Positions 1-64,000 of a stretch of 64,000 nt of DNA are shown in pieces. Numbering within the stretch: position 1 is the stretch's first letter; every line of letters begins with the position of its first letter. Source of the stretch: Patiria pectinifera. Its lineage: Eukaryota; Echinodermata; Asteroidea; Valvatida; Asterinidae. Position numbers and translations under genes: made by a program. Where the stretch lies: assembly GCA_029964075.1 (NCBI GenBank), contig CM057135.1, positions 10,132,863 through 10,196,862 of the forward strand, read 5' to 3'. The notes below the pieces were generated by a model. The model was not told the DNA's origin. It saw only the letters and a program-made list of their open reading frames with translations, and did not search any database.

Positions 1-540
1 ATACTATAGTACACCATTCACCCCAGCAATTTACCACTTGTCGTTATCTGACCATTAAGACTACCACACAAATACCATTAACTTACCATTTAATCAACCA
101 TATACCATTTAGGTCACCATGACATATACCACAGCACACCATTCACATCAGCAATTTACCACTTGTCATTATCTGACCATTAAGATTACCATACAAATAC
201 CAGTAACTTACCACTTGCCACCATTCAAACTGTCTGAATTACCATTCATCATTTCATTGAAATTGCCATCACCATTCTGATGTAGCATTACACACCATTC
301 AAAACAACTTATTTGCCATTCATAGTTCCATTACCATTTACTTTACCACAGATTACCATTCACAATTGCCAGTTTACCACTCATCATTATATCGCCATTA
401 AGAGTACCATATGCCACCATTTGCAATGGCTGAATTACCATTGATCATTGCACGGCTACTACAGGACACCATTGCTTAACCATTACATACCATTAGATAC
501 CACTGACATACCACACAATACCACTGAATACCATTGGCCT
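1..540. repeat. ACCATT-rich diverged tandem array
   Basis: The words accatt and taccatt recur every 10-25 bases. A longer period is also visible: the block at about 7-95 is repeated at about 131-220 (both run through cagcaatttaccacttgtc and atctgaccattaaga), and a weaker third copy begins near 366. This fits a diverged tandem array with a unit of about 125 bp. It contains no credible reading frame. It may continue beyond the window start. Confidence 0.8.
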
Positions 541-559
541 TTTTTTGTAAGGGTGCTGG

Positions 560-1215
560 AATCTCTCCCCACCACCTTAGGCGCGAAGCCGCAACTAGGT
601 AAGCTGCACTTCAGGTATTGGACCCTCACGCACTCCATCACAAGCTACAAGCTCCTCCTGCAGCCCAGATCCAAAAGAGCAGGAAACCATTCCTCAGAAC
701 TGCTCAGCCACACATCAATGCGAGCACTCAGTTCCGACACCCCTATGTTCCGACAACCTAGATTGTGTTACTCCCGTTTAGGGTTAGGGCTAGGGTTAGG
801 AATAGGAATATGTGCAGTCGGAACATAGGGGTGTCGGAACATAGAGGTGTTAACCAGTCGAACAGACAGCAATGGCTCCTCGCGGCATGGAGGAGGACCG
901 AGCCCGGAGGAAGACTCAGCCCGGAAGAAAACCGACAACCATGCTACCAGTCTCAACATCCCCATCTGGAAAGAACCTCCCTTGCAAGGAATGGTGCCGC
1001 CTTAACCGGCTCCAGACAGATTGGAGTAGGGCAGTTTAATGGTTGTATACATGCATGGAACATGGTGGACTTGGACAGGTGTGGTGAGCTGCAGACAGCT
1101 GACCACCTGATCATGGCCTGCCCCATCCACCACCTAGGAGGAGGCTGGGACTCCCTCAATGAGCTCACTCCTGCAGCAGAGACCTGGCTCAAGCTACTTT
1201 TCCCAGCTGGGAAGA
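560..1215 (+). pseudogene. LINE reverse transcriptase C-terminal remnant
   Basis: Plus-strand frames across this stretch carry pieces typical of the C-terminal end of a non-LTR retrotransposon RT protein: LRREAATR and KSRKPFLRTAQPH upstream, LPCKEWCRLNRLQTDW near 985-1025, and then CGELQTADHLIMACPIHHLGG with a WLKLLF end at about 1080-1200. The last part is the usual Cys-His terminal motif (CG..QT.DHL...CP) of I/Jockey-type and related LINEs. The pieces lie in different frames, so this is a decayed 5'-truncated copy. A hairpin element (731-840) is inserted in it. Identification rests on remembered family motifs; the clade cannot be assigned. Confidence 0.6.
731..840. repeat. Perfect 24-bp inverted repeat with TTAGGG-like core
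   Basis: Bases 731-754 (starting gttccgacacccctatgttc) are the exact reverse complement of 817-840. The 62-bp spacer contains gttagggctagggttagg, a degenerate telomere-like array. The whole unit sits inside a LINE remnant, so it looks like a small inserted foldback/MITE-type element rather than a true telomere. Confidence 0.8.
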
Positions 1216-2012
1216 CCACATGCAAGAAACATGTAACATATGCATGCTGTTGAAATGTTTTTCTTTTTCAGATAGTTAAGAAAAAAATGGAGAAACGAAA
1301 TCTTTTTACTTGCACTGTGACAACTCTTTCCATATGAATTGTTCATCAAGATTGCCCCGAGTATTCTTCATTTTCGCCGGATAACCCTGATTGCAAAATT
1401 CGTCTGAAATTGTTTTTGGGACAGGGGGAACCTTGTGTGGACCTGGTCAAGTTGAGATGCCTTCAGTACCTGCACTACATGCATGTGTTTTGTTGAGAGT
1501 AGGACAGTTACTGCAAAACCTGTTCAATATACACTCGCGACAGCGTACATCCCTGTGGTTTAACACTTTCAGGTAAGTTGGTTATTTGTTAAATGATTGT
1601 ATGTACATGTATAGTATATACATCACTTGTCGGGTGCCTAGCAGAAGAACATACGAGTCTGACATGAAAAATCTTTGTTAAGAAAATTGCATTGAAAGGC
1701 TCAAATGTTTGTCACAGTTTTGATGAATCAAGTGTTCTCCCACTTGACTAATATAAATTGTACAAATTTTAAATTGTCACAGGTGTGACTAATCCATAAT
1801 TTTGGAAACAACTTGTGTTATTTCCAAAGATCTTGTTCAAATATTAAATTACAGCCACTTTTCATAGGCATTGTTTATAGGCATTACAGTTTGAGCGAAT
1901 GACAAATATCCTCTGGATATTGTGTGGGAATGCTCATGTTCTCAGTGGGAACTGTACATTCTAGCCACTGTGTGACAGCCATGCAAAGATTACAGAGCAT
2001 ACATGTATATAC
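1216..2012. other. No supported gene
   Basis: The stretch between the LINE remnant and the Tigger-like element is A/T-rich. Short open frames exist near 1340-1576, and one ends at a consensus splice donor (ttcag/gtaagt near 1572), but no domain is recognised and no convincing exon chain can be built. Confidence 0.4.
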
Positions 2013-3075
2013 AGTAAACTCCGGCTAAACCGACATCATACAACTCGTCAAATCACTCAAGTCGGCCGTCTGGCTAAAGTCTGGCCGATTGTCCGTAATG
2101 CATTTCCATTGATTTTTTTTTGTTTAAGTCGGCTTTTACAAGTTGCCATTTAATTTCACTCAAGTCGTCGTGTTGCTCTCGGTCTCCTTTCCACAAAAAG
2201 CAAAATCCTTTGTGTAAGTCGGCATTCAACAAATCACGCATTGGTATCAACTTCCTGTACTGCGGTTGGCAAAGTGTCGAGTGAAAAGTGATTTCGCACG
2301 GCCCGTGTTCGCTGCATGCATCGTTGTCGAAAAAGGATGTCCTACTGCATACCGCTATGCGGCGCTATAGGATCCTTGCTGCATACATCGCATGCATTGT
2401 GAGCATATCAATACCAGTCCCCCCCCCCCAGACTGTACGCATGCGCTCTGTCTATTTTTGGGGGTCGTCTCATTGAATGACTACTGCTGCAGTCAAGGCG
2501 TGCGTGGTATATACTGGACCACGCACGCATTTTATTCGTTACTGTGCGGGTACACATGTATCGTGATCTCCACCATGGGCGTGGCCAGGATTTTTTCTAG
2601 AGGGGGGCAAAAACAAATTTTGCCAAAAAATGCTTGTATTTCTCAACACATTCTCGATTTATCAGTTTTAGAGGGGGGCAGGGACATTTTGGCCCCCCCC
2701 CAAACTCATTAAATTTACACCACTTTGTCTTCGCGCCTCTTTTTCTTTTCTTTTTTTTTCTTCCTTTTGTTTTGTTTGTTTTGCTTTTCCGGGGGGGGGC
2801 AAGTGCCCCCCTTGCCCCCCCCCTTGCGACGCCCATGGTCTCCACTATCAATACCCCAAACGTGATGATATAATTCGATGATTAATTTGCTGGATTGAAC
2901 TCAACCATTAAGGATATGATCCAGGGTAAATTGAAGCCAATTAGTGCAATGAATCATGTGTGCAAAAGACCATTCATGTAAGTCGGCAAATGACGACTTA
3001 TAGCATATATCAGCATTCGCGTTAGTCGTCACAAATTTTCAGGTCCCGTGAGTGCCGGTTCAGCCGGAGTTTACT
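2013..3075. mobile_element. Non-autonomous pogo/Tigger-like element
   Basis: The left end reads cagtaaactccggctaaacc and the right end is its near-perfect inverse, ending ccggagtttactg. Both are flanked by TA, the Tc1/mariner-pogo target duplication, and CAGT... termini are typical of Tigger-type ends. Internal subterminal words (actcaagtcg, aagtcggc) recur in both orientations. No transposase frame is present over about 1.06 kb, so it is a deletion derivative or MITE. A second element (2574-2838) is nested inside. Confidence 0.75.
2574..2838. mobile_element. hAT-like MITE nested in the Tigger-like element
   Basis: Terminal inverted repeats ccatgggcgt...gc and gc.acgcccatgg bound about 265 bp, with runs of G near the left end and C near the right. 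The flanks tctccac (2567-2573) and tctccac (2839-2845) form a 7-bp, possibly 8-bp, target-site duplication, which suggests hAT. There is no coding capacity; the open frames come from the homopolymer runs. Confidence 0.65.
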
Positions 3076-5788
3076 GTAGTAATTTCTCTGGAAGATAATT
3101 CAGTACAAGGTTTACATGTCAGAGCGTTCTTATGCTTCTGTACATGTGTATTTGCAGTAGTGAAGTAAATTCCTTTATATTCACAATTCCTTATCATACA
3201 GGACATCAGTCGAGCTGAGGAAATATTCAATGTCTACCTTGTTTCTGCATATGCAACGATGTCTTCTTCATTTTTGTGAGTACATCTTTACCTACAAGTA
3301 TGAACACATTGTCTACCAGCACTTTGTAAATCCAGCTCATTGTGCATCATGCAGTGTACTGATTAGTTTAGGTACGTAAATGTTCACATGATATCATTCG
3401 TATTAAATGTAGCAGTTTTGTTACAATGTCTCATTGTCGCAATTTGCAGGCGCCGCCATTATGACAAGATGACATAAGCTACTGAAATGGCCAGACATAA
3501 AATGCTGAATTTATAAGTAGACTTGGTGTAGTTCAGAAAAAAGGCAAAATGAACACAAAAATACTAGCATTGGATCTAAAATATTTGGGCAAGAACATTC
3601 TATTAGTACCATGAAGTGCAGCTCACATACAGTCATTTGGTAACTTGATTAATCACTATGAGTTCCAATTGTAGTTTTACTTAATATTCAGATGTTAAAC
3701 ATACAGGGACCACTTGCTAAAGCATTAACTATATTTCTCAACAAATATTGTACCATGAGTGAAATAGAATTGCATGTGATGAATACTCACAATTGATCAT
3801 AGCACATACATTGTAAGCCATTTCGTGAATACCGCCATCCTTGAAAATTTGGGTGGAGGGGGGCATTACAATGAAAAGATGTCCCATCATGCAACTGTAT
3901 TGCATTGTAATGCCTCCGGGTACTCTTTTGCTTGTTTGTGTCCTCATTATACATTGGTGTCCTCCATCATTTGCCTTGGTGCAATTTCCACATTCCTTGG
4001 TGCTCCTTGATACAAACATTTGAGGAGATGCGGCAGTAGAGGGCGCTGTTGTAGCTTCCGTGTAATTTTTTTTTGGCCTTATGCTAGGCTTTGACAAGTA
4101 TTTTTTTCATCTCTCCATATCCATGTATACAAAGTCAAACAAAAAACTATTGTATTTCTTGTTTTTCTTCCAAAAACTACACCCTGCTAAAGAGCTATAG
4201 CTCCCGAGGATTAACATACTTGATACGGTGCAAATTTAAAGGTGCAATGCAGGAACAAAATTTTACAAACAGATAAGTGCAGAAAAAATGATAATGAAAT
4301 GTGAGTAAAAATGGGTACAAATTATTTGTGAGTGAACGTCTTTTGTTTTTGTCAGTACAGTGAATGACACAGCTGTGTTGGTGGTGGAGAGAAGTACAAG
4401 TAACGTGCGTCTATTTGCTTGCATGCTATCAAAAAGTGAACGTATCCTTTTCCTGATGTGACACCCATCCAAGCTGGAGATTGGTACCCGTAATCTTCAT
4501 AAGCGAGTTGTTTTCCAACCTTTAATATTAATTACCTCTAGTCTCTTAATAAATGCACAGGACAGCCTGTTACGTGGGGTTTACTCACTCTTGGTTATGT
4601 TGTTAAAATGCTCAGAAACAACACAAGATTTGGCAAATAAAAGCCAAGGTCTTGACATTAAATTTAGACAGTGAATTACGGTAGGAACAATAATCATGGT
4701 CCATGAAACATCTGTCATTTATTAGTTGTTATAACAACATTGTATGCAAATTGACTCCTGGTAAATGAGTCACTGAAACCCCTTCATCTTTGGTCCAATA
4801 TTTATGGTAGCTGCATTCAGTGCATTTCATCTCTTAAATATTTTTATTTCTCTATGGTTGCGGGTACAGAGGGATTGGGTTGATTTATCAATTTTGATGA
4901 TAATTAAGCAGTATGATGAATGATGTAATGAAGACATGGTAGAGTTATAAGGTGAGTATTCTACAAAAGAATATCACAAATAAAATCCAATCGACAAGCA
5001 TTTATTTCATAAACAATTGTGTGCATTGTGGCTGTACTTTCAATCATGGTCATTTCAATTGACACATTTCAAAGAAGTGCTTAAAGCAAGGGTACAATTT
5101 AGAGAAAAAAATAGATTTAAACCCCCCAAAACAAATCGTATTTAAAAAAAAAAACATTTAGATTTTTTTATATTAAAAAAAAAAAAAAAAAAAAACCTGC
5201 ATGAACAACTCAGCGTCTGTCACAAGTAAATTATCACAAGGAAGTTGTTGTTCTCAATAACAGGTTATATTTATACATTCATTATAAAGGCATCAAATTA
5301 ATGTTCTTGCCATAAACATGATATAGAAAACTAGCATTTTGGCAAATAGAGAGTATCAGATGGTTACTTCAGAAATCTGCAATGAAAAGTTAAATTTGTT
5401 TTTAATTTGTGAAATTTAAAACACTATTTTTGTATAGGTCCATCATGAAAATTGATTATTGACACTCCTTTTTTCAATCAAAGGAAAAATACATTAATTA
5501 GTTGAATCAATAAGCCAGTTCGGTATTTTGACTGCACATGTCCACAATGATGCGAATCACAGAAATATTCCGTTTTGAAAGTGCATCAACGCAGGAGCAC
5601 GACCACTTCTAAAATGTCTATTGTTTCAGATTTCACACTTCTTGGCAATAAAGGACATGTGGAAATCTGAATCTTGATCAAGCTTGTAAATTCCAGGTGT
5701 CAAGGCCAACCATTGCGGAATCTCTAAAAGTTGATGTAGAGTAGTAGGCGTAAGCGGCACATGTCCATCCAAAAGAACAGCACCAAAT
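3076..5788. other. No supported gene
   Basis: This is A/T-rich sequence with poly-A runs (5140-5195). An 11-bp inverted repeat gcattacaatg (3863-3873) / cattgtaatgc (3903-3913) is present. Open frames of 60-120 codons occur on both strands around 3740-4100, but they overlap each other and show no recognisable domain. I see nothing else. Confidence 0.4.
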
Positions 5789-6870
5789 GTGACCCGCTCT
5801 GCAAAAATGAGTCTGATGTATGGAAACAATTGTTTTTGTTTGTGAGACATTCTGAAAGAACAGCAAATAAGCTTTAATTTGATATATGGTACAACCCTGT
5901 GGGGCACTGCATTGTGGTTTTACGATTTTTTGAAAGTTGTGTTATTGTACTTATTTTATAAAGTCTATAACGGAGAAATAGGGCTTTTAAAATCACTGTG
6001 AATCATCACACTTCTCTTTGCAGATTACCTTAGCAACCAATGTGTTCCCGAGTTTGTATCCCCTTAAAACTTTACAGTGATTGTCCCTGAGTGCTTTCAA
6101 ACTATTTTTCTCCAGCTAAAATAAATTTCAGTATTTATTTATTAATGATACTGATCATAATTATTATGGTAATTTTTTTTTTTATTTAAATTATTGTCAA
6201 ATTATACAAAACGCAGATCTGATAACAAGGACTGAATGACTCAACAGTGACACACTTTAAGTTTCATTTTCCCAATATTTATAATTGTAATGACCTTCAA
6301 CTACTAAAAACAATTTTTTGTTTACTTTTACTGCTTTTGGGTAAAAAAATTGTGTTTTTGGTCAAAAAATTGTAAAATCGAAAATATAGCGTTAAAATAC
6401 TGATGAGAATATTTCTCATGGTGCTTCCTCGTGGGGTTTCCATTCTTTTTATCTTGCTATTTCAGAATCTCCTTATGTGATTTAAAAAGAAAACCTTTTC
6501 ATTTGTACCTTTTTCTGGGGTGAAAAATAGCGTTTTAGGTAAAAAAAAAAAAAAAAAAGAGGGGGAAAAGATGCAGCTTTAAAAGTGTCGGAAAAATTCT
6601 TGTTTGAATAATTTGTGAGGTTTCCTCCGTATTTTGCTTGCTTCTGCAGAGTTTCCTTTGTTTGGTCATAATTATTTCTTTTCAGCTTACTTTTTCTGGG
6701 TAAAAAACAACAATTTTGGTTAAAAAATAAATAAATCAGAAATACAGTATTCAAAACACTAAGCAAACTAAAAGTACATGACTTTTCATGTGTTCCTCGC
6801 TAGCTCTGGACGGACCATTCCTGTTGACATGACTTAACAGAGAGTAAAAACTGCTGTACATAACGATTTC

Positions 6871-9800
6871 CTAATTTGTATTGGTTGGCTTTGGAACCGA
6901 TGGGAGAGGGCAAGAGGTGTTTTTAGTGGTTTCACTGCAGAATTCCCGGATCTTTTCATAGAGGTACCACTGGCGTTGCGGATCCAAGCCTGGTGGGATC
7001 TCAGGAGCTGGTAGATCGGCCGGTGGATGGCGTGTGGTGGACTTCAGCAGCTGGATTGGAGTCTCAGGGTCGTCGATTGACTTTCGGGCAAAGATAACTC
7101 CAGGTTCGTCAGCTGTTGCCCTGGAATGACAAGGCAAAAACAGAAACAAAACTAAGAATAAGGATTTAATCTTAAATCGGCAACAACTGATGTAGCTTCC
7201 TTATTGATTCTCTTTCAATTTTGGCAGGTACTTTTTTTTAGGGGGGGAGGGGTGTTGAGGGGGGGGGGGGTTATAAAAATGACATGAAAGTTTGTTTTTC
7301 TTTTTAAATTTGTCCAGCCCATCAAATATCCAAGGTAAAGATATGAGGTCAAAATTAGTACCCCCTTTTCTTAGAAAGTTTATCTTATTACCTGAAATGT
7401 TGCAAGCCCTTGATACCAGTCAGAGGTCGAAAGAATGTGCTCAGGAACTTGTTCCAGTCGTACTGCTGAACAATGATGTCCCCCGCCTCGGTGCCAACTA
7501 GTTGAGGGATGTTGGTACCTGATGGAGTGCTGCTACGGACGACATCACACATCTCGTCCAAGCTGGACACCGGTGTTCTCCTGAAACGTTGCTTCAAGAG
7601 ACCGAAGCACCAGTCCGGTGCGAACTTCGTGTGGCCAACCACCATGAAATGCATTTCAATGGATTTGTGATGGCCACAAATACATCTCCAAAGAATGTAC
7701 CACATCATTATTTTGTTTTTGTTCTGTCCACTGCAATTATCGCAGTGAAGGTGAGCCAATGTCTCACCCAGGCTGTAGTTCGAAAAAAAAATGGTGAAGA
7801 TAACTGATGACGGCATTACTTCCCTTGGACATGGCCACAGCTTCATCGACAAGGTAGTTTACCTGTTGGGTTGCCCCCTCACAGTGAACGCCGAAGATCC
7901 CCAATTTTCTCGGTGTCAGGAAGTACACTGGCCCAGGTTGGAAAGGATCTGAGGGATAGTGCACCTGTTGAGCGAAATCAAAAGAGTAGTGCATCTGCAC
8001 TGCTCTACTACAGGTATCATTCCTACCAAGGCCTCTGATTCCCTGCTGTTATACCACCTGCTTTGCTGCCTCTACTTGACTTCGGTACAAGGACCGCTCC
8101 TGGCTGACCTTCTTGATGTGCTCCTCCTGGGTTTTGCAGCGGTCCAACTTGTCCATGTCTGACATGTTGGCGGACTTGTAGAGCATGCTGTTGTTTTGCT
8201 GGCATACCCAGCATACGTCTGCCATGGGCCGACAGCAAACGATGTAGGGACAGAGGTCGTTCCACAATTTTCTGAACGTGGAAACTGCTACGACCTTACC
8301 ACCTGTATCAATATACAATCAAATACAAAAACAAAAATAAGTTTTGGAAATGCATGTAGCAACCGACATGATGTACATGCACGTGTACGCATTAAGCAAG
8401 CCTCCTCTCACATTTCTTCTGCCTATTATTTAAAAAAAAAAGAGGAAAATAACTGTTGGGAACCAGCACTACCCATAAAGGGTGCTTGTATTGTTTCACA
8501 CCAATCGTACACGTTGCATGTACATGTCATTCACACCTCATGAAGGCTTGTAGCTAATGGAAGCATTGTGAGCTAATTATTACATACCCGAATCACCCAT
8601 GGCAGCTTTGTACTGTCTCCATACATTGATCTTTGACTCGCTGGAAGGAAGCAGTCTGATGTCATCTCTTTTATAGCCAGGTATGCGGCCCGGAAGCAGG
8701 ATGGCATGAACCTCGGCGTAGTTCACGATAAATCGCTGAACAGAAGTGATGTCCATGTAGCTGAGATGTCTTCCCTTTGTTTCGATGTTTCCTCGGACAG
8801 CAGCCGTGGTCACGGAAATGCTTAGTTAACGCATTTAACTTGTTGACACTCATGCTACAAAAAGGAGGGAAAGAAAACTTGAGTACATGTACATGTACAA
8901 GGATGTGATGAATTCAACTAAAGCACTAATGTGTACATGTCGTCGTGTCCGTGCAACAAGGTCGTGTCTCCTAAAATTTAATTTACAAGAACCGCCAGTT
9001 TTAGAATGTCAAAAGGTCGTATCTTGCTTAAAATAACCCGGATGTTCATACAAAGTCAATAATTATTGACGTTGAGAAAATGTTGTTGCATGGAGCGTAT
9101 TCGTGCGAGATACAACTTTGTTGCAGAATTGAGTTACGACCTTGTTGCACTGATGCGACGATGTGTAGTAACTCAGTACGCAGACATCTAAATGCCTAGT
9201 TCCAGTTCATTTGAAAATAATAAATAAATAAACGACACTTACTTGTGGAGAAAGAGAAAAGTGTCCCTGCAAATCGCCTGACCATGGAAGAAGTAGGATG
9301 ATCTCTGGAAACGGCGATCTGTCTGCTCTTTCCGCTTGCTGTATGCCGTTTCACCACCGCATCTTGTAAAACAGCTAATTTGGCCGAGGATAAACATGTC
9401 TTTCTCCTCTGTTTTGTGAGAGAAAAAATAACATTTTTTTTTTTACATTATCAAAATTTAAATCGATTCAGAGAAGGCAGGGTTTTTATTCTTTCAAGGG
9501 TGATTTTAAAACCGAGCTACGTATGGTCAGCGAAGATAGCATGATAGTTATCGGTTATGGCAGGGGTGAAATGAAATCCAACTGCAAGCACCCAAAGTTA
9601 GAACTTGCAGGTTGGAAGAGATATAGACAAAGATAAACAAAATAAAACGTTTACCCTACCTCTTGTAAGCTCTGACATCTCATCACGAGAATTCATGAAC
9701 TCTTCCACGGTGAAAAGCCTGTAGCATGGACCACCATCAAAACGCTTGCAGTTGCATCGAAAGGCTGAAGCCCGTCTGTGGTGTTCGTCAACGTTCTGCC

Positions 9801-10137
9801 CCTGAGGCTGTTGGCCCGCTTGATTTTCTTCCCTGGGACGGGGTTCGCGGTCAACATTTTCCAGGCCGGTTTCAGCGGGGATCACTAGCAATGGTAGATC
9901 CTCGTCATCGTCGTCATCGGTAGCTTCGGTGTCCATGTTGGAATTATTTTCTTCATCTGACTGATCGCTGTCGTCATCATCGGAGTAGGAACTGTCGCTG
10001 TCGTCAGCATCGCTTTCGCGAGGCTGGACGAAGTATTCTTCAACGAATCTCCGAGCCAGTGTGCTTTCTTCGCCGCGAAAATGAACATTTCGCAGGTCAT
10101 TCATTGCTTCGGCGAAACGCCGGTCTTGTTCGTCCAT
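6871..10137 (-). pseudogene. Putative DDE-type transposase, HCDNCSGQNKN family, six exons
   Basis: Six minus-strand exons with consensus GT/AG sites: 10137-9660, 9408-9243, 8854-8588, 8302-8058, 7994-7392, 7120-6871. All junction phases agree, giving about 670 codons. Exon 1 is acidic and then Cys-rich (RCNCKRFDGGPCY). Exon 2 has DMFILGQISCFTRCGG. Exon 3 has LLPGRIPGYKRDDIRLLPSS. Exon 4 has DVCWVCQ, probably zinc-binding. Exon 5 has YSFDFAQQVHYP, LHCDNCSGQNKN and GHTKFAPDWCFGLLKQRF. Exon 6 has RQWYLYEKIREFC. From memory this is a multicopy animal family (DUF7869-like); treating the three Asp residues as a catalytic triad is inference. Two single-base discrepancies, in exon 3 and in a 9-T run of exon 5 near 7785, each shift frame by one extra base. 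They are either recent decay or sequencing error. Confidence 0.75.
8941..9160 (+). mobile_element. MITE copy 1, in intron 2 of the transposase-like gene
   Basis: It begins cgtcgtgtccgtgcaacaag and ends with the inverse, cttgttgca...gcgacg. It aligns along its whole length with the reverse complement of 15231-15466 (shared words caacaaggtcgt, ctcctaaaa, gagatac.actttgttgcagaat). There is no coding capacity. Target duplication is unclear. Confidence 0.7.
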
Positions 10138-10803
10138 TTCTGGTCGCTTTAGCAACTCAAACTTACCTACTTTGGTATTTTTTACAGCAAAAATACACTC
10201 AAAATCAGGAACTCAAATCACACCTTGCAACGCGGACGCACAAGCTTCAGCAGCACGGCGACGTACGTCGATGTCAGATCAATGATGTAATGCTGTTGAA
10301 TGCGCATGCGTTGTGTGACGTTTTCGACTGACTGACCAATTGTAGCGCATGATTTGCATCATGTGATGGAAAAAACATTGCGGCATGGTAACAAGAGGGG
10401 TTTGTTTACGTGACAATTTTCATTCATAACATGATTTTTATAGAACCTTTGAAATTTGGAATCCTAAAGAGTAAGCGGTGTCAGCCGATACCAAAATCAT
10501 ATGGGGGTGTGTATTATGCGAACGAAAAGGGTTGCAAAAAGGGCCCGATATTTACAACAAAACTGACAAAATTAATGAATCACTGAAACAAAACAGTCGA
10601 CAAAAGCTTTATTTAATCAACTTTAGGAATGGAAATAATTACTGGGACCAACAAAACCTAAATATATAGATATCAAGCAAGCCAAAAAACCTTAAAACAA
10701 AAAATCGGTTTTCGGAAAGAAAAACCACCCCTACCACGTTCAGCCACTCTGTACGTAAAACTGTACTACGCGACATCCGACTCATTTTTGCAGAGCGGGT
10801 CAC

Positions 10804-11047
10804 AAATAATTATGATGTGCTTGTACTTTTCTGTCTTTGTGTAATTCCAGTCAGAGAACTTTCCCATATGGCACACAATGTCAAGTGGATTCTGAGAAAT
10901 AGACAACAAAATTGACACAATTTATAGGCTAATTTCCAAAATTTATAATAAATATAAAATGCACTTTATACATTAAATTTCCATACTTAAACAATATGGT
11001 TTACAGCTCATGAACAATACAAATAGGCTACAGCCTCATTTTGTTGC
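10804..11047. other. Short spacer between transposon and LINE
   Basis: A/T-rich sequence without a gene. Its right end contains cattttgttgc (11037-11047), which nearly matches cgttttgttgc at 15046-15056 and may be the left copy of the LINE target duplication. Confidence 0.35.
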
Positions 11048-11696
11048 GTGTGTTGTGTGGGTAACTACAGGGTGAGTGTGATGCGTCTAGTGCAGTAGTG
11101 TAGTCGTAGTTAGCATTGCACACCCCGCTTCCTACCTTCTGCTGCTGCCGCTGGCTAGCCCCGTTTCGGGGCGAAAAGGGAGCTGAGTGCGTAAGTCTCC
11201 CCTGCCAGTACATAGCCTCTCCGCCACCAAGACTCTTGCAGTGCCTCCCCGTGGCAACACACGGTAACTGGGTGTCTTGCGACCCCAGGCTGAATCTGCA
11301 AGGGATCTCGGAGTTGCAGTGGTCCCCAGAGACATGGTGTCCAGGCCCACCGGTGTGTGGACACGCCCTGGTGCCATGTCAGCCACTGCGAAACCACGGC
11401 AGCAGGTGGTGGATCTCCTTGCTGGGCATCTACAATAATATTGCAGCAATGGCCAACAGGGACTCCAGCTGGGCATCTGGGACGTCATCTCAGTAGTGGC
11501 CAGGTGGGACTCATCAGCAAAGTCTGACACTGCGGGGCAATTTCTGCCTGGCCATGCCGTCCGGAGCTTCTCCTGCCGCTGGAACCCTTAGACAGTGATC
11601 CAGTGAGTGGGATGAGTACCCGCGCAATGCTCATCCTACTTTAAATTTCTGCGCAGGCCAACCGGCAACAAGTCTCAACTGACAAGTCCTCTTGCG

Positions 11697-13439
11697 GTGC
11701 TAGCAGGCCCGAGAAGCTGGAAGCTGGTAGCAAGTAACTTGCGCTTGTGCGGCTCTGAAGTGATGGTCGTGCAACATAACAGGGTGATAGTGCTGCAATG
11801 TCCTTCCAGGGCGACCAGGCGGCCCTATGGGAGGCCCCGCCTGCCTCAATCCGAGGACGCCTCTAGAAAATGTGAGGTAAAAAAGGCTCACCCTTATCAA
11901 CCTGAACGAAAACAAAAATTTCAACTCGCATGCTGGAACATGCGCTCTTTACTTGACAATAACCCGAACCTCCCACGGAGGAAGACAGCCTTGCTCTGCA
12001 AGGAACTTGAAGCCTACATAATTGACATTGCCGCTTTGTCAGAGATGAGTTTCTCCGACACAGGAGAGAGGAAAGGAAAGTCCCACACTCTCTTCTGGTC
12101 TGGTGTCCCACATGGCTCACGACTTCAAGGCACGTCTGGGACGGGGTTTGCAATCTCCAACTGTCTTCTTTCTCAGCTTGACGAACTCCCAAAGCCAGTT
12201 TCTGACAGAATGATGACCCTTCGTTTTGCAGTGTCCGACACAACTCATGACACCCTCATAAGCATATATGCTCCAACGTTAACCAGCGCTCAAGCAGACA
12301 GTCATGTCTTCTATTCACAACTCAAGGCAACGCTCAATAACGTACCCCAGACGGATGTCATCATCGTTCTCAGAGACTTTAACGCAAGGGTCGGAAGTGA
12401 CAATGTTACGTGGCATGGAGTCCTAGGCAAGCATGCACGTGGTAACCTCAACGCTAATGGCGAGCTGCTCTTATTACTCTGCAAAGAGTTCAATTTGAGC
12501 ATCACAAACACCTTCTTTGACGTCCCAGACAAGCACTTCTACTCCTGGAAACATCCAAGATCAGGCCACTGGCACCTCCTCGACTATATTTTAGTCAGCC
12601 AGAGTGCCATGAAGGATGTCTGTCTCACAAGAGCCATGAGAGGAGCAGAGTGCTCCACCGATCACTTGATGATCAGATGTCGAATGAAGCTCACGATTCA
12701 CAAACCCAGGAAGCGAACAGCACCTAAGCCTCTGAAGAAACTGGACATCAAGAAGCTGTGCAACGAATCCTCATGCTCGGGTCTACAGACTGCCTTTCAC
12801 CAGAACTTTGCCATAACACCAGACAGTGACGTAGACGCCAAGTGGCAGCACTACAAACACTGCTTGTACACTGAAGCAGAGAAAGCCCTTGGCCACCCTA
12901 AACGCAAGGATGCCGATTGGTTCGATGATTGCGAAGGTGACATCACTGAGTTAATCCTTTACAAGCGTAAAGCCCTGCAAGCCTATCTCTCTAAACGTCA
13001 TTGCTTGAAGACCAAAGCTACCTTCAAAGAAGTAAAGGCCCGCCTACAGCGAGAGCTTCGACGCATGGAAGATAATTGGTGGAATGCCAAGGCCGAAGAG
13101 ATCCAGGCTTTTGCAGATGCAGGCGACACCCAAGGCTTTTTCCAAGCTCTCAAGACAGTGTACAGACCACAAGGAGCCCAGTCTAACCCAGTGCTTGCCA
13201 CTGACGGATCAACTCTCCTGACGGAAAGATCTGAAATCTTGGAGTGGTGGAAGGTCCATTTTAACCAACTCCTCAACCAGAGCTCTAACGCAGATTACTC
13301 GATCATTAAGAGGATCCCACAACGGCCAACATTACACAGTGCATACGACGAGCTGAGGCTTGATGAAGTCAAAACCGCAGTGAAAAGCCTCGCAAGAAAC
13401 AAGGCTCCTGGATTGGACGGCATCCCCGCCGAAATCTAA
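11697..13439 (+). pseudogene. LINE ORF, endonuclease and start of reverse transcriptase
   Basis: The 580-codon open frame has no trustworthy initiator; the endonuclease starts near residue 75. APE motifs appear in order: LACWNMRSLL (Asn), IAALSEMSF (Glu), IIVLRDFNARVG (Asp-Asn, with Arg in place of the usual Gly before DFN), and CSTDHLMIRC (Asp-His). The RT begins at the end with RNKAPGLDGIPAEI. The frame stops at 13439 immediately after this motif, and coding resumes at 13479 in another frame, so the copy is inactive as read. Confidence 0.75.
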
Positions 13440-13478
13440 CAAGAAGGAGGAGATCACATCCTGCAAGGGCTCTTTGAT

Positions 13479-14790
13479 GTGTTGTCAGCCATCTGGACCG
13501 AGAAGAAGATCCTACAGGACTTCAAAGATGCCATAGTCATCCCCGTCTATAAGAAAAAGGGCAACCGACGAGACTGCGGCAATTACCGTGGCATTTCCCT
13601 GCTTGCTTTAGCAGGAAAAGTTCTAGGAAAGGTCATCCTTAAGCGGATACAACCCATTCTGGATGCCAACCTACCTGAATCACAATGTGGATTCCGTAGC
13701 TCTAGGTCAACTATCGACATGGTATTCACCTTACGTCAGTTGCAAGAGAAGGCTATGGAGCAGAATATGCCCTTGTACATGGTCTTCATTGACTTTTCGA
13801 AGGCCTTTGACACGGTGAATAGAGATTGTCTATGGGCTCTCCTACAACGCTATGGCTGTCCCCCAGGTATCACCAGGCTCATCTCTCAACTGCACAATGA
13901 AATGATGGCTCAGGTGTCGTTAACTGGCTCCTACTCCGAGAAGTTCACAGTCAGGCGGGGGGTTAAGCAGGGATGCGTTCTAGCGCCTTCTCTCTTCGCT
14001 CTTTACTTGGCTGCTTTGTCCCTCGGATGGTGGAGTTTATCTCACAACCCGCAGTGATGGTCAGCTGAGGCGGCTAAAGGCTGCAACCAAAACCAGGACT
14101 GTCTGCGCCAGGATGCTCCTTTACGCTGATGACTCAGCCATCGTCTCGCACTCAGAAGCAGAACTGCAGGGCATGCTAGATACATTTCATACAGCAGCCA
14201 GCAGCCTTGGCCTCACCATTAACGTAACCAAAACAGAGGTGATGTTCCAACAAGCTCCTGGCTTAAGTGCACCAGATCCAAACCTCATGCTGAACAATAA
14301 ACGTCTCGAAGTAGTAAAGCATTTTACTTACCTTGGCAGCACAGTGTCTGACAACAACAGTCTTGATAAAGAAGTGGAGAAGAGAGTCAGCTCTGCAGCT
14401 ACCTCATTCGGAAAACTCCAAACACGTGTGTGGAAGCGTCCGGGCATCCGACTCCCCACCAAATGCAAGGTTTACCGAGCCGTTGTTCTGAGCTGCCTCC
14501 TCTATTCATCCGAGACGTACACACTGTACAGACGACACATACATCGACTTCAACGAGTGCAGATGTCACATCTAAAACAACTGTTGAACATCAGCTGGAA
14601 AGATAAGATCACTAACGTTGAAATACGCAGGCGTGCCAATATGCCTAGCGTTGAAGCACTGCTGACAAAAAGCCAACTGCGGTGGTCCGGACATGTCATC
14701 CGGATGGACGACATCAGACTCCCGAAAGCTGTGCTCTACGGTGAGCTGAAGGAAGGCAGAAGAGGAGTCGGCAGGCCAAAACTGTATTAA
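13479..14790 (+). pseudogene. LINE ORF, reverse transcriptase core and C-terminal domain
   Basis: Two open segments (13479-14057 and 14113-14790) carry RT motifs in order: YRGISLLALAGKVL, ESQCGFRSSRSTIDM, FIDFSKAFDTVNRD, GVKQGCVLAPSLFALY, then LLYADDSAIVSHSEAE (catalytic YADD, near 14110-14160). The C-terminal domain follows (FTYLGSTVSDNNSLDKEVEKR, LLYSSETY, SQLRWSGHVIRMDD). The catalytic Asp residues are all visible. Coding changes frame near 14057-14113 and stops at 14790, after which a further segment (14814-15020) carries the tail. Confidence 0.75.
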
Positions 14791-15230
14791 ACGCCACCTC
14801 GTAGCCGGCAATATTGGCGCTGCCACATGGGAAGCTGCTGCCAATAACCGCTCAGAGTGGCGACGCCGAATTACCAACGCTGCAAGGGAAGTGGAAAACA
14901 GATTGGAAATTGAAACCCTTGAGCGCAGTCGTCGCGAGCCAGCAGGACCGACTCCACTTGCAACCAGCAGGGAGAACACCTTCCCAAGTGCCGCCACTGC
15001 GTACGACGTCATACTCATAATGAGTGACAGCCGATGATGATGAGTCGTTTTGTTGCAGGAATAATTTTTGAAATAGCTTTTAATGATATAGGCCTACATG
15101 TATGTAGGTGACACGTCTATGTAGACACACTGCTTTTGCATGTAACCAATGCATGGCACACAAGCTTTGTTCAGAGGATAACAACTCGAACTTTTGGCAG
15201 CAACTTCAAATGTTGCTTCAATCTTCATAT

Positions 15231-15466
15231 CGTCGCGCCAGTGCAACAAGTTCGTAACTCCATTCTGCAACAAAGTCGTATCTCAGGTGAATATGCTCCG
15301 TGAAAAAGGTATCTCTCATAACACAACGTCCACTGACTTACTTTGTACATCGGGGTTAATTTAAGCGAGATATCACCTTTCGACATTTACAACTCGTGTT
15401 TCACGTACATGACGTCGCATGTTGTTTTAGGAGATACATGTACGACCTTGTTGCATGAACACGACG
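15231..15466 (-). mobile_element. MITE copy 2
   Basis: Bounded by cgtcgcgccagtgcaacaag and its inverse, ...cttgttgcatgaacacgacg. Its reverse complement aligns end to end with 8941-9160. Non-coding. Confidence 0.7.
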
Positions 15467-16680
15467 ATCTATCTCTGTACATGTGTTTGTCTGCTTACTT
15501 GGATTCAATTTCGCACTTCCAACCTCTTGAGGCTCCAGGCAGGTGTGAACCACCAGGGAATTCCCAACTGTGAATCTAGTCATCTAGACTACGAGACAGC
15601 CATTGCAGAAAGACTTGGACTCACTTTACTGCTTTAGGTACTAAACCATGAAAACAGAGATTTATAGATGTAAACTTTTAGTCAATCAGTTGAAAAGGGA
15701 CCTAAACTTGCTGAAATTTCGGTCATCAAACTTTCAAATTGGTTCTACCTACATTCGCCCAATTACCGACAATTACACAGAGCAGCAGTAAGCCTAGCCT
15801 GGTCCAAAAATGTGGGACTCTTATCAATACAGTGTATTACAAGAAAATAGACTGGCGGCTGAAACAACCAGTCCAACAACTCTTCAGTAATGTCAGCTGA
15901 CTATGCAAAAAGAAATATCTAGAATGTCAGGTACTAGAACGCTTTCTACACATTTCTCCATGGTTAGGCTTAGGCACCAGACTAATGACAATAAATGAAG
16001 AAGTCAGTCTTGTCAAACTTTTGGACCATGGATGGACATGTACAAGTCTAGTCTTTAGTCTCATTTTGAAATCACACTCCCGTTCTTGAATCATGACTTT
16101 CAAAATCTACCCATTACGAAGTTAGAAGATCAATTTATTTTTGCGTGATTTTCCAATTTTATATCGAATCGCACAGTGAACATTTTGAAAATGTCCCCCA
16201 AAATTAAGAAAATAATTCTCTAACACACTTCTGGTTGGGTGTGTAAATACAGATATTAATTGTTTATCAGAATTTATCAACTTTAGAGAAATAAAAATTT
16301 GGATTTTCCGAGATTTATTCAAGTACGCCACGTTGGGGAACACTCAGCTGATTTGTGCCCAATTTCCGGACGCCACCGTTTTTTAATTTCGAATAAAAAT
16401 GTCACGACACCGAAATTGTTCACAGAGGTTAAATAGCAAGCATTAAATAATAAGGTCAAATAACCAGTATTTCACTGAATGAATTTGAAGTTTGTCAACA
16501 AAGAAATTTGTTTACACACTACACGAGGAAAGGTCACCATGGGCAGGGTAAACATCAAAGTGCGCCTCGTTAAGGAACACCACTATAGTACTATATGCAG
16601 ACGTCACTAATTTTTCCCTGTAATGACCTTTGTATCAGTATTACCAATCACAAAGCGAGGAAAGAATGTTCCATCCTGAT
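15467..16680. other. No supported gene
   Basis: A/T-rich sequence with only short overlapping open frames. No repeat or domain could be recognised. Confidence 0.4.
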
Positions 16681-17065
16681 GACGCTACTTTCGAAACAGA
16701 AACAAAATGTTTTGTTTTGCTTATCTTGTTGTACCAGAGTATACTTTCATGTGAGAACTGTAAGGGAATATATTGACAAAGGCTTGGAGAGAGATTTGTA
16801 GGCGAATGTGTGGCCAACTTAGTGAATTTTTGCATGTCGCCACATGTTGACATAAAGAAGGCCCTCAACCGAGCAAGGAAACATGCAGTGGCAAATACAA
16901 ATTCACCACATATTCACCTACCAATCTTTCTTCAAGACTTGGTCAACATACTCCTTACAGTTCTCACATGAAAGTATACTCTCTGACAGTCTGAAGTATC
17001 ATGAGTATATGGTACAAAGGTAAGCAAAAACACATATATTTTTTTTCTGTTTCGAAAGTAGCGTC
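16681..17065. repeat. Large imperfect foldback (inverted repeat)
   Basis: The left arm (16681 to about 16850) starts gacgctactttcgaaacaga and passes through agtatactttcatgtgagaa. The right arm (about 16880-17065) is its inverse, with the same words reversed at 16953-16982 and 17045-17065. The right arm carries roughly 30 extra bases. The spacer is only about 30 bp, so the RNA or single strand could fold into one long stem. No coding function is evident. Confidence 0.75.
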
Positions 17066-17982
17066 AGTTTGCAACATTTTTTTCCGAAAAGAATAACATG
17101 CCGTAAAAAAGTCAAAGGAAAGATTCACATAGGCCTATCTGGCCATCAGTTATTTTTCCCTTAAATGACCTATCACTATCACTATCAATCAGCTATGAGA
17201 AAGTGATAACTAATATGTCCTCAAATTAAAAAGTCAAAATTAATAGCAGGGACACATTTTGAATTTTGACTGAGAAAACACTTAGACATTTTCAGACCGG
17301 TCCCATAGGGCTTGTGCACAGGGTGACAAGTGAAGGCCAGATATAGGAATCTTTCCGATTACAATACTACACACAGGGCTACAGTGCAGTCATGACAGTA
17401 TACTGCTTTAGGGCAGTATGGTGTCAAGTGAAGTCGGTGCACGCACAGGGTGACAAGTGTGAAGTGATGGCCAGATGGGAATCTTTCCCAAAGAACTATT
17501 TAAACTAATCACGAAATCTCTCTTATTGCACATACCTGGATGAACCTGACAACTTACGGAATAACTATAGAATGCAGGGCTGGTTCCCACCTTGCAGTTG
17601 AAGAGTGCAGTCACATTAAGATTAAGAACACGATATAACCACTTCGGATGCAACAGTCAAGACTCGGTATCCGATCTTCACAAACTTCCTTTTTCAGATC
17701 ATTCCATATTCGCGTCCAATACAAACAGAAACGCTGCCACTACGAAGGAGGGCGCTGTTTACTTTTTATGGTCGGAGAGCTCCGGCGCGTAATATGCTAT
17801 GCTGTGGCCGAATACCGACAATTGAATCGATTTTTTTTTTATAAAGATGCCAAATTTTGCAACCACAACAATATGAAAAAGATGGATAGATACAAGTTGT
17901 TCTATAAGTTGTGTTCAATCAAATCGGAGTTGTTCTTAACGAAAAGTTCAAAAGATTTATTAGCCGTTTCAGCTAGAAAACG
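17066..17982. other. No supported gene; local duplication
   Basis: The words cacagggtgacaagtg and gccagat..gaatctttcc occur twice (about 17317-17356 and 17444-17490), a local duplication of about 125 bp. Open frames here show no recognised domain. Confidence 0.4.
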
Positions 17983-18735
17983 TGTACAAAGTCTATGCGA
18001 TTTAGGGTGGACCCAAAAATCAAAAACAAGATAACAAGTCAACCGATGACGTCTTGGTTACGTCATTTAAGATTTTGCATACTTGTGACATTATCTACCT
18101 ACTCACCAAGTTTCGTGACCATTGAGCCTTTCCATATATGTGTTTTCAAAAATGGCATTTTTGATGACGTCATCGTGACGTCACACATTCTTTAAAAAAA
18201 TGGGCATATACATATTACCTAACAAACATAATACAAAACAAAATGTGCACGTTGCGTTCGTGAGATATGGCTTACAGCTCCAAAAATTCAAAAAAATCAT
18301 ATTAAATCTTACGATGACGTCATCGTGACGTCACATCAATTTTTACCTATAACACATTCCGGTCTACCTTCATACCGAAATTCAACCCAATCGGACTTAC
18401 TGTTCTGTAGATGTAGGCCTTCCAAATATGAAGGTTTGTGATGACGTCACGTGACCCATGATGACATAATCATGACGTTAATCTTCGAGACACACCTTCA
18501 CTATAGTGTCTTTTCCTCAGATAAGTTTCATTGGAATAGAACTTTGCTTTAGGTCAAAAGTGGCGTGCACCAAAAACGTGCACAAAGTCAATGGGATTTT
18601 GGGTGGACCCAAAAAGATCAAAAAGAAGAAAAAAATCAGAACTAAAAGAAAGGCTTTTTCGCAAAATTGCGGAAAAGCCAAAAAAGGAAAAAAAAATCTT
18701 AACGAAAATAAGAGCTGTTAATACACCGAAACAAC

Positions 18736-18764
18736 GAACTAGAAATGTGTTTGTGGACAAACAC
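18736..18764. repeat. Repeat-end hairpin A
   Basis: After gaactagaaat comes gtgtttgt / gg / acaaacac (18747-18764), a perfect 8-bp stem with a 2-nt loop. Context and layout match hairpins B (19912-19947) and C (21912-21940), but the stem bases differ. Confidence 0.6.
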
Positions 18765-19911
18765 TGAGCTTTTTCGACCGTTTTATTAATGACTGCCGTA
18801 AAGGAGTTTCATCCAGGTCGAATGAACATGTACATGCGTATTCTATACAAAGTGTCCATCCTATGTAAAAAAAAAAAAACATTTTTCATGACGTCATGAT
18901 ACGGCACACATTTTTGAAATTTTCTGTATCTATCTACGACCTAACAAACCTTTTGCAAAAAAGAATTTCGAATTAACAACGTTCCATTGATGAGATATGA
19001 GTAATACTTCCAAAAATTGAATAATATATATAAAATCACATGATGACGTCATCGTGGCGTCACTGCAATTTTTGTCTTTAACACGACCCGGAATACTTGC
19101 ATACCAAGTTTGAACCCAATGGGACCTCCGGTTCTGTAGATATAGGGCCTTAAATTACGCACTTTTAGGATGACGTCATGTGACACGTGATGACGTCATG
19201 ATGACGTCATGATTCGGCATACATCTTCAGATGGTTGTATCATTGTGTGCCAGGTTTGAAGTCGATCAGACCGTAATTTATATAATATTTACAAAATTTG
19301 AAGAAAATATTAAAATTTGAAAAATTCATAAAAAATCAGATGATGACGTCATGATGACGTCACTTCAGATTTTGGATGCTGTTATCTATACCCACCTACC
19401 CATTAAGTTTCATAACGATCCGACATACCCTTAAATGTGAATCATAATCACGTTTTGATGACGTCATGAAGACGTCACACATTTAACGAAATTTTGTGCA
19501 TCTATCTATGATCTAATAAACTTGTTACAAAAAGAATTTCGAGTTTACCACATTCCGTTTAGGAGATATGCGTAAAAGGTCCAAAAAATTAAATAATTTA
19601 TAAAAAAATCACACGATGACCTCATCATGACGTCACTGCAATTTTCGTCTATAACACGTCCCGGAATACTTGCATACCAAGTTTAAACCAAATCGGACTT
19701 CCGGTTTTGTAGGTATAGGGCCTTGAAGTATGCTCTTTTAAGATGACGTCACGTGACACGTGATGACGTCATGATTCGGCGCACGTCTTCAGATGGTGGT
19801 CTAAGTGTGTGCCAGGTTTGAAGTCGATCGGATTTGAAAAAAAGCCAAAAGTGACTTGTAGAACGAAAACACGTGTTATCCTAAGAGATAAAAAGTGGAA
19901 AAAATAAAAGA

Positions 19912-19947
19912 GACAAACTAGAGATGTTTTTGTCCGTGGACAAAAAC
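19912..19947. repeat. Repeat-end hairpin B
   Basis: After acaaactagagat comes gtttttgtcc / gt / ggacaaaaac (19926-19947), a perfect 10-bp stem with a 2-nt loop. It has the same lead sequence (aactagaRat) as hairpin A. Confidence 0.6.
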
Positions 19948-20111
19948 TAGCTGTTTCAGCTCCTTTTCAATGCCATTCTCGTTGATTGTTATAACATGTT
20001 TAATATTGTTTTTCATATAGATTTCAAATTACAATGAAAAGTTTTAAAATAAAATAATGCACGTTCAAAAAATAATAAAAAATCGAAGGATGACGTCATC
20101 ATCACGTCACT

Positions 20112-21073
20112 AATCCCGGGACATACCGTTATTTCGTTTTACCGTTTTGGATTTCCTCAAAAACAAAAACAGTAAACGCACCGTTGACCGTTTTTTCGTT
20201 TTACAGTTTTGTAAAACGGTCAAACGGTATTAGGTCACAAAAAACAATGACCTTTTTGTTGTTTTTCTTAATTGTTGAAAGCGATAAACGGTTAGTTGCT
20301 TCATTTCAGAGTGTTGTTTTACAAGAACATGACAATGAAAAACGGTCAATAGTCCTGTCGACCATTTTTTGATTTAGGTTAGGTAATTCAGCAATTAATG
20401 CACCTAGGAATGTTAATGCGTCCTCATGGGATCGAGTCATTGCCTGGGACCCAAATTACCCTCCTGACATTTCGTTCTCACGACATAGTTTTCGAACTGG
20501 CTATATTGAAGAGCCGCCGCGCCGAACTCCAATTTTCTTCAAATATATGCAACTTCTTCAATCGTATTAACATCCTGTATCCATTGTAAAAAGTAATGTC
20601 CTCCCTTGAAGTTTTCCAGCGCCATTTTTGCTTGCAACTCTTAAGCCCCACCAACTGAATCGCGTGAGAAGGGGGGTCAGGGTCACGCCAGGAATCACAC
20701 CACGCATTATGCCGAGGTAACACTTTTTCATGTAAAGCATGGTCCCCCTCCATCCCCCTTGCCCAGCACCACAAAATGCACCACGGACTGTTCACTATGA
20801 CACTGAAATAAAAAAAAACAGTCTGTATTCAATACTGACCGTTTTGCTGTTTTTCAAAGTTATTTGTGTAAAAAACTGTAAAACAAAAATCATTGATCGT
20901 TATGCTGTAATGAATTTTATTAAACTTATAAAACAGAGAAACCGTATTTATGTTAATACCGTTTGACCGTTTTACAAAACTGTAAAACGATAAAACGGTC
21001 AATGGTTTGTTTACTGTTTTTGTTTTGAGGAAATGCAAAACGGTAAAACGAAATAACGGTATGTCCCGGGATT
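20112..21073. mobile_element. 962-bp TIR element with 6-bp target duplication
   Basis: The termini aatcccgggacataccgtta... and its inverse extend about 115 bp into each side and are full of accgtttt / aaaacggt words. They are flanked by gtcact (20106-20111) and gtcact (21074-21079). Removing the element rejoins the TGACGTCA tandem array, which confirms an insertion. The interior (20380-20800) has no recognisable transposase. Superfamily unassigned. Confidence 0.8.
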
Positions 21074-21911
21074 GTCACTTCATATGTACCACTTAATAGA
21101 CATATTACATCTACCCACCAAGTTTCATGACTATCCGATGACCCCTTGTATGTGGTTTACAAACCTCAATTTTGATGGTGTCATGATGACGTCACAAAAA
21201 ATACCCCATTAGGTGGTGATGAGAGTGACATAGCAAAGTTGAATCAGAAAGAATTTTGAAAATACTTTGTTTTGTTCAGTAGATATGGTGGACTGCTGTA
21301 ACATTGAGGTTTCTGGCTAGAGTGGCAATGGAAATTTTCATGAGCATAATACAAAACAGGAACCGAAACAGAATAGGAACAATCAAACTGTAAACTGGCG
21401 ATTATCCCAAAAGTGTGTTCACGTGCCTCAGCTCTATTAACATCCTTTTCCTTGGGACGGCGACGAATTGGCATTGTCACAGTACTATATGCAGGCAGGC
21501 AAAATCTCAAAGATGCTGCACGATTACAAACATTTCATCAGTATGGATAAAAAGCTGTGCAAAACACTCAGAATTACAGGATAAGTATAGACATATGAAT
21601 ATGCTCTCTCAGAAGGTTTGTTTTTATGAAATAACGTGTAGAACATTAAAGGGAGTCAAGTATTATAACAGTAATAGAGCGATATACCCGAGTAAGTTTT
21701 TTTTTTAATTAGAAATTAATAACCTATTGAATTATCAAGTGTGTTTATTTATTTTAGAAGCCACATTCCAACATTGCTACCATCCAAAAACAAACAAACC
21801 AACAAAAACAAAAAAACGGAATTATTCATCCTAAACCTGCCCAGATCCTTTCCTATTCTAAGCTCCAGTTGTAGGCCTAGAATGCAAAGTTTCTTTTCAA
21901 CAATCATAATT

Positions 21912-21940
21912 AGCTGTTTCGGTGACTCACCGAAACAGCT
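21912..21940. repeat. Repeat-end hairpin C
   Basis: agctgtttcggtga / c / tcaccgaaacagct is a perfect 14-bp palindrome with a one-base centre. On the minus strand it is preceded by aaaacaag, the same kind of lead as in hairpins A and B. Confidence 0.6.
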
Positions 21941-23275
21941 CTTGTTTTTTCTTGCATTTACAATGGATTTGTATTTTTTTTGCGTTTTCATTATGTTTAT
22001 TTTTCTTCATACCATTAATAGTAATTGGATTATTATAACAGAAGTTCTAACTCTTGATCGCAGTTTGGATCAATCCTTTAACGCCGAGAAACGTTGACTA
22101 ATCAACACAGAATGCGTTTGATTCGCCATTCTGTAATAAGTACATGTTTGATAACATTTGTTGTTTTTAATCTGACGTATCAAAAATCGTGGTTTCTCTT
22201 TAAATTTTTAAGGGGCCCACGGGGGCACTTTCGCACAAGATTGTGGACCTTCCCGAGATGGATCACTACCCCTTTGAAACCACAAAGTATCCGTCTTGCA
22301 AAAGTCAAATTGTGCCTCTTTCGAGTTGGAAATGTGACCATCCAAAACCTGTGCCCTGCTCGCATTTGTGCCTCTCTCAAGACAGACATCTTGCTCAAAA
22401 ATAGTTTTCCAAGCGCGAAAAAGAACTGGCCATCAAAAGCAAGGGTGGCCATCTCGCAATAAACATATTGTCTCTCTTCATAACTATACAGACAAATTGA
22501 AGGGCGGGGGATAGAGGGTGTGCCGGGGGCCGAAGGTTCTCTCAAGTAGGAAAATTGCCTTTATTTTGAGAAAGATACGGTCACTGCCATGCCAACGGCG
22601 GATGGTGCGGTCTGCGGTCTATCGTGCTCATCATCTACCTGGAGAACATTGCAAATATTCGTTTTAATATGAAAATGTGTTTTTTGAGCACTACAACGTA
22701 GTATCTTTGTGATTTAAATCGAAATAGCTATATCTCCACTTTCATACCGAAAACGTCACTTTTTTTCTGAGAAATTGCCCCTTTTTGGTGATCCCCCCCC
22801 CCCGTTTGAAAAGCGTTCCACGGCCCCTGTTCTTTACGGCATGCGTATTATTTGCATAAACGTAGGAGGAAAGTTTCCGTTTTCGCTACTGCTACCTGCT
22901 CCCACATCAAGGTCCCTTGAAGTCCGATGGAGTCAGGGTAATTATTCAGGACAGGCAACAGGCAATCAGTCTAGGTGGTTGCCTGTCCGTATGACGTCAT
23001 AGGCCACGTATTAAAATCCCATCTTTCCTTGCATTCGCAGTGTTGGGTGTTTTTTTTTGCCAACGATACCTAAGTAACACCTTTCCAACCCCACCAAGCC
23101 AGCGTTCGCGCAGCAATCCGCTAGTGTGTGTAATTTGAAGCCCAAGTGAAGTGGAGTTTTTAAGTGGCCGTGGTTTACGTGCAAGAGACGTCGTTGCTAA
23201 GTAATGGCCTATAAGTTGCAAAAAGGCAACCCGGAAGGTTTTAAGATGGCCGGTTGCCTGAGGGCCTGACGGGGG
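21941..23275. other. No supported gene
   Basis: Mixed-composition sequence with poly-C and poly-T runs. Open frames near 22094-22545 and on the minus strand at 22997-23611 show no recognisable domain, and the latter partly reads minisatellite. Confidence 0.4.
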
Positions 23276-23461
23276 GTGTTGGTATACTGTACGGGTTTGA
23301 TTGATATTGTAGTTGGAGCCAGTGATTTGTTGAAGTTTCAGCCGAAGTTGGAGGAGTGGCCAATTGTGAACCACCGAATGGGAATGCCCGGTCATTTGTG
23401 TGTAAAGTACATGTTGGATACCAGGGAAATGGCCGAGACGGCTGTTGATGAACATGACTGA
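23276..23461 (+). pseudogene. Unrecognised short coding-like fragment
   Basis: A 61-codon frame with protein-like composition (DIVVGASDLLKFQPKLEEW, then NHRMGMPGHLCVKYMLDTRE) ending at a stop just before the AAGGCC minisatellite. I do not recognise the family. It could be the 3' end of an unidentified retroposed gene or transposon, or chance. Confidence 0.25.
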
Positions 23462-23507
23462 AGGGTAAGGGCGGTCCATTTCGAAATAGAACAGGCCAGT
23501 GTTGGAG

Positions 23508-23637
23508 CAAAGGCTTTGACCCTCAAGGCCAAGGCCAAGGCCAAGGCTTTGACCCTCAAGGCCAAGGCCAAGGCCAAGGCTTTGACCCTCAAGCCTCGAG
23601 GCCAAGGCCAAGGCTTAACCCTCAAGGCCAAGGCCCT
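23508..23637. repeat. AAGGCC minisatellite 1
   Basis: Tandem units built from aaggcc hexamers with ctttgaccctc spacers, a period of about 33-36 bp. It reads as Leu-Gly or Leu-Ala repeats on the minus strand, which is an artefact of the array. Confidence 0.85.
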
Positions 23638-23698
23638 GTTTTATAAAATGACCACTGATATAGAACTAATTATAGTCACATGAGTGACACATCATCAC

Positions 23699-23966
23699 GC
23701 AAGGGCGGATCCAGAACACAATTTTTTTTGGGGGGGGGGGAGAAATTTTGGTGTCCCCCCCCCCCCCAAAAAAAAGTGGGTCAAAAAATTACGGCTTGGG
23801 CTTCGGGGCCCGCTCTGTGGTGCGTTTCACCATTTTAACCGATGTTTTTTGAGGAAAAGATGGTGTACTCATTGCCTGCCTTTATTACGACGTCACATAA
23901 AAAAAAATGGTTTCTTTTTTGGGGGAGGGGGGCATGGCCCCTTTTGGCCCCCCTGGATCCGCCCTT
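23699..23966. mobile_element. hAT-like MITE
   Basis: Termini aagggcggatccag and ctggatccgccctt flank about 268 bp and are themselves flanked by an exact 8-bp duplication, atcatcac (23691-23698 and 23967-23974), the hAT signature. G-runs near the left end and C-runs inside resemble the element at 2574-2838. Non-coding. Confidence 0.8.
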
Positions 23967-24539
23967 ATCATCACGATTTGCTCGTTACGAAGAACAACAT
24001 TTCTTTAATTGGAATCAACATGCTCGCATAGGCCTACACCGTTTTATGACTACACTGTATCTATTAAAGTATAAGTTCAGGTCTCCAATATGGTTTAACT
24101 AAACAAAATAATGATTTACTTCTATATTGACACACATTCTCCCAAGTGAAACAAAAGGGGGTCCAAGAAACTGATTTGGGAAATTTTTATTTGCTGGCCC
24201 AACATGGTCAGAAATATCAGCACTATCTAAAACAGATACATGCAAATCTGTAGCACTTATCAGGGAGACATACAACCAATCAGATATATTCCATAGTCAT
24301 ATGCAATTAAAGTGATCATCTCATTAGCCCCACAAGTGTACGGAATATTTTTGCAGCAAATCTACTACAACGGTAACAAAATGTAATGGTACAAAAGTGG
24401 AAGTGTGCCCAATACAAATCTATAGGGTGCTTCCCTCCTCCATGGTAATACGAATAAAATGGTAACAGCAACATTTCGAACAGATTTATCTTGAAAATGC
24501 AAAAATCTATGGGCCTTGAACAGCCTTGACTCAAAATTG

Positions 24540-24662
24540 CAAGGCCCTGAACCCTCAAGGCCAAGGCCAAGGCCAAGGCTTTTGCCCTAAAGCCTCGAGG
24601 CCAAAGCCAAGGCCCTAAAATCCAGCCTTAAGGCAGCCTTAAGGCCAAGGCCCAGCATCAAG
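24540..24662. repeat. AAGGCC minisatellite 2
   Basis: Same hexamer composition as 23508-23637 (ccctcaaggccaaggccaag), more diverged toward the right with ccttaaggc variants. Confidence 0.8.
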
Positions 24663-26060
24663 GCACTACATCACTGGAACAGGCGAAAACTTTTTATAGG
24701 GGTGTTTAGTGAGCCTAGCAGATTATACAGAGTTTTGTTGTGAGGAAATTGCGAATTGAAAGGTGAGTTTGGAGTTAACAGTTTATCATTTAAGCTGTTG
24801 TGTCTGTAGGAAGAAAAAGTTAATGTGATTAGGCGCCAGGACTTAGGTTGAGAGGAGCCTGAGACAAAATACTTGGGAAAGTATGATACTGTAGACTTTG
24901 TACACAACGCTGAAGCCTGAGGCAGGCCGCAACATTCTTTCCCTGTTTTTGATTGCGTATGCATGAATATATACTAGGTCATTGAGGTTAATGATCTTAT
25001 TCCTAGGGCAAAACAGAAAATTGTTTGTGTAGCCGTTTAACACTGTATAAGGGAGTTTGCAATTTTTGTTTTTGTGTTTAAATCATGATTCAAATGCACT
25101 GTGTGTGAATGTCTTGGTCCCAAATGTTGAATGGAATATTGTCAGGATTGTGTGAGAGTTGTTGCGGGGTGGGTAATTTATCAAAAAATGTTTGCAAATT
25201 CTGCAAGCATTGTCCCGATGTCATGTCTTCAGAAGTCCTAAGAATTCAGTAGGGTGTGTGAGCTGTAGTATAGCAAGAGCAGATTTTTTTTTTACCGGAG
25301 CAGATTTTTTTTTAACTAATGTGAAGTGAGTCGTGTACCGTGCCGGACCTGAATTTCATGCCAAATAGTTGTTTGGTGACGTCATGGCACCGCTAAGGAC
25401 CCGAATACCGTGCCCGTGCACCCTGAAGAAAACAAATACAGTAGACGTATGTTGTAATTTAGTCTGGTCGCGGAACCGTATATTTTTATATTTTTCTAAA
25501 TCCGGGTTTAGTCGGGACTTTTACTGGCCCATTACATAATGTGTTCAAAGCAATAAGCCTTATTGCAAATACCGCTTCAGTAATTTCACACAATAGATAT
25601 TAAGCACTGTGGGAAGGAAAAGGGGGCAAAATATGTACCATTTTGCTTCCAGACTCAAGGATGTGATTTCTTCGTTTTTTCCCGGAAATCCGGTTTTTGG
25701 GGTTCAAAAGAATCATGTAAATCCGTTGTGAAAATAGGGGGGTAGAATGTGCTAATTAATTATTCATAATGAGTTTTGCTTGCCAAAATATCCGAATTTA
25801 CTTACGCACATTACTTCGTTGAACGATACGCATGCACATATTGAATAACCAATGCGAGAACGAGGTTGAAGACCATGCGTTGCTGTTAGCGCGATCAATT
25901 TAATTTTTCGCTCGGGTCCGAGGTTGTGATTATTTAGGTCTAGTTCCTGTGTCGGTACCCAAGATGCACGCGTTGGGCTGGTCAGGTGTACAGACTAATA
26001 TTGCTCAGCGTGCACAACGGCATACAGTACTGTAACAGTACAATCGTGTGGATTATGCAC
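24663..26060. other. No supported gene
   Basis: Minus-strand frames at 24671-25043 look weakly protein-like, but no family could be recognised. The rest is A/T-rich non-coding sequence. Confidence 0.35.
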
Positions 26061-26120
26061 GTTGTTTCATGTGCGTCGACTCGGAGTGTTTGTGTACTCG
26101 GCGTGTACGGATGCTTCCAA

Positions 26121-27414
26121 CATGGCTGTGCCCAACAAGTCGATATTGTCGCAGGGAGATAAATCAGTGCGAGAGCTTGATAAAAAAGTGAAAAATAAGT
26201 TCCGATGGGAATGGTTTCAGGACTCCGTTGTTATTGATAGGCATCAGCATGAATTTCAAGAGTGTTTCGATAAAATAGCAACCGCTGGCAAGGTTTTTTG
26301 CAATATTTGCAACGACACTATCAACTACGCAGCGAGTGGAAAGAAATCACTCGTATCCCATGTGAAACTCCCGAAGCACATCAAACGCATGGCAAATACG
26401 GCGAGGTAACATGAAATTGGTGGTGGACTCAGGCGTAGTTACTGCAGAAACCTCGAGCACCATGTCAACTGTCCCACTTATAGACAGATTGGCAAATAGC
26501 CAGGTAGGTGTCCATATTTTTATTATTTGTTTTTTAAACTTATGTTTGTTTTAAAATTAAATTAAAAAAATTCTTTACATAATATGTTTCGATTTAAATA
26601 ATACATTGACATTATATTACTAACAGCTATAATAGGGCGACAGATTTTGCTAACTCCGTCCACATTAGGGCGACACACCTTATTAAGGCGACACATAACT
26701 GTCGCCCTTTTGTGAAAACGACCCTTAGGACAAGGAATTTTGCTGTCGCAAACCATCTAGATCGGTTCCTCATGGTCCAATTAGTAAAAATACTAAATTT
26801 CGTGGAAAAAAGATAAGGTAAACTTGGGTTAGGTGACAGTTTAGGTTTGTGCACAAGTCTATGGGAAAGTCGCCCTATTGCAGCAAAAACAGTTATTATT
26901 ATTAGTGTCATTATTAATATTTTTTTTTTTTTAATTTTAATTTTATTTTCAATTTTGTATCTATTTTCTTCATTAATTACATAAGGTCAAAATAAAATTC
27001 AAATGTTTATCCTGATTAATTGCATCAATGCAAACATCTATTGTTGTGTTTATTTTTCTTCCTAACTATCATAGTTTTTTTTTTATAACTGTTTGAGTTC
27101 GGCCACGGTAGAGACTGTCACCGAAGTTTATCAATTAAGTCCTAGTATTGATAACTTTATAATTTAGGTCTTAAATGAATTGTAGTTTTTGTAACATGTT
27201 GACTGAATTTTGTCAATATTTTTGAACTTTTTCAGGCAATGGGTCTTGGAGTAATGGCAGAGCATAGTATGCTCATGACCGTGGCCCCTGTTGTCATCGA
27301 CCTTGCAAGGGAACTTGCCAGGGATACAAAAGTGCTGAGCTCTCTTTCAATGGACAGGACTTCGGCAGGCTACAAGATGTACGGTCTTGAGAAAACATTT
27401 CGTGATAAGAAGTA
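26121..27414 (+). pseudogene. hAT-transposase-like gene fragment (N-terminal zinc finger)
   Basis: The ATG at 26121 opens a frame (MAVPNKSILSQ) that leads through KVKNKFRWEWFQ to a BED/hAT-type finger, CNICNDTINYAASGKKSLVSH...H, at about 26300-26380. A second segment (about 26440-26501, ending in LANSQ at a gtaggt donor) and a third (27236-27414, opening after a ttttcag acceptor with MGLGVMAEHSMLM and ending shortly after SMDRTSAGYKM) continue the same family in order. The join from segment 1 to segment 2 needs a frame change, and everything after the third segment, including the catalytic core, is missing. It is a remnant of a hAT transposon or of a gene derived from one. Confidence 0.55.
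26631..26879. mobile_element. Small TIR element inside the hAT-like gene's intron
   Basis: Left end aatagggcgac (26631-26641) and right end gtcgccctatt (26869-26879) are perfect 11-bp inverted repeats around about 249 bp of non-coding sequence. Internal copies of gggcgac and gtcgccct recur. No clear target duplication. Confidence 0.5.
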
Positions 27415-27900
27415 GGGGGATGGACAGGCATTATTCCAAATCCCATTATCTCCCCCTCCTTAATTACCCCCCCCCCTCCAAATGACCCCCCTCCGAAACA
27501 GATCCCCCTCGCCAAAAATAGATCTTCCTTCCCCAAATATATCTTCCCCCCCCCCTCTAGCTCCCGTAATGTATCTCTTCTCTCTCCGAGTTGTTATATT
27601 ATAAGTGGGGGGTACGGCGACAAACCCCATATCTCCCTCTAGCTAGGCACCAGACCAGGCTCTTACTATCTCTTTATTAAAAGGACAGAGAGGTTTTTTA
27701 TGATTAAAAACATTTTTTTAAAATAAATCATTTTTAATAAATGAACCTCGAGCTATCTGATAAAACAGATCAGTGCGATCATCATATAATCATCGAGAAT
27801 GTTTTTTTTTAATTTGTGAAACGTGCGGTGAAATAGTTTCACGTTACTTTGATTTTCGGCGGAAAATGCGCAAGAAGATCGTATCAATTGGTCAATTTTA
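27415..27900. other. C-rich low-complexity stretch, then A/T-rich flank
   Basis: Runs of C with tcc and aaat spacers occupy 27420-27560. The rest is A/T-rich sequence leading into the Polinton. No terminal inverted repeat of the Polinton could be identified here. Confidence 0.4.
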
Positions 27901-27941
27901 AAAAGAAATAAAAGAAAAACTGTGGAGAAACTTATTTTTCT

Positions 27942-28235
27942 GTGTGTCCAGAGCAAGACTCAGAAGATGTCCAAGAAACAATCAATAAATATAACGAACT
28001 CGTGAATAACAAAACATTGAGGGGAAACGGATGCGTTAAACGGTCGTTAATAGCATCGTGTTACCATCACGTCGTTGGATTAGACAAAGAACGAGTTAGA
28101 GATTTATTTAAAGTGACTCAAAATCAATTTAATAAAGCACTAAAAAGACACGATGACCACTACAATAAAGGCGGGGCCGAGGGTGACGCCCTAAGAGGTG
28201 AAATAGAGGTATTACTTGGTGGATCGCTTTCATAA
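27942..28235 (+). CDS. Small Polinton-region protein, weakly TFIIB/cyclin-fold-like
   Basis: A 97-codon frame. The stretch VKRSLIASCYHHVV...ERVRDLFKVTQNQFNKALKR is reminiscent of the helices of a TFIIB-type cyclin repeat, where a basic-Arg-Ser-hydrophobic-Ala helix is followed by an ELF.(hydrophobic)....F..A.KR helix. That likeness is by eye only and may be superficial. It overlaps the 3' end of the convergent frame 28160-28948. Confidence 0.35.
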   Translation: MCPEQDSEDVQETINKYNELVNNKTLRGNGCVKRSLIASCYHHVVGLDKERVRDLFKVTQNQFNKALKRHDDHYNKGGAEGDALRGEIEVLLGGSLS

Positions 28236-28948
28236 TGTTTATTTACCGAGAATTTGAACTTGTCAGTTTTTCGATAAGATGACTCGGAGAAATGACTCGG
28301 AGAAATAAAATCTAAATCATCACCCGACACGATAAGACTTCCCCGTATTGTCACACCAGCCTCTCTAATTGTTCTCACCCTAGGTTTGCTTATTATACCT
28401 TCGATATATTCTAGTGCTATCTTTTTACCTTCAGAAACTTGATGGTATCTTTGAATTAAATTTCTTAATAAAAATATAAGCGTATTGCGTTCTACACTGT
28501 TTAGGGAAGCTTCTCGTTTTTTATTGTACACAAGTTCATGTGCGTCACTTATTTGATTTGTTTTTTCCTGGATCGATTCTAAAGCAGAGTCTAGTCTATC
28601 TTCTTCGTATGCTTCTATAAGGTCGTTTATAACTCTATTGAAATCATTTTCGTCGTTAATTAAAAAGTCGTAGGGGTACTCGGGTACCAATTGCGCGAAA
28701 AAATCTCTATCCGTTCTTATTACCGCATCTGGGTCGAGTTCACTGGGTCTTATAGAGTCATCACGTCTTTTAGCTGGTTGTCCGTCTATTTGCGTATACC
28801 AATCAATCTCCGTGGCGCTGGAAATATTAAAATATCCGGGCTTAAACATCACCCTTTTTACGCGAACAAATTTTTTACCGTTTAAATTACCTACAACATC
28901 TTCTAATTTAAACGTCTGCTCATTTTGAAACAAGTGAAACGAATGCAT
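28160..28948 (-). CDS. Polinton-region protein, unknown function
   Basis: A 262-codon frame, acidic in the middle (NDENDFNRVINDLIEAYEED), helical, ending in a Pro/Ser-rich tail. It is not recognised by family. It lies back to back with the penton-like gene. Confidence 0.5.
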   Translation of the reverse strand: MHSFHLFQNEQTFKLEDVVGNLNGKKFVRVKRVMFKPGYFNISSATEIDWYTQIDGQPAKRRDDSIRPSELDPDAVIRTDRDFFAQLVPEYPYDFLINDENDFNRVINDLIEAYEEDRLDSALESIQEKTNQISDAHELVYNKKREASLNSVERNTLIFLLRNLIQRYHQVSEGKKIALEYIEGIISKPRVRTIREAGVTIRGSLIVSGDDLDFISPSHFSESSYRKTDKFKFSVNKHYESDPPSNTSISPLRASPSAPPLL

Positions 28949-28959
28949 TTATTTTAAAG

Positions 28960-29751
28960 TCTTTTTATATTAAAACTGAAACTAAAATAACGAGTGATTT
29001 TGAGTCGTTAAAAAAGCAGATACAATCGATAGCTGATCAGGTAACGAGACAAGTAAATCAAAATGTAGCTAAACGACAAGCTACCACCCCAGCCCATGTA
29101 CTAGATAGTCCGTATCTCACTGGCGAACTCGAGATTACGGTCAACGCGTCTAACACGTTTTAACCCCGTTCCCCGACTTAATCTCGGACTATAAAATATT
29201 TCGCCTCAATACCAACGATGCTTTTCGGTGGAAAATAGACCCCATGTCTTTTTATCAAAATCAGTTAAACTTTGCAATCTATTGCGCTACAACGGGCTGT
29301 GGTGTTGGAATCGATATTTTAAACTCGAACAGCCGTTACGTTGAAGCCTTAATTTAATTTTCATCTATACTTTACGGTTAGAAGGATATTTAACGACATG
29401 GCCATAGCAATACCGGGAGAAGACTCGTTTGACGCTCTCAGTAACACCTATGATCGTGGAGCATTTACCAACATGTGTCGGACGTTTGCCATCGATCAAA
29501 ATAAGTCTTTTAAACAGACGAGAGATCAAAAGACTTATGGCTTAGGTCGGCTTTTTCTTTGGAACGGAAAAACAAAATCGTTTGTACTCTTGCCGTTAAA
29601 CTATGATAAAAACACGACCACACTCGACGATTTTATCAACCCCACGGGTGATAAAAATTGGGGTTTAGACGATCCAAAAAAACACGATGCTTATTTTAAG
29701 CATTGGAAGGGTTATCTCGAACAAGACGACATCGTCAAAATGGCTTGGTGA
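28960..29751 (+). pseudogene. Polinton penton/minor-capsid-like protein, fossil
   Basis: Plus-strand reading includes LNFAIYCATTGCGVGIDIL near 29265-29320, a hallmark stretch of the Polinton minor-capsid (penton-like) protein as I remember the family, and downstream the usual DPF.N-type region (DSFDALSNTYDRGAFTNMC). The gene is shorter than usual and broken. Confidence 0.55.
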
Positions 29752-29755
29752 GAGT

Positions 29756-30337
29756 TTATACCCGCCAAAAGTTCGTTTGGAACGTTCTAATCTTTTCCGC
29801 CAGAGTCGTGTCGTCGCATAATACTTTATTAATCGTTTCTTTGATTCTAGCTATCTGACTTTTGAGCCCTCGTTCGTTTGCTTTTGCGGCTTCTAATCTG
29901 GCGGATCTTTCAACGTTCAAGTCTCTCCATTTATCGTTTAACTCTCGTCGACCCTCTTCGCTGTGAGATTCGTCGAGTTCTTGTTTCGTGGCTGCAATCT
30001 CTCGGTCTAGTTCTGTGAGACGAGCTAAATTAAGTTCTAGGTTACCTCTCAACGTCTGAAGACTTTTATCTAAACCCTGGAGTTCTCTGTGATTCAATCC
30101 TTCCGTTTGAGCGCCGGTGTCTTGTTCTAAATCGTCTATAATCTCGATTACCTCATCGGTGACTCTGGGTAGTTCTGTCATGGGGATACTCTCGGGTTGT
30201 ATCGATCGCAGTTGTTGACTTTGATCGTCACTGAGCGTCTTACGTGCGTAATGCGTAAAACCTAATTTGTTTCTAATAAAATCTCTACCGTTAAGACCCA
30301 TCTTTCTCACATTTAACTCTATAGTCCTCAGACTCAA
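29756..30337 (-). CDS. Polinton-region coiled-coil protein
   Basis: A 193-codon frame. The central and C-terminal two thirds are highly charged heptad-like helices (LRGNLELNLARLTELDREIA, then KANERGLKSQIARIKETI), predicting a coiled coil. The N-terminus MSLRTIELNVRKMGLNGRDF is basic. No enzymatic motif; probably structural. Family not recognised. Confidence 0.45.
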   Translation of the reverse strand: MSLRTIELNVRKMGLNGRDFIRNKLGFTHYARKTLSDDQSQQLRSIQPESIPMTELPRVTDEVIEIIDDLEQDTGAQTEGLNHRELQGLDKSLQTLRGNLELNLARLTELDREIAATKQELDESHSEEGRRELNDKWRDLNVERSARLEAAKANERGLKSQIARIKETINKVLCDDTTLAEKIRTFQTNFWRV

Positions 30338-30372
30338 ATATTTGGTTGGGTTTCTTTGATCCGTTAACCTTA

Positions 30373-30663
30373 CTAAGTCTTTACCAGTGTCATAAAATAA
30401 ACCGTCTGTTTTGAGAATAAATTTTTTCGTATCTCGGAGATATTGTTTTTTTTGTATATGTTATTAGTATCGTAAAACTCATCAACGCGCCCATTAGTGA
30501 CCATGCTTCTTCCTTGGTCTAAAACGTCATCTATGTCTGTAGTGAGGATTGGTGGTGCAGTAGTATCAAAGTTGTCGTCCAGATTGGTCTCTGCAACATC
30601 ATCATCATCATCGTCGTAATCGTAATCGTCAACGGGGTCAAAGTCAAATCCTCCCTCAGCCAT
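30373..30663 (-). CDS. Polinton-region acidic protein
   Basis: A 96-codon frame starting MAEGGFDFDPVDDYDYDDDD, extremely acidic at the N-terminus. Adjacent to and co-oriented with its neighbours, 22 bp downstream of 30686-30928. Function unknown. Confidence 0.4.
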   Translation of the reverse strand: MAEGGFDFDPVDDYDYDDDDDDVAETNLDDNFDTTAPPILTTDIDDVLDQGRSMVTNGRVDEFYDTNNIYKKNNISEIRKNLFSKQTVYFMTLVKT

Positions 30664-30685
30664 TTATTTAATAAACCTATTTAAA

Positions 30686-30928
30686 TTACGCCGTTTTGAT
30701 TATACTGCCCGGTAGTATACCCTGGGCCACCAACCAATTTTGCGTGGCCAGAGCTCCGCTTATAATACCCGTCAATTTACCCGCATCTTCTACACTTAGT
30801 TTGTCTAAATCCGGCGCTTTCATTTTGAGTAGCTTATTTCCTACCATGGCGTATCCCATCGAAAGACCCGATATGACGGCTCCGTGATAAATCGTATTAG
30901 CTATTCTGTTGGTGTCAAAGTTACTCAT
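30686..30928 (-). CDS. Polinton small membrane-associated protein
   Basis: 80 codons, with HGAVISGLSMGYAMVGNKLLK (first hydrophobic segment) and KLTGIISGALATQNWLVAQG (second). Small proteins with this layout and an xILP end recur in Polintons as I remember them. It probably acts in the particle or at membranes; this is inference. Confidence 0.5.
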   Translation of the reverse strand: MSNFDTNRIANTIYHGAVISGLSMGYAMVGNKLLKMKAPDLDKLSVEDAGKLTGIISGALATQNWLVAQGILPGSIIKTA

Positions 30929-30961
30929 CGTTTTTAATATAACAATTTTTAAATTGCTGTT

Positions 30962-31177
30962 TTATTCCGTGTCTAGCGTTTTGGGGGCGCTTGGTGTAGT
31001 GGGTTGCGTGACTATCGGCACTGGCTGTATTACCGGCGCAGTTGCCTTACTTTTTAATACCAGCAACCCCACTCCTATTATCGACGCTATAGCTCCCCAC
31101 ATCGCCCAAGAGTTGTAGTCTGGTGAGTTCGTAGCTTCGTCCGATGTTACGTCCATTTTTGCTAATTTTAATTTCAT
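30962..31177 (-). CDS. Polinton small single-pass membrane protein
   Basis: 71 codons. One strong hydrophobic segment, SWAMWGAIASIIGVGLLVL, is followed by a Pro/Thr-rich tail (VIQPVPIVTQPTTPSAPK). Co-oriented with flanking small frames. Function unknown. Confidence 0.45.
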   Translation of the reverse strand: MKLKLAKMDVTSDEATNSPDYNSWAMWGAIASIIGVGLLVLKSKATAPVIQPVPIVTQPTTPSAPKTLDTE

Positions 31178-31229
31178 CTGTCTATTGTGCTCGGCTAAAG
31201 CTTTACCCTGCTGTATTCATTTAGGATTT

Positions 31230-31565
31230 TTAGTCTTGGTCACTCTCGTTACCATCGGTGATGACGCTGTTTTTATCGGTTGGGGTGTCTCTGTCTCTGC
31301 TGGTTGAGCTGCAGGCGTTGCTGTCGCTGCTTTCTGATCTTCCATTTATTATATTAGGTTTATTAAATTTCAAATGTTTAGTTGTGATAATCGTAGCAAC
31401 TAGGGGTGATATTAAAGTTCCGTACTTGTAACAAACGTCGCTCAACATGCCAGCCATACTCGCGCTTATAATAGGATCAGAACTCAAGTCGTTGGTGAGT
31501 TCTTCTTCAGAATCTATAGTGACGTTATATCCTAAAACTTGTACGGGTGTAACAACGGATAACAC
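31230..31565 (-). CDS. Polinton-region small protein, unknown
   Basis: 111 codons with a hydrophobic middle (KYGTLISPLVATIITTKHLK) and a Ser/Asp-rich C-terminus. Not recognised; placed by context in the same minus-strand run. Confidence 0.35.
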   Translation of the reverse strand: MLSVVTPVQVLGYNVTIDSEEELTNDLSSDPIISASMAGMLSDVCYKYGTLISPLVATIITTKHLKFNKPNIINGRSESSDSNACSSTSRDRDTPTDKNSVITDGNESDQD

Positions 31566-31586
31566 TCGCGAAAATAGACTTAAAGT

Positions 31587-31808
31587 TTATTCACCAACGG
31601 TTTGAACAATTTCATTTCCAAATTTAGTTTCGTACAGATGATACAGCTTTTCGAGTTCTTTACTGTCAAGAGCTTCGATATGTTTAACGGTGTATTCCTT
31701 TCCCAAGTACTTTCTAGAGTTTCCGGCTGCTACGACACCGCACAAACGATCTTTATGTTCTGCGTTGTGATCTTTTTCGGTCGCTAAAGCAAGTTTTAGG
31801 TCCTCCAT
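31587..31808 (-). CDS. Polinton-region small protein, unknown
   Basis: 73 codons, charged and helical (MEDLKLALATEKDHNAEHKD; EALDSKELEKLYHLYETKFG). Not recognised. It is the last frame before the 22-bp tandem repeat and the Gypsy insertion. Confidence 0.35.
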   Translation of the reverse strand: MEDLKLALATEKDHNAEHKDRLCGVVAAGNSRKYLGKEYTVKHIEALDSKELEKLYHLYETKFGNEIVQTVGE

Positions 31809-31985
31809 TTAATTAGAAACGAATTTAATTTTGTTGTAGCTGTTGCAACTTTGTTATAAAAGCGAAGGTATTCGTAGGTGTAAAACGATAAATTAAGCGA
31901 TATGATGATAATAGCCAAAAATTGTAAATACTCGAATATTGCTATCATTTACTATAAAGCTAGTTATAAAGCTAGCTGTAGTCAG

Positions 31986-32174
31986 CTGAGTAGTTAGTTG
32001 TAACCAACTCAGTAGTTAGTTGTCAAGACCTCAGTAGTTAGTTGTAAACAACTCAGTAGTTAGTTGTAAGGACCTCAGTAGTTAGTTGTAAAGACCTCAG
32101 TAGTTAGTTGTAAAGACCTCAGTAGTTAGTTGTAAACAACTCAGTAGTTAGTTGTAAAGACCTCAGTAGTTAGG
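31986..32174. repeat. 22-bp tandem repeat, nine copies
   Basis: The unit is ctcagtagttagttgtaaag with a two-base variable end. Nine consecutive copies alternate between two endings, aagac and aacaa. It lies between the Polinton left part and the 5' LTR of Gypsy I. Confidence 0.85.
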
Positions 32175-32238
32175 TTATTTACCTACTCCAATAGCTCGTA
32201 ACTAACTGAAGGTTCGGTGTATACGACCAGTTTACTAT

Positions 32239-33928
32239 TGTTACGAACCCAGAATGCTTGATTATGGAAATCTAGCGCCCTCTGGATTCACTCTGTCCAT
32301 GAAGTACACAGTCTAATTGTTGTCTTTTGCTGTTCCCTTATTTTACCCATTTATCGTAAATTGCCAACTTGCACTTTTATTCCCAGGGTCTCTTACCAAG
32401 CGCAGCGCATGATGCAATACCACGCGCGCTACTGCATGCATTATTCATGTAGCGATGTACATGTGTGCGACTGACCACACCTTCCTTCGCCCCAGCGAGC
32501 TAAGTTCCTTTCCCATAGCATGCGTGCTTTGGCGTTCTCCGAGAGCCTGCTCAGCGGCACGGAACATTTCTCTTCCCCGTGTGTTACCCATGAACACTAA
32601 CTGGAGTTCTCGGTCCAGTATTCCAGTCCCGTACTTAGCTCGAGGGAATGGAATGTTACCCTTGCGTGGTCGCATAGCTGGGCGTGGTAAGACATCCTGT
32701 GATGTAAATAACCTGTGACACAGTAACCTTTTAGCTTGTCACTCACTCCATCAAGGTTGCTTGAGATGTTGCGTAAACACCTTTGCACTCTGATCTAACT
32801 ATTTGCACTCACCTCTCTCTGTATTTGCACACTTCTCTCTCCATGTTTTCCCTATGTAAATGCACACGTTTCTAGTCTCTTGCACGAGGCACTCTTAGTA
32901 AATCATGCTCATGCATTATTTAATCCCGAGACTTCTACTGCCTGTAAATACCGGAGATTTTCCTCACTTTCGGCAGTGCGGCGAACCACGAAACCAATGT
33001 AGTGCGAACGAACCCTAAACCCAAAGTTGTGCGGCGAACTTATAGGTTGTGCGGTTACTCGTATGATGTGCGACGAACTCGACTCTGACAGACCGATTGT
33101 TGTGCGACTCTTGTCACTACGAAGCATCGGTCTCCCTCGGTGGTTGAGGCGCGATGAAGTAATAGTGCAATCACTAGTACTAGTGTTATTATGAAGCATC
33201 CTTCTCCTAGATCCCTCGAGGAGTGTGTAGAAGCTGGTGAAATAGTAATACACTAGTCCCAATGGTGCTGTGCGGTTTCGAATGGCCATTGGACTGCTAG
33301 TCTTAATTTGAACATGTTGTGCGGTTGTCTGGTGTTCTAGCCGAGCCAGAGCTAGTTCATCCCCGTCACCACAGCGGACCGCTCCCGCTGTGGCCAGCCG
33401 GCTCCCCGTAGCCATTCCCCCCGTAGTTCAGCTATGCTAGCCCGGTCTTGTCATAAACACTATCCTTGGTGCATAGTGCCTCGATTGACCTGGGATACCC
33501 GATACGCCACATGCACACTTTGGTTCGAACTGTGGTGAGGCCTGGTACACTTGCTGGCCCCGTCCAGTTGCCGTTGCCTCCCCGGTCACCGTAGCGGACC
33601 GCTCCCGCTTCGGTCTGACCGTCGATAATCCCCACCATGCCGGTGCCCACTCAGTTCGTATTGGTTGACATGGTTTTGCCATAGTACATAGTACATGTAT
33701 AGACTTTGTAGACACCAACCTGTTATCTCTATAACGCTACCAAACACTACCAAAAGGAGAAACCCTATAGGTTGATGAAATCTAACACAGTTATGTAAAG
33801 TGATGAGATAAATAAATCAGTGTATTGACATGTGTGACTGTAACCCCAAAAATCTGTTTCCCTCCAACTTATTGAATTATTGTTGACTCTAATAAATGTT
33901 TCATGAACTGCTATTAGAGAACGCAACA
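32239..33928 (+). repeat. Gypsy I 5' LTR
   Basis: Starts tgttacgaacccagaatgct and probably ends ...acgcaaca just before the primer-binding-like site. The first 669 bp (to 32907) match the 3' LTR. If the end is right the LTR is long, about 1.7 kb. The end is inferred from the primer-site position, because the matching part of the 3' LTR is missing. Confidence 0.7.
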
Positions 33929-34093
33929 CTGGTGGCTAGCGGTGGGATACAGACTTATACATCTGATTTGTTTTTCAAACCTTTAAACACTGAACTCTAA
34001 GTTACACCTTTAGTAACTTCGACACAGCCAGCCATTACAGCTCGACCGAGGTTATACACGCTATCTTCGTGGTGCCATTCCCCTGTATACACC

Positions 34094-35180
34094 ATGCCAA
34101 AAAAATATCGTGAGTCGCGTAGGCTTAATGCCTCTGCAGAAGCAGATGACCTTGAGCTGTCATTCGGCTCCGTATCATTGCGGCCTGATGAAGCAGACCA
34201 GCTGGACTCTCTGAAACGAGAACTTAAGAAGCCAGAAAAGCGTGCTGTTGAGTCAGAGCAACGGGCAGCGTCACTGCTTAAGGCAAGCACGCCCTCTATG
34301 CCATCGCCAGGAACACCTCAGTCGTTATCCGGCGAGTCACCGGGGATTGCTGATGATTCCCCTGTGTATCTTACCCCAGAGTCCACTAGTCCCCCCAGTA
34401 CAAATAATCTGGCAGACAAACTTGTTGTGCCGTCACCTTCCCAAGTGCCCCCAATCGTAAAAACAGAGCAAAAAGTTTGATGTGCCTCTTCCTAGGCAGG
34501 GAGAATTCAATGAGACCGGGGCATGGGAGGGGTTCATCCGTCCATGCATGGGTCTAGCAGGGGACTGTGGGTGGTCAGCCGAGGAAAAGAAATTCCGACA
34601 AATCAGCAGTCTAAAGGGCAAGGCTGCCGAGTTTGTTTTTCAACAACTCGATCCCTCAGCCCAACAAGACTTTGACAAACTTGTATCGGCGCTAGAGAGC
34701 CGTTTTGCTGAGCGGCGCACTCAAAATACCTGGCTTGCTCTACTGGAGAGCAAGAAACTTGCCCCCAAAGACAGTCTCACCGAGTATGTGGCGAACATTC
34801 GCCGCCTAGTTATGCGGCGGTACCCCACAGCCGATACCCACACTAGAGAAAGTATAGCCCTGAGACATTTCCTAAAGGGATTGCCCGATCAGCAGACCAT
34901 TGTTGCGATCGGCATGACCAACCCCAAAATACTAGAAGAAGCCCGGACAGCTGTAGAAAATTTCATGAGTCTTCGCGAGAACATGAGTCCAGGAAAAAAA
35001 AACCCTACGCGTCCATGCTGTCCAACCAGCCAAAACCCGCCGACAACAACAACAATAGCAAGGGCAAGTCAGATGTCACTTGCTATAAATGTGGTGAACT
35101 GGGCCACTTCGCTAACAAGTGTCTCAATCCAGCGGCAAAGGAAACCGTCGTCATTCAACCGACGGCGGGAAACTAACTAG
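34094..35180 (+). pseudogene. Gypsy I gag region, fossil
   Basis: Begins MPKKYRESRRLNASAEADD with a charged, Pro/Ser-rich N-terminal section, then a retrotransposon Gag-type helical domain (WEGFIRPCMGLAGDCGWSAE; SLTEYVANIRRLVMRRYP). A zinc-knuckle-like CYKCGELGHFANKC is readable near 35080-35115. Broken. Confidence 0.7.
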
Positions 35181-38100
35181 GACCGTGCCGTCCGGCCTGG
35201 CAACGGTCCAACCCCCCGAACACATTATCAGAATGGCCAGACAGCCATTCCAAGGCATTTCTGCATTTTTGCAGGTGCAAATCAACGGTACAGAGACCGA
35301 ACTCTTAGTCGACACAGGAGTTCCAGTTACTGTTATTTCTTCGGAATTTTTCGACAGCATCCCCGCTGAACAGCGCCCTCAACTTAATCCCCACTGTGAG
35401 CAGTTGAAACTCCAGACAGCGAACAATGAACACATTGCCATCCAAGGCATTGCCCCTATCCGTATTGATATTGGCCAGCAACAATTTCAATGGGACGCGT
35501 ATGTCGCACCAATTGGAGATTCAGGGATCCTAGGCTATGACTTCCTGTATTTCTTTGACTGTGTATTGGAGGCACGAAGCGGCATTAAAATTGCCGGCAA
35601 CTGGTTCAAGTGGACAATCAAGGGCACCCCTCCATGTGCCATGAAGATTGCGTTAAAGGAAAACACTGTCATCCCCACAAGTAGTGAATGGATAGCGGAA
35701 GGTGTCGCCGACACTCAAAAACTCGGCTCGAACTTTGCCATTGTAGAGCCAGCATCAAGCGACAGTCTAACTCACAATATCGTGGTCGGCAGTTCCCTTA
35801 TTGACCCCAGCCGAAAAGACATCGGCATTCCCGTCAGACTCATGAACACGTCGCCCGAGAACATTGAACTTCATGCAGGTGTAACACTTGGTTACCTGCG
35901 TGACGTTGATGAGATAGAACTCATAGCCGAGCATGAAAACAGCGATGAAGATCACATTTCACGTGTGATGCGTGCGTGTAGAGTACACCAAACTTCGCCT
36001 GCTGTCGACACGCATACCCCCCTTGCCCCAAGTTCCTCTACTCGTACTGATCAATGGTCAGACGGTCTGCAAAAACTTTTCGAACGGAGTTGTGAAGATC
36101 TGTCTCCCGCGCAGCAGAAAACATTGTGCGAACTTTTGGCCAAACACGAGAACACATTTGCCAAGTCCGCAGAGGATTTTGGAAGAACTTCAATAGTACA
36201 GCACACTATTGACACCGGAGACACTCGTCCTATACGTCAGACCCCCCCCCCCCAGACGCCCCCCTAAGGCATTCCAGGGTGAGGAGGAGAAAGTTCTTGA
36301 GAGCCAACTCAAGGTAGGTGTGATCCAGGAGTCAACTTCGCCTTGGGCCTCGCCAATGGTTTTCGTGCACAAGAAGGATGGCACAACTCGCCCATGTGTC
36401 GACTACAGAAAACTGAACACTGTAACGCGCCGTGACGCGTATCCCTTACCCCGCGTTGATGACTGTTTAGATTGCCTCAGCGGAGCCTAAATCTTCAGCA
36501 CACTTGATCTGCAGTCAGGCTACTGGCAGATTGAGATGAAGGAGAAAGATCGCCCCAAAACGGCGTTTGTGACCAGGAGTGGCCTGTACGAGTACATAAC
36601 TATGCCATTCGGACTTTGCAACGCGCCAAGCACCTTTGAGCGTTGTATGGAACTCGTGCTTAAAGGTTTGCAGTGGAAAACTCTGCTGATCTATCTCGAT
36701 GACGTCATCATCCTATCCTCCACTTTCTAAGAACACATACAGCGACTCGATGAGGTTTTGCAGCGGCTTGATCATGCTGGACTTAAACTCAAACCAAGCA
36801 AATATGAACTTTTCCGGGAGAAAGTCATTTTTTTGGACACACCATTACCCAGGATGGTGTTAAACCTGACCCCAGCAAGGTTTCCGCTGTGCAAAACTGG
36901 CCAACACCTAAGATCATCACCGATGTGCGCTCGTTTCTTGGACTGTGCCCTTATTATCGCCGATTTATCGCACGTTTTTCGACGATAGCTGGCCCCTTAA
37001 ATCGTCTGTTAGAGGCCGGACAGACATTTGACACTTTAAAAGGCTTTTGACACTTTAAAAGCCGCATTAACCGGTGATGAAATCATGTCCTACCCGAACA
37101 ATGATGGACTTTTCATCATCAACACCGATGCCTCCGATACTGGTATCGGCGCTACCTTGTCACAGCTCCAGTGGTGTGAGCGTACCCAACGAGAAGAAGA
37201 ACGACCGATAGCCTACGCTAGCCGGTCAATGACTAAAACACAACTGCGATAATGCACCACTTCGGTGGATCATGTCCTTCCGAGATCAAGTTGACCAGAT
37301 GGCTCGATGGTTGCAGAGTATGGCCCAGTTTGACTTTAAGATTGAACATCGTGCAGGGAAGAAACATGGCAACGCAGATGCCCTCTCCAGGGTGTCGTGT
37401 GACCCTGACGATTGCCCGTGCTACGACGGCAGAACCATTCTCACTGAACTACCGTGTGGCGGTTGTGACAAGTGCGTTGCTACAAGTGAACTATGGTCTG
37501 ATTTCAATAAAGTCGACAACGTAATCCCTTTATCAACCCGAACCATCAAAACTGACTCAGCTGAAGTTCAAGCCCCTCCGACCAAGCCGACTGACGTCCC
37601 GCCCCCGTGCAGTGACGTCATCTCCGACACCGTCAAGCCCTTATCCTTTGCGACAGTCCTCGTACTGATGGCAACGATGGTAACCCTCCTACTGGTTCCT
37701 GTGTGCAGCTTAGGTAAACTCATTTGGCGCTCGTGCAGTGAGTTTACCGGCGACTTTGACGATGGACAGTTCAATAGTCGTTTTGCGCACACAACCATCC
37801 CTATTGGAGAAACTCCCCGACACACCACGTCCGCCGCCATTCGGGCAACACGACCAAAACGTGCTAAAAATTCCCCTGACTCAGTGAGAAAAGAAAAAAA
37901 ACTGCGCCTCGCCCTGTGTCCCCGATAAAGATGCAGAATCTGGTTCAAGTGCCGGATCGCAAAGTGCAGAACTATCTAATCTTACTGACGAGCCAAACGA
38001 CCAAGAAAGTGATGGTTCAAGTGATCGTGCCTCCATGGTCGCTAACACCAGTTCCAGTGCTGGACATCACTCATGTTGGGTTAACGGTTACACATCAGAG

Positions 38101-39442
38101 GAGATTGCTGCAATACAACGGAGACCCCGAACTGAAAGTTGTACTTGATTGGTTGGACCAATCACCCCAGCGACCCAGTAGAGACACAGTGGCTCGCCAA
38201 AGCCCCGCAACGAGAAATCTGTGGTTGCTATGGCAACAACTTGTCTTGCAGAACGGTGTACTGTACAAACGGTGGGTGACTTCTGACAGAACGAAGTCAT
38301 ATCTTCAGCTCGTAGTCCCCGACCAGCTAAAAAGTACTGTGTTACGCGCTACCCATGATGCCGTAACATCTGCTCATCTTGGTGTCAAGAAGACAATCAC
38401 AAAGACCAAACGTCAGTTCTACTGGTATAAGTTAATGGAGTCCGTCCGTGAGTGGATTAGAAAGTGTAACAAGTGGTGCCCGCAAAAGGCCACACCAAAC
38501 TCCCCGAGCTCCTCTAGAGGACTACCGAGTAGGCGCGCCTATGGACAGGTTCGTCACTGATATCTTGGGACCCCTTCCCGTATCAGAGCGAGGAAACAAG
38601 TACATCCTACCCGATCCCCGACCAAACAGCAGAGACAGTAGCCCACAAAGTAGTCTACGAGTTCATTTCCTGATATGGTGCTCCACTTGACATTCACTCC
38701 GATCAGGGTCGAACCTATGAATCGAAAATTTTCAGCAAGTCTGCAAACGTTTGGAGATTCACAAAACTAGAACGTCTCCCTACCATCCTTCAGCGAACGG
38801 TCAGGCTGAGCGGTTTAATTAACCAAGTGCTGGTTAACATGATTTCAGCCTACATTGACGAGAACCAACGAAATTGGGACGTTCACCTCCCGCTGCTCAC
38901 TTCAGCCTACAGAAGTTGCCAGCATGAAACCACAGGGTACACACCAAACATGCCCATGTCGGTCGCTCATGCTCATGTCAGCCACTCGTCAGAAAAGGGA
39001 CCATGACGCTCGTGTATCCAATAATAACTACACCGTTGGTGATTTGGTGTACATGAGAGACAGCACTAAAACTGTTGGGTTGTCCCCAATACTGAAACAA
39101 GCAAAGTGGAAAGGACCATGCATCGTTCAGAAGAAACTTAGTGACATGCTGTTTGAGATCCGGTCAAAGCAACGGGGGAAAACCAAAATCCTTCACCATG
39201 ACCGACTGAAACAGTACCACAGCGATGATGTCCCCAAATGGATGAAAGACTTGCAGAATACTTTGCGCCTAAACTGTCCTCCGCCTGAGACACCGTCCAT
39301 TCCTTCGACAGCCCAGAACAGCATCCCAGAACTACCTGTTGCAGTCAATGCTCCCCCAACAAAAACTGCAACGAACACTCCCCCTATCCGCCGAAGTTCT
39401 CGCACTAAGCGTACACCAGCGAGATTCGTAGATATCGACTAG
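35119..39442 (+). pseudogene. Gypsy I pol region, fossil
   Basis: Domains in canonical Gypsy order: aspartic protease (LLVDTG at about 35300), RT ([20 protein letters not shown] at about 36390; IYLDDVII at about 36690), RNase H (NTDASDTGIGATLSQL at about 37120), integrase with an H2C2-like region (about 38360-38480), the core start (DRFVTDILGPLPVSERGNKY at about 38540) and a C-terminal GDLVYMRD region, ending ARFVDID at 39442. Broken at several places. Confidence 0.8.
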
Positions 39443-39623
39443 CCCCCTGCCTGTCCGTTTTCTGTTGACCCCGCTAAGGTCAGGAATGCGGAAGTAAACA
39501 CTGTAGCGACCCTGCGTTGCCTGTCCATTCGCAAATCCGGACGCAACAACTGGTGGCCATCGCAGTGTGTGTATATAGCCCGTCAATGACATTGCCCGGC
39601 TGTCGGACCGCCAGGTACTGATA

Positions 39624-40682
39624 GTGCATGACAGCTGGTTATGTTCTGTCATCTCTTTTGCTGAGATACCAAGGCAACCAAACATGCTCAAAACACAAAC
39701 AAACACTTGTTTCTATGACGGCAAATCAAAGGGCGCAACATCCTTCGGAGCAGCTGTTCTCACCATCTTGTTGACATCGTGCGTTACAGCCATGAATTGC
39801 AATTACTGTGAAAAGTCACTGCGGGATGTTTTCGCCCTCGACAGGCATTGCCAACATTCTCATTGGCCATGGTTCATGAGAAACTTTATATGTGGGTTCT
39901 GCAAAAAGGGATTTTCAACCCATTCCCGACTTGCATCACACATGCTTAGTGCTGTTCACACTCAGAAGCAGGCTGACGCAAAAGGGCTCATCTCACCACA
40001 GCAGAATGTTCCCAGCGACGAGACGCGTGGCTTCTGCGTCACCTCCAAAGCGCAGACATCACGCCCAACCAAAAGGCCCGCCTAGAGCAACATGTGTTTG
40101 TTATGGCAGGGGAACTGAGCTGCTCGCCAGTTTATGCACCCCCTTCACCCGCCAAGTCTTCACGCTGCAGCACCCCGCTGCAGGATGAGCGATCGGACAC
40201 GGAGTCTACCGAACCACCTCAAGTCCCGATAGCCAGCAGTCCAGTGGAAGAGAAGCCCCAGCCGCCCGATATAGGTTTCCTGATTCCCTCGGTGCCGGGG
40301 CCGGTTCAGGCGCCCTCCAATATACCCGCCTTCACACCTGCCCGGCCAGCCTTCGACGAGATTTCGACTCCCCTGCGTACCACACCGGCGTTTCCCCGAC
40401 CAGCTGTTTCCAAGCCAGACCCCACACCGTGTGTCTCCGCAGTAAGCCTGCAAGACATCATGGACAAACTCCGTGAACAAGACGGAACGGATGGACAAAC
40501 TGGAACGGGCCCTCCAGCCCAAAGTAGTGGAAATCGCCCAGGCGCAGTCCAAAGACATTGCAAAGAAACTCGAAGACAGCGCCGTGCAGGTGAAACAATC
40601 TGTACTTCAACAGAGTGATGCGGTGCGGAGATACACCAAAACCGTGGCGGAGGCGCTGGCCGGATCATTCAAGTCCCTGTAA
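39624..40682 (+). pseudogene. Gypsy I accessory region: C2H2 fingers and coiled coil, fossil
   Basis: After pol, a plus-strand frame reads MNCNYCEKSLRDVFALDRHC and then FICGFCKKGFSTHSRLASHM, two C2H2-type zinc fingers (39793-39960). It is followed by a Pro-rich stretch (40100-40440) and a charged helical, coiled-coil-like end (KLERALQPKVVEIAQAQSKD). It occupies the position where some Gypsy elements carry an envelope, but nothing envelope-like (signal peptide, membrane anchor) is seen. Function unknown. Confidence 0.6.
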
Positions 40683-41018
40683 ATATACATTACCTAGACA
40701 GTATAATCTTCGTATTTTTCCTTTATTCCTATAATCGCTTCATAATTTTTTTTTTAGCAGTTTTTAGTCTCTGTCGCATTTAGTTTTTTTTAATAGTAGT
40801 TTAGATACAAAACATCAAAAAGTGACAGTCACCACGAACTCTAGAAGAACGAATTATGCTGTGCCCTATGTAATTCGTGGTTTTTTTTGTTCACTATTCT
40901 ACCTCGATCTGAACTCATGAACTGGAGTTTCTACTAGCCAACTTCAAATAACTGTATTGACTCTAATGTTTTCCTCTTGGTTACAACGAGGACGTTGTAA
41001 AAACTTGGGGGGGAATAG

Positions 41019-41685
41019 TGTTACGAACCCAGAATGCTTGATTATGGAAATCTAGCATTCTCTGGATTTACTCTGTCCATGAAGTACACAATATTATTCT
41101 TGTCTTTTGCTGTTCCCTTATTTTACCCATTTATCGTAAATTGCCAACTTGCACTTTTATTCCCAGGGTCTCTTACCAAGCGCAGCGCATGATGCAATAC
41201 CACGCGCGCTACTGCATGCATTATTCATGTAGCGATGTACATGTGCGCGACTGACCACACCTCCCTTCGCCCCAGCGAGCTAAGTTCCTTTCCCCATAGC
41301 ATGCGTGCTTTGGCGTTCTCCGAGAGACTGCTCAGCGGCACGGAGCATTTCTCTCCCCCATGTGTTACCCATGAACACTAACTGGAGTTCTCAGGCCAGT
41401 ATTCCAGTCCCGTACTTAGCTCGAGGGAATGGAATGTTACCCTTGCGTGGTCGCGTAGCTGGGCGTGGTAAGACATCCTGTGATGTAAATAACCTGTGAC
41501 ACAGTAACCTTTTAGCTTGTCACTCACTCCATCAAGGTTGCTCGAGATGTTGCGTAAACACCTTTGCACTCTGATCTATTTGCACACACCTCTCTCTGTA
41601 TTTGCACACTTCTCTCTTTATGTTTTCCCTTATGTACATGCACACGTTTCTAGTCTGTTGCACGAGGCACTCTTAGTAAATCATG
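41019..41685 (+). repeat. Gypsy I 3' LTR, interrupted
   Basis: Starts tgttacgaacccagaatgct directly after the polypurine tract and follows 32239-32907. It stops at catg (41685), where the Gypsy II 5' LTR begins. The remaining part of the LTR was not found elsewhere in the window. Confidence 0.85.
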
Positions 41686-41907
41686 TGACTAATGTGGTGA
41701 TTATGTAATCAACCAGTCATGCATGTCGGGCTGGCCGGGGGCTCCCGTGCGTGGGCCAGCCACGAGGCAGTCTTGTGAGTAACCTCAACCGGTCTACATG
41801 TGTCTCTTATTGGGTCCTTGTGCTGTACTGCTGAGCTACCCACCCAAGACTCAACCTATTCCCGCCGTGCACCCAGCGCTGAGGTAATTATAGGTACCAA
41901 TACTACA
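41686..41907 (+). repeat. Gypsy II 5' LTR (single copy seen)
   Basis: Runs from tgactaatgtggtgattatg (start could be 41684) to ...ccaatactaca, followed immediately by the ttggcgacgaggat primer-site motif. The TG...CA termini fit. Because no second copy is present, the limits are inferred. Confidence 0.55.
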
Positions 41908-42538
41908 TTGGCGACGAGGATAATTCTTTGCGTGCGTCGCAATTACATTAGGATAAACTAAGAGAAATTTTGCGTTCTTTTTGTGATGTCTTGAATATTC
42001 CAGACCAAAAAAAAAAAAAAAAAAGGAAAAGAGAGAGAAGTTATACACTATAAAAGTCAGTCAAATTCCTGATTCAGATAGTTTAATGTCCTTTATTTTT
42101 GTCTGCATATGTCAAAGAGGTCTCGGTCTTTGAAGAATTCGTAAACGTTTATGAATTAACCCCGCATGCTGACATCATTCGGCGTTTGTTGGAATTTGCT
42201 AGCATGTTTGGCTGATTCGATAGACGTTTGCTTCCAAACGTTTTATTACCAATCTTGTTTATTATTTGCTTATATAATGTTTTTACTGGAAGTTGCTGTA
42301 TCGCTATGTAACTAAAAAAAAAAGAAAAAAGGAGAGAAAGAAATTGACAGGACGGACGTTTTGCCATACTTTTTATGATTATATTTGCTGTAAATCAGGT
42401 CAAACTGCTGTGTGTCACTCACAGCAGAAGGCAGTTACAGCAAATTTTGAGTGACAGGTCGATTGAATAGACCATAGAACAGCAGCTTCCACTTTCCGTA
42501 AATTGTAAGTGTAATTGATTTAACTTGGTAGTTTAAAC

Positions 42539-44434
42539 ATGGCCATGGAAATTAACAAAGCAAGTGTAAAAGAATTAACAACCCTTCCAGGGATAGGGAT
42601 TAAATATGCCCAAGTCATAGTCGCGAAACGGGAACAGAAGGGGTCAGTAAATATGAATGATTTCGGTGAAACACCTACACTCCAAACAAAACTGCATGAA
42701 CTTAAAGAAAAAGGATTGATAATAATTGAAGATGCCCTAGAAACCTCCCCGTTAGGCCAAGAGAAGCAAGGTGAAATAGACGTTGAAAAGCCTGACCCGG
42801 TAAACCTTCTGGCAAACCAAATAAACAGCCTTGTACAAGTAATGCAAGAAAACACCCAAAAAGTAACCCAGGCTATTCATGAATTAGGTGGCCGAATGGA
42901 AAGCAAAACAGATGGACTCGAAACAAAAATAAATGAACTCATACAGTTTACACCAGCACCGAGTCAAGAAAAACCGAACGCGCATTCCATGGCGCCGTCC
43001 ACTTTCCAGGGTAATTTACATTCACAAATAGCAATGAAGGGTGCGGAATTACAAGCCACAGCCCCACTAAGCCCTCCGATTGAATTAACGGGTGATAAAG
43101 TTATTGATGCAAATCTAAAGATCATTCACGACAAAGCTCCCCCACTCCCATTGCATTTGTTGAACGCAGCGCCGGGCAAAGGCATGTCATTCAAAAGCGA
43201 ACAATGGGATACGGGATACCATGGGGCAACGACTGCACCTCCTAAACAAAAGCCATTACCTAACAATGCAGATCTGAATAAAACCAACTCACTAATCAAG
43301 AAATCGGCGACAATAGCATACAATCCTGCAACAACACAAGCCATGCACACACCGTCTTTGCCCGGGTCTGATAGCCAAATTCCATTAGTAAATCCGGCGT
43401 TTGCTGGATATAATCAGCCAACTCACCAACCCGATGCTCCGGGTTTATCGCATCATGGTATACAAGGAACTTCCAACCAAAATGTTCCCAAGTTAACTGC
43501 CTACGATGGTAAAACTGATTTTCATTCCTTTGCGATTAAGTTTGAGGCTATAGCCCAGTGCTGCCAATGGAGCCAGCGCACCGAATTAATGCAGTTAGTA
43601 GGTACACTCACGGGTAAAGCTCTTGACTGCTACGCTTGGCAAGAGCCAGAGATTAGGCAGGATTACGCAAAAATCAAAAGTCAGTTGATGAAAATGTTCG
43701 GAAAAAAGAAAGATCCAATTATTCAAAGGGCCGAACTTGCTGCCATACGTCAGAGAGATGATGAAACCGTAGAAGAATTTGGACAGCGCGTACGTGAAGT
43801 AGCTACACGCGCTTTTCCAACTGCACACACAGACGTGTTCGAAACCATTGCTAGAGAGGCATTTTTGAAGGGATGCGCTGATGTGAACGCAGCTGAACTT
43901 GCACTTTTCCGAGATCCCCAAACATTAAACCAGGCAATACAATTTACCGAAACCGCAGCGCATAACCACAAGCTACTATCCAGAACGTACAAACCAAAAA
44001 TCCGGCATGTTGCATTTAGTGATGAAGTCTCCATGAACCCCCAACAAAGTGTGCAACAAATACAAGTTAAACAAACGGGCAAAGACAACATCGATATCCA
44101 TCTTGATTGGTCGGGAATCGACAAAAACATGCGAGAAATATTGACATATCTGAAAACTCTCAAAGGTGAACCACCATCCTCTATCAACACCCTCAGCCCT
44201 CCACCTGGTAAAGCAAGTACAAAAAGGAGTGAGTCACCTGCCCGGGAAAACTCTTTCCTTAGACTCTCGCCAAGTCGTAACTTCAGCCCTCCGCCGCCAT
44301 TTTCGCCATCAAAATTTCGGTGTTTTAACTGTAACAAAGAAGGGCATTATGCCAAAGATTGTCCGCAGGGTAGGGTTAGATCTCGATCGCGTTCCCCTTC
44401 GCCATCTCGTAATGCGAGTGCTTTAAACAATTAG
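42539..44434 (+). CDS. Gypsy II Gag with N-terminal helix-hairpin-helix, fossil
   Basis: A 631-codon frame that looks whole. Residues about 4-40 (MEINKASVKELTTLPGIGIK, then YAQVIVAKREQKG) match the ComEA-type helix-hairpin-helix: IN.As...L..LPGIG..A..I...R...G. This is a DNA-binding fold not usual for Gag. A coiled-coil-like segment (85-125), a Pro-rich linker, a Gag capsid-type helical region (about 320-480; KLTAYDGKTDFHSFAIKFEA) and a zinc knuckle CFNCNKEGHYAKDC (about 594-607) with an Arg/Ser tail follow. The presence of capsid and knuckle makes the Gag call secure; the HhH call is by motif. Confidence 0.8.
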   Translation: MAMEINKASVKELTTLPGIGIKYAQVIVAKREQKGSVNMNDFGETPTLQTKLHELKEKGLIIIEDALETSPLGQEKQGEIDVEKPDPVNLLANQINSLVQVMQENTQKVTQAIHELGGRMESKTDGLETKINELIQFTPAPSQEKPNAHSMAPSTFQGNLHSQIAMKGAELQATAPLSPPIELTGDKVIDANLKIIHDKAPPLPLHLLNAAPGKGMSFKSEQWDTGYHGATTAPPKQKPLPNNADLNKTNSLIKKSATIAYNPATTQAMHTPSLPGSDSQIPLVNPAFAGYNQPTHQPDAPGLSHHGIQGTSNQNVPKLTAYDGKTDFHSFAIKFEAIAQCCQWSQRTELMQLVGTLTGKALDCYAWQEPEIRQDYAKIKSQLMKMFGKKKDPIIQRAELAAIRQRDDETVEEFGQRVREVATRAFPTAHTDVFETIAREAFLKGCADVNAAELALFRDPQTLNQAIQFTETAAHNHKLLSRTYKPKIRHVAFSDEVSMNPQQSVQQIQVKQTGKDNIDIHLDWSGIDKNMREILTYLKTLKGEPPSSINTLSPPPGKASTKRSESPARENSFLRLSPSRNFSPPPPFSPSKFRCFNCNKEGHYAKDCPQGRVRSRSRSPSPSRNASALNN

Positions 44435-44637
44435 GAGCCGGCCGTGATGGCCAACGACCGGCTGAGTTGGAGCAGAACGGCCAACAATCGCAAACTAAAA
44501 CTCCGGCGTTTGCTGGAACAGGTTTGGGTGAAGGAAATGATAACCCATTGCAGCTAAGGGAAATACAATTCTCACCAAATAATAACGGGGTAAGCCTTGT
44601 AATACCGATTTAGGTCCGAGGGGTTTATACCCAGGCT

Positions 44638-47600
44638 GTGGTTGACACAGCCGCCCAGGTTACGATAATAAGCGAAAACTTAGCCAAGCGATTGGACCCC
44701 CCATTAGAAACGAAAGAAAGGGTTCTACTTAGAGGGGCAGAACAATCTAGCAACATGGTCGCAGAAAGGGCCTTCGGGGTACCTTTAGTTATAGGAAAAC
44801 ACAGCTACTCTTGGAGTCTATTAGTTGCCCCAATTGCAGACACCTTTATTGTAGGGTTGGACTTTTAAAAGCCCAAGACGGCCGGATAGACCTCAGAGAT
44901 GATAGCGTAACACTTAAAGGTGACAAAATAAATGCCGAAATGAGAAAGAACAAGGACGAAAAATACTCCATGCAAAGAGTGGTGTTAAAAAGAAAGGTCG
45001 TGGTTCCTCCAAGTACCATAGTCAAAGCAAAGGTGCTGTTTGAATCACCATCGGACAAATCATTCCTAATTCACGCACCAGAAAGAAATCATAAAGGGCT
45101 ACTTATACCGTACACTCTAGTTACTTTGGGACAGGATAGCACATGCAATGTCATACAATCACAATCCAGGGAGGCTCATACTAGTCTACGTAATGACAGT
45201 GATAGATATGTCCATTTGAAAAAGGGACATATAATTGGTAGGGCAGAAGAGGTTAGTGAGATACTTCCGGAAATTGATGTATGTTATCCTTCAGCAGACA
45301 CGGGGAAAATCCGGCGTTTGCTGGACCTCCCCGAAAATGACATATCCGTGAGAAAGGTTAGCGAGTGTGACATACCCATACATGTCCGCGAACTATGGGA
45401 ACGTTCCTGTAAATTTCTAACCCCCAAACAATCGGACGTAATCGCCGACACACTTATACAATATTCGGATGTATTTTCTAGAGATGATACAGATCTAGGC
45501 AGATTCTCTGCGATTAAACAACTATCAATACAGGATGTGCAGTCCCCATCAGACAAAAAATGCGCAGAACTCCCCTTGGCTTTGAGGGAGAGGAGAAAAC
45601 TCACCTAGATGACTTGCTTACAGCAGGTGTCATACAACCGTCAGCGTCTGCATGGGCTTCCCCTCCAGTGCTAGTTCGGAAAAAAGACGGAAAAGTTCGC
45701 TACTGTATTGACTACAGGGCTGTAAATAACTTTACCATTAAGGATGCATTCCCTTTGCCTAATATTGAAGAGTGTTTAGACGTCTTGGAAGGAACAGAGT
45801 TCTTTTGCACACTGGATATGAGCAGTGGGTACTATCAAATAGAAGTTGAAGATGAAGACAAACAAAAAAACTGCTTTTATCACCAAGTATGGGCTTTACG
45901 CGAGCATGCCATTTGGGCTGTGCAATGCACCTGCCACCTTCCAACGTGCAATGACCCTAATACTTAAAGGACTCACTTGGAAAGAGGTACTGGCCTACCT
46001 AGATGATATAATTATTTTAGGTAAGAGCTTTGAAGACTCCATTCGGAACCTTGTCAAAACATTGGATAGATTCCGTCAAAACAACCTAAAGCTAAAAGCA
46101 AAGAAGTGTCACCTACTACAAAGAGAAGTAGTTTTCCTTGGCAAAGTAGTGAGTAGGGAAGGAATTTCACCTAACCCTGATAGTGTATTGGCCGTACAGA
46201 ACTGGCCCATACCATCTTCTTGTAAAGAGGTAGAACGATTCCTGGGGCTCATTAACTACCACAGAGCTCACATCAAGCAGTTTGCAAAAATAGCCGCTCC
46301 CCTATACGAACTCGCCAAAAAAAGAGTCAAATTTACCTGGTTAGAAGAACATGACCTAGTTTACAATCAATTGAAGTCTGCACAATCAACCGTTCATTCT
46401 AGATACGGATGCTTCTGACAATGCTATTGGGGCAGAGTTACTGCAAGTCCAAGATGGGGTCGAGCGGGTCCTTAGCTACGGTAGTTATGTGCTATCTCCC
46501 GCTCAAAAGAAATATTGCACAACGCGAAAAGAGCTGTTAGCAGTGGTACGCTTTACCCGACAATTTCGCCACTACCTACTGGGCCGAAAATTTTACATTA
46601 GAACGGACCATAGTAGTCTAGCTTGGTTAATGCAGTTTAAGTTACTATCGGGCATGTTGGCAAGGTGGATAGAGGAACTAAGTCAGTATGACATGAAACA
46701 GCCACAAACAGTTAAGGGAGTTGCAACAACACGATCCTGTTTTAGGACTCTTGTTACATTGGAAAGAAAATTACATCAGTCCTAAACAGAACGAATTGCA
46801 ACTTTCTTCTTCCCCATCCGTCAAATACTTTTGGACAAATGATTCACTTCTACATGTAATAGATGGGGTTCTGTATTACAAATGGAAAGAGGAACACGCT
46901 GATAAACTACTCTTCCTGGTTCCACATGCAATGAAACATGAGATTCTTGCACTTTGCCATGAAACCAAAATGGCTGGGCACCCTGGGATAACTAGAACTA
47001 TCCAAAAAATAAGACAAACGTCCTTTTGGTATCACATGACTGAAGACGTCTCTCTACATGTTAAAACGTGTTCCGAATGCAACCAACATAAAAAACCATC
47101 ACGGAAGCGAAAAGCTCCTTTAACCAAATTCCATGTTGGGGCTCCAGCCGAACGCGTACATGTAGATATTCTAGGCCCCTTCACCCCCTCATTTTCGGGA
47201 AACCATTACATACTGATGTTAATATGCCAGTTTACTAAATGGGTTGAGGCCTACCCTTTACCAAACCAAACTGCAGAGAGCGTCGCAAGAGTTATCATAG
47301 ACAATTTTATAAACGAGGTTTGGTTGTCCCCTAGTGATCCATACTGATCAGGGGAGCAACTTTACCAGTTCGTTATTTAAAGCTGTTTGCGATCTTCTTG
47401 AAATTGCAAAGACACGAACTACTCCTTATCGCCCATGTTCCAATGGCCAAATTGAGAGATACAATAGGACTCTCCTACAAGTAATAAGGTGTCACTTAAA
47501 AGGAAAAGTTGCAAAGTGGGACGAGGATCTACCTATTCTTACCGGGGCAATCCGTTCACTGCCAAACCGGCATACCGGTCTTACACCTAACCTCATGATG

Positions 47601-48231
47601 CTCGGGAGAGAAATCAGGCAACCAGTAGAGCTTGTCTTTGGTATAAAGGGTAATAATGCCGAACCCAAACTGCCCCATGAATATGTACAAAATTTGAAAG
47701 AAAGAATAACCAGAATCCACACTATAGCTCGAGATATTATCGGTGTTGCCCAGAAACAACAGAAAAAATACTACGATGTTGGCGTAAACAAAGCATTGTT
47801 CCAGGAAGGTGATGTAGTATATAAACTAAATAAGGCCACAAAAGTCGGGCAGTCAAAAAAAACTCCAACCAGTGTGGCAGGGTCCACTATTAGTCGTTGA
47901 GGCTATATCCCCGATATTGTATAGGGTTCAAAATAGGAAAAGGACTGCAGTTGTCCACCATGACCTTCTAAAACAATGCAAAGACAAAGTCATTCCCCTC
48001 TGGCTACGAAAAGCACGGAATAAATTTTTGGGTACAGAGGGTTTGAAAAACAACGGAACAGTACAAGACATGGTAGATCTTAACCCTCTGTTTAACAATA
48101 GTGTTAAGGGAAACCGAATTAATACCACAGACACGGCATTTGCTGCGGAAGTGGCCAATCAGGTGGGGATAACAACTAGAAGCGGTAGAGTAAGTAGGCC
48201 CCCTGCAAGATTCAGCGATGGTTTTAAATAG
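44638..48231 (+). pseudogene. Gypsy II pol region, fossil
   Basis: Aspartic protease (VVDTAAQVTIIS at about 44640), RT (YCIDYRAVNNFTIKDAFPLP at about 45700; AYLDDIIILGKSF at about 45990), RNase H (KYCTTRKELLAVVRFTRQF at about 46510), integrase zinc region (ALCHETKMAGHPGITRTIQK at about 46950, with CSECNQHKK), core (VHVDILGPFTPSFSGNHYIL at about 47155; HTDQGSNFTSSLF at about 47337) and C-terminus to ARFSDGFK at 48231. Gene order and motifs place it in Ty3/Gypsy. Broken. Confidence 0.85.
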
Positions 48232-48298
48232 AAGAAACAACAATAATAAGAAAAGTGAAATTATTTATGTCTGTTTGTCTTTACATTTATGCATATAG

Positions 48299-49706
48299 TT
48301 GTACATAGATATGGAAGAGGCCGACTTTGTCCCTGATTACACCGAAGATCCCCCATCGGAAGAAGGCAACATTGATGACATAGAAGCACAGGCATCTGTT
48401 CCTGCAAGAAAGAAGCCTTTCAAGTCTAGGTGTCCCCAAGCAGGGTGCTGCTTCACGACAAATAAGATGAAGCGTCACGTAGTTCGACAACATCTTTGTG
48501 GAGGAGAATGGTGGTTTATGTACCCTCTGTTAGCGTGCTGGGAGTGCCGTCGTTGGGAAATTGGAAGACATGCTAGCCTGCATGAGCCATTCTGTATGAA
48601 GCGACACATGCCAGAGCTTGTGCAACTTGTCAATAAGTTTGTCGATTTCATCTGTGGGTCTCTTCATCTGTCCTCCTCACATGAGTTAGTTCAGTTAGTT
48701 TGTGATCAGCATCTTGGTGATGGGCAATCGGAATTTAGTGTCAAAGAACTTCAAATCTGGGATGCATATGACCGTTTTATAGGTCTCCCACAGCTACATA
48801 ACAGAGATTTGCTGTCTCCTTCCCGAGTGACCTCCATACTCCACTGGAGGACATTGCAACGCATCCTGAGTCTTGTTGACGGAGAAGCTACATCCGATAC
48901 TGGGTCAAAACAGCTAGCAGTACCATGGTTCATCGATGCTCACTGTCACGTGGACCGCCTACTTCAAGTTGCAGGGTTTACTGGCACCTTAAGCGAATTC
49001 ATCAACTTGGGTTCGAGGGTTGAAGCAGATACTGATGGGTTTCTCGGCTGCATCGCTGTGTTCTGTGATGCTAACACCTACTGTGATGAGGTATTGTGGT
49101 CTAGCCATATATCTGACCCGCTAGTTTACGCAGCGTCAATAGGAATACACCCCAAGAAAGCACACGACTTCTCCCGGGAAACAGAAGGGGTAATCCGGCG
49201 TTTGCTGGAACACCCCCAAAGTCTGAGCCGTGGGAGAAATCGGACTCGACTACTCTGGTAACTTCTTGAAAAGCAAGGGTTTGCAAAAAGCCACTTTCCG
49301 GCGTTTGTTGGAGATGACCATTGCCAGCAACTTGCCCGTTGTCATACATTGCAGAGATGCTGAAGAAGACTGTTTCCAAATCCTCAGTGAGTCAGTTCCA
49401 CATCACTGGAAAATCCACCTCCACTGCTATACCAATGGTTGGGTACAGGCAGAGAAATGGTGTAAGATTGTCGCCAAGGGACATCAGGGACCCACAGAAG
49501 TAGCCAAGAACATCCCGCTTGAGAGGCTCCTCCTGGAGACAGATACTTCGTACTTCGTTCCTCATGGTCTGTCAGTCCCTTTCAGCAACCCTACGATGGT
49601 AAGACTGGTCGCCAAAGAAGTAGCCAGAATTCGTGGAATCCATGAAGAGGAAATCCTGACTCGATGCTCGCAGAACACCAGGAAGATGTACTCGATGCCG
49701 CGATGA
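48299..49706 (+). pseudogene. Gypsy II TatD-type nuclease region, fossil
   Basis: The region begins 68 bp after pol. First part: an acidic start (MYIDMEEADFVPDYTEDPPS), a C2H2-like finger (CPQAGCCFTTNKMKRHVVRQH), a helical Cys/His-rich region, then the TatD start WFIDAHCHVDRLL (HxH metal ligands). Second part: GEIGLDYS, LPVVIHCRDAEED, KIHLHCYTNG and LLLETDTSYF. These are the Glu, His, His and Asp ligand motifs of TatD metal-dependent nucleases (TIM-barrel DNases/3' exonucleases). The domain is about the family's usual length. As a region of this fossil element it is broken, and no function is asserted. Confidence 0.75.
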
Positions 49707-50209
49707 ATGGTGTTCAGAACTGGGAAAGCTGGTTGGGTTTGAACCCCACAAAATGAACTGGTTTCCACTTCCTGGCCGATAAAGTTCTACTAAACCACAG
49801 GAATAAAATTCAATAGCCATAGGGTTAATTCACTTATTTAATGTAACATAAGACGCGTTATACATGTACTATAAGTTGATAAATACAGTCGAAGAGGTAG
49901 ATTTCTATTCAGCTTTAAACAATGAAAGCAGTATTTAGAAAAAAAGGGTCGAGGTGACCGTGACTTAATAAAATAAGTTTCTAAAAACAAGAAACGTTTC
50001 TAGAATTAGAAACGAAAGAAATACAGTGAAACACTGTTATAACGAGTTCCTTATTTACTTTGTACATGTATTAACAGTATTGGAAGCAGGGACTTGGGAC
50101 CTAAACTTTTCCTTGTTATGAGCAGGATGTAAATAATTAACTTGTAGAGTTGATTGGGTTTACCTTCTTCAGTCACCGATATTTTGGTTAGTTTTGGATT
50201 AGTTTTGGT
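49707..50209. other. No supported gene; junction of Gypsy II and Polinton right part
   Basis: A/T-rich sequence without a reading frame. Neither an LTR of Gypsy I or II nor capsid sequence could be recognised, so how the two elements join here is unresolved. Confidence 0.35.
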
Positions 50210-50214
50210 TAGTT

Positions 50215-50998
50215 TTGCAGATTTTTTTCAGTGGGATCTTTAAACAAAAACAAAATACCCTTGAGACTCCTGATGGGTTGATTGACGCTGACGTTCCAAA
50301 GCGTGTCCGATTTATTGACGGATCTAACTTCTAGCGAGTGGATTTTATCAAACAGATTATTTCATTAACCCCTCGTGTTTATTCCTGATGGGGATAGCTA
50401 GGTCTCTGTTGGTCACCACTTCGTATTCGAGAGACAAGTCTGAGATAGAATACATCGCCGCCGTATCTGAACTGTTGACTACTTTATGTCAATGTCTAGG
50501 GGAATACAGTATCTGTTACCATAAGCATCTGCGATAGCTTGATCTTTACCGTTGTTGGCGCCCGCGTTAGCATCGTGAGCCCCAGTTCTTAGTTTAGACA
50601 CGTTTTCTTTTTCTATGCCCGAGTACGCCATGTTTCGAGTTGTCGAGCTGTTGAGCCAATTGTCTTTAAAGTTGTGATACACGTCGGCTTGACGATAACT
50701 CACGATTTCGTTACCTTGAAGCCTGACGCTGATTTCGCTGACTAAATTTCTGGCCAAATTGTCAAAAATGGTTCTGTTGTTGTCGCCTCCACCATCGAGT
50801 TCTAAAGAGAAAGCTAGTTTACAAGTGCCGGGTACAATCACGTCGTCTACGTCCAATTGAGGAAACTTGACCCTCAGCGTTTGCCCCGCCGATATACTAC
50901 TGGGATTGTGGGTAATGACCACCTCTTTTCTCTCACCCTTGATAGATCTGGGTATTTTTAATAGCCTGTTGGGGTTGAGCTTTTTCCATACGCATTCA
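50215..50998 (-). pseudogene. Polinton major capsid protein, N-terminal part, fossil
   Basis: Minus-strand reading includes RLLKIPRSIKGERKEVVITH near the start, then VIVPGTCKLAFSLELDGGGD and NLVSEISVRLQGNEIV, typical of the double-jelly-roll capsid protein of Polintons/adintoviruses. Further on, MYSISDLSLEYEVVTNRDLA and NKSDTLWNVSVNQPIRSLKG are also family-typical. The C-terminal half is absent and the remainder is broken. Confidence 0.7.
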
Positions 50999-51021
50999 TT
51001 TTATTTATACGAGTTTTAAAT

Positions 51022-51438
51022 TTAAAGGTATGTGTAAGCCAAGTAACCCACCAATAGCGTTCCTCCCGCGATAAACACCAGTTCTTTTTCTATTTGTTGG
51101 TTGCTAGGCTCGTAAAAATCTTCGAGTTTGGGTTCGCGGGGTAACTCGACGTTTTCTCCAGTCATTTCGTTGAAGTAACGCAACGCTTGGTCAACGTTGT
51201 AAAATGCTTGTTTAGAAACGTTTTGCTTTCTGATACGTTCGTTGAGAAAATCGAGTCGTTTCGTTCGTTCTCGAGTCCACTGATCTCTGGCGGCCGAGAG
51301 TTGTTCTTCCGCTAAATCGTGTCTCTTACGCTCTTCGCTGCCATCATCCTTCAGACTTGCAAATAAAAAGTTTGAACCCGAAAAAGCTAAGGCGTTTATG
51401 ATCGCACCTCCAACCATCATAAAAGCAGCTGACGCCAT
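51022..51438 (-). CDS. Polinton membrane-anchored helical protein, fossil
   Basis: 138 codons. A hydrophobic N-terminus (MASAAFMMVGGAIINALAFS), a long charged helical middle with RERTKRLDFLNERIRKQ, and a C-terminal hydrophobic segment ELVFIAGGTLLVGYLAYTYL. This layout, next to the capsid gene, is common in Polintons; the function is not established. Confidence 0.55.
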   Translation of the reverse strand: MASAAFMMVGGAIINALAFSGSNFLFASLKDDGSEERKRHDLAEEQLSAARDQWTRERTKRLDFLNERIRKQNVSKQAFYNVDQALRYFNEMTGENVELPREPKLEDFYEPSNQQIEKELVFIAGGTLLVGYLAYTYL

Positions 51439-51480
51439 CTATTTAATGTATAAAGCCTTTTAAATTATTATTAAAATAAA

Positions 51481-52983
51481 TGATGGATAAACTTCAAAAA
51501 CTGTACTATAGCCCGATCGGTTATTGGAGAGGTGAAAGCGCCGTCGACCATTTACACGATAAAACAAAAATCGATAAAAAAGGTAATCAGAGATTGGCTT
51601 AAAAAACAAGCGATCTGGCAAATTTATCTACCGGGTCATGCGTATGTATCCAGGCCTACGAGTACATCGCGAGAGTTTAAAACACCAAACGACTTTCACC
51701 AAATGGATGTGCTATACCTACCCTGGGATAAAGTAAAACGGAAGACTTATAAATACGCTTTGACGGTTGTCGACGTTGCGAGTCGATACCACGAAGCAGA
51801 ACCTTTGGTTTCTAAAACGGCGGATTCCATGCGGGATGCTATCGTTAAGATTTACGCGAGATCGCCTTTGAGTTACCCTAAAACGTTGAGAGTAGACGCC
51901 GGTACCGAATTTAAAGGCGCATTTAAAAAATGGATGGCCTCAAAAAACGTCGAGGTTATCGTCGGCGAACCCGGAAACCACCGATCGCAAGGTATCGTAG
52001 AAATATTTAATCGAACGCTAGCCGAGATGCTGTTTGGTCATCAGTTCGCTCAAGAAATGTTAAATCCCGAGAGTAGAAACACACAATGGGTCGAGCGATT
52101 ACCCAGCGTGATCTAGGCTATAAACGATGAAACGACAAGATTAATTGCTAAAGCGCCGTCACAGGCGGTTAAACTAGAACAATTACCGCAAGACGCCATG
52201 GTGAGATATTTATATTACCCGGTGTCACGGTCTCACTTCTCCGGCGTGCTTGATTCTCCGGGTGAATGCGGCGGATGATTGAGCACGTTACAGTGTACGT
52301 TACATGAGCACGACACATGCTCATGTGTCCACTGTGCTTACTTTTTCCTCGGGCTGTGGTTAAATAACACAGTGAGCCTGAGTGAGGGATACCCAAGAAT
52401 GTGTTATGTAACACTTCCTGTGGGTCAAGCTAGGAGTATGGTCACTCCCTGGGTGGGTCATTCTATAGCCTTGCAAGTGTGTGTTCATGAACGAATAATT
52501 AAGAACGAACCCCTGTGCATTGTCTGTGTTCCTTGCTCGTTCGTGGTTATCTTTATTTTTGCAACCATGGTTTAAAAATAAATGTGTATCCTTCAAGTTT
52601 TTTGGTTACAATGTATTGGGATTTGCGCGCGCCACGAAAATTCTGGATTCGACTGGTACCTTGTAACAGCTTACGAACTATACATACAATTATCCTAAAA
52701 TGTCACGTGCACCAGTACAACCCCACAGAACTCAGCACACAAATAAAGTTGCCAAAAATGTACACTACTGCGCAATTTGCGCATGCGTGTTGAGGCGAAA
52801 TTTCCCTCTGCGGAGAAGCTAGCACGCCGGAGAAGTGAGACCGTGACACCGGGCGAGCAAGAGGGTGGAACCTCGAGAAGAGCCACGGATCCCATTTGGA
52901 GCGTAGACATCTTCAACGTGGAAAAAAGAACGAGTCAATTTAAAATGATAGTCGTACCCGAGGACACGCAATTTTCGCCGTAG
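51481..52983 (+). pseudogene. Polinton retroviral-type integrase, fossil
   Basis: Core motifs: DFHQMDVLYLPWDKVK (first Asp), LRVDAGTEFKGAFKKWM (second Asp, DAGTEF), and NHRSQGIVEIFNRTLAEML (Glu in the third-motif region). The C-terminal part, RATDPIWSVDIFNVEKRTSQ ending MIVVPEDTQFSP, resumes after the inserted TIR element (52223-52848). Its 3' end meets the polymerase's 3' end head-on. Integrases of this kind join Polinton ends to the host genome; this copy is broken. Confidence 0.8.
52223..52848. mobile_element. 626-bp element with perfect 28-bp TIRs, inserted in the Polinton integrase
   Basis: Left end 52223-52250 (tgtcacggtctcacttctcc...) and right end 52821-52848 are exact inverse copies, flanked on both sides by ccgg. 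Integrase sequence continues on either side, so the insertion post-dates the Polinton. The interior is non-coding (no transposase motif). A 4-bp CCGG duplication would be unusual; the superfamily is not assigned. Confidence 0.85.
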
Positions 52984-55900
52984 TGACCAAAGGCCAGCGT
53001 GTTTATACCGTCCGGTAAAATGTACCTCTTTGTGTCCAACGGACTCAACGATAGTTTATTTTGAGATACGGTGTAAAGGATATGATTTTCCGATCTAATG
53101 TGAGTCATGGTTTCGTAATAAGATTTCTTCTTGTTAAGATGCAGTCGTAGTAGTGTCGGTGTTTTAATTTCCTAGAGGTGACCGATTTTGTGACTCCCTT
53201 GGTTTTTTTTCAGGTTGATGTCCGCGGTTAAAATTGAGTACATTTTAGGTCTTATACAAACGACTTCTTTGATTATTTTACCTCCAAACTCGTCTTTAAA
53301 ATTACCGATCACTTTCTTATTGGTTGGGTCGTACAAAGAATGATCCGTCGAATAATTCGAAAGGTCGTATTGTTGCCCGTTTTGCTGCATATCTTTGTAT
53401 ACGTCGTCAGTGTAGACGCTTGAGAGTAAACTGTCCGTGTCCGTATACAGTAATCTGACTCGGTCTCCATACGTCGCTTTCATTCGATTATAATAAAAAT
53501 CGTACACCAGCGTCTTTGAGAGATCCAATATACTCACTCCGCAGTAGATCGGTTTGTTTAACACGGTTTTAGTCTTGTACATTTCGACAAATGACAGCTC
53601 GCATTCTTTAAAGATCGATGTCTGTTTGTAGTTTGGTTTAGACACTATCATTTCGTATCTTTTATGCTCACCCTCTCTGAGTAACTTTGCGTCCATTCTA
53701 TTTCTAACGTCTTCCATCGTTTTTCCAAAAACGCTATTATTCATGAGTTTAAAAAAATCTTTTTCAAAGTTAAAGCTTTAGTTCTGAGTCGAGTGTTTTT
53801 ATCGATGTACGACTTCATCCAAGGCTTCTGTTGAAACCCAAAGACGCGATGTACTTTTTGAGTTTTAATCCGAGCTGGATATAAAGCTGTAAAGTGATGT
53901 AGTGCAAAACGTACTTGCGTTTGGGTTTTAGCGTGCCGGTTAATTTGGGTACTTTGCTACTAGGCTCGGTATCCAATAACTCGTTTTGATAATCAGACAT
54001 CCATTCTTGTGGTATGATCATGTTTTCTGGCGCTAGCGGGTAATCGTTGTGCCAATCGTGAAGAGCAGCTGGGTAATCGAGGTCTACCTCTAAGAAATAG
54101 CCCGTATCTGACGTTTTATCAATCGACATGATATACTGGGTATTAAATTCCTTAGGCTTTAACCACTTGAAATCTTTGTACGGCAAGTAATGACTCATAG
54201 CCCAACAGTATAGGTTATTAGCGTCTAGATACGTCACATAACTAATAATTAGCCGGATCTAGCTTATAATTCTTTTTACACACGCGTCTAAAATTCTCAA
54301 ACACGCCGGCTAGTAATAACGTGTCGGTAGTCACGTACAAGTCGTGGTATTTTCCCAAGTTTTTTACCTTAAACTCTTTCCACACTCGTCGAGCTCTGTC
54401 ATAGTCTTCTCGCGATATCCCTTCGTCTTTTAGACTGCTGTAAAACTTTTCGATTGGTAGTAGACTGGTCTCTTCAAATTTATCAAACGAGTCCATATAT
54501 TCGTAAGGGTAAACTCCTTTTTGTAGTAAAAGGTCTCAACTCTCTGGCGAATTTTTAAAATGTTTTCTCGGTAAAGTAAACGACTCTTTTGGACAAGCTT
54601 TGACTAAGTTGTCAAGCGATGACGCCATAAAATTGAACGAGTCTTTAAATCGTAGATTTCCGATTGAAAACGAAATGTACTTTTCTGAATTTCTAGGGAT
54701 ACAATTTATTTTACCTTTGCAAACAGAAATGCCTTGCATGATCAAATGCGCGTCGTAACTTTGTAAATTGTGTAATATGACCGGTATCGTAGTACAACCA
54801 GGTTTAACACGTAGCTTGGTGTTACAGTAGGCGTGTGCGGCACCTCTATATTTACCAGTGACGTGGCAGTGATCTCTCAACTTTCTAAATTTGTTAATCT
54901 TCTTTTTGCAGTCGAGACATTTAGACTCGAAAAATCCATTTTTGTTTTCGCACTGATGTTCTTTTATTTGTTTTTCTGTTTTTGGTTTTTTTGGGTTTCT
55001 GGCACTGACAGTTGCTCGAGTAATTGGGATAAATTGCTTTTTCGCAAATCCAACATGTTTGTTTTTTTATGATGTTTTTTTTATCTCGCTCAGTCAATTC
55101 CATGGGTATGGGATCGCCAAATATGCAATTAATATCGCTTTGTAATTGTAACATCTTCTCTACAAACTTAGTTGTGGCGTCTTTGTCCCTGTAAGTTTCT
55201 CCATACATATTTGCACCATCACATCTAACGACTACCAACGAATAACCGCTTGCTTTGAAATATTTCTTGTGTCGATCTGCCGTTACGGTATAAAATAATC
55301 TAGAAAAATGTTTTATCCAACAGTAGTGACTCTTATCACCGTTGGAAAACAACAACAGATCGATAGCCTCAACGGTAGGATCTGTGTTTTTAGATAATGC
55401 CAATACATGTATGTTATCTTGTTCAGTATAACCAAAAACGTTTATCGATAGATTATTTTGTCTTTCTACCCTAGACATTTGATCCACTGGTGTGGGAAAG
55501 TCTTTATTTTTGAATTTCAATCCATCGTTTGTGTTGTATATCGTAGTTCTCTCTTCGTGGACCTTATATTTCGGGTTGTTTTCGATTCGCTTTTTTACTT
55601 TGTCCGAATATTTACCAAGAGCGGCTCTCAAACACCATCTCAAACATCCGTTGTCTTTGTTTTGTACGTTGATACGTTGATTATCGCCTTTTTATTTTTG
55701 AGATGGTCGTGTAGCTCTATGTAAGAACTACCTCCTGCTTAAGCATAACGGTTTACGTTAATGTAAAACGCGAGTATTTTATTGACTACCCAACCTGATC
55801 CTCGATTTGTATGACTCGCGTGTTTTTCTTTTACTTGATCGATCGCTTCTTTAAGAATTTGCTTACCTGACTCTCCCTCAAAATAACCACATTTTTACTG

Positions 55901-56448
55901 ATAAAGGTAAATTCAGCAGTCACCTGTTCCCCATCAGGTACATTTTAAACATATCTCACTGTAATCGCAATCTGAACCTTAATGTTAGTGAGTTCTCTCA
56001 GTTCTGATACGACTTTGCTTTCGATCTGTCGCCCGTGAGTGCGAAAAAACAGTTCAATGTCATTATTAAACTGTCTCGGAATCAGTTCCCAGTTTCGAAA
56101 GTTATTTCTAAACCTTCTTGTACCTCTGAAGTCAGCCCCTTGAAAATCTTCGGGAGATTTAAATCTCTTGATCGCTGAGAATAAATCTTTTTTCAAAAAT
56201 GGACCATTATAACCCGCCGGTACGTATTCTAGATTTTGTTCGTCTACAATCTGTTTGAGCTCATGTAGTGTCTTTTTCCTCAAGTTTTTAAATTTACTCT
56301 CTTCAGCCCTTATGGCTTGAATATAGTCTGGACGAGTATAATTTTGTCGTTCATCGATCGCTATATTATTTTGATCAACGTAACTCTTCAATGCAGCTTT
56401 AACCCACCGCGAATAGCTTTTAGGTGATGGCTTTGAGTTGGTCTCCAT
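52960..56448 (-). pseudogene. Polinton protein-primed DNA polymerase B, fossil
   Basis: The N-terminal part starts METNSKPSPKSYSRWVKAAL at 56448, with a TERGSGWV-like motif (TNRGSGWVVNKILAF) near 55780. Then FPTPVDQMSRVERQNNLSIN, a Cys-rich zinc region (CWICEKAIY), MRDHCHVTGKYRGAAHAYCN (exonuclease/zinc junction typical of this family), MTYLDANNLYCWAMSHYLPY, and the palm motif LLYTDTDSLL near 53430. The end reads LSPLDTKRYILPDGINTLAF near 53020. The order matches Polinton PolB. Broken at several places. Confidence 0.8.
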
Positions 56449-56460
56449 TTAATATATAGA

Positions 56461-56833
56461 GACATTATCTCTTCAAATATGGACTAGTTAAATATTTTAA
56501 AAAAAAAAAATTAATAAAACCAAAATGTTTATCCACTGACATCAGAATTAGACTCGGGAATAAAGAGGGCCAACTTTGAATTACACTATTTGAGAGTGCA
56601 TAAAAATGCATATGAAGAGATTTTGAGCGGCCTTGACCGGTCAATATCTATCATGCTTGAAATGGGAATTTTCCAGTACAAGTACACACAATTGTGCATT
56701 GTGTAATATTCTCAAATTTCCGAAAACAACAACCAAAATAACCTACGTCATTGTAACTATGAAACACCGTGATAATCATGACAAATCAAACAAGTTTACT
56801 AGAACTGGGGTTTTACACAACACACAATTGTGC
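56461..56833. other. No supported gene
   Basis: An A/T-rich flank between the Polinton polymerase start and the presumed LTR of Gypsy III. The Polinton terminal repeat should lie here or just inside, but it could not be recognised. Confidence 0.35.
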
Positions 56834-57255
56834 TGTAGTGCTTCACGGTGTATCTACACGTGCGTCAGGAGCGTGAACCGAGACGGTGCTTGCCGCAGCC
56901 GACTTCACTTCTTACGGGTCCGAATTCCTCGTAAAAAGACAAGCCCGCAGGATTACTGGATTAATCCCAGGCTTGAGTCCGATCCGGCAACTTGGGTCTC
57001 GAACGCACAGGAGACGGATTGGTGCAGAAACACGAGAACACTAGAAGTTCTGGAAGAGTTTTGGTAACAACCATGTGACAATGTTTATCATACAACAACG
57101 ACTGATCTAAGATGGCGGCGCCCACGAAAAACGATAAATTGATCATCGGTCACGTGACCGCATAATTCTGATACATTGATTAGTACGGGTGACGTATCAA
57201 CTGGCACTCCTCCCACTTTTCTTCTTTGGATGATGGTGTGGGGGGCTCTTAACAT
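56834..57255 (-). repeat. Possible Gypsy III 3' LTR
   Basis: On the minus strand it starts tgttaagagccccccacacc and ends ...gtgaagcactaca, giving TG...CA ends and 422 bp, placed after the TatD region. No second copy and no good polypurine tract are visible, so the call is tentative. Confidence 0.35.
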
Positions 57256-57422
57256 AAGTTAGTGAAAAATACAAGTATTACAAATACTAAACATCGAAAA
57301 ACACTGAATATAAAACCCAACACTAAATAAGTGCCATTCCTTCTAACTGAAGGAAAGCATTGGTGGAGGTTCATATTGCTCCCTATACAGCGGCAAAGGC
57401 TGAGAGAGTTCTATGTCCTGTT

Positions 57423-58388
57423 TCAGTGGAAGAATGCCCTCGCGTTTGTTTCAGTTAGTTCAAGAACTTCTTCCGGTGAGATGTCTCCCAGAATGGTGGC
57501 CACCGACTCAGCTGTGTAGTCAAGTAGAGACGGGGCATTCAGTTTCTTGCCAACTGGGGGAAGTAAGGTGCATCGGTCTCCAGAAGCAGCTTGTTCCTTG
57601 GAACTGACTTCAGGGCAGCCCTCTGTCGACTGTTGAAGCTGTTCGCCATGTTACTTATGCTGAAGTGGGTACTGGGGAAGGACTCCAGCCACTGCTGGAC
57701 TACCTCTGTGGTGCTGGAGAAACAGTGCAGCTGGATCTTCTGACTTCCCTTGATGATCGGTGTTATGACGTCCAGGCATCGCATGTAGGCGATCTCGGAG
57801 TTGCCTCTCTTGTAGGTGCCAAAGGTCAGAGGTCACCGAATGGTCTAAACCAACCTCGCCTAGTCCGCTGACTGAAGGATGCTGGCTCAAGGACTTCACC
57901 CTTTGTCTCTCCTTGCGTGTCAAGATTATCTTCGGATGAGCGCCGATCATCACTGTGAATCCTTGCTGGGTCAGAGCTGTTATTTCCTTCTCTGAAGGCA
58001 ATGTCTCTTGATCACAGAAGACCGCTACGGCTCCCGACAACAGAGTCGTATTGCCCTTGTCTGGCTGTTGGGGAAATGCCTGTTCGATAGCTGCCAGAAT
58101 AGTCAATGGAATCCTGGAACCTCTGGCCGACAATCTGTCAAGGTGGAAGTGGCTATCGAAGCTGCGGATGAGGGTCTTCTCCGCCTTCTTGTATGGGGCA
58201 CTCCCTGTGGCTCCCGAATGCGGGATTTGTTTCTCGTCCTGCTGCAGGACTTCCTGTCTGGGGCTGGGTGTAATTTGCTCCAATGATGCTTGGATGCTAG
58301 TGGATGTCTCCGAAGAACGGCGGAGTCCGGTAGATGGATACCGTCGTCTAAGCTCCCCCATCCCTTGAGGCGATATTTCTCCTGCCAA
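57423..58388 (-). pseudogene. Gypsy III TatD-type nuclease region, fossil
   Basis: Minus-strand frames show a low-complexity start, then SFDSHFHLDRLSARG (HxH), VSGLGEVGLDHS (Glu motif), IQLHCFSSTTEVVQQWLESF (His motif), NKLLLETDAPYFPQL (Asp motif) and the C-terminal DYTAESVATILGDISPEEVL...NARAFFH. This is the TatD domain in the same position relative to pol as in Gypsy II. Sequence similarity between the two copies is clearly low, so they are separate elements. Broken. Confidence 0.7.
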
Positions 58389-58439
58389 TACCAGTAAGCA
58401 CCTCCTTCACCCGGAATTGTGTGCGTTTGATTCCTTGAT

Positions 58440-59653
58440 GGCCTGCAGATGGTAAATCATGGTTTAACCGTAGGGCAGCTTCTCTTAAACCTTGTGGCAG
58501 GATTCAGTATTCCTGGTCGCTGTCCTTAGCCTTAATGAACAGAATGCTGTTCCGTAAGTGGAGACGATCTCTGTTAATCCAGTAGAATTTGGCTGCAGCA
58601 CTGGATGAAAAAAGCTTCCCCTCTGAAGGCTGAATTTTCTCCTTTAGCCAGCTGATAGCTATGCCAAGATCTGGATCCTTGATTTGTTCCTGTTCGATCT
58701 CCTCTGCTGACAGACCCCAGACACTTTCCTTCTTGTCCCCTAACTCTACTACCATGATCTTGGTTCCCTCCTCTGAGAGGATATTCACTTGTGAGGTTAT
58801 TGTACCATCAGGAAATCTGTGTATCACTGTTTCCAGTGTGGGTGTTTCTGGTTGCCTTTTTCAGGGTCCCAGACACGGGACGCGGCTGAGTCACTACTCT
58901 CTTCCGATGCGAAGAGAGTGGCAAGTTGGCAGCGGGAGATAGGCACCACATCGTCTACCTCCCCGATGAAGCTTGACCAATGCGTGTGGGCCCTAGTGCA
59001 GTATGAGCACCCTCCACACGGTAGATCCTTCAATTCTACTCCGTGGATGAAGTGACTATCTGATGTATCTCCCGTTCGCGAGAGTGCATCATCATTGCTA
59101 TGAAGGCTCCCTCGACGATGCTTAAGAGTCATATTGTACTGGCTCAGTTCCTCAATCCACCGGGCCAGTTGACCTTGGGGTTCCTTGAACCTTAACAGCC
59201 ATGTTAGGCTGTTGTGGTCTGTGCGAACAGTGAACGGTTTCCCCAGAAGGTGGTGTCGAAATTGGCGTGTGAGCCTCACAATAGCTAGTAGTTCTTGACG
59301 AGTTGTGCAGTAGCGTCTCTGCTCAGGAGTTAAAGCGTAACTCGCATAGGCGACAACTCTTTCCTGGCCGTCCTGGACTTGTATCAACTCTCCACCAATG
59401 GCTGTGTTCGACGCATCAGTGTCCAGGTTGGATGACTCCAGCCTTTAGCATTTTGTCCAGCTCTTTCTCCTCTTCTCCAGCAAACTGAATTGGCGTTCTT
59501 CTCATTCGTTGCTTGATTGGTGGTGCGTCTCTAGTGTCAACGCCATGTTCAATCTCTTTGACTGTCCCGATATCATAGATGTAACGCAATTCTGCTGCCT
59601 TGTTTGCATAAACCCTTGCACTCTCATGAGGTCATTGACGCTTTCCACACAAA
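58440..59653 (-). pseudogene. Gypsy III pol remnant, fossil
   Basis: Readable parts on the minus strand: YDIGTVKEIEHGVDTRDAPP and EEEKELDKMLKAGVIQPG (RT entry), TDASNTAIGGELIQVQDGQE (RNase H), RTDHNSLTWLLRFKEPQGQL, and HDLPSAGHQGIKRTQFRVKE (start of the integrase zinc region). Incomplete and broken. Confidence 0.7.
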
Positions 59654-60280
59654 TGTAGGCTACTTGTGGAATATAACTAGGTTTAATCTGAAATTAACCA
59701 CAGATCAAATAACAATTTGTAAGTATGTTTTCATGACAATAAAACAATACACATACATAACATAACCATGTGAGGAGTAAATTATTCAGTTAATTTAGTG
59801 TCGAACAGATATAATAACAAATCAGGAATGTGACAGCATTACAGATCCCCATGTGTTATTCCCCCCAAACATGTCTGCCCCTCAGAGTCCCAAACCTAAC
59901 AATGATTGCATGCAAAATAGTCATGAAACCAAAGACTCACGACTTTGTTGAGCACAGGTCAACTACAGCAAACTAGCAGAAAAGACGTCAGGTCAAACTG
60001 CCTTGAATGTCGCTTTCTTAGTTATTAATAAAACAAAGAACTTGGGCAGATTATCTTTCCCAAATACATTGAACTTGATCCAGAAAGCCCACATGAAACA
60101 ATGCACACTAGCGTATGTCTGTGTCTTGACTCTACAGCACAAACTTTTGCATCATGCACAACATAAACCAGACTAAGACCTCGTGGGTGATACAGAGATT
60201 ATTTGCCTCCACAGAAGATATTTCGGTGCAACATGATAAAATGTATGTCCAAATAATCCTTACGGAAAGCATGTGTTACA
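59654..60280 (-). repeat. BEL/Pao 3' LTR
   Basis: On the minus strand it starts tgtaacacatgctttccgta and ends ...caagtagcctaca, 627 bp with TG...CA ends. Its outer border coincides with the start of Gypsy III pol sequence. The partner LTR would be outside the window. Confidence 0.7.
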
Positions 60281-60440
60281 TTCCGGCCCCTTAAATGTAA
60301 GAGTAATCAACTAACATTTACAATCACAACAAGTAACCAAGCTTAACAGTAAACCTTATAAAACGATTAAACTTTAAACAGGAACCTAAACGTGTTGCCT
60401 TATAACTAATAACTTGGTCCAATCGGTTAAGGAGATGCTT

Positions 60441-63400
60441 CTAGTCTTTAACACCTTCTAACAGACACAGTTTGGTGATTGGCCTGACATGATTTCCAGT
60501 GGCTGTCCGTACTTCCACACTCCTAACCAGACCGTCGGCTCCAGGGAAGGTCTTCAAAATCCTCGCTAGAGGCCACTGACTTCTAGGCAAATTGTCATCC
60601 TTGACCAACACCAGGTCACCAGCCTTGAAATTGGCTTGTGGCTCAAGCCAACGTTGTCTGCGTTGAAGTGTGGGAAGATACTCTGCAGTCCAACGCTTCC
60701 AGAACCTTTCAACCAGCAACTGTACGTGTTTCCATCGCTTCCCATACTGGTCAGTTGCTTTCAAGTCACGGAGTGGAACTGGATGCCCATGTCCAAGCTT
60801 CAACAGATGATTGGGAGTAAGGGGTTCGAGATCTTTCGGATCGTCGGAGACTGCTGTGATGGGTCGGTCATTTACGATAGACTCCACTTCGCAGAACAAT
60901 GTGTCGAGTCTCTCGTCATCAAGCACCTCATCACGCAGAAGTGAACTCAGAACTTTCCGGCAGGTACGAATCTGGCGCTCCCAAACGCCTCCCATGTGGG
61001 AGGCCGCTGGCGGGTTAAACTGCCATTCGATCTTTCTGCTGAGAAAGAAACCCTCCGTCTGTTTGCTTTCCTGTAGACGCTCGATAGCTGCCCTTAGCTC
61101 CCTTTCTGCTCCAACAAAGTTAGTCCCGTTGTCGGAATAGATTTTTTCCGGGGTTCCTCGCCTTGCCGCAAACCTTAGGAAGGCATTGAGGAACGAATCA
61201 GTTTCTAGAGAGTGTAGCTTCTCCAGGTGGACTGCTCTGATTCGCATACAGGTGAAAATACAGCCATATCGCTTTTCCCTGCTCCTCCCTCGTTTGACAT
61301 GAAACGGTCCGAAACAATCAACCCCAACGTGGGTAAACGGTGGTTTGCCTGGAGTCACTCTGTAGGCAGGTAGGTCGGCCATGCGTTGAACGCCAGGCAG
61401 TCCCCGAAGTTTTCTACAGAGCACGCACTCCTTCAAAATGCGGTTGATCAAAGGTCGCACCTTGGGAACCCAATATTGTCGTCTTATCACAGAGAGCACA
61501 TGCTCTTTACCCGAATGGCCAGATAGCAATTCATGTGCATGACGAACTATCAAAGTGGCCAGATGACTATCACGAGGTAGTATCACTGGACGCTTGCAAG
61601 TGGGCCCGACTGGAGAGTGTCGCAGTCTACCACCAAGCCTCAATACACCATGGTCATCTACGCACGGTTCGAGGCTATACACATGACTCTGTCTCTGCAC
61701 GGAAGTCTTTCCCGCCAACAAATCACGGAACTCCTTCTTGTAGTGCCTTCTCTGAACGCTCCTGATTATGGCCAGCTCCGCATCTTGCAGTTCACCCACA
61801 GTCAACCTCTGGTTTCCCTTATCTCCATTATCCAGATTCCTGGGCCTATGGAGTCGCAGCCACTTTATGAAGCGGAGCACCCATGCGACCGCCCTTTTGA
61901 GACGATACAAAGACGAGTATCTGCTGATCAACCTGTGAATGGGGTCATCCTGATCAACGACATCTATGGCTCGGGACAATGCTACCTTTCTCACTTCCTT
62001 GTCCTTTTCCTGAAGACTAGGAATTTGTGGAGTCACAGGCCAACTGTCCTCAGACTGCCACAAGAAATCAGGACCCTTTCTCCATCTTTTCTTGTCAAGC
62101 ATACCCTGGGCATCGAGTCCCCTAGATGCATCGTCAGCAGGATTCTGCTGTGTATTGACATATCTCCACTGACTGGCGGTAGACCCATCATGAATTGTGG
62201 CAACTCTGTTTGCAACAAACGTTTGGAGACGCTTTGATTGGTTACTTATGTACTGGAGTACCACCGTACTGTCTGTCCAGAACGTTGACCCTTTCACCTG
62301 AACCCTTAGTTCTCTTCTGAGCATCTGGTCCATCTTCACTGCAATAACAGCAGCAGACAGCTCTAGTCTAGGGATAGTCATGGTCTTCAACGGAGCGAGT
62401 CGTGATTTGCCAATCAGAAAGCTGCAGTGGACATCACCATCAGTGTTGACAAAGCGGGCAAAGGACACAGAGCCATAGGCATCTTGTGAAGCGTCAGCAA
62501 AATGATGCAAACGACATTCCTCAACAATTCCAAAATCACCAGGAATCAGACACCTATCAACAGAAAACTGCTCAAGCTTGGGAAGATCATCCAGCCACCT
62601 GGTCCACTGATCTTGCGTACTGACTTCCAATGGCTCATCCCAGCCCTTCCCAACTATTCTACACTCATTTTGGAACATGATCTTGGCCAACAGAACAAAT
62701 GGACACACAAACCCAAGAGGATCGTAAACGGAGCTCAGAATGCTTAACAGACCTCTCTTAGTGTGACATCCTCGCCTCGACTTTATCTTGACTCCAATCT
62801 GATCACTTTCGGTATCCCAACGTACTCCCAAGGCCCTTTCCACAGGAAGACGTTCATGATCAAGGTCCAGGTCGGTGACTGTCTTGGCTCTTTCAGCCAT
62901 CGGTACGGAATCCATGACCTTTCTGCTACTGCAGATCCACTTAGTCAAGTGGAAGCCACCTTTAGCTAGAAGGTGCGTCAGCTGCTTCACCATGAAGGCT
63001 GCATCATCCTCCGACTTGAAGGATTTGAGAAGATCATCAACATAGAAGTTCTCTTTTACCGCCTGGACTGCATCACTGCTGAACATATCCTCGTTATCAT
63101 CTGCCGTTCGCCGAAGAGCAAATGCAGCGCAACTCGGACTCCATACCCCTCCGAAAAGGTGGACCGTCATACGAAACACTTCAGGAGGTCGAGTAGCATC
63201 CCCTTCAGGCCACCATAGGAATCGTAACACATCTCTGTGCTCCTTAGAGACTCCAACCTGATGAAACATCTGCTCGATGTCTCCCATCAATCCAACTTTG
63301 TGCTCTCTGAATCGGGTAAGGACTCCAACTAACTTGTTCATCATGTCCGGCCCCTGTAATACTCTGTCATTTAACGAAGTACCACAGCATCTAGCAGCGC

Positions 63401-64000
63401 AATCGAAAACAACTCTAAGCTTTTCGGGCTTGTTGGGGTTCAGAACACAGTGATGAGGTAAGTACCAAGTTCGTCCCGTTGATGATGCCAGCTCGTGCTC
63501 AGGCACCCTCTCAGCAAACCCTCTGCTCAACAGATTTTGTATCTCTGCACAGTATCTTGAGTGCAAACCGGGGTCCTTGGTAAACCGCTTGGCAAGGGAT
63601 TGCAAGCGCCTTTCTGCAACAATCCTGTTCTCAGGCAAATCTGGAGTGTCCGACTTGAATGGTATGTCCAACTGGTAGTGGCCATCAACAAGATTGACTG
63701 AGTCATTCCATGTCTTGACTGCCTTCTTGTCATCCAGTGACATGGTTCTATCATCTGATAGGTCCGCAGTATCAAGCTTCCAAAATCGCTCAACCTGAGC
63801 TTCAAGGCCGCCTTGAACAAAGTTGGACACTGCTGCTGCTGGACTCCCACTGGCTAACGGTCCATTCACCGTCCATCCAAGGCAGGTTCTGACTGCGTAG
63901 GGTTCGCCTTCCGCACCACGCCTCACCTCTAATGGAACCAGGGCCTGTGGGGCATCTTGTCCAATGAGAATCGCTACACCATCTTTAGCCACGCATGGAA
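60441..64000 (-). CDS. pol: BEL/Pao Pol polyprotein, partial (open at window edge)
   Basis: At least 1185 uninterrupted codons, open through the window edge, so the true start and the Gag/protease part lie outside. Counting from the first residue readable as a start near 63992: RT with MGDIEQMFHQV (about 235-247) and FYVDDLL (about 316-322); Pao-type peptidase A17/RNase H region (HHFADASQDAYGS, about 496-508); integrase zinc region (HAHELLSGHSGKEH...CVLCRKLRG); core motifs HVGVDCFGPFHVKRG, IYSDNGTNFVGAE and NPPAASHMGGVWERQIR; a C-terminal DUF5641-type end (FKAGDLVLVKDDNLPRSQWP). The order and the A17 segment are diagnostic of BEL/Pao. Retrotransposition enzymes; no disruption seen. Confidence 0.92.
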   Translation of the reverse strand, partial: PCVAKDGVAILIGQDAPQALVPLEVRRGAEGEPYAVRTCLGWTVNGPLASGSPAAAVSNFVQGGLEAQVERFWKLDTADLSDDRTMSLDDKKAVKTWNDSVNLVDGHYQLDIPFKSDTPDLPENRIVAERRLQSLAKRFTKDPGLHSRYCAEIQNLLSRGFAERVPEHELASSTGRTWYLPHHCVLNPNKPEKLRVVFDCAARCCGTSLNDRVLQGPDMMNKLVGVLTRFREHKVGLMGDIEQMFHQVGVSKEHRDVLRFLWWPEGDATRPPEVFRMTVHLFGGVWSPSCAAFALRRTADDNEDMFSSDAVQAVKENFYVDDLLKSFKSEDDAAFMVKQLTHLLAKGGFHLTKWICSSRKVMDSVPMAERAKTVTDLDLDHERLPVERALGVRWDTESDQIGVKIKSRRGCHTKRGLLSILSSVYDPLGFVCPFVLLAKIMFQNECRIVGKGWDEPLEVSTQDQWTRWLDDLPKLEQFSVDRCLIPGDFGIVEECRLHHFADASQDAYGSVSFARFVNTDGDVHCSFLIGKSRLAPLKTMTIPRLELSAAVIAVKMDQMLRRELRVQVKGSTFWTDSTVVLQYISNQSKRLQTFVANRVATIHDGSTASQWRYVNTQQNPADDASRGLDAQGMLDKKRWRKGPDFLWQSEDSWPVTPQIPSLQEKDKEVRKVALSRAIDVVDQDDPIHRLISRYSSLYRLKRAVAWVLRFIKWLRLHRPRNLDNGDKGNQRLTVGELQDAELAIIRSVQRRHYKKEFRDLLAGKTSVQRQSHVYSLEPCVDDHGVLRLGGRLRHSPVGPTCKRPVILPRDSHLATLIVRHAHELLSGHSGKEHVLSVIRRQYWVPKVRPLINRILKECVLCRKLRGLPGVQRMADLPAYRVTPGKPPFTHVGVDCFGPFHVKRGRSREKRYGCIFTCMRIRAVHLEKLHSLETDSFLNAFLRFAARRGTPEKIYSDNGTNFVGAERELRAAIERLQESKQTEGFFLSRKIEWQFNPPAASHMGGVWERQIRTCRKVLSSLLRDEVLDDERLDTLFCEVESIVNDRPITAVSDDPKDLEPLTPNHLLKLGHGHPVPLRDLKATDQYGKRWKHVQLLVERFWKRWTAEYLPTLQRRQRWLEPQANFKAGDLVLVKDDNLPRSQWPLARILKTFPGADGLVRSVEVRTATGNHVRPITKLCLLEGVKD

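What the first reader, a model, noticed from the sequence alone, without database searches (positions are those of the whole stretch)
5789..10803. Candidate uncharacterised cut-and-paste transposon with 31-bp TIRs and a spliced DUF7869-like gene
Seen: 30 of 31 bases match between inverted ends starting gtgacccgctctgcaaaaat; both ends are flanked by aaat; exactly one gene lies between them, with six exons whose phases all agree. Known (from memory): proteins with HCDN(C)xGQNKN and GHTKFAPD are multicopy and usually left as 'uncharacterized' in animal genomes. Inference: this is the transposase of a DNA transposon superfamily with 4-bp target duplications, the three conserved Asp (YSFDFAQ, HCDNCSGQ, FAPD) being an RNase-H-fold triad.
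Basis: partly seen in the sequence, partly recalled or inferred. Interest (0 to 1): 0.82.

Follow-up and report, generated by a model that had tools for sequence, protein, structure and literature searches.

The report
Broken Sola2-type DNA transposon
This is a dead "jumping gene" in an animal genome whose protein, known to databases only as a domain of unknown function, looks like the enzyme of a cut-and-paste transposon found in animals and bacteria, most likely the already described Sola2 kind.

Summary
The element is real: 31-bp inverted ends (30 of 31 match) at 5789-10803, AAAT on both sides, one DUF7869 gene inside. The gene has five exons, not six, and this copy is dead: two frame breaks and an in-frame TAA. 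In the 613.5-Mb host assembly the end occurs 131 times (reversed pattern 0). Of 26 elements read at both ends, 24 are 248-455 bp long and 19 have an exact 4-bp duplication (mispaired control 21%). Genome-wide, AWWT precedes 38 of 42 exact ends. Two AlphaFold models, animal and bacterial, show an RNase H-like transposase core; its three Asp are kept in 241, 241 and 238 of 243 relatives. Six bacterial relatives lie between inverted repeats, with AWWT in 11 of 12 flanks. So a DDD cut-and-paste transposon is well supported. "Uncharacterised superfamily" probably is not: these are the printed features of Sola and Sola2. No Sola2 transposase could be obtained for the final comparison.

The parts
5785..5788 (.). 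left target-site duplication AAAT
   Evidence: read; identical word at the right end
5789..5819 (+). left terminal inverted repeat, 31 bp, GTGACCCGCTCTGCAAAAATGAG...
   Evidence: 131 genome-wide matches to its first 25 bases at up to 3 mismatches
10773..10803 (-). right terminal inverted repeat, 30 of 31 bases complementary to the left
10804..10807 (.). right target-site duplication AAAT
9660..10137 (-). exon 1 of the transposase gene (ATG at 10137; acidic N-terminal part, start of a Cys-rich motif)
   Evidence: frame and splice site; its end matched by a relative
9243..9408 (-). exon 2
8588..8854 (-). exon 3; frame break at about 8770-8792
   Evidence: two tblastn segments in different frames; exon length does not fit the splice phases
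7392..8302 (-). exon 4: CxxC motif, long helix and RNase H-like catalytic core with D (YSFDFAQ), D (HCDNCSGQNKN), D (GHTKFAPD); in-frame TAA at 8049-8051 and frame break near 7785-7789
   Evidence: DUF7869 E 7e-16; helix and core by comparison with the models of relatives
6871..7120 (-). exon 5, ends in a stop codon

Best explanation
A 5015-bp cut-and-paste DNA transposon, most likely of the Sola2 group. This copy is a decayed autonomous element; its ends are shared with at least two families of short non-autonomous relatives (MITEs, about 250 and 440 bp). Inferred working: the DUF7869 protein binds the inverted ends, and an RNase H-like core with three Asp cuts both strands at the outer G of GTGACCC... 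and joins the ends to a target AWWT with a 4-base stagger. Repair of the gaps leaves the 4-bp duplication, and the MITEs are moved in trans. Shown here: ends, copy number, duplications and target preference, predicted fold, conserved triad, bacterial relatives with the same layout. Not shown: DNA binding, cleavage chemistry, and who last mobilised the MITEs.
Confidence: 0.78

Rival explanations
1. An undescribed transposon superfamily, found in animals and bacteria, that merely has the same duplication length and target word as Sola2.
For: No paper in the library holds DUF7869, PF25273 or IPR057191 (the last number recalled) or four protein motifs of the family; no NCBIfam model reaches its cut-off in five proteins; the bacterial-type proteins that bear names are 'hypothetical protein' and once 'chaperonin'. 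The host element starts GTG; Sola2 ends are recalled, not read, as GRG.
Against: DDD, 4-bp AWWT duplications, 2-9 kb length, and bacteria plus metazoa are together what is printed for Sola and Sola2.
Confidence: 0.18
2. A member of another known superfamily with 4-bp duplications (Ginger, Chapaev, Academ, Kolobok; lengths recalled).
For: 4-bp duplication; integrase-like predicted fold.
Against: Duplications are not TTAA; Pfam finds only DUF7869 above cut-off, no rve or other transposase model. These superfamilies were not compared by profile.
Confidence: 0.04
3. A host gene that happens to lie between two unrelated MITE ends.
For: 131 ends in the genome, many of them in MITE pairs, and only this place is seen with both ends and gene.
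Against: The gene is one of 37 dispersed DUF7869 places; six bacterial relatives have the same gene between their own inverted repeats with AWWT flanks; one exact 4-bp duplication frames the whole 5015 bp.
Confidence: 0.02

Closest known systems
Sola2 (Sola superfamily, Bao et al. 2009, not held; known here only through passages of PMC3627910 and PMC10741241)
   Same: DDD transposase, 4-bp AT-rich duplication of the form AWWT, short inverted ends, size range, presence in bacteria and animals
   Different: direct transposase similarity not tested; the dictyostelid Sola2 protein is 888 aa with 12-21-bp ends (PMC3627910), this one about 690 aa with 31-bp ends
Mos1 mariner and retroviral integrase catalytic cores
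   Same: predicted RNase H-like core, three acids at corresponding secondary-structure positions
   Different: at most 16% identity in the rows listed; mariner targets TA; retroviral integrases have Glu as third acid, while Mos1 has Asp as here (recalled)
Pfam DUF7869 proteins of animals
   Same: same domain, same triad, 39-66% identity over the aligned parts among the 120 listed
   Different: those with names are 'uncharacterized' or 'hypothetical'; their ends were not read here

Membership tests
Sola2 | DDD transposase (three Asp) | tested here: met
   Asp in 241, 241 and 238 of 243 aligned members, at RNase H positions in predicted models; catalysis itself not tested
Sola2 | 4-bp target-site duplication | tested here: met
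   19 of 26 exact, control 20.6%
Sola2 | AT-rich duplication AWWT (PMC3627910) | tested here: met
   38 of 42 exact ends genome-wide; 46 of 51 fetched ends
Sola2 | 2-9 kb, inverted ends 11-1124 bp (PMC10741241, for Sola as a whole) | tested here: met
   5015 bp with 31-bp ends; five bacterial elements 2056-3539 bp
Sola2 | present in bacteria and metazoa (PMC10741241, for Sola as a whole) | tested here: met
   most of the 12 bacterial records are MAGs or draft contigs and some could hold other DNA
Sola2 | transposase similar in sequence to named Sola2 transposases | not testable with these tools
   no named Sola2 protein reachable; Bao et al. 2009 and Yuan and Wessler 2011 not held
Ginger | Gypsy-type rve integrase domain | tested here: not met
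   Pfam scans list no rve in seven pieces of the gene region (E up to 1) or in five relatives (E up to 0.1)
Kolobok / piggyBac | TTAA duplication | tested here: not met
   exact duplications are ATAT, AAAT, ATTT, AATT
RNase H-like (DDE/D) transposases | RNase H fold with catalytic acids on strand 1, strand 4 and the last helix | tested here: met
   models and structural comparison; predicted, not solved; residue-by-residue superposition not seen

The most novel reading that the evidence does not exclude
DUF7869 marks a cut-and-paste transposon superfamily distinct from Sola1-3, with a transposase, an AWWT target and an end layout (G-rich start, A run at positions 15-19) held in common by marine animals and bacteria such as Desulfocicer and Thiomargarita, and so far filed in databases as an unknown domain.
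Probability: 0.18. Interest if true: 0.72.

Novelty: new member of a known kind. Interest (0 to 1): 0.42.

Why it matters
It gives a likely function to a Pfam domain of unknown function that appears as 'uncharacterized' proteins across animal gene sets, and to bacterial genes labelled 'hypothetical' or even 'chaperonin' that look like insertion sequences. Annotation of these genomes would change. If the group is not Sola2, a transposon superfamily spanning bacteria and animals has been overlooked.

Tried and rejected
Viral contigs: two scans for the protein found no relative. Plasmids and phages: no match to the bacterial protein. Multi-copy insertion in bacteria: the family occurs once in 8 of 9 source genomes searched and twice, as partial matches, in the ninth; the source of L006 was not held; once in Desulfocicer. 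A phylum sample found 1 of 198, the query's own genome. So multiple bacterial copies were not shown. Bacterial ends: of 12 loci, 8 were searched for inverted repeats, five longest pairs shown for each. Six gave ends flanking the gene, 75-100% complementary (L001, L002, L003, L005, L007, L009); two did not (L006 in the stretch searched, L008); L004, L010, L011, L012 were not searched. Flank words: L003 AAAT/AAAT and L007 AATT/AATT exact; L001 AAAT/ATTT, L002 ATAT/ATGT, L005 ATAT/AAAT, L009 ATAT/ATTT not exact (L009 read by eye from the printed ends). Tally: L057/L058 and L060/L061 share flanks and are likely duplicates of one insertion each (18 of 24 if counted once); L045rc has a poor far end; all come from 30 loci and 20 stretches, plus the window, not from all 131 matches. 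Binomial figures assume independence. Internal-deletion origin of the MITEs: in 20 stretches only the ends, up to 44 bp, match this copy, so not shown. Literature: 9 searches; only passages were seen of PMC3627910, PMC3985635, PMC10294476, PMC10045372, PMC7998251, PMC5199201, PMC10741241, PMC4455052, PMC6786969; PMC2874221 had no hit; the rest were listings.

Full report
What is there. The window holds a 5015-bp element, 5789-10803. Its ends are inverted repeats of 31 bp with one mismatch, and AAAT stands directly outside both. Between them lies a gene on the minus strand. Tblastn with relatives and the splice signals give five exons: 9660-10137, 9243-9408, 8588-8854, 7392-8302 and 6871-7120. 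The copy is broken: the frame changes inside exon 3 (about 8770-8792) and inside exon 4 (a homopolymer run near 7785-7789), and exon 4 has an in-frame TAA at 8049-8051. Exon 4 carries Pfam DUF7869 at E 7e-16.

It is a mobile element. The window lies in a 613.5-Mb assembly of 1020 contigs. The first 25 bases of the end, with up to 3 mismatches, occur there 68 times forward and 63 times reverse; the reversed pattern occurs 0 times. Of 26 elements that I could read at both ends, 24 are 248-455 bp long, one 543 and the window's own 5015; some other pairs in the list lie about 0.9-1.5 kb apart. The short ones are MITEs. Copies of about 250 bp are 93.8-98.8% identical within two sub-groups. Those of about 440 bp are 73.2-98.9% identical; the closest pair is probably one insertion in a duplicated segment, and the next is 97.3%. 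So some moved recently. 19 of the 26 are framed by an exact 4-bp duplication, 18 of 24 if two likely duplicated insertions are counted once; pairing left and right words of different elements gives 134 of 650. In the whole genome 42 places match the 25 bases exactly, and 38 of them are preceded by AWWT. Such words make up 2.7% of 4-mers in the window. The target is thus A(A/T)(A/T)T, duplicated.

The gene. 259 proteins in the large database match the read-through query at E <= 0.001. Of the 120 listed, those with names come from priapulids, molluscs, annelids, echinoderms, nemerteans, sponges, corals and fish, all uncharacterized or hypothetical. The host genome has 45 matching stretches at 37 places by my count, on 12 contigs, several with open frames over 300 codons; apart from this copy itself none is more than 77% identical to it. 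A scan of bacterial and archaeal species genomes found 12 relatives; eight of them match spans of 513-542 of the 548 query residues at 31-36% identity, among them Desulfocicer and Thiomargarita, the others MAGs. A search with the Desulfocicer protein gave 551 proteins at E <= 0.001, 120 listed, most of them unnamed metagenome proteins. In a tree of 243 sequences the 120 found from the host gene and the other 123 (120 found from the bacterial gene plus three loci) separate, the host-gene side with support 1.0. Sampling follows the two searches, so this shows separation, not direction of transfer.

Bacterial elements. Six of eight bacterial loci examined have the gene between inverted repeats, 75-100% complementary. 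The ends begin GGG or GAG, once GGC, and a run of A lies at about positions 15-19, as in the host element (GTGACCCGCTCTGCAAAAA); the right end of L005 has AGAA there. Eleven of the twelve flanking words are AWWT, and two of the six pairs are identical. They are single copies in their assemblies, so movement in bacteria is inferred from layout. In five proteins no NCBIfam model reaches its cut-off.

What it is. [quoted passage not shown] Each of these was tested here and met. The remaining test, sequence similarity to a named Sola2 transposase, could not be run, because no such sequence was reachable and the founding papers are not held. I therefore file it as most likely Sola2, new as a member and not as a kind, and keep open that it is something else.

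How it works, and what is missing. Inferred from the fold and the duplications: the transposase pairs the ends, cuts at the outer G, and inserts at AWWT with a 4-base stagger. The MITEs must be moved in trans. A puzzle is that the only gene-bearing copy seen with these ends is broken here: none of 20 other stretches of about 9.6 kb at end matches held the gene, and on the eight contigs compared no other DUF7869 place lies within 50 kb of a listed end (the list shows 100 of 131 ends). The source may be lost, unassembled, missed by these looks, or present only in other individuals. The empty-site search for the whole element was sent six times and never answered.

Noticed in passing
G000 contig C7: 19 of 37 DUF7869 places lie on C7, which is 7.3% of the assembly (binomial about 1e-12 if independent), with a cluster at 41.0-42.3 Mb; unexplained.
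   Followed up: partly
window 8934-9167 and 15223-15467: A palindromic repeat of about 230 bp sits in intron 2 of the transposon, with a second inverted copy (71%) outside it: possibly another MITE nested in the element.
   Followed up: no
window 32236-41685: Two repeats of about 674 bp, 95.5% identical (32236-32907, 41016-41685), flank an aspartyl-protease frame and others that look Gypsy-like by eye: probably an LTR retrotransposon.
   Followed up: no
window 42524-47900: A second retroelement with reverse transcriptase (RVT_1 6e-16) and, by eye, a zinc-knuckle gag-like frame.
   Followed up: no
window 11616-14790: Probable non-LTR retrotransposon: endonuclease frame (Exo_endo_phos 1.3e-6) followed by frames that look like reverse transcriptase by eye (not scanned).
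   Followed up: no
window 50479-55691: An rve integrase frame (1.1e-11) beside frames that look to me like protein-primed DNA polymerase, recalled as a Polinton-like layout; Pfam gave no match for the two such frames scanned.
   Followed up: no
P0138: A bacterial DUF7869 protein of Candidatus Magnetoglobus multicellularis is named 'chaperonin' in public records, probably a misannotation.
   Followed up: no
L008: The record of a Cycloclasticus symbiont of a sponge holds a DUF7869 gene closer to the Capitella protein (40%) than the other long bacterial matches are (31-36%): possibly sponge DNA in the MAG.
   Followed up: no
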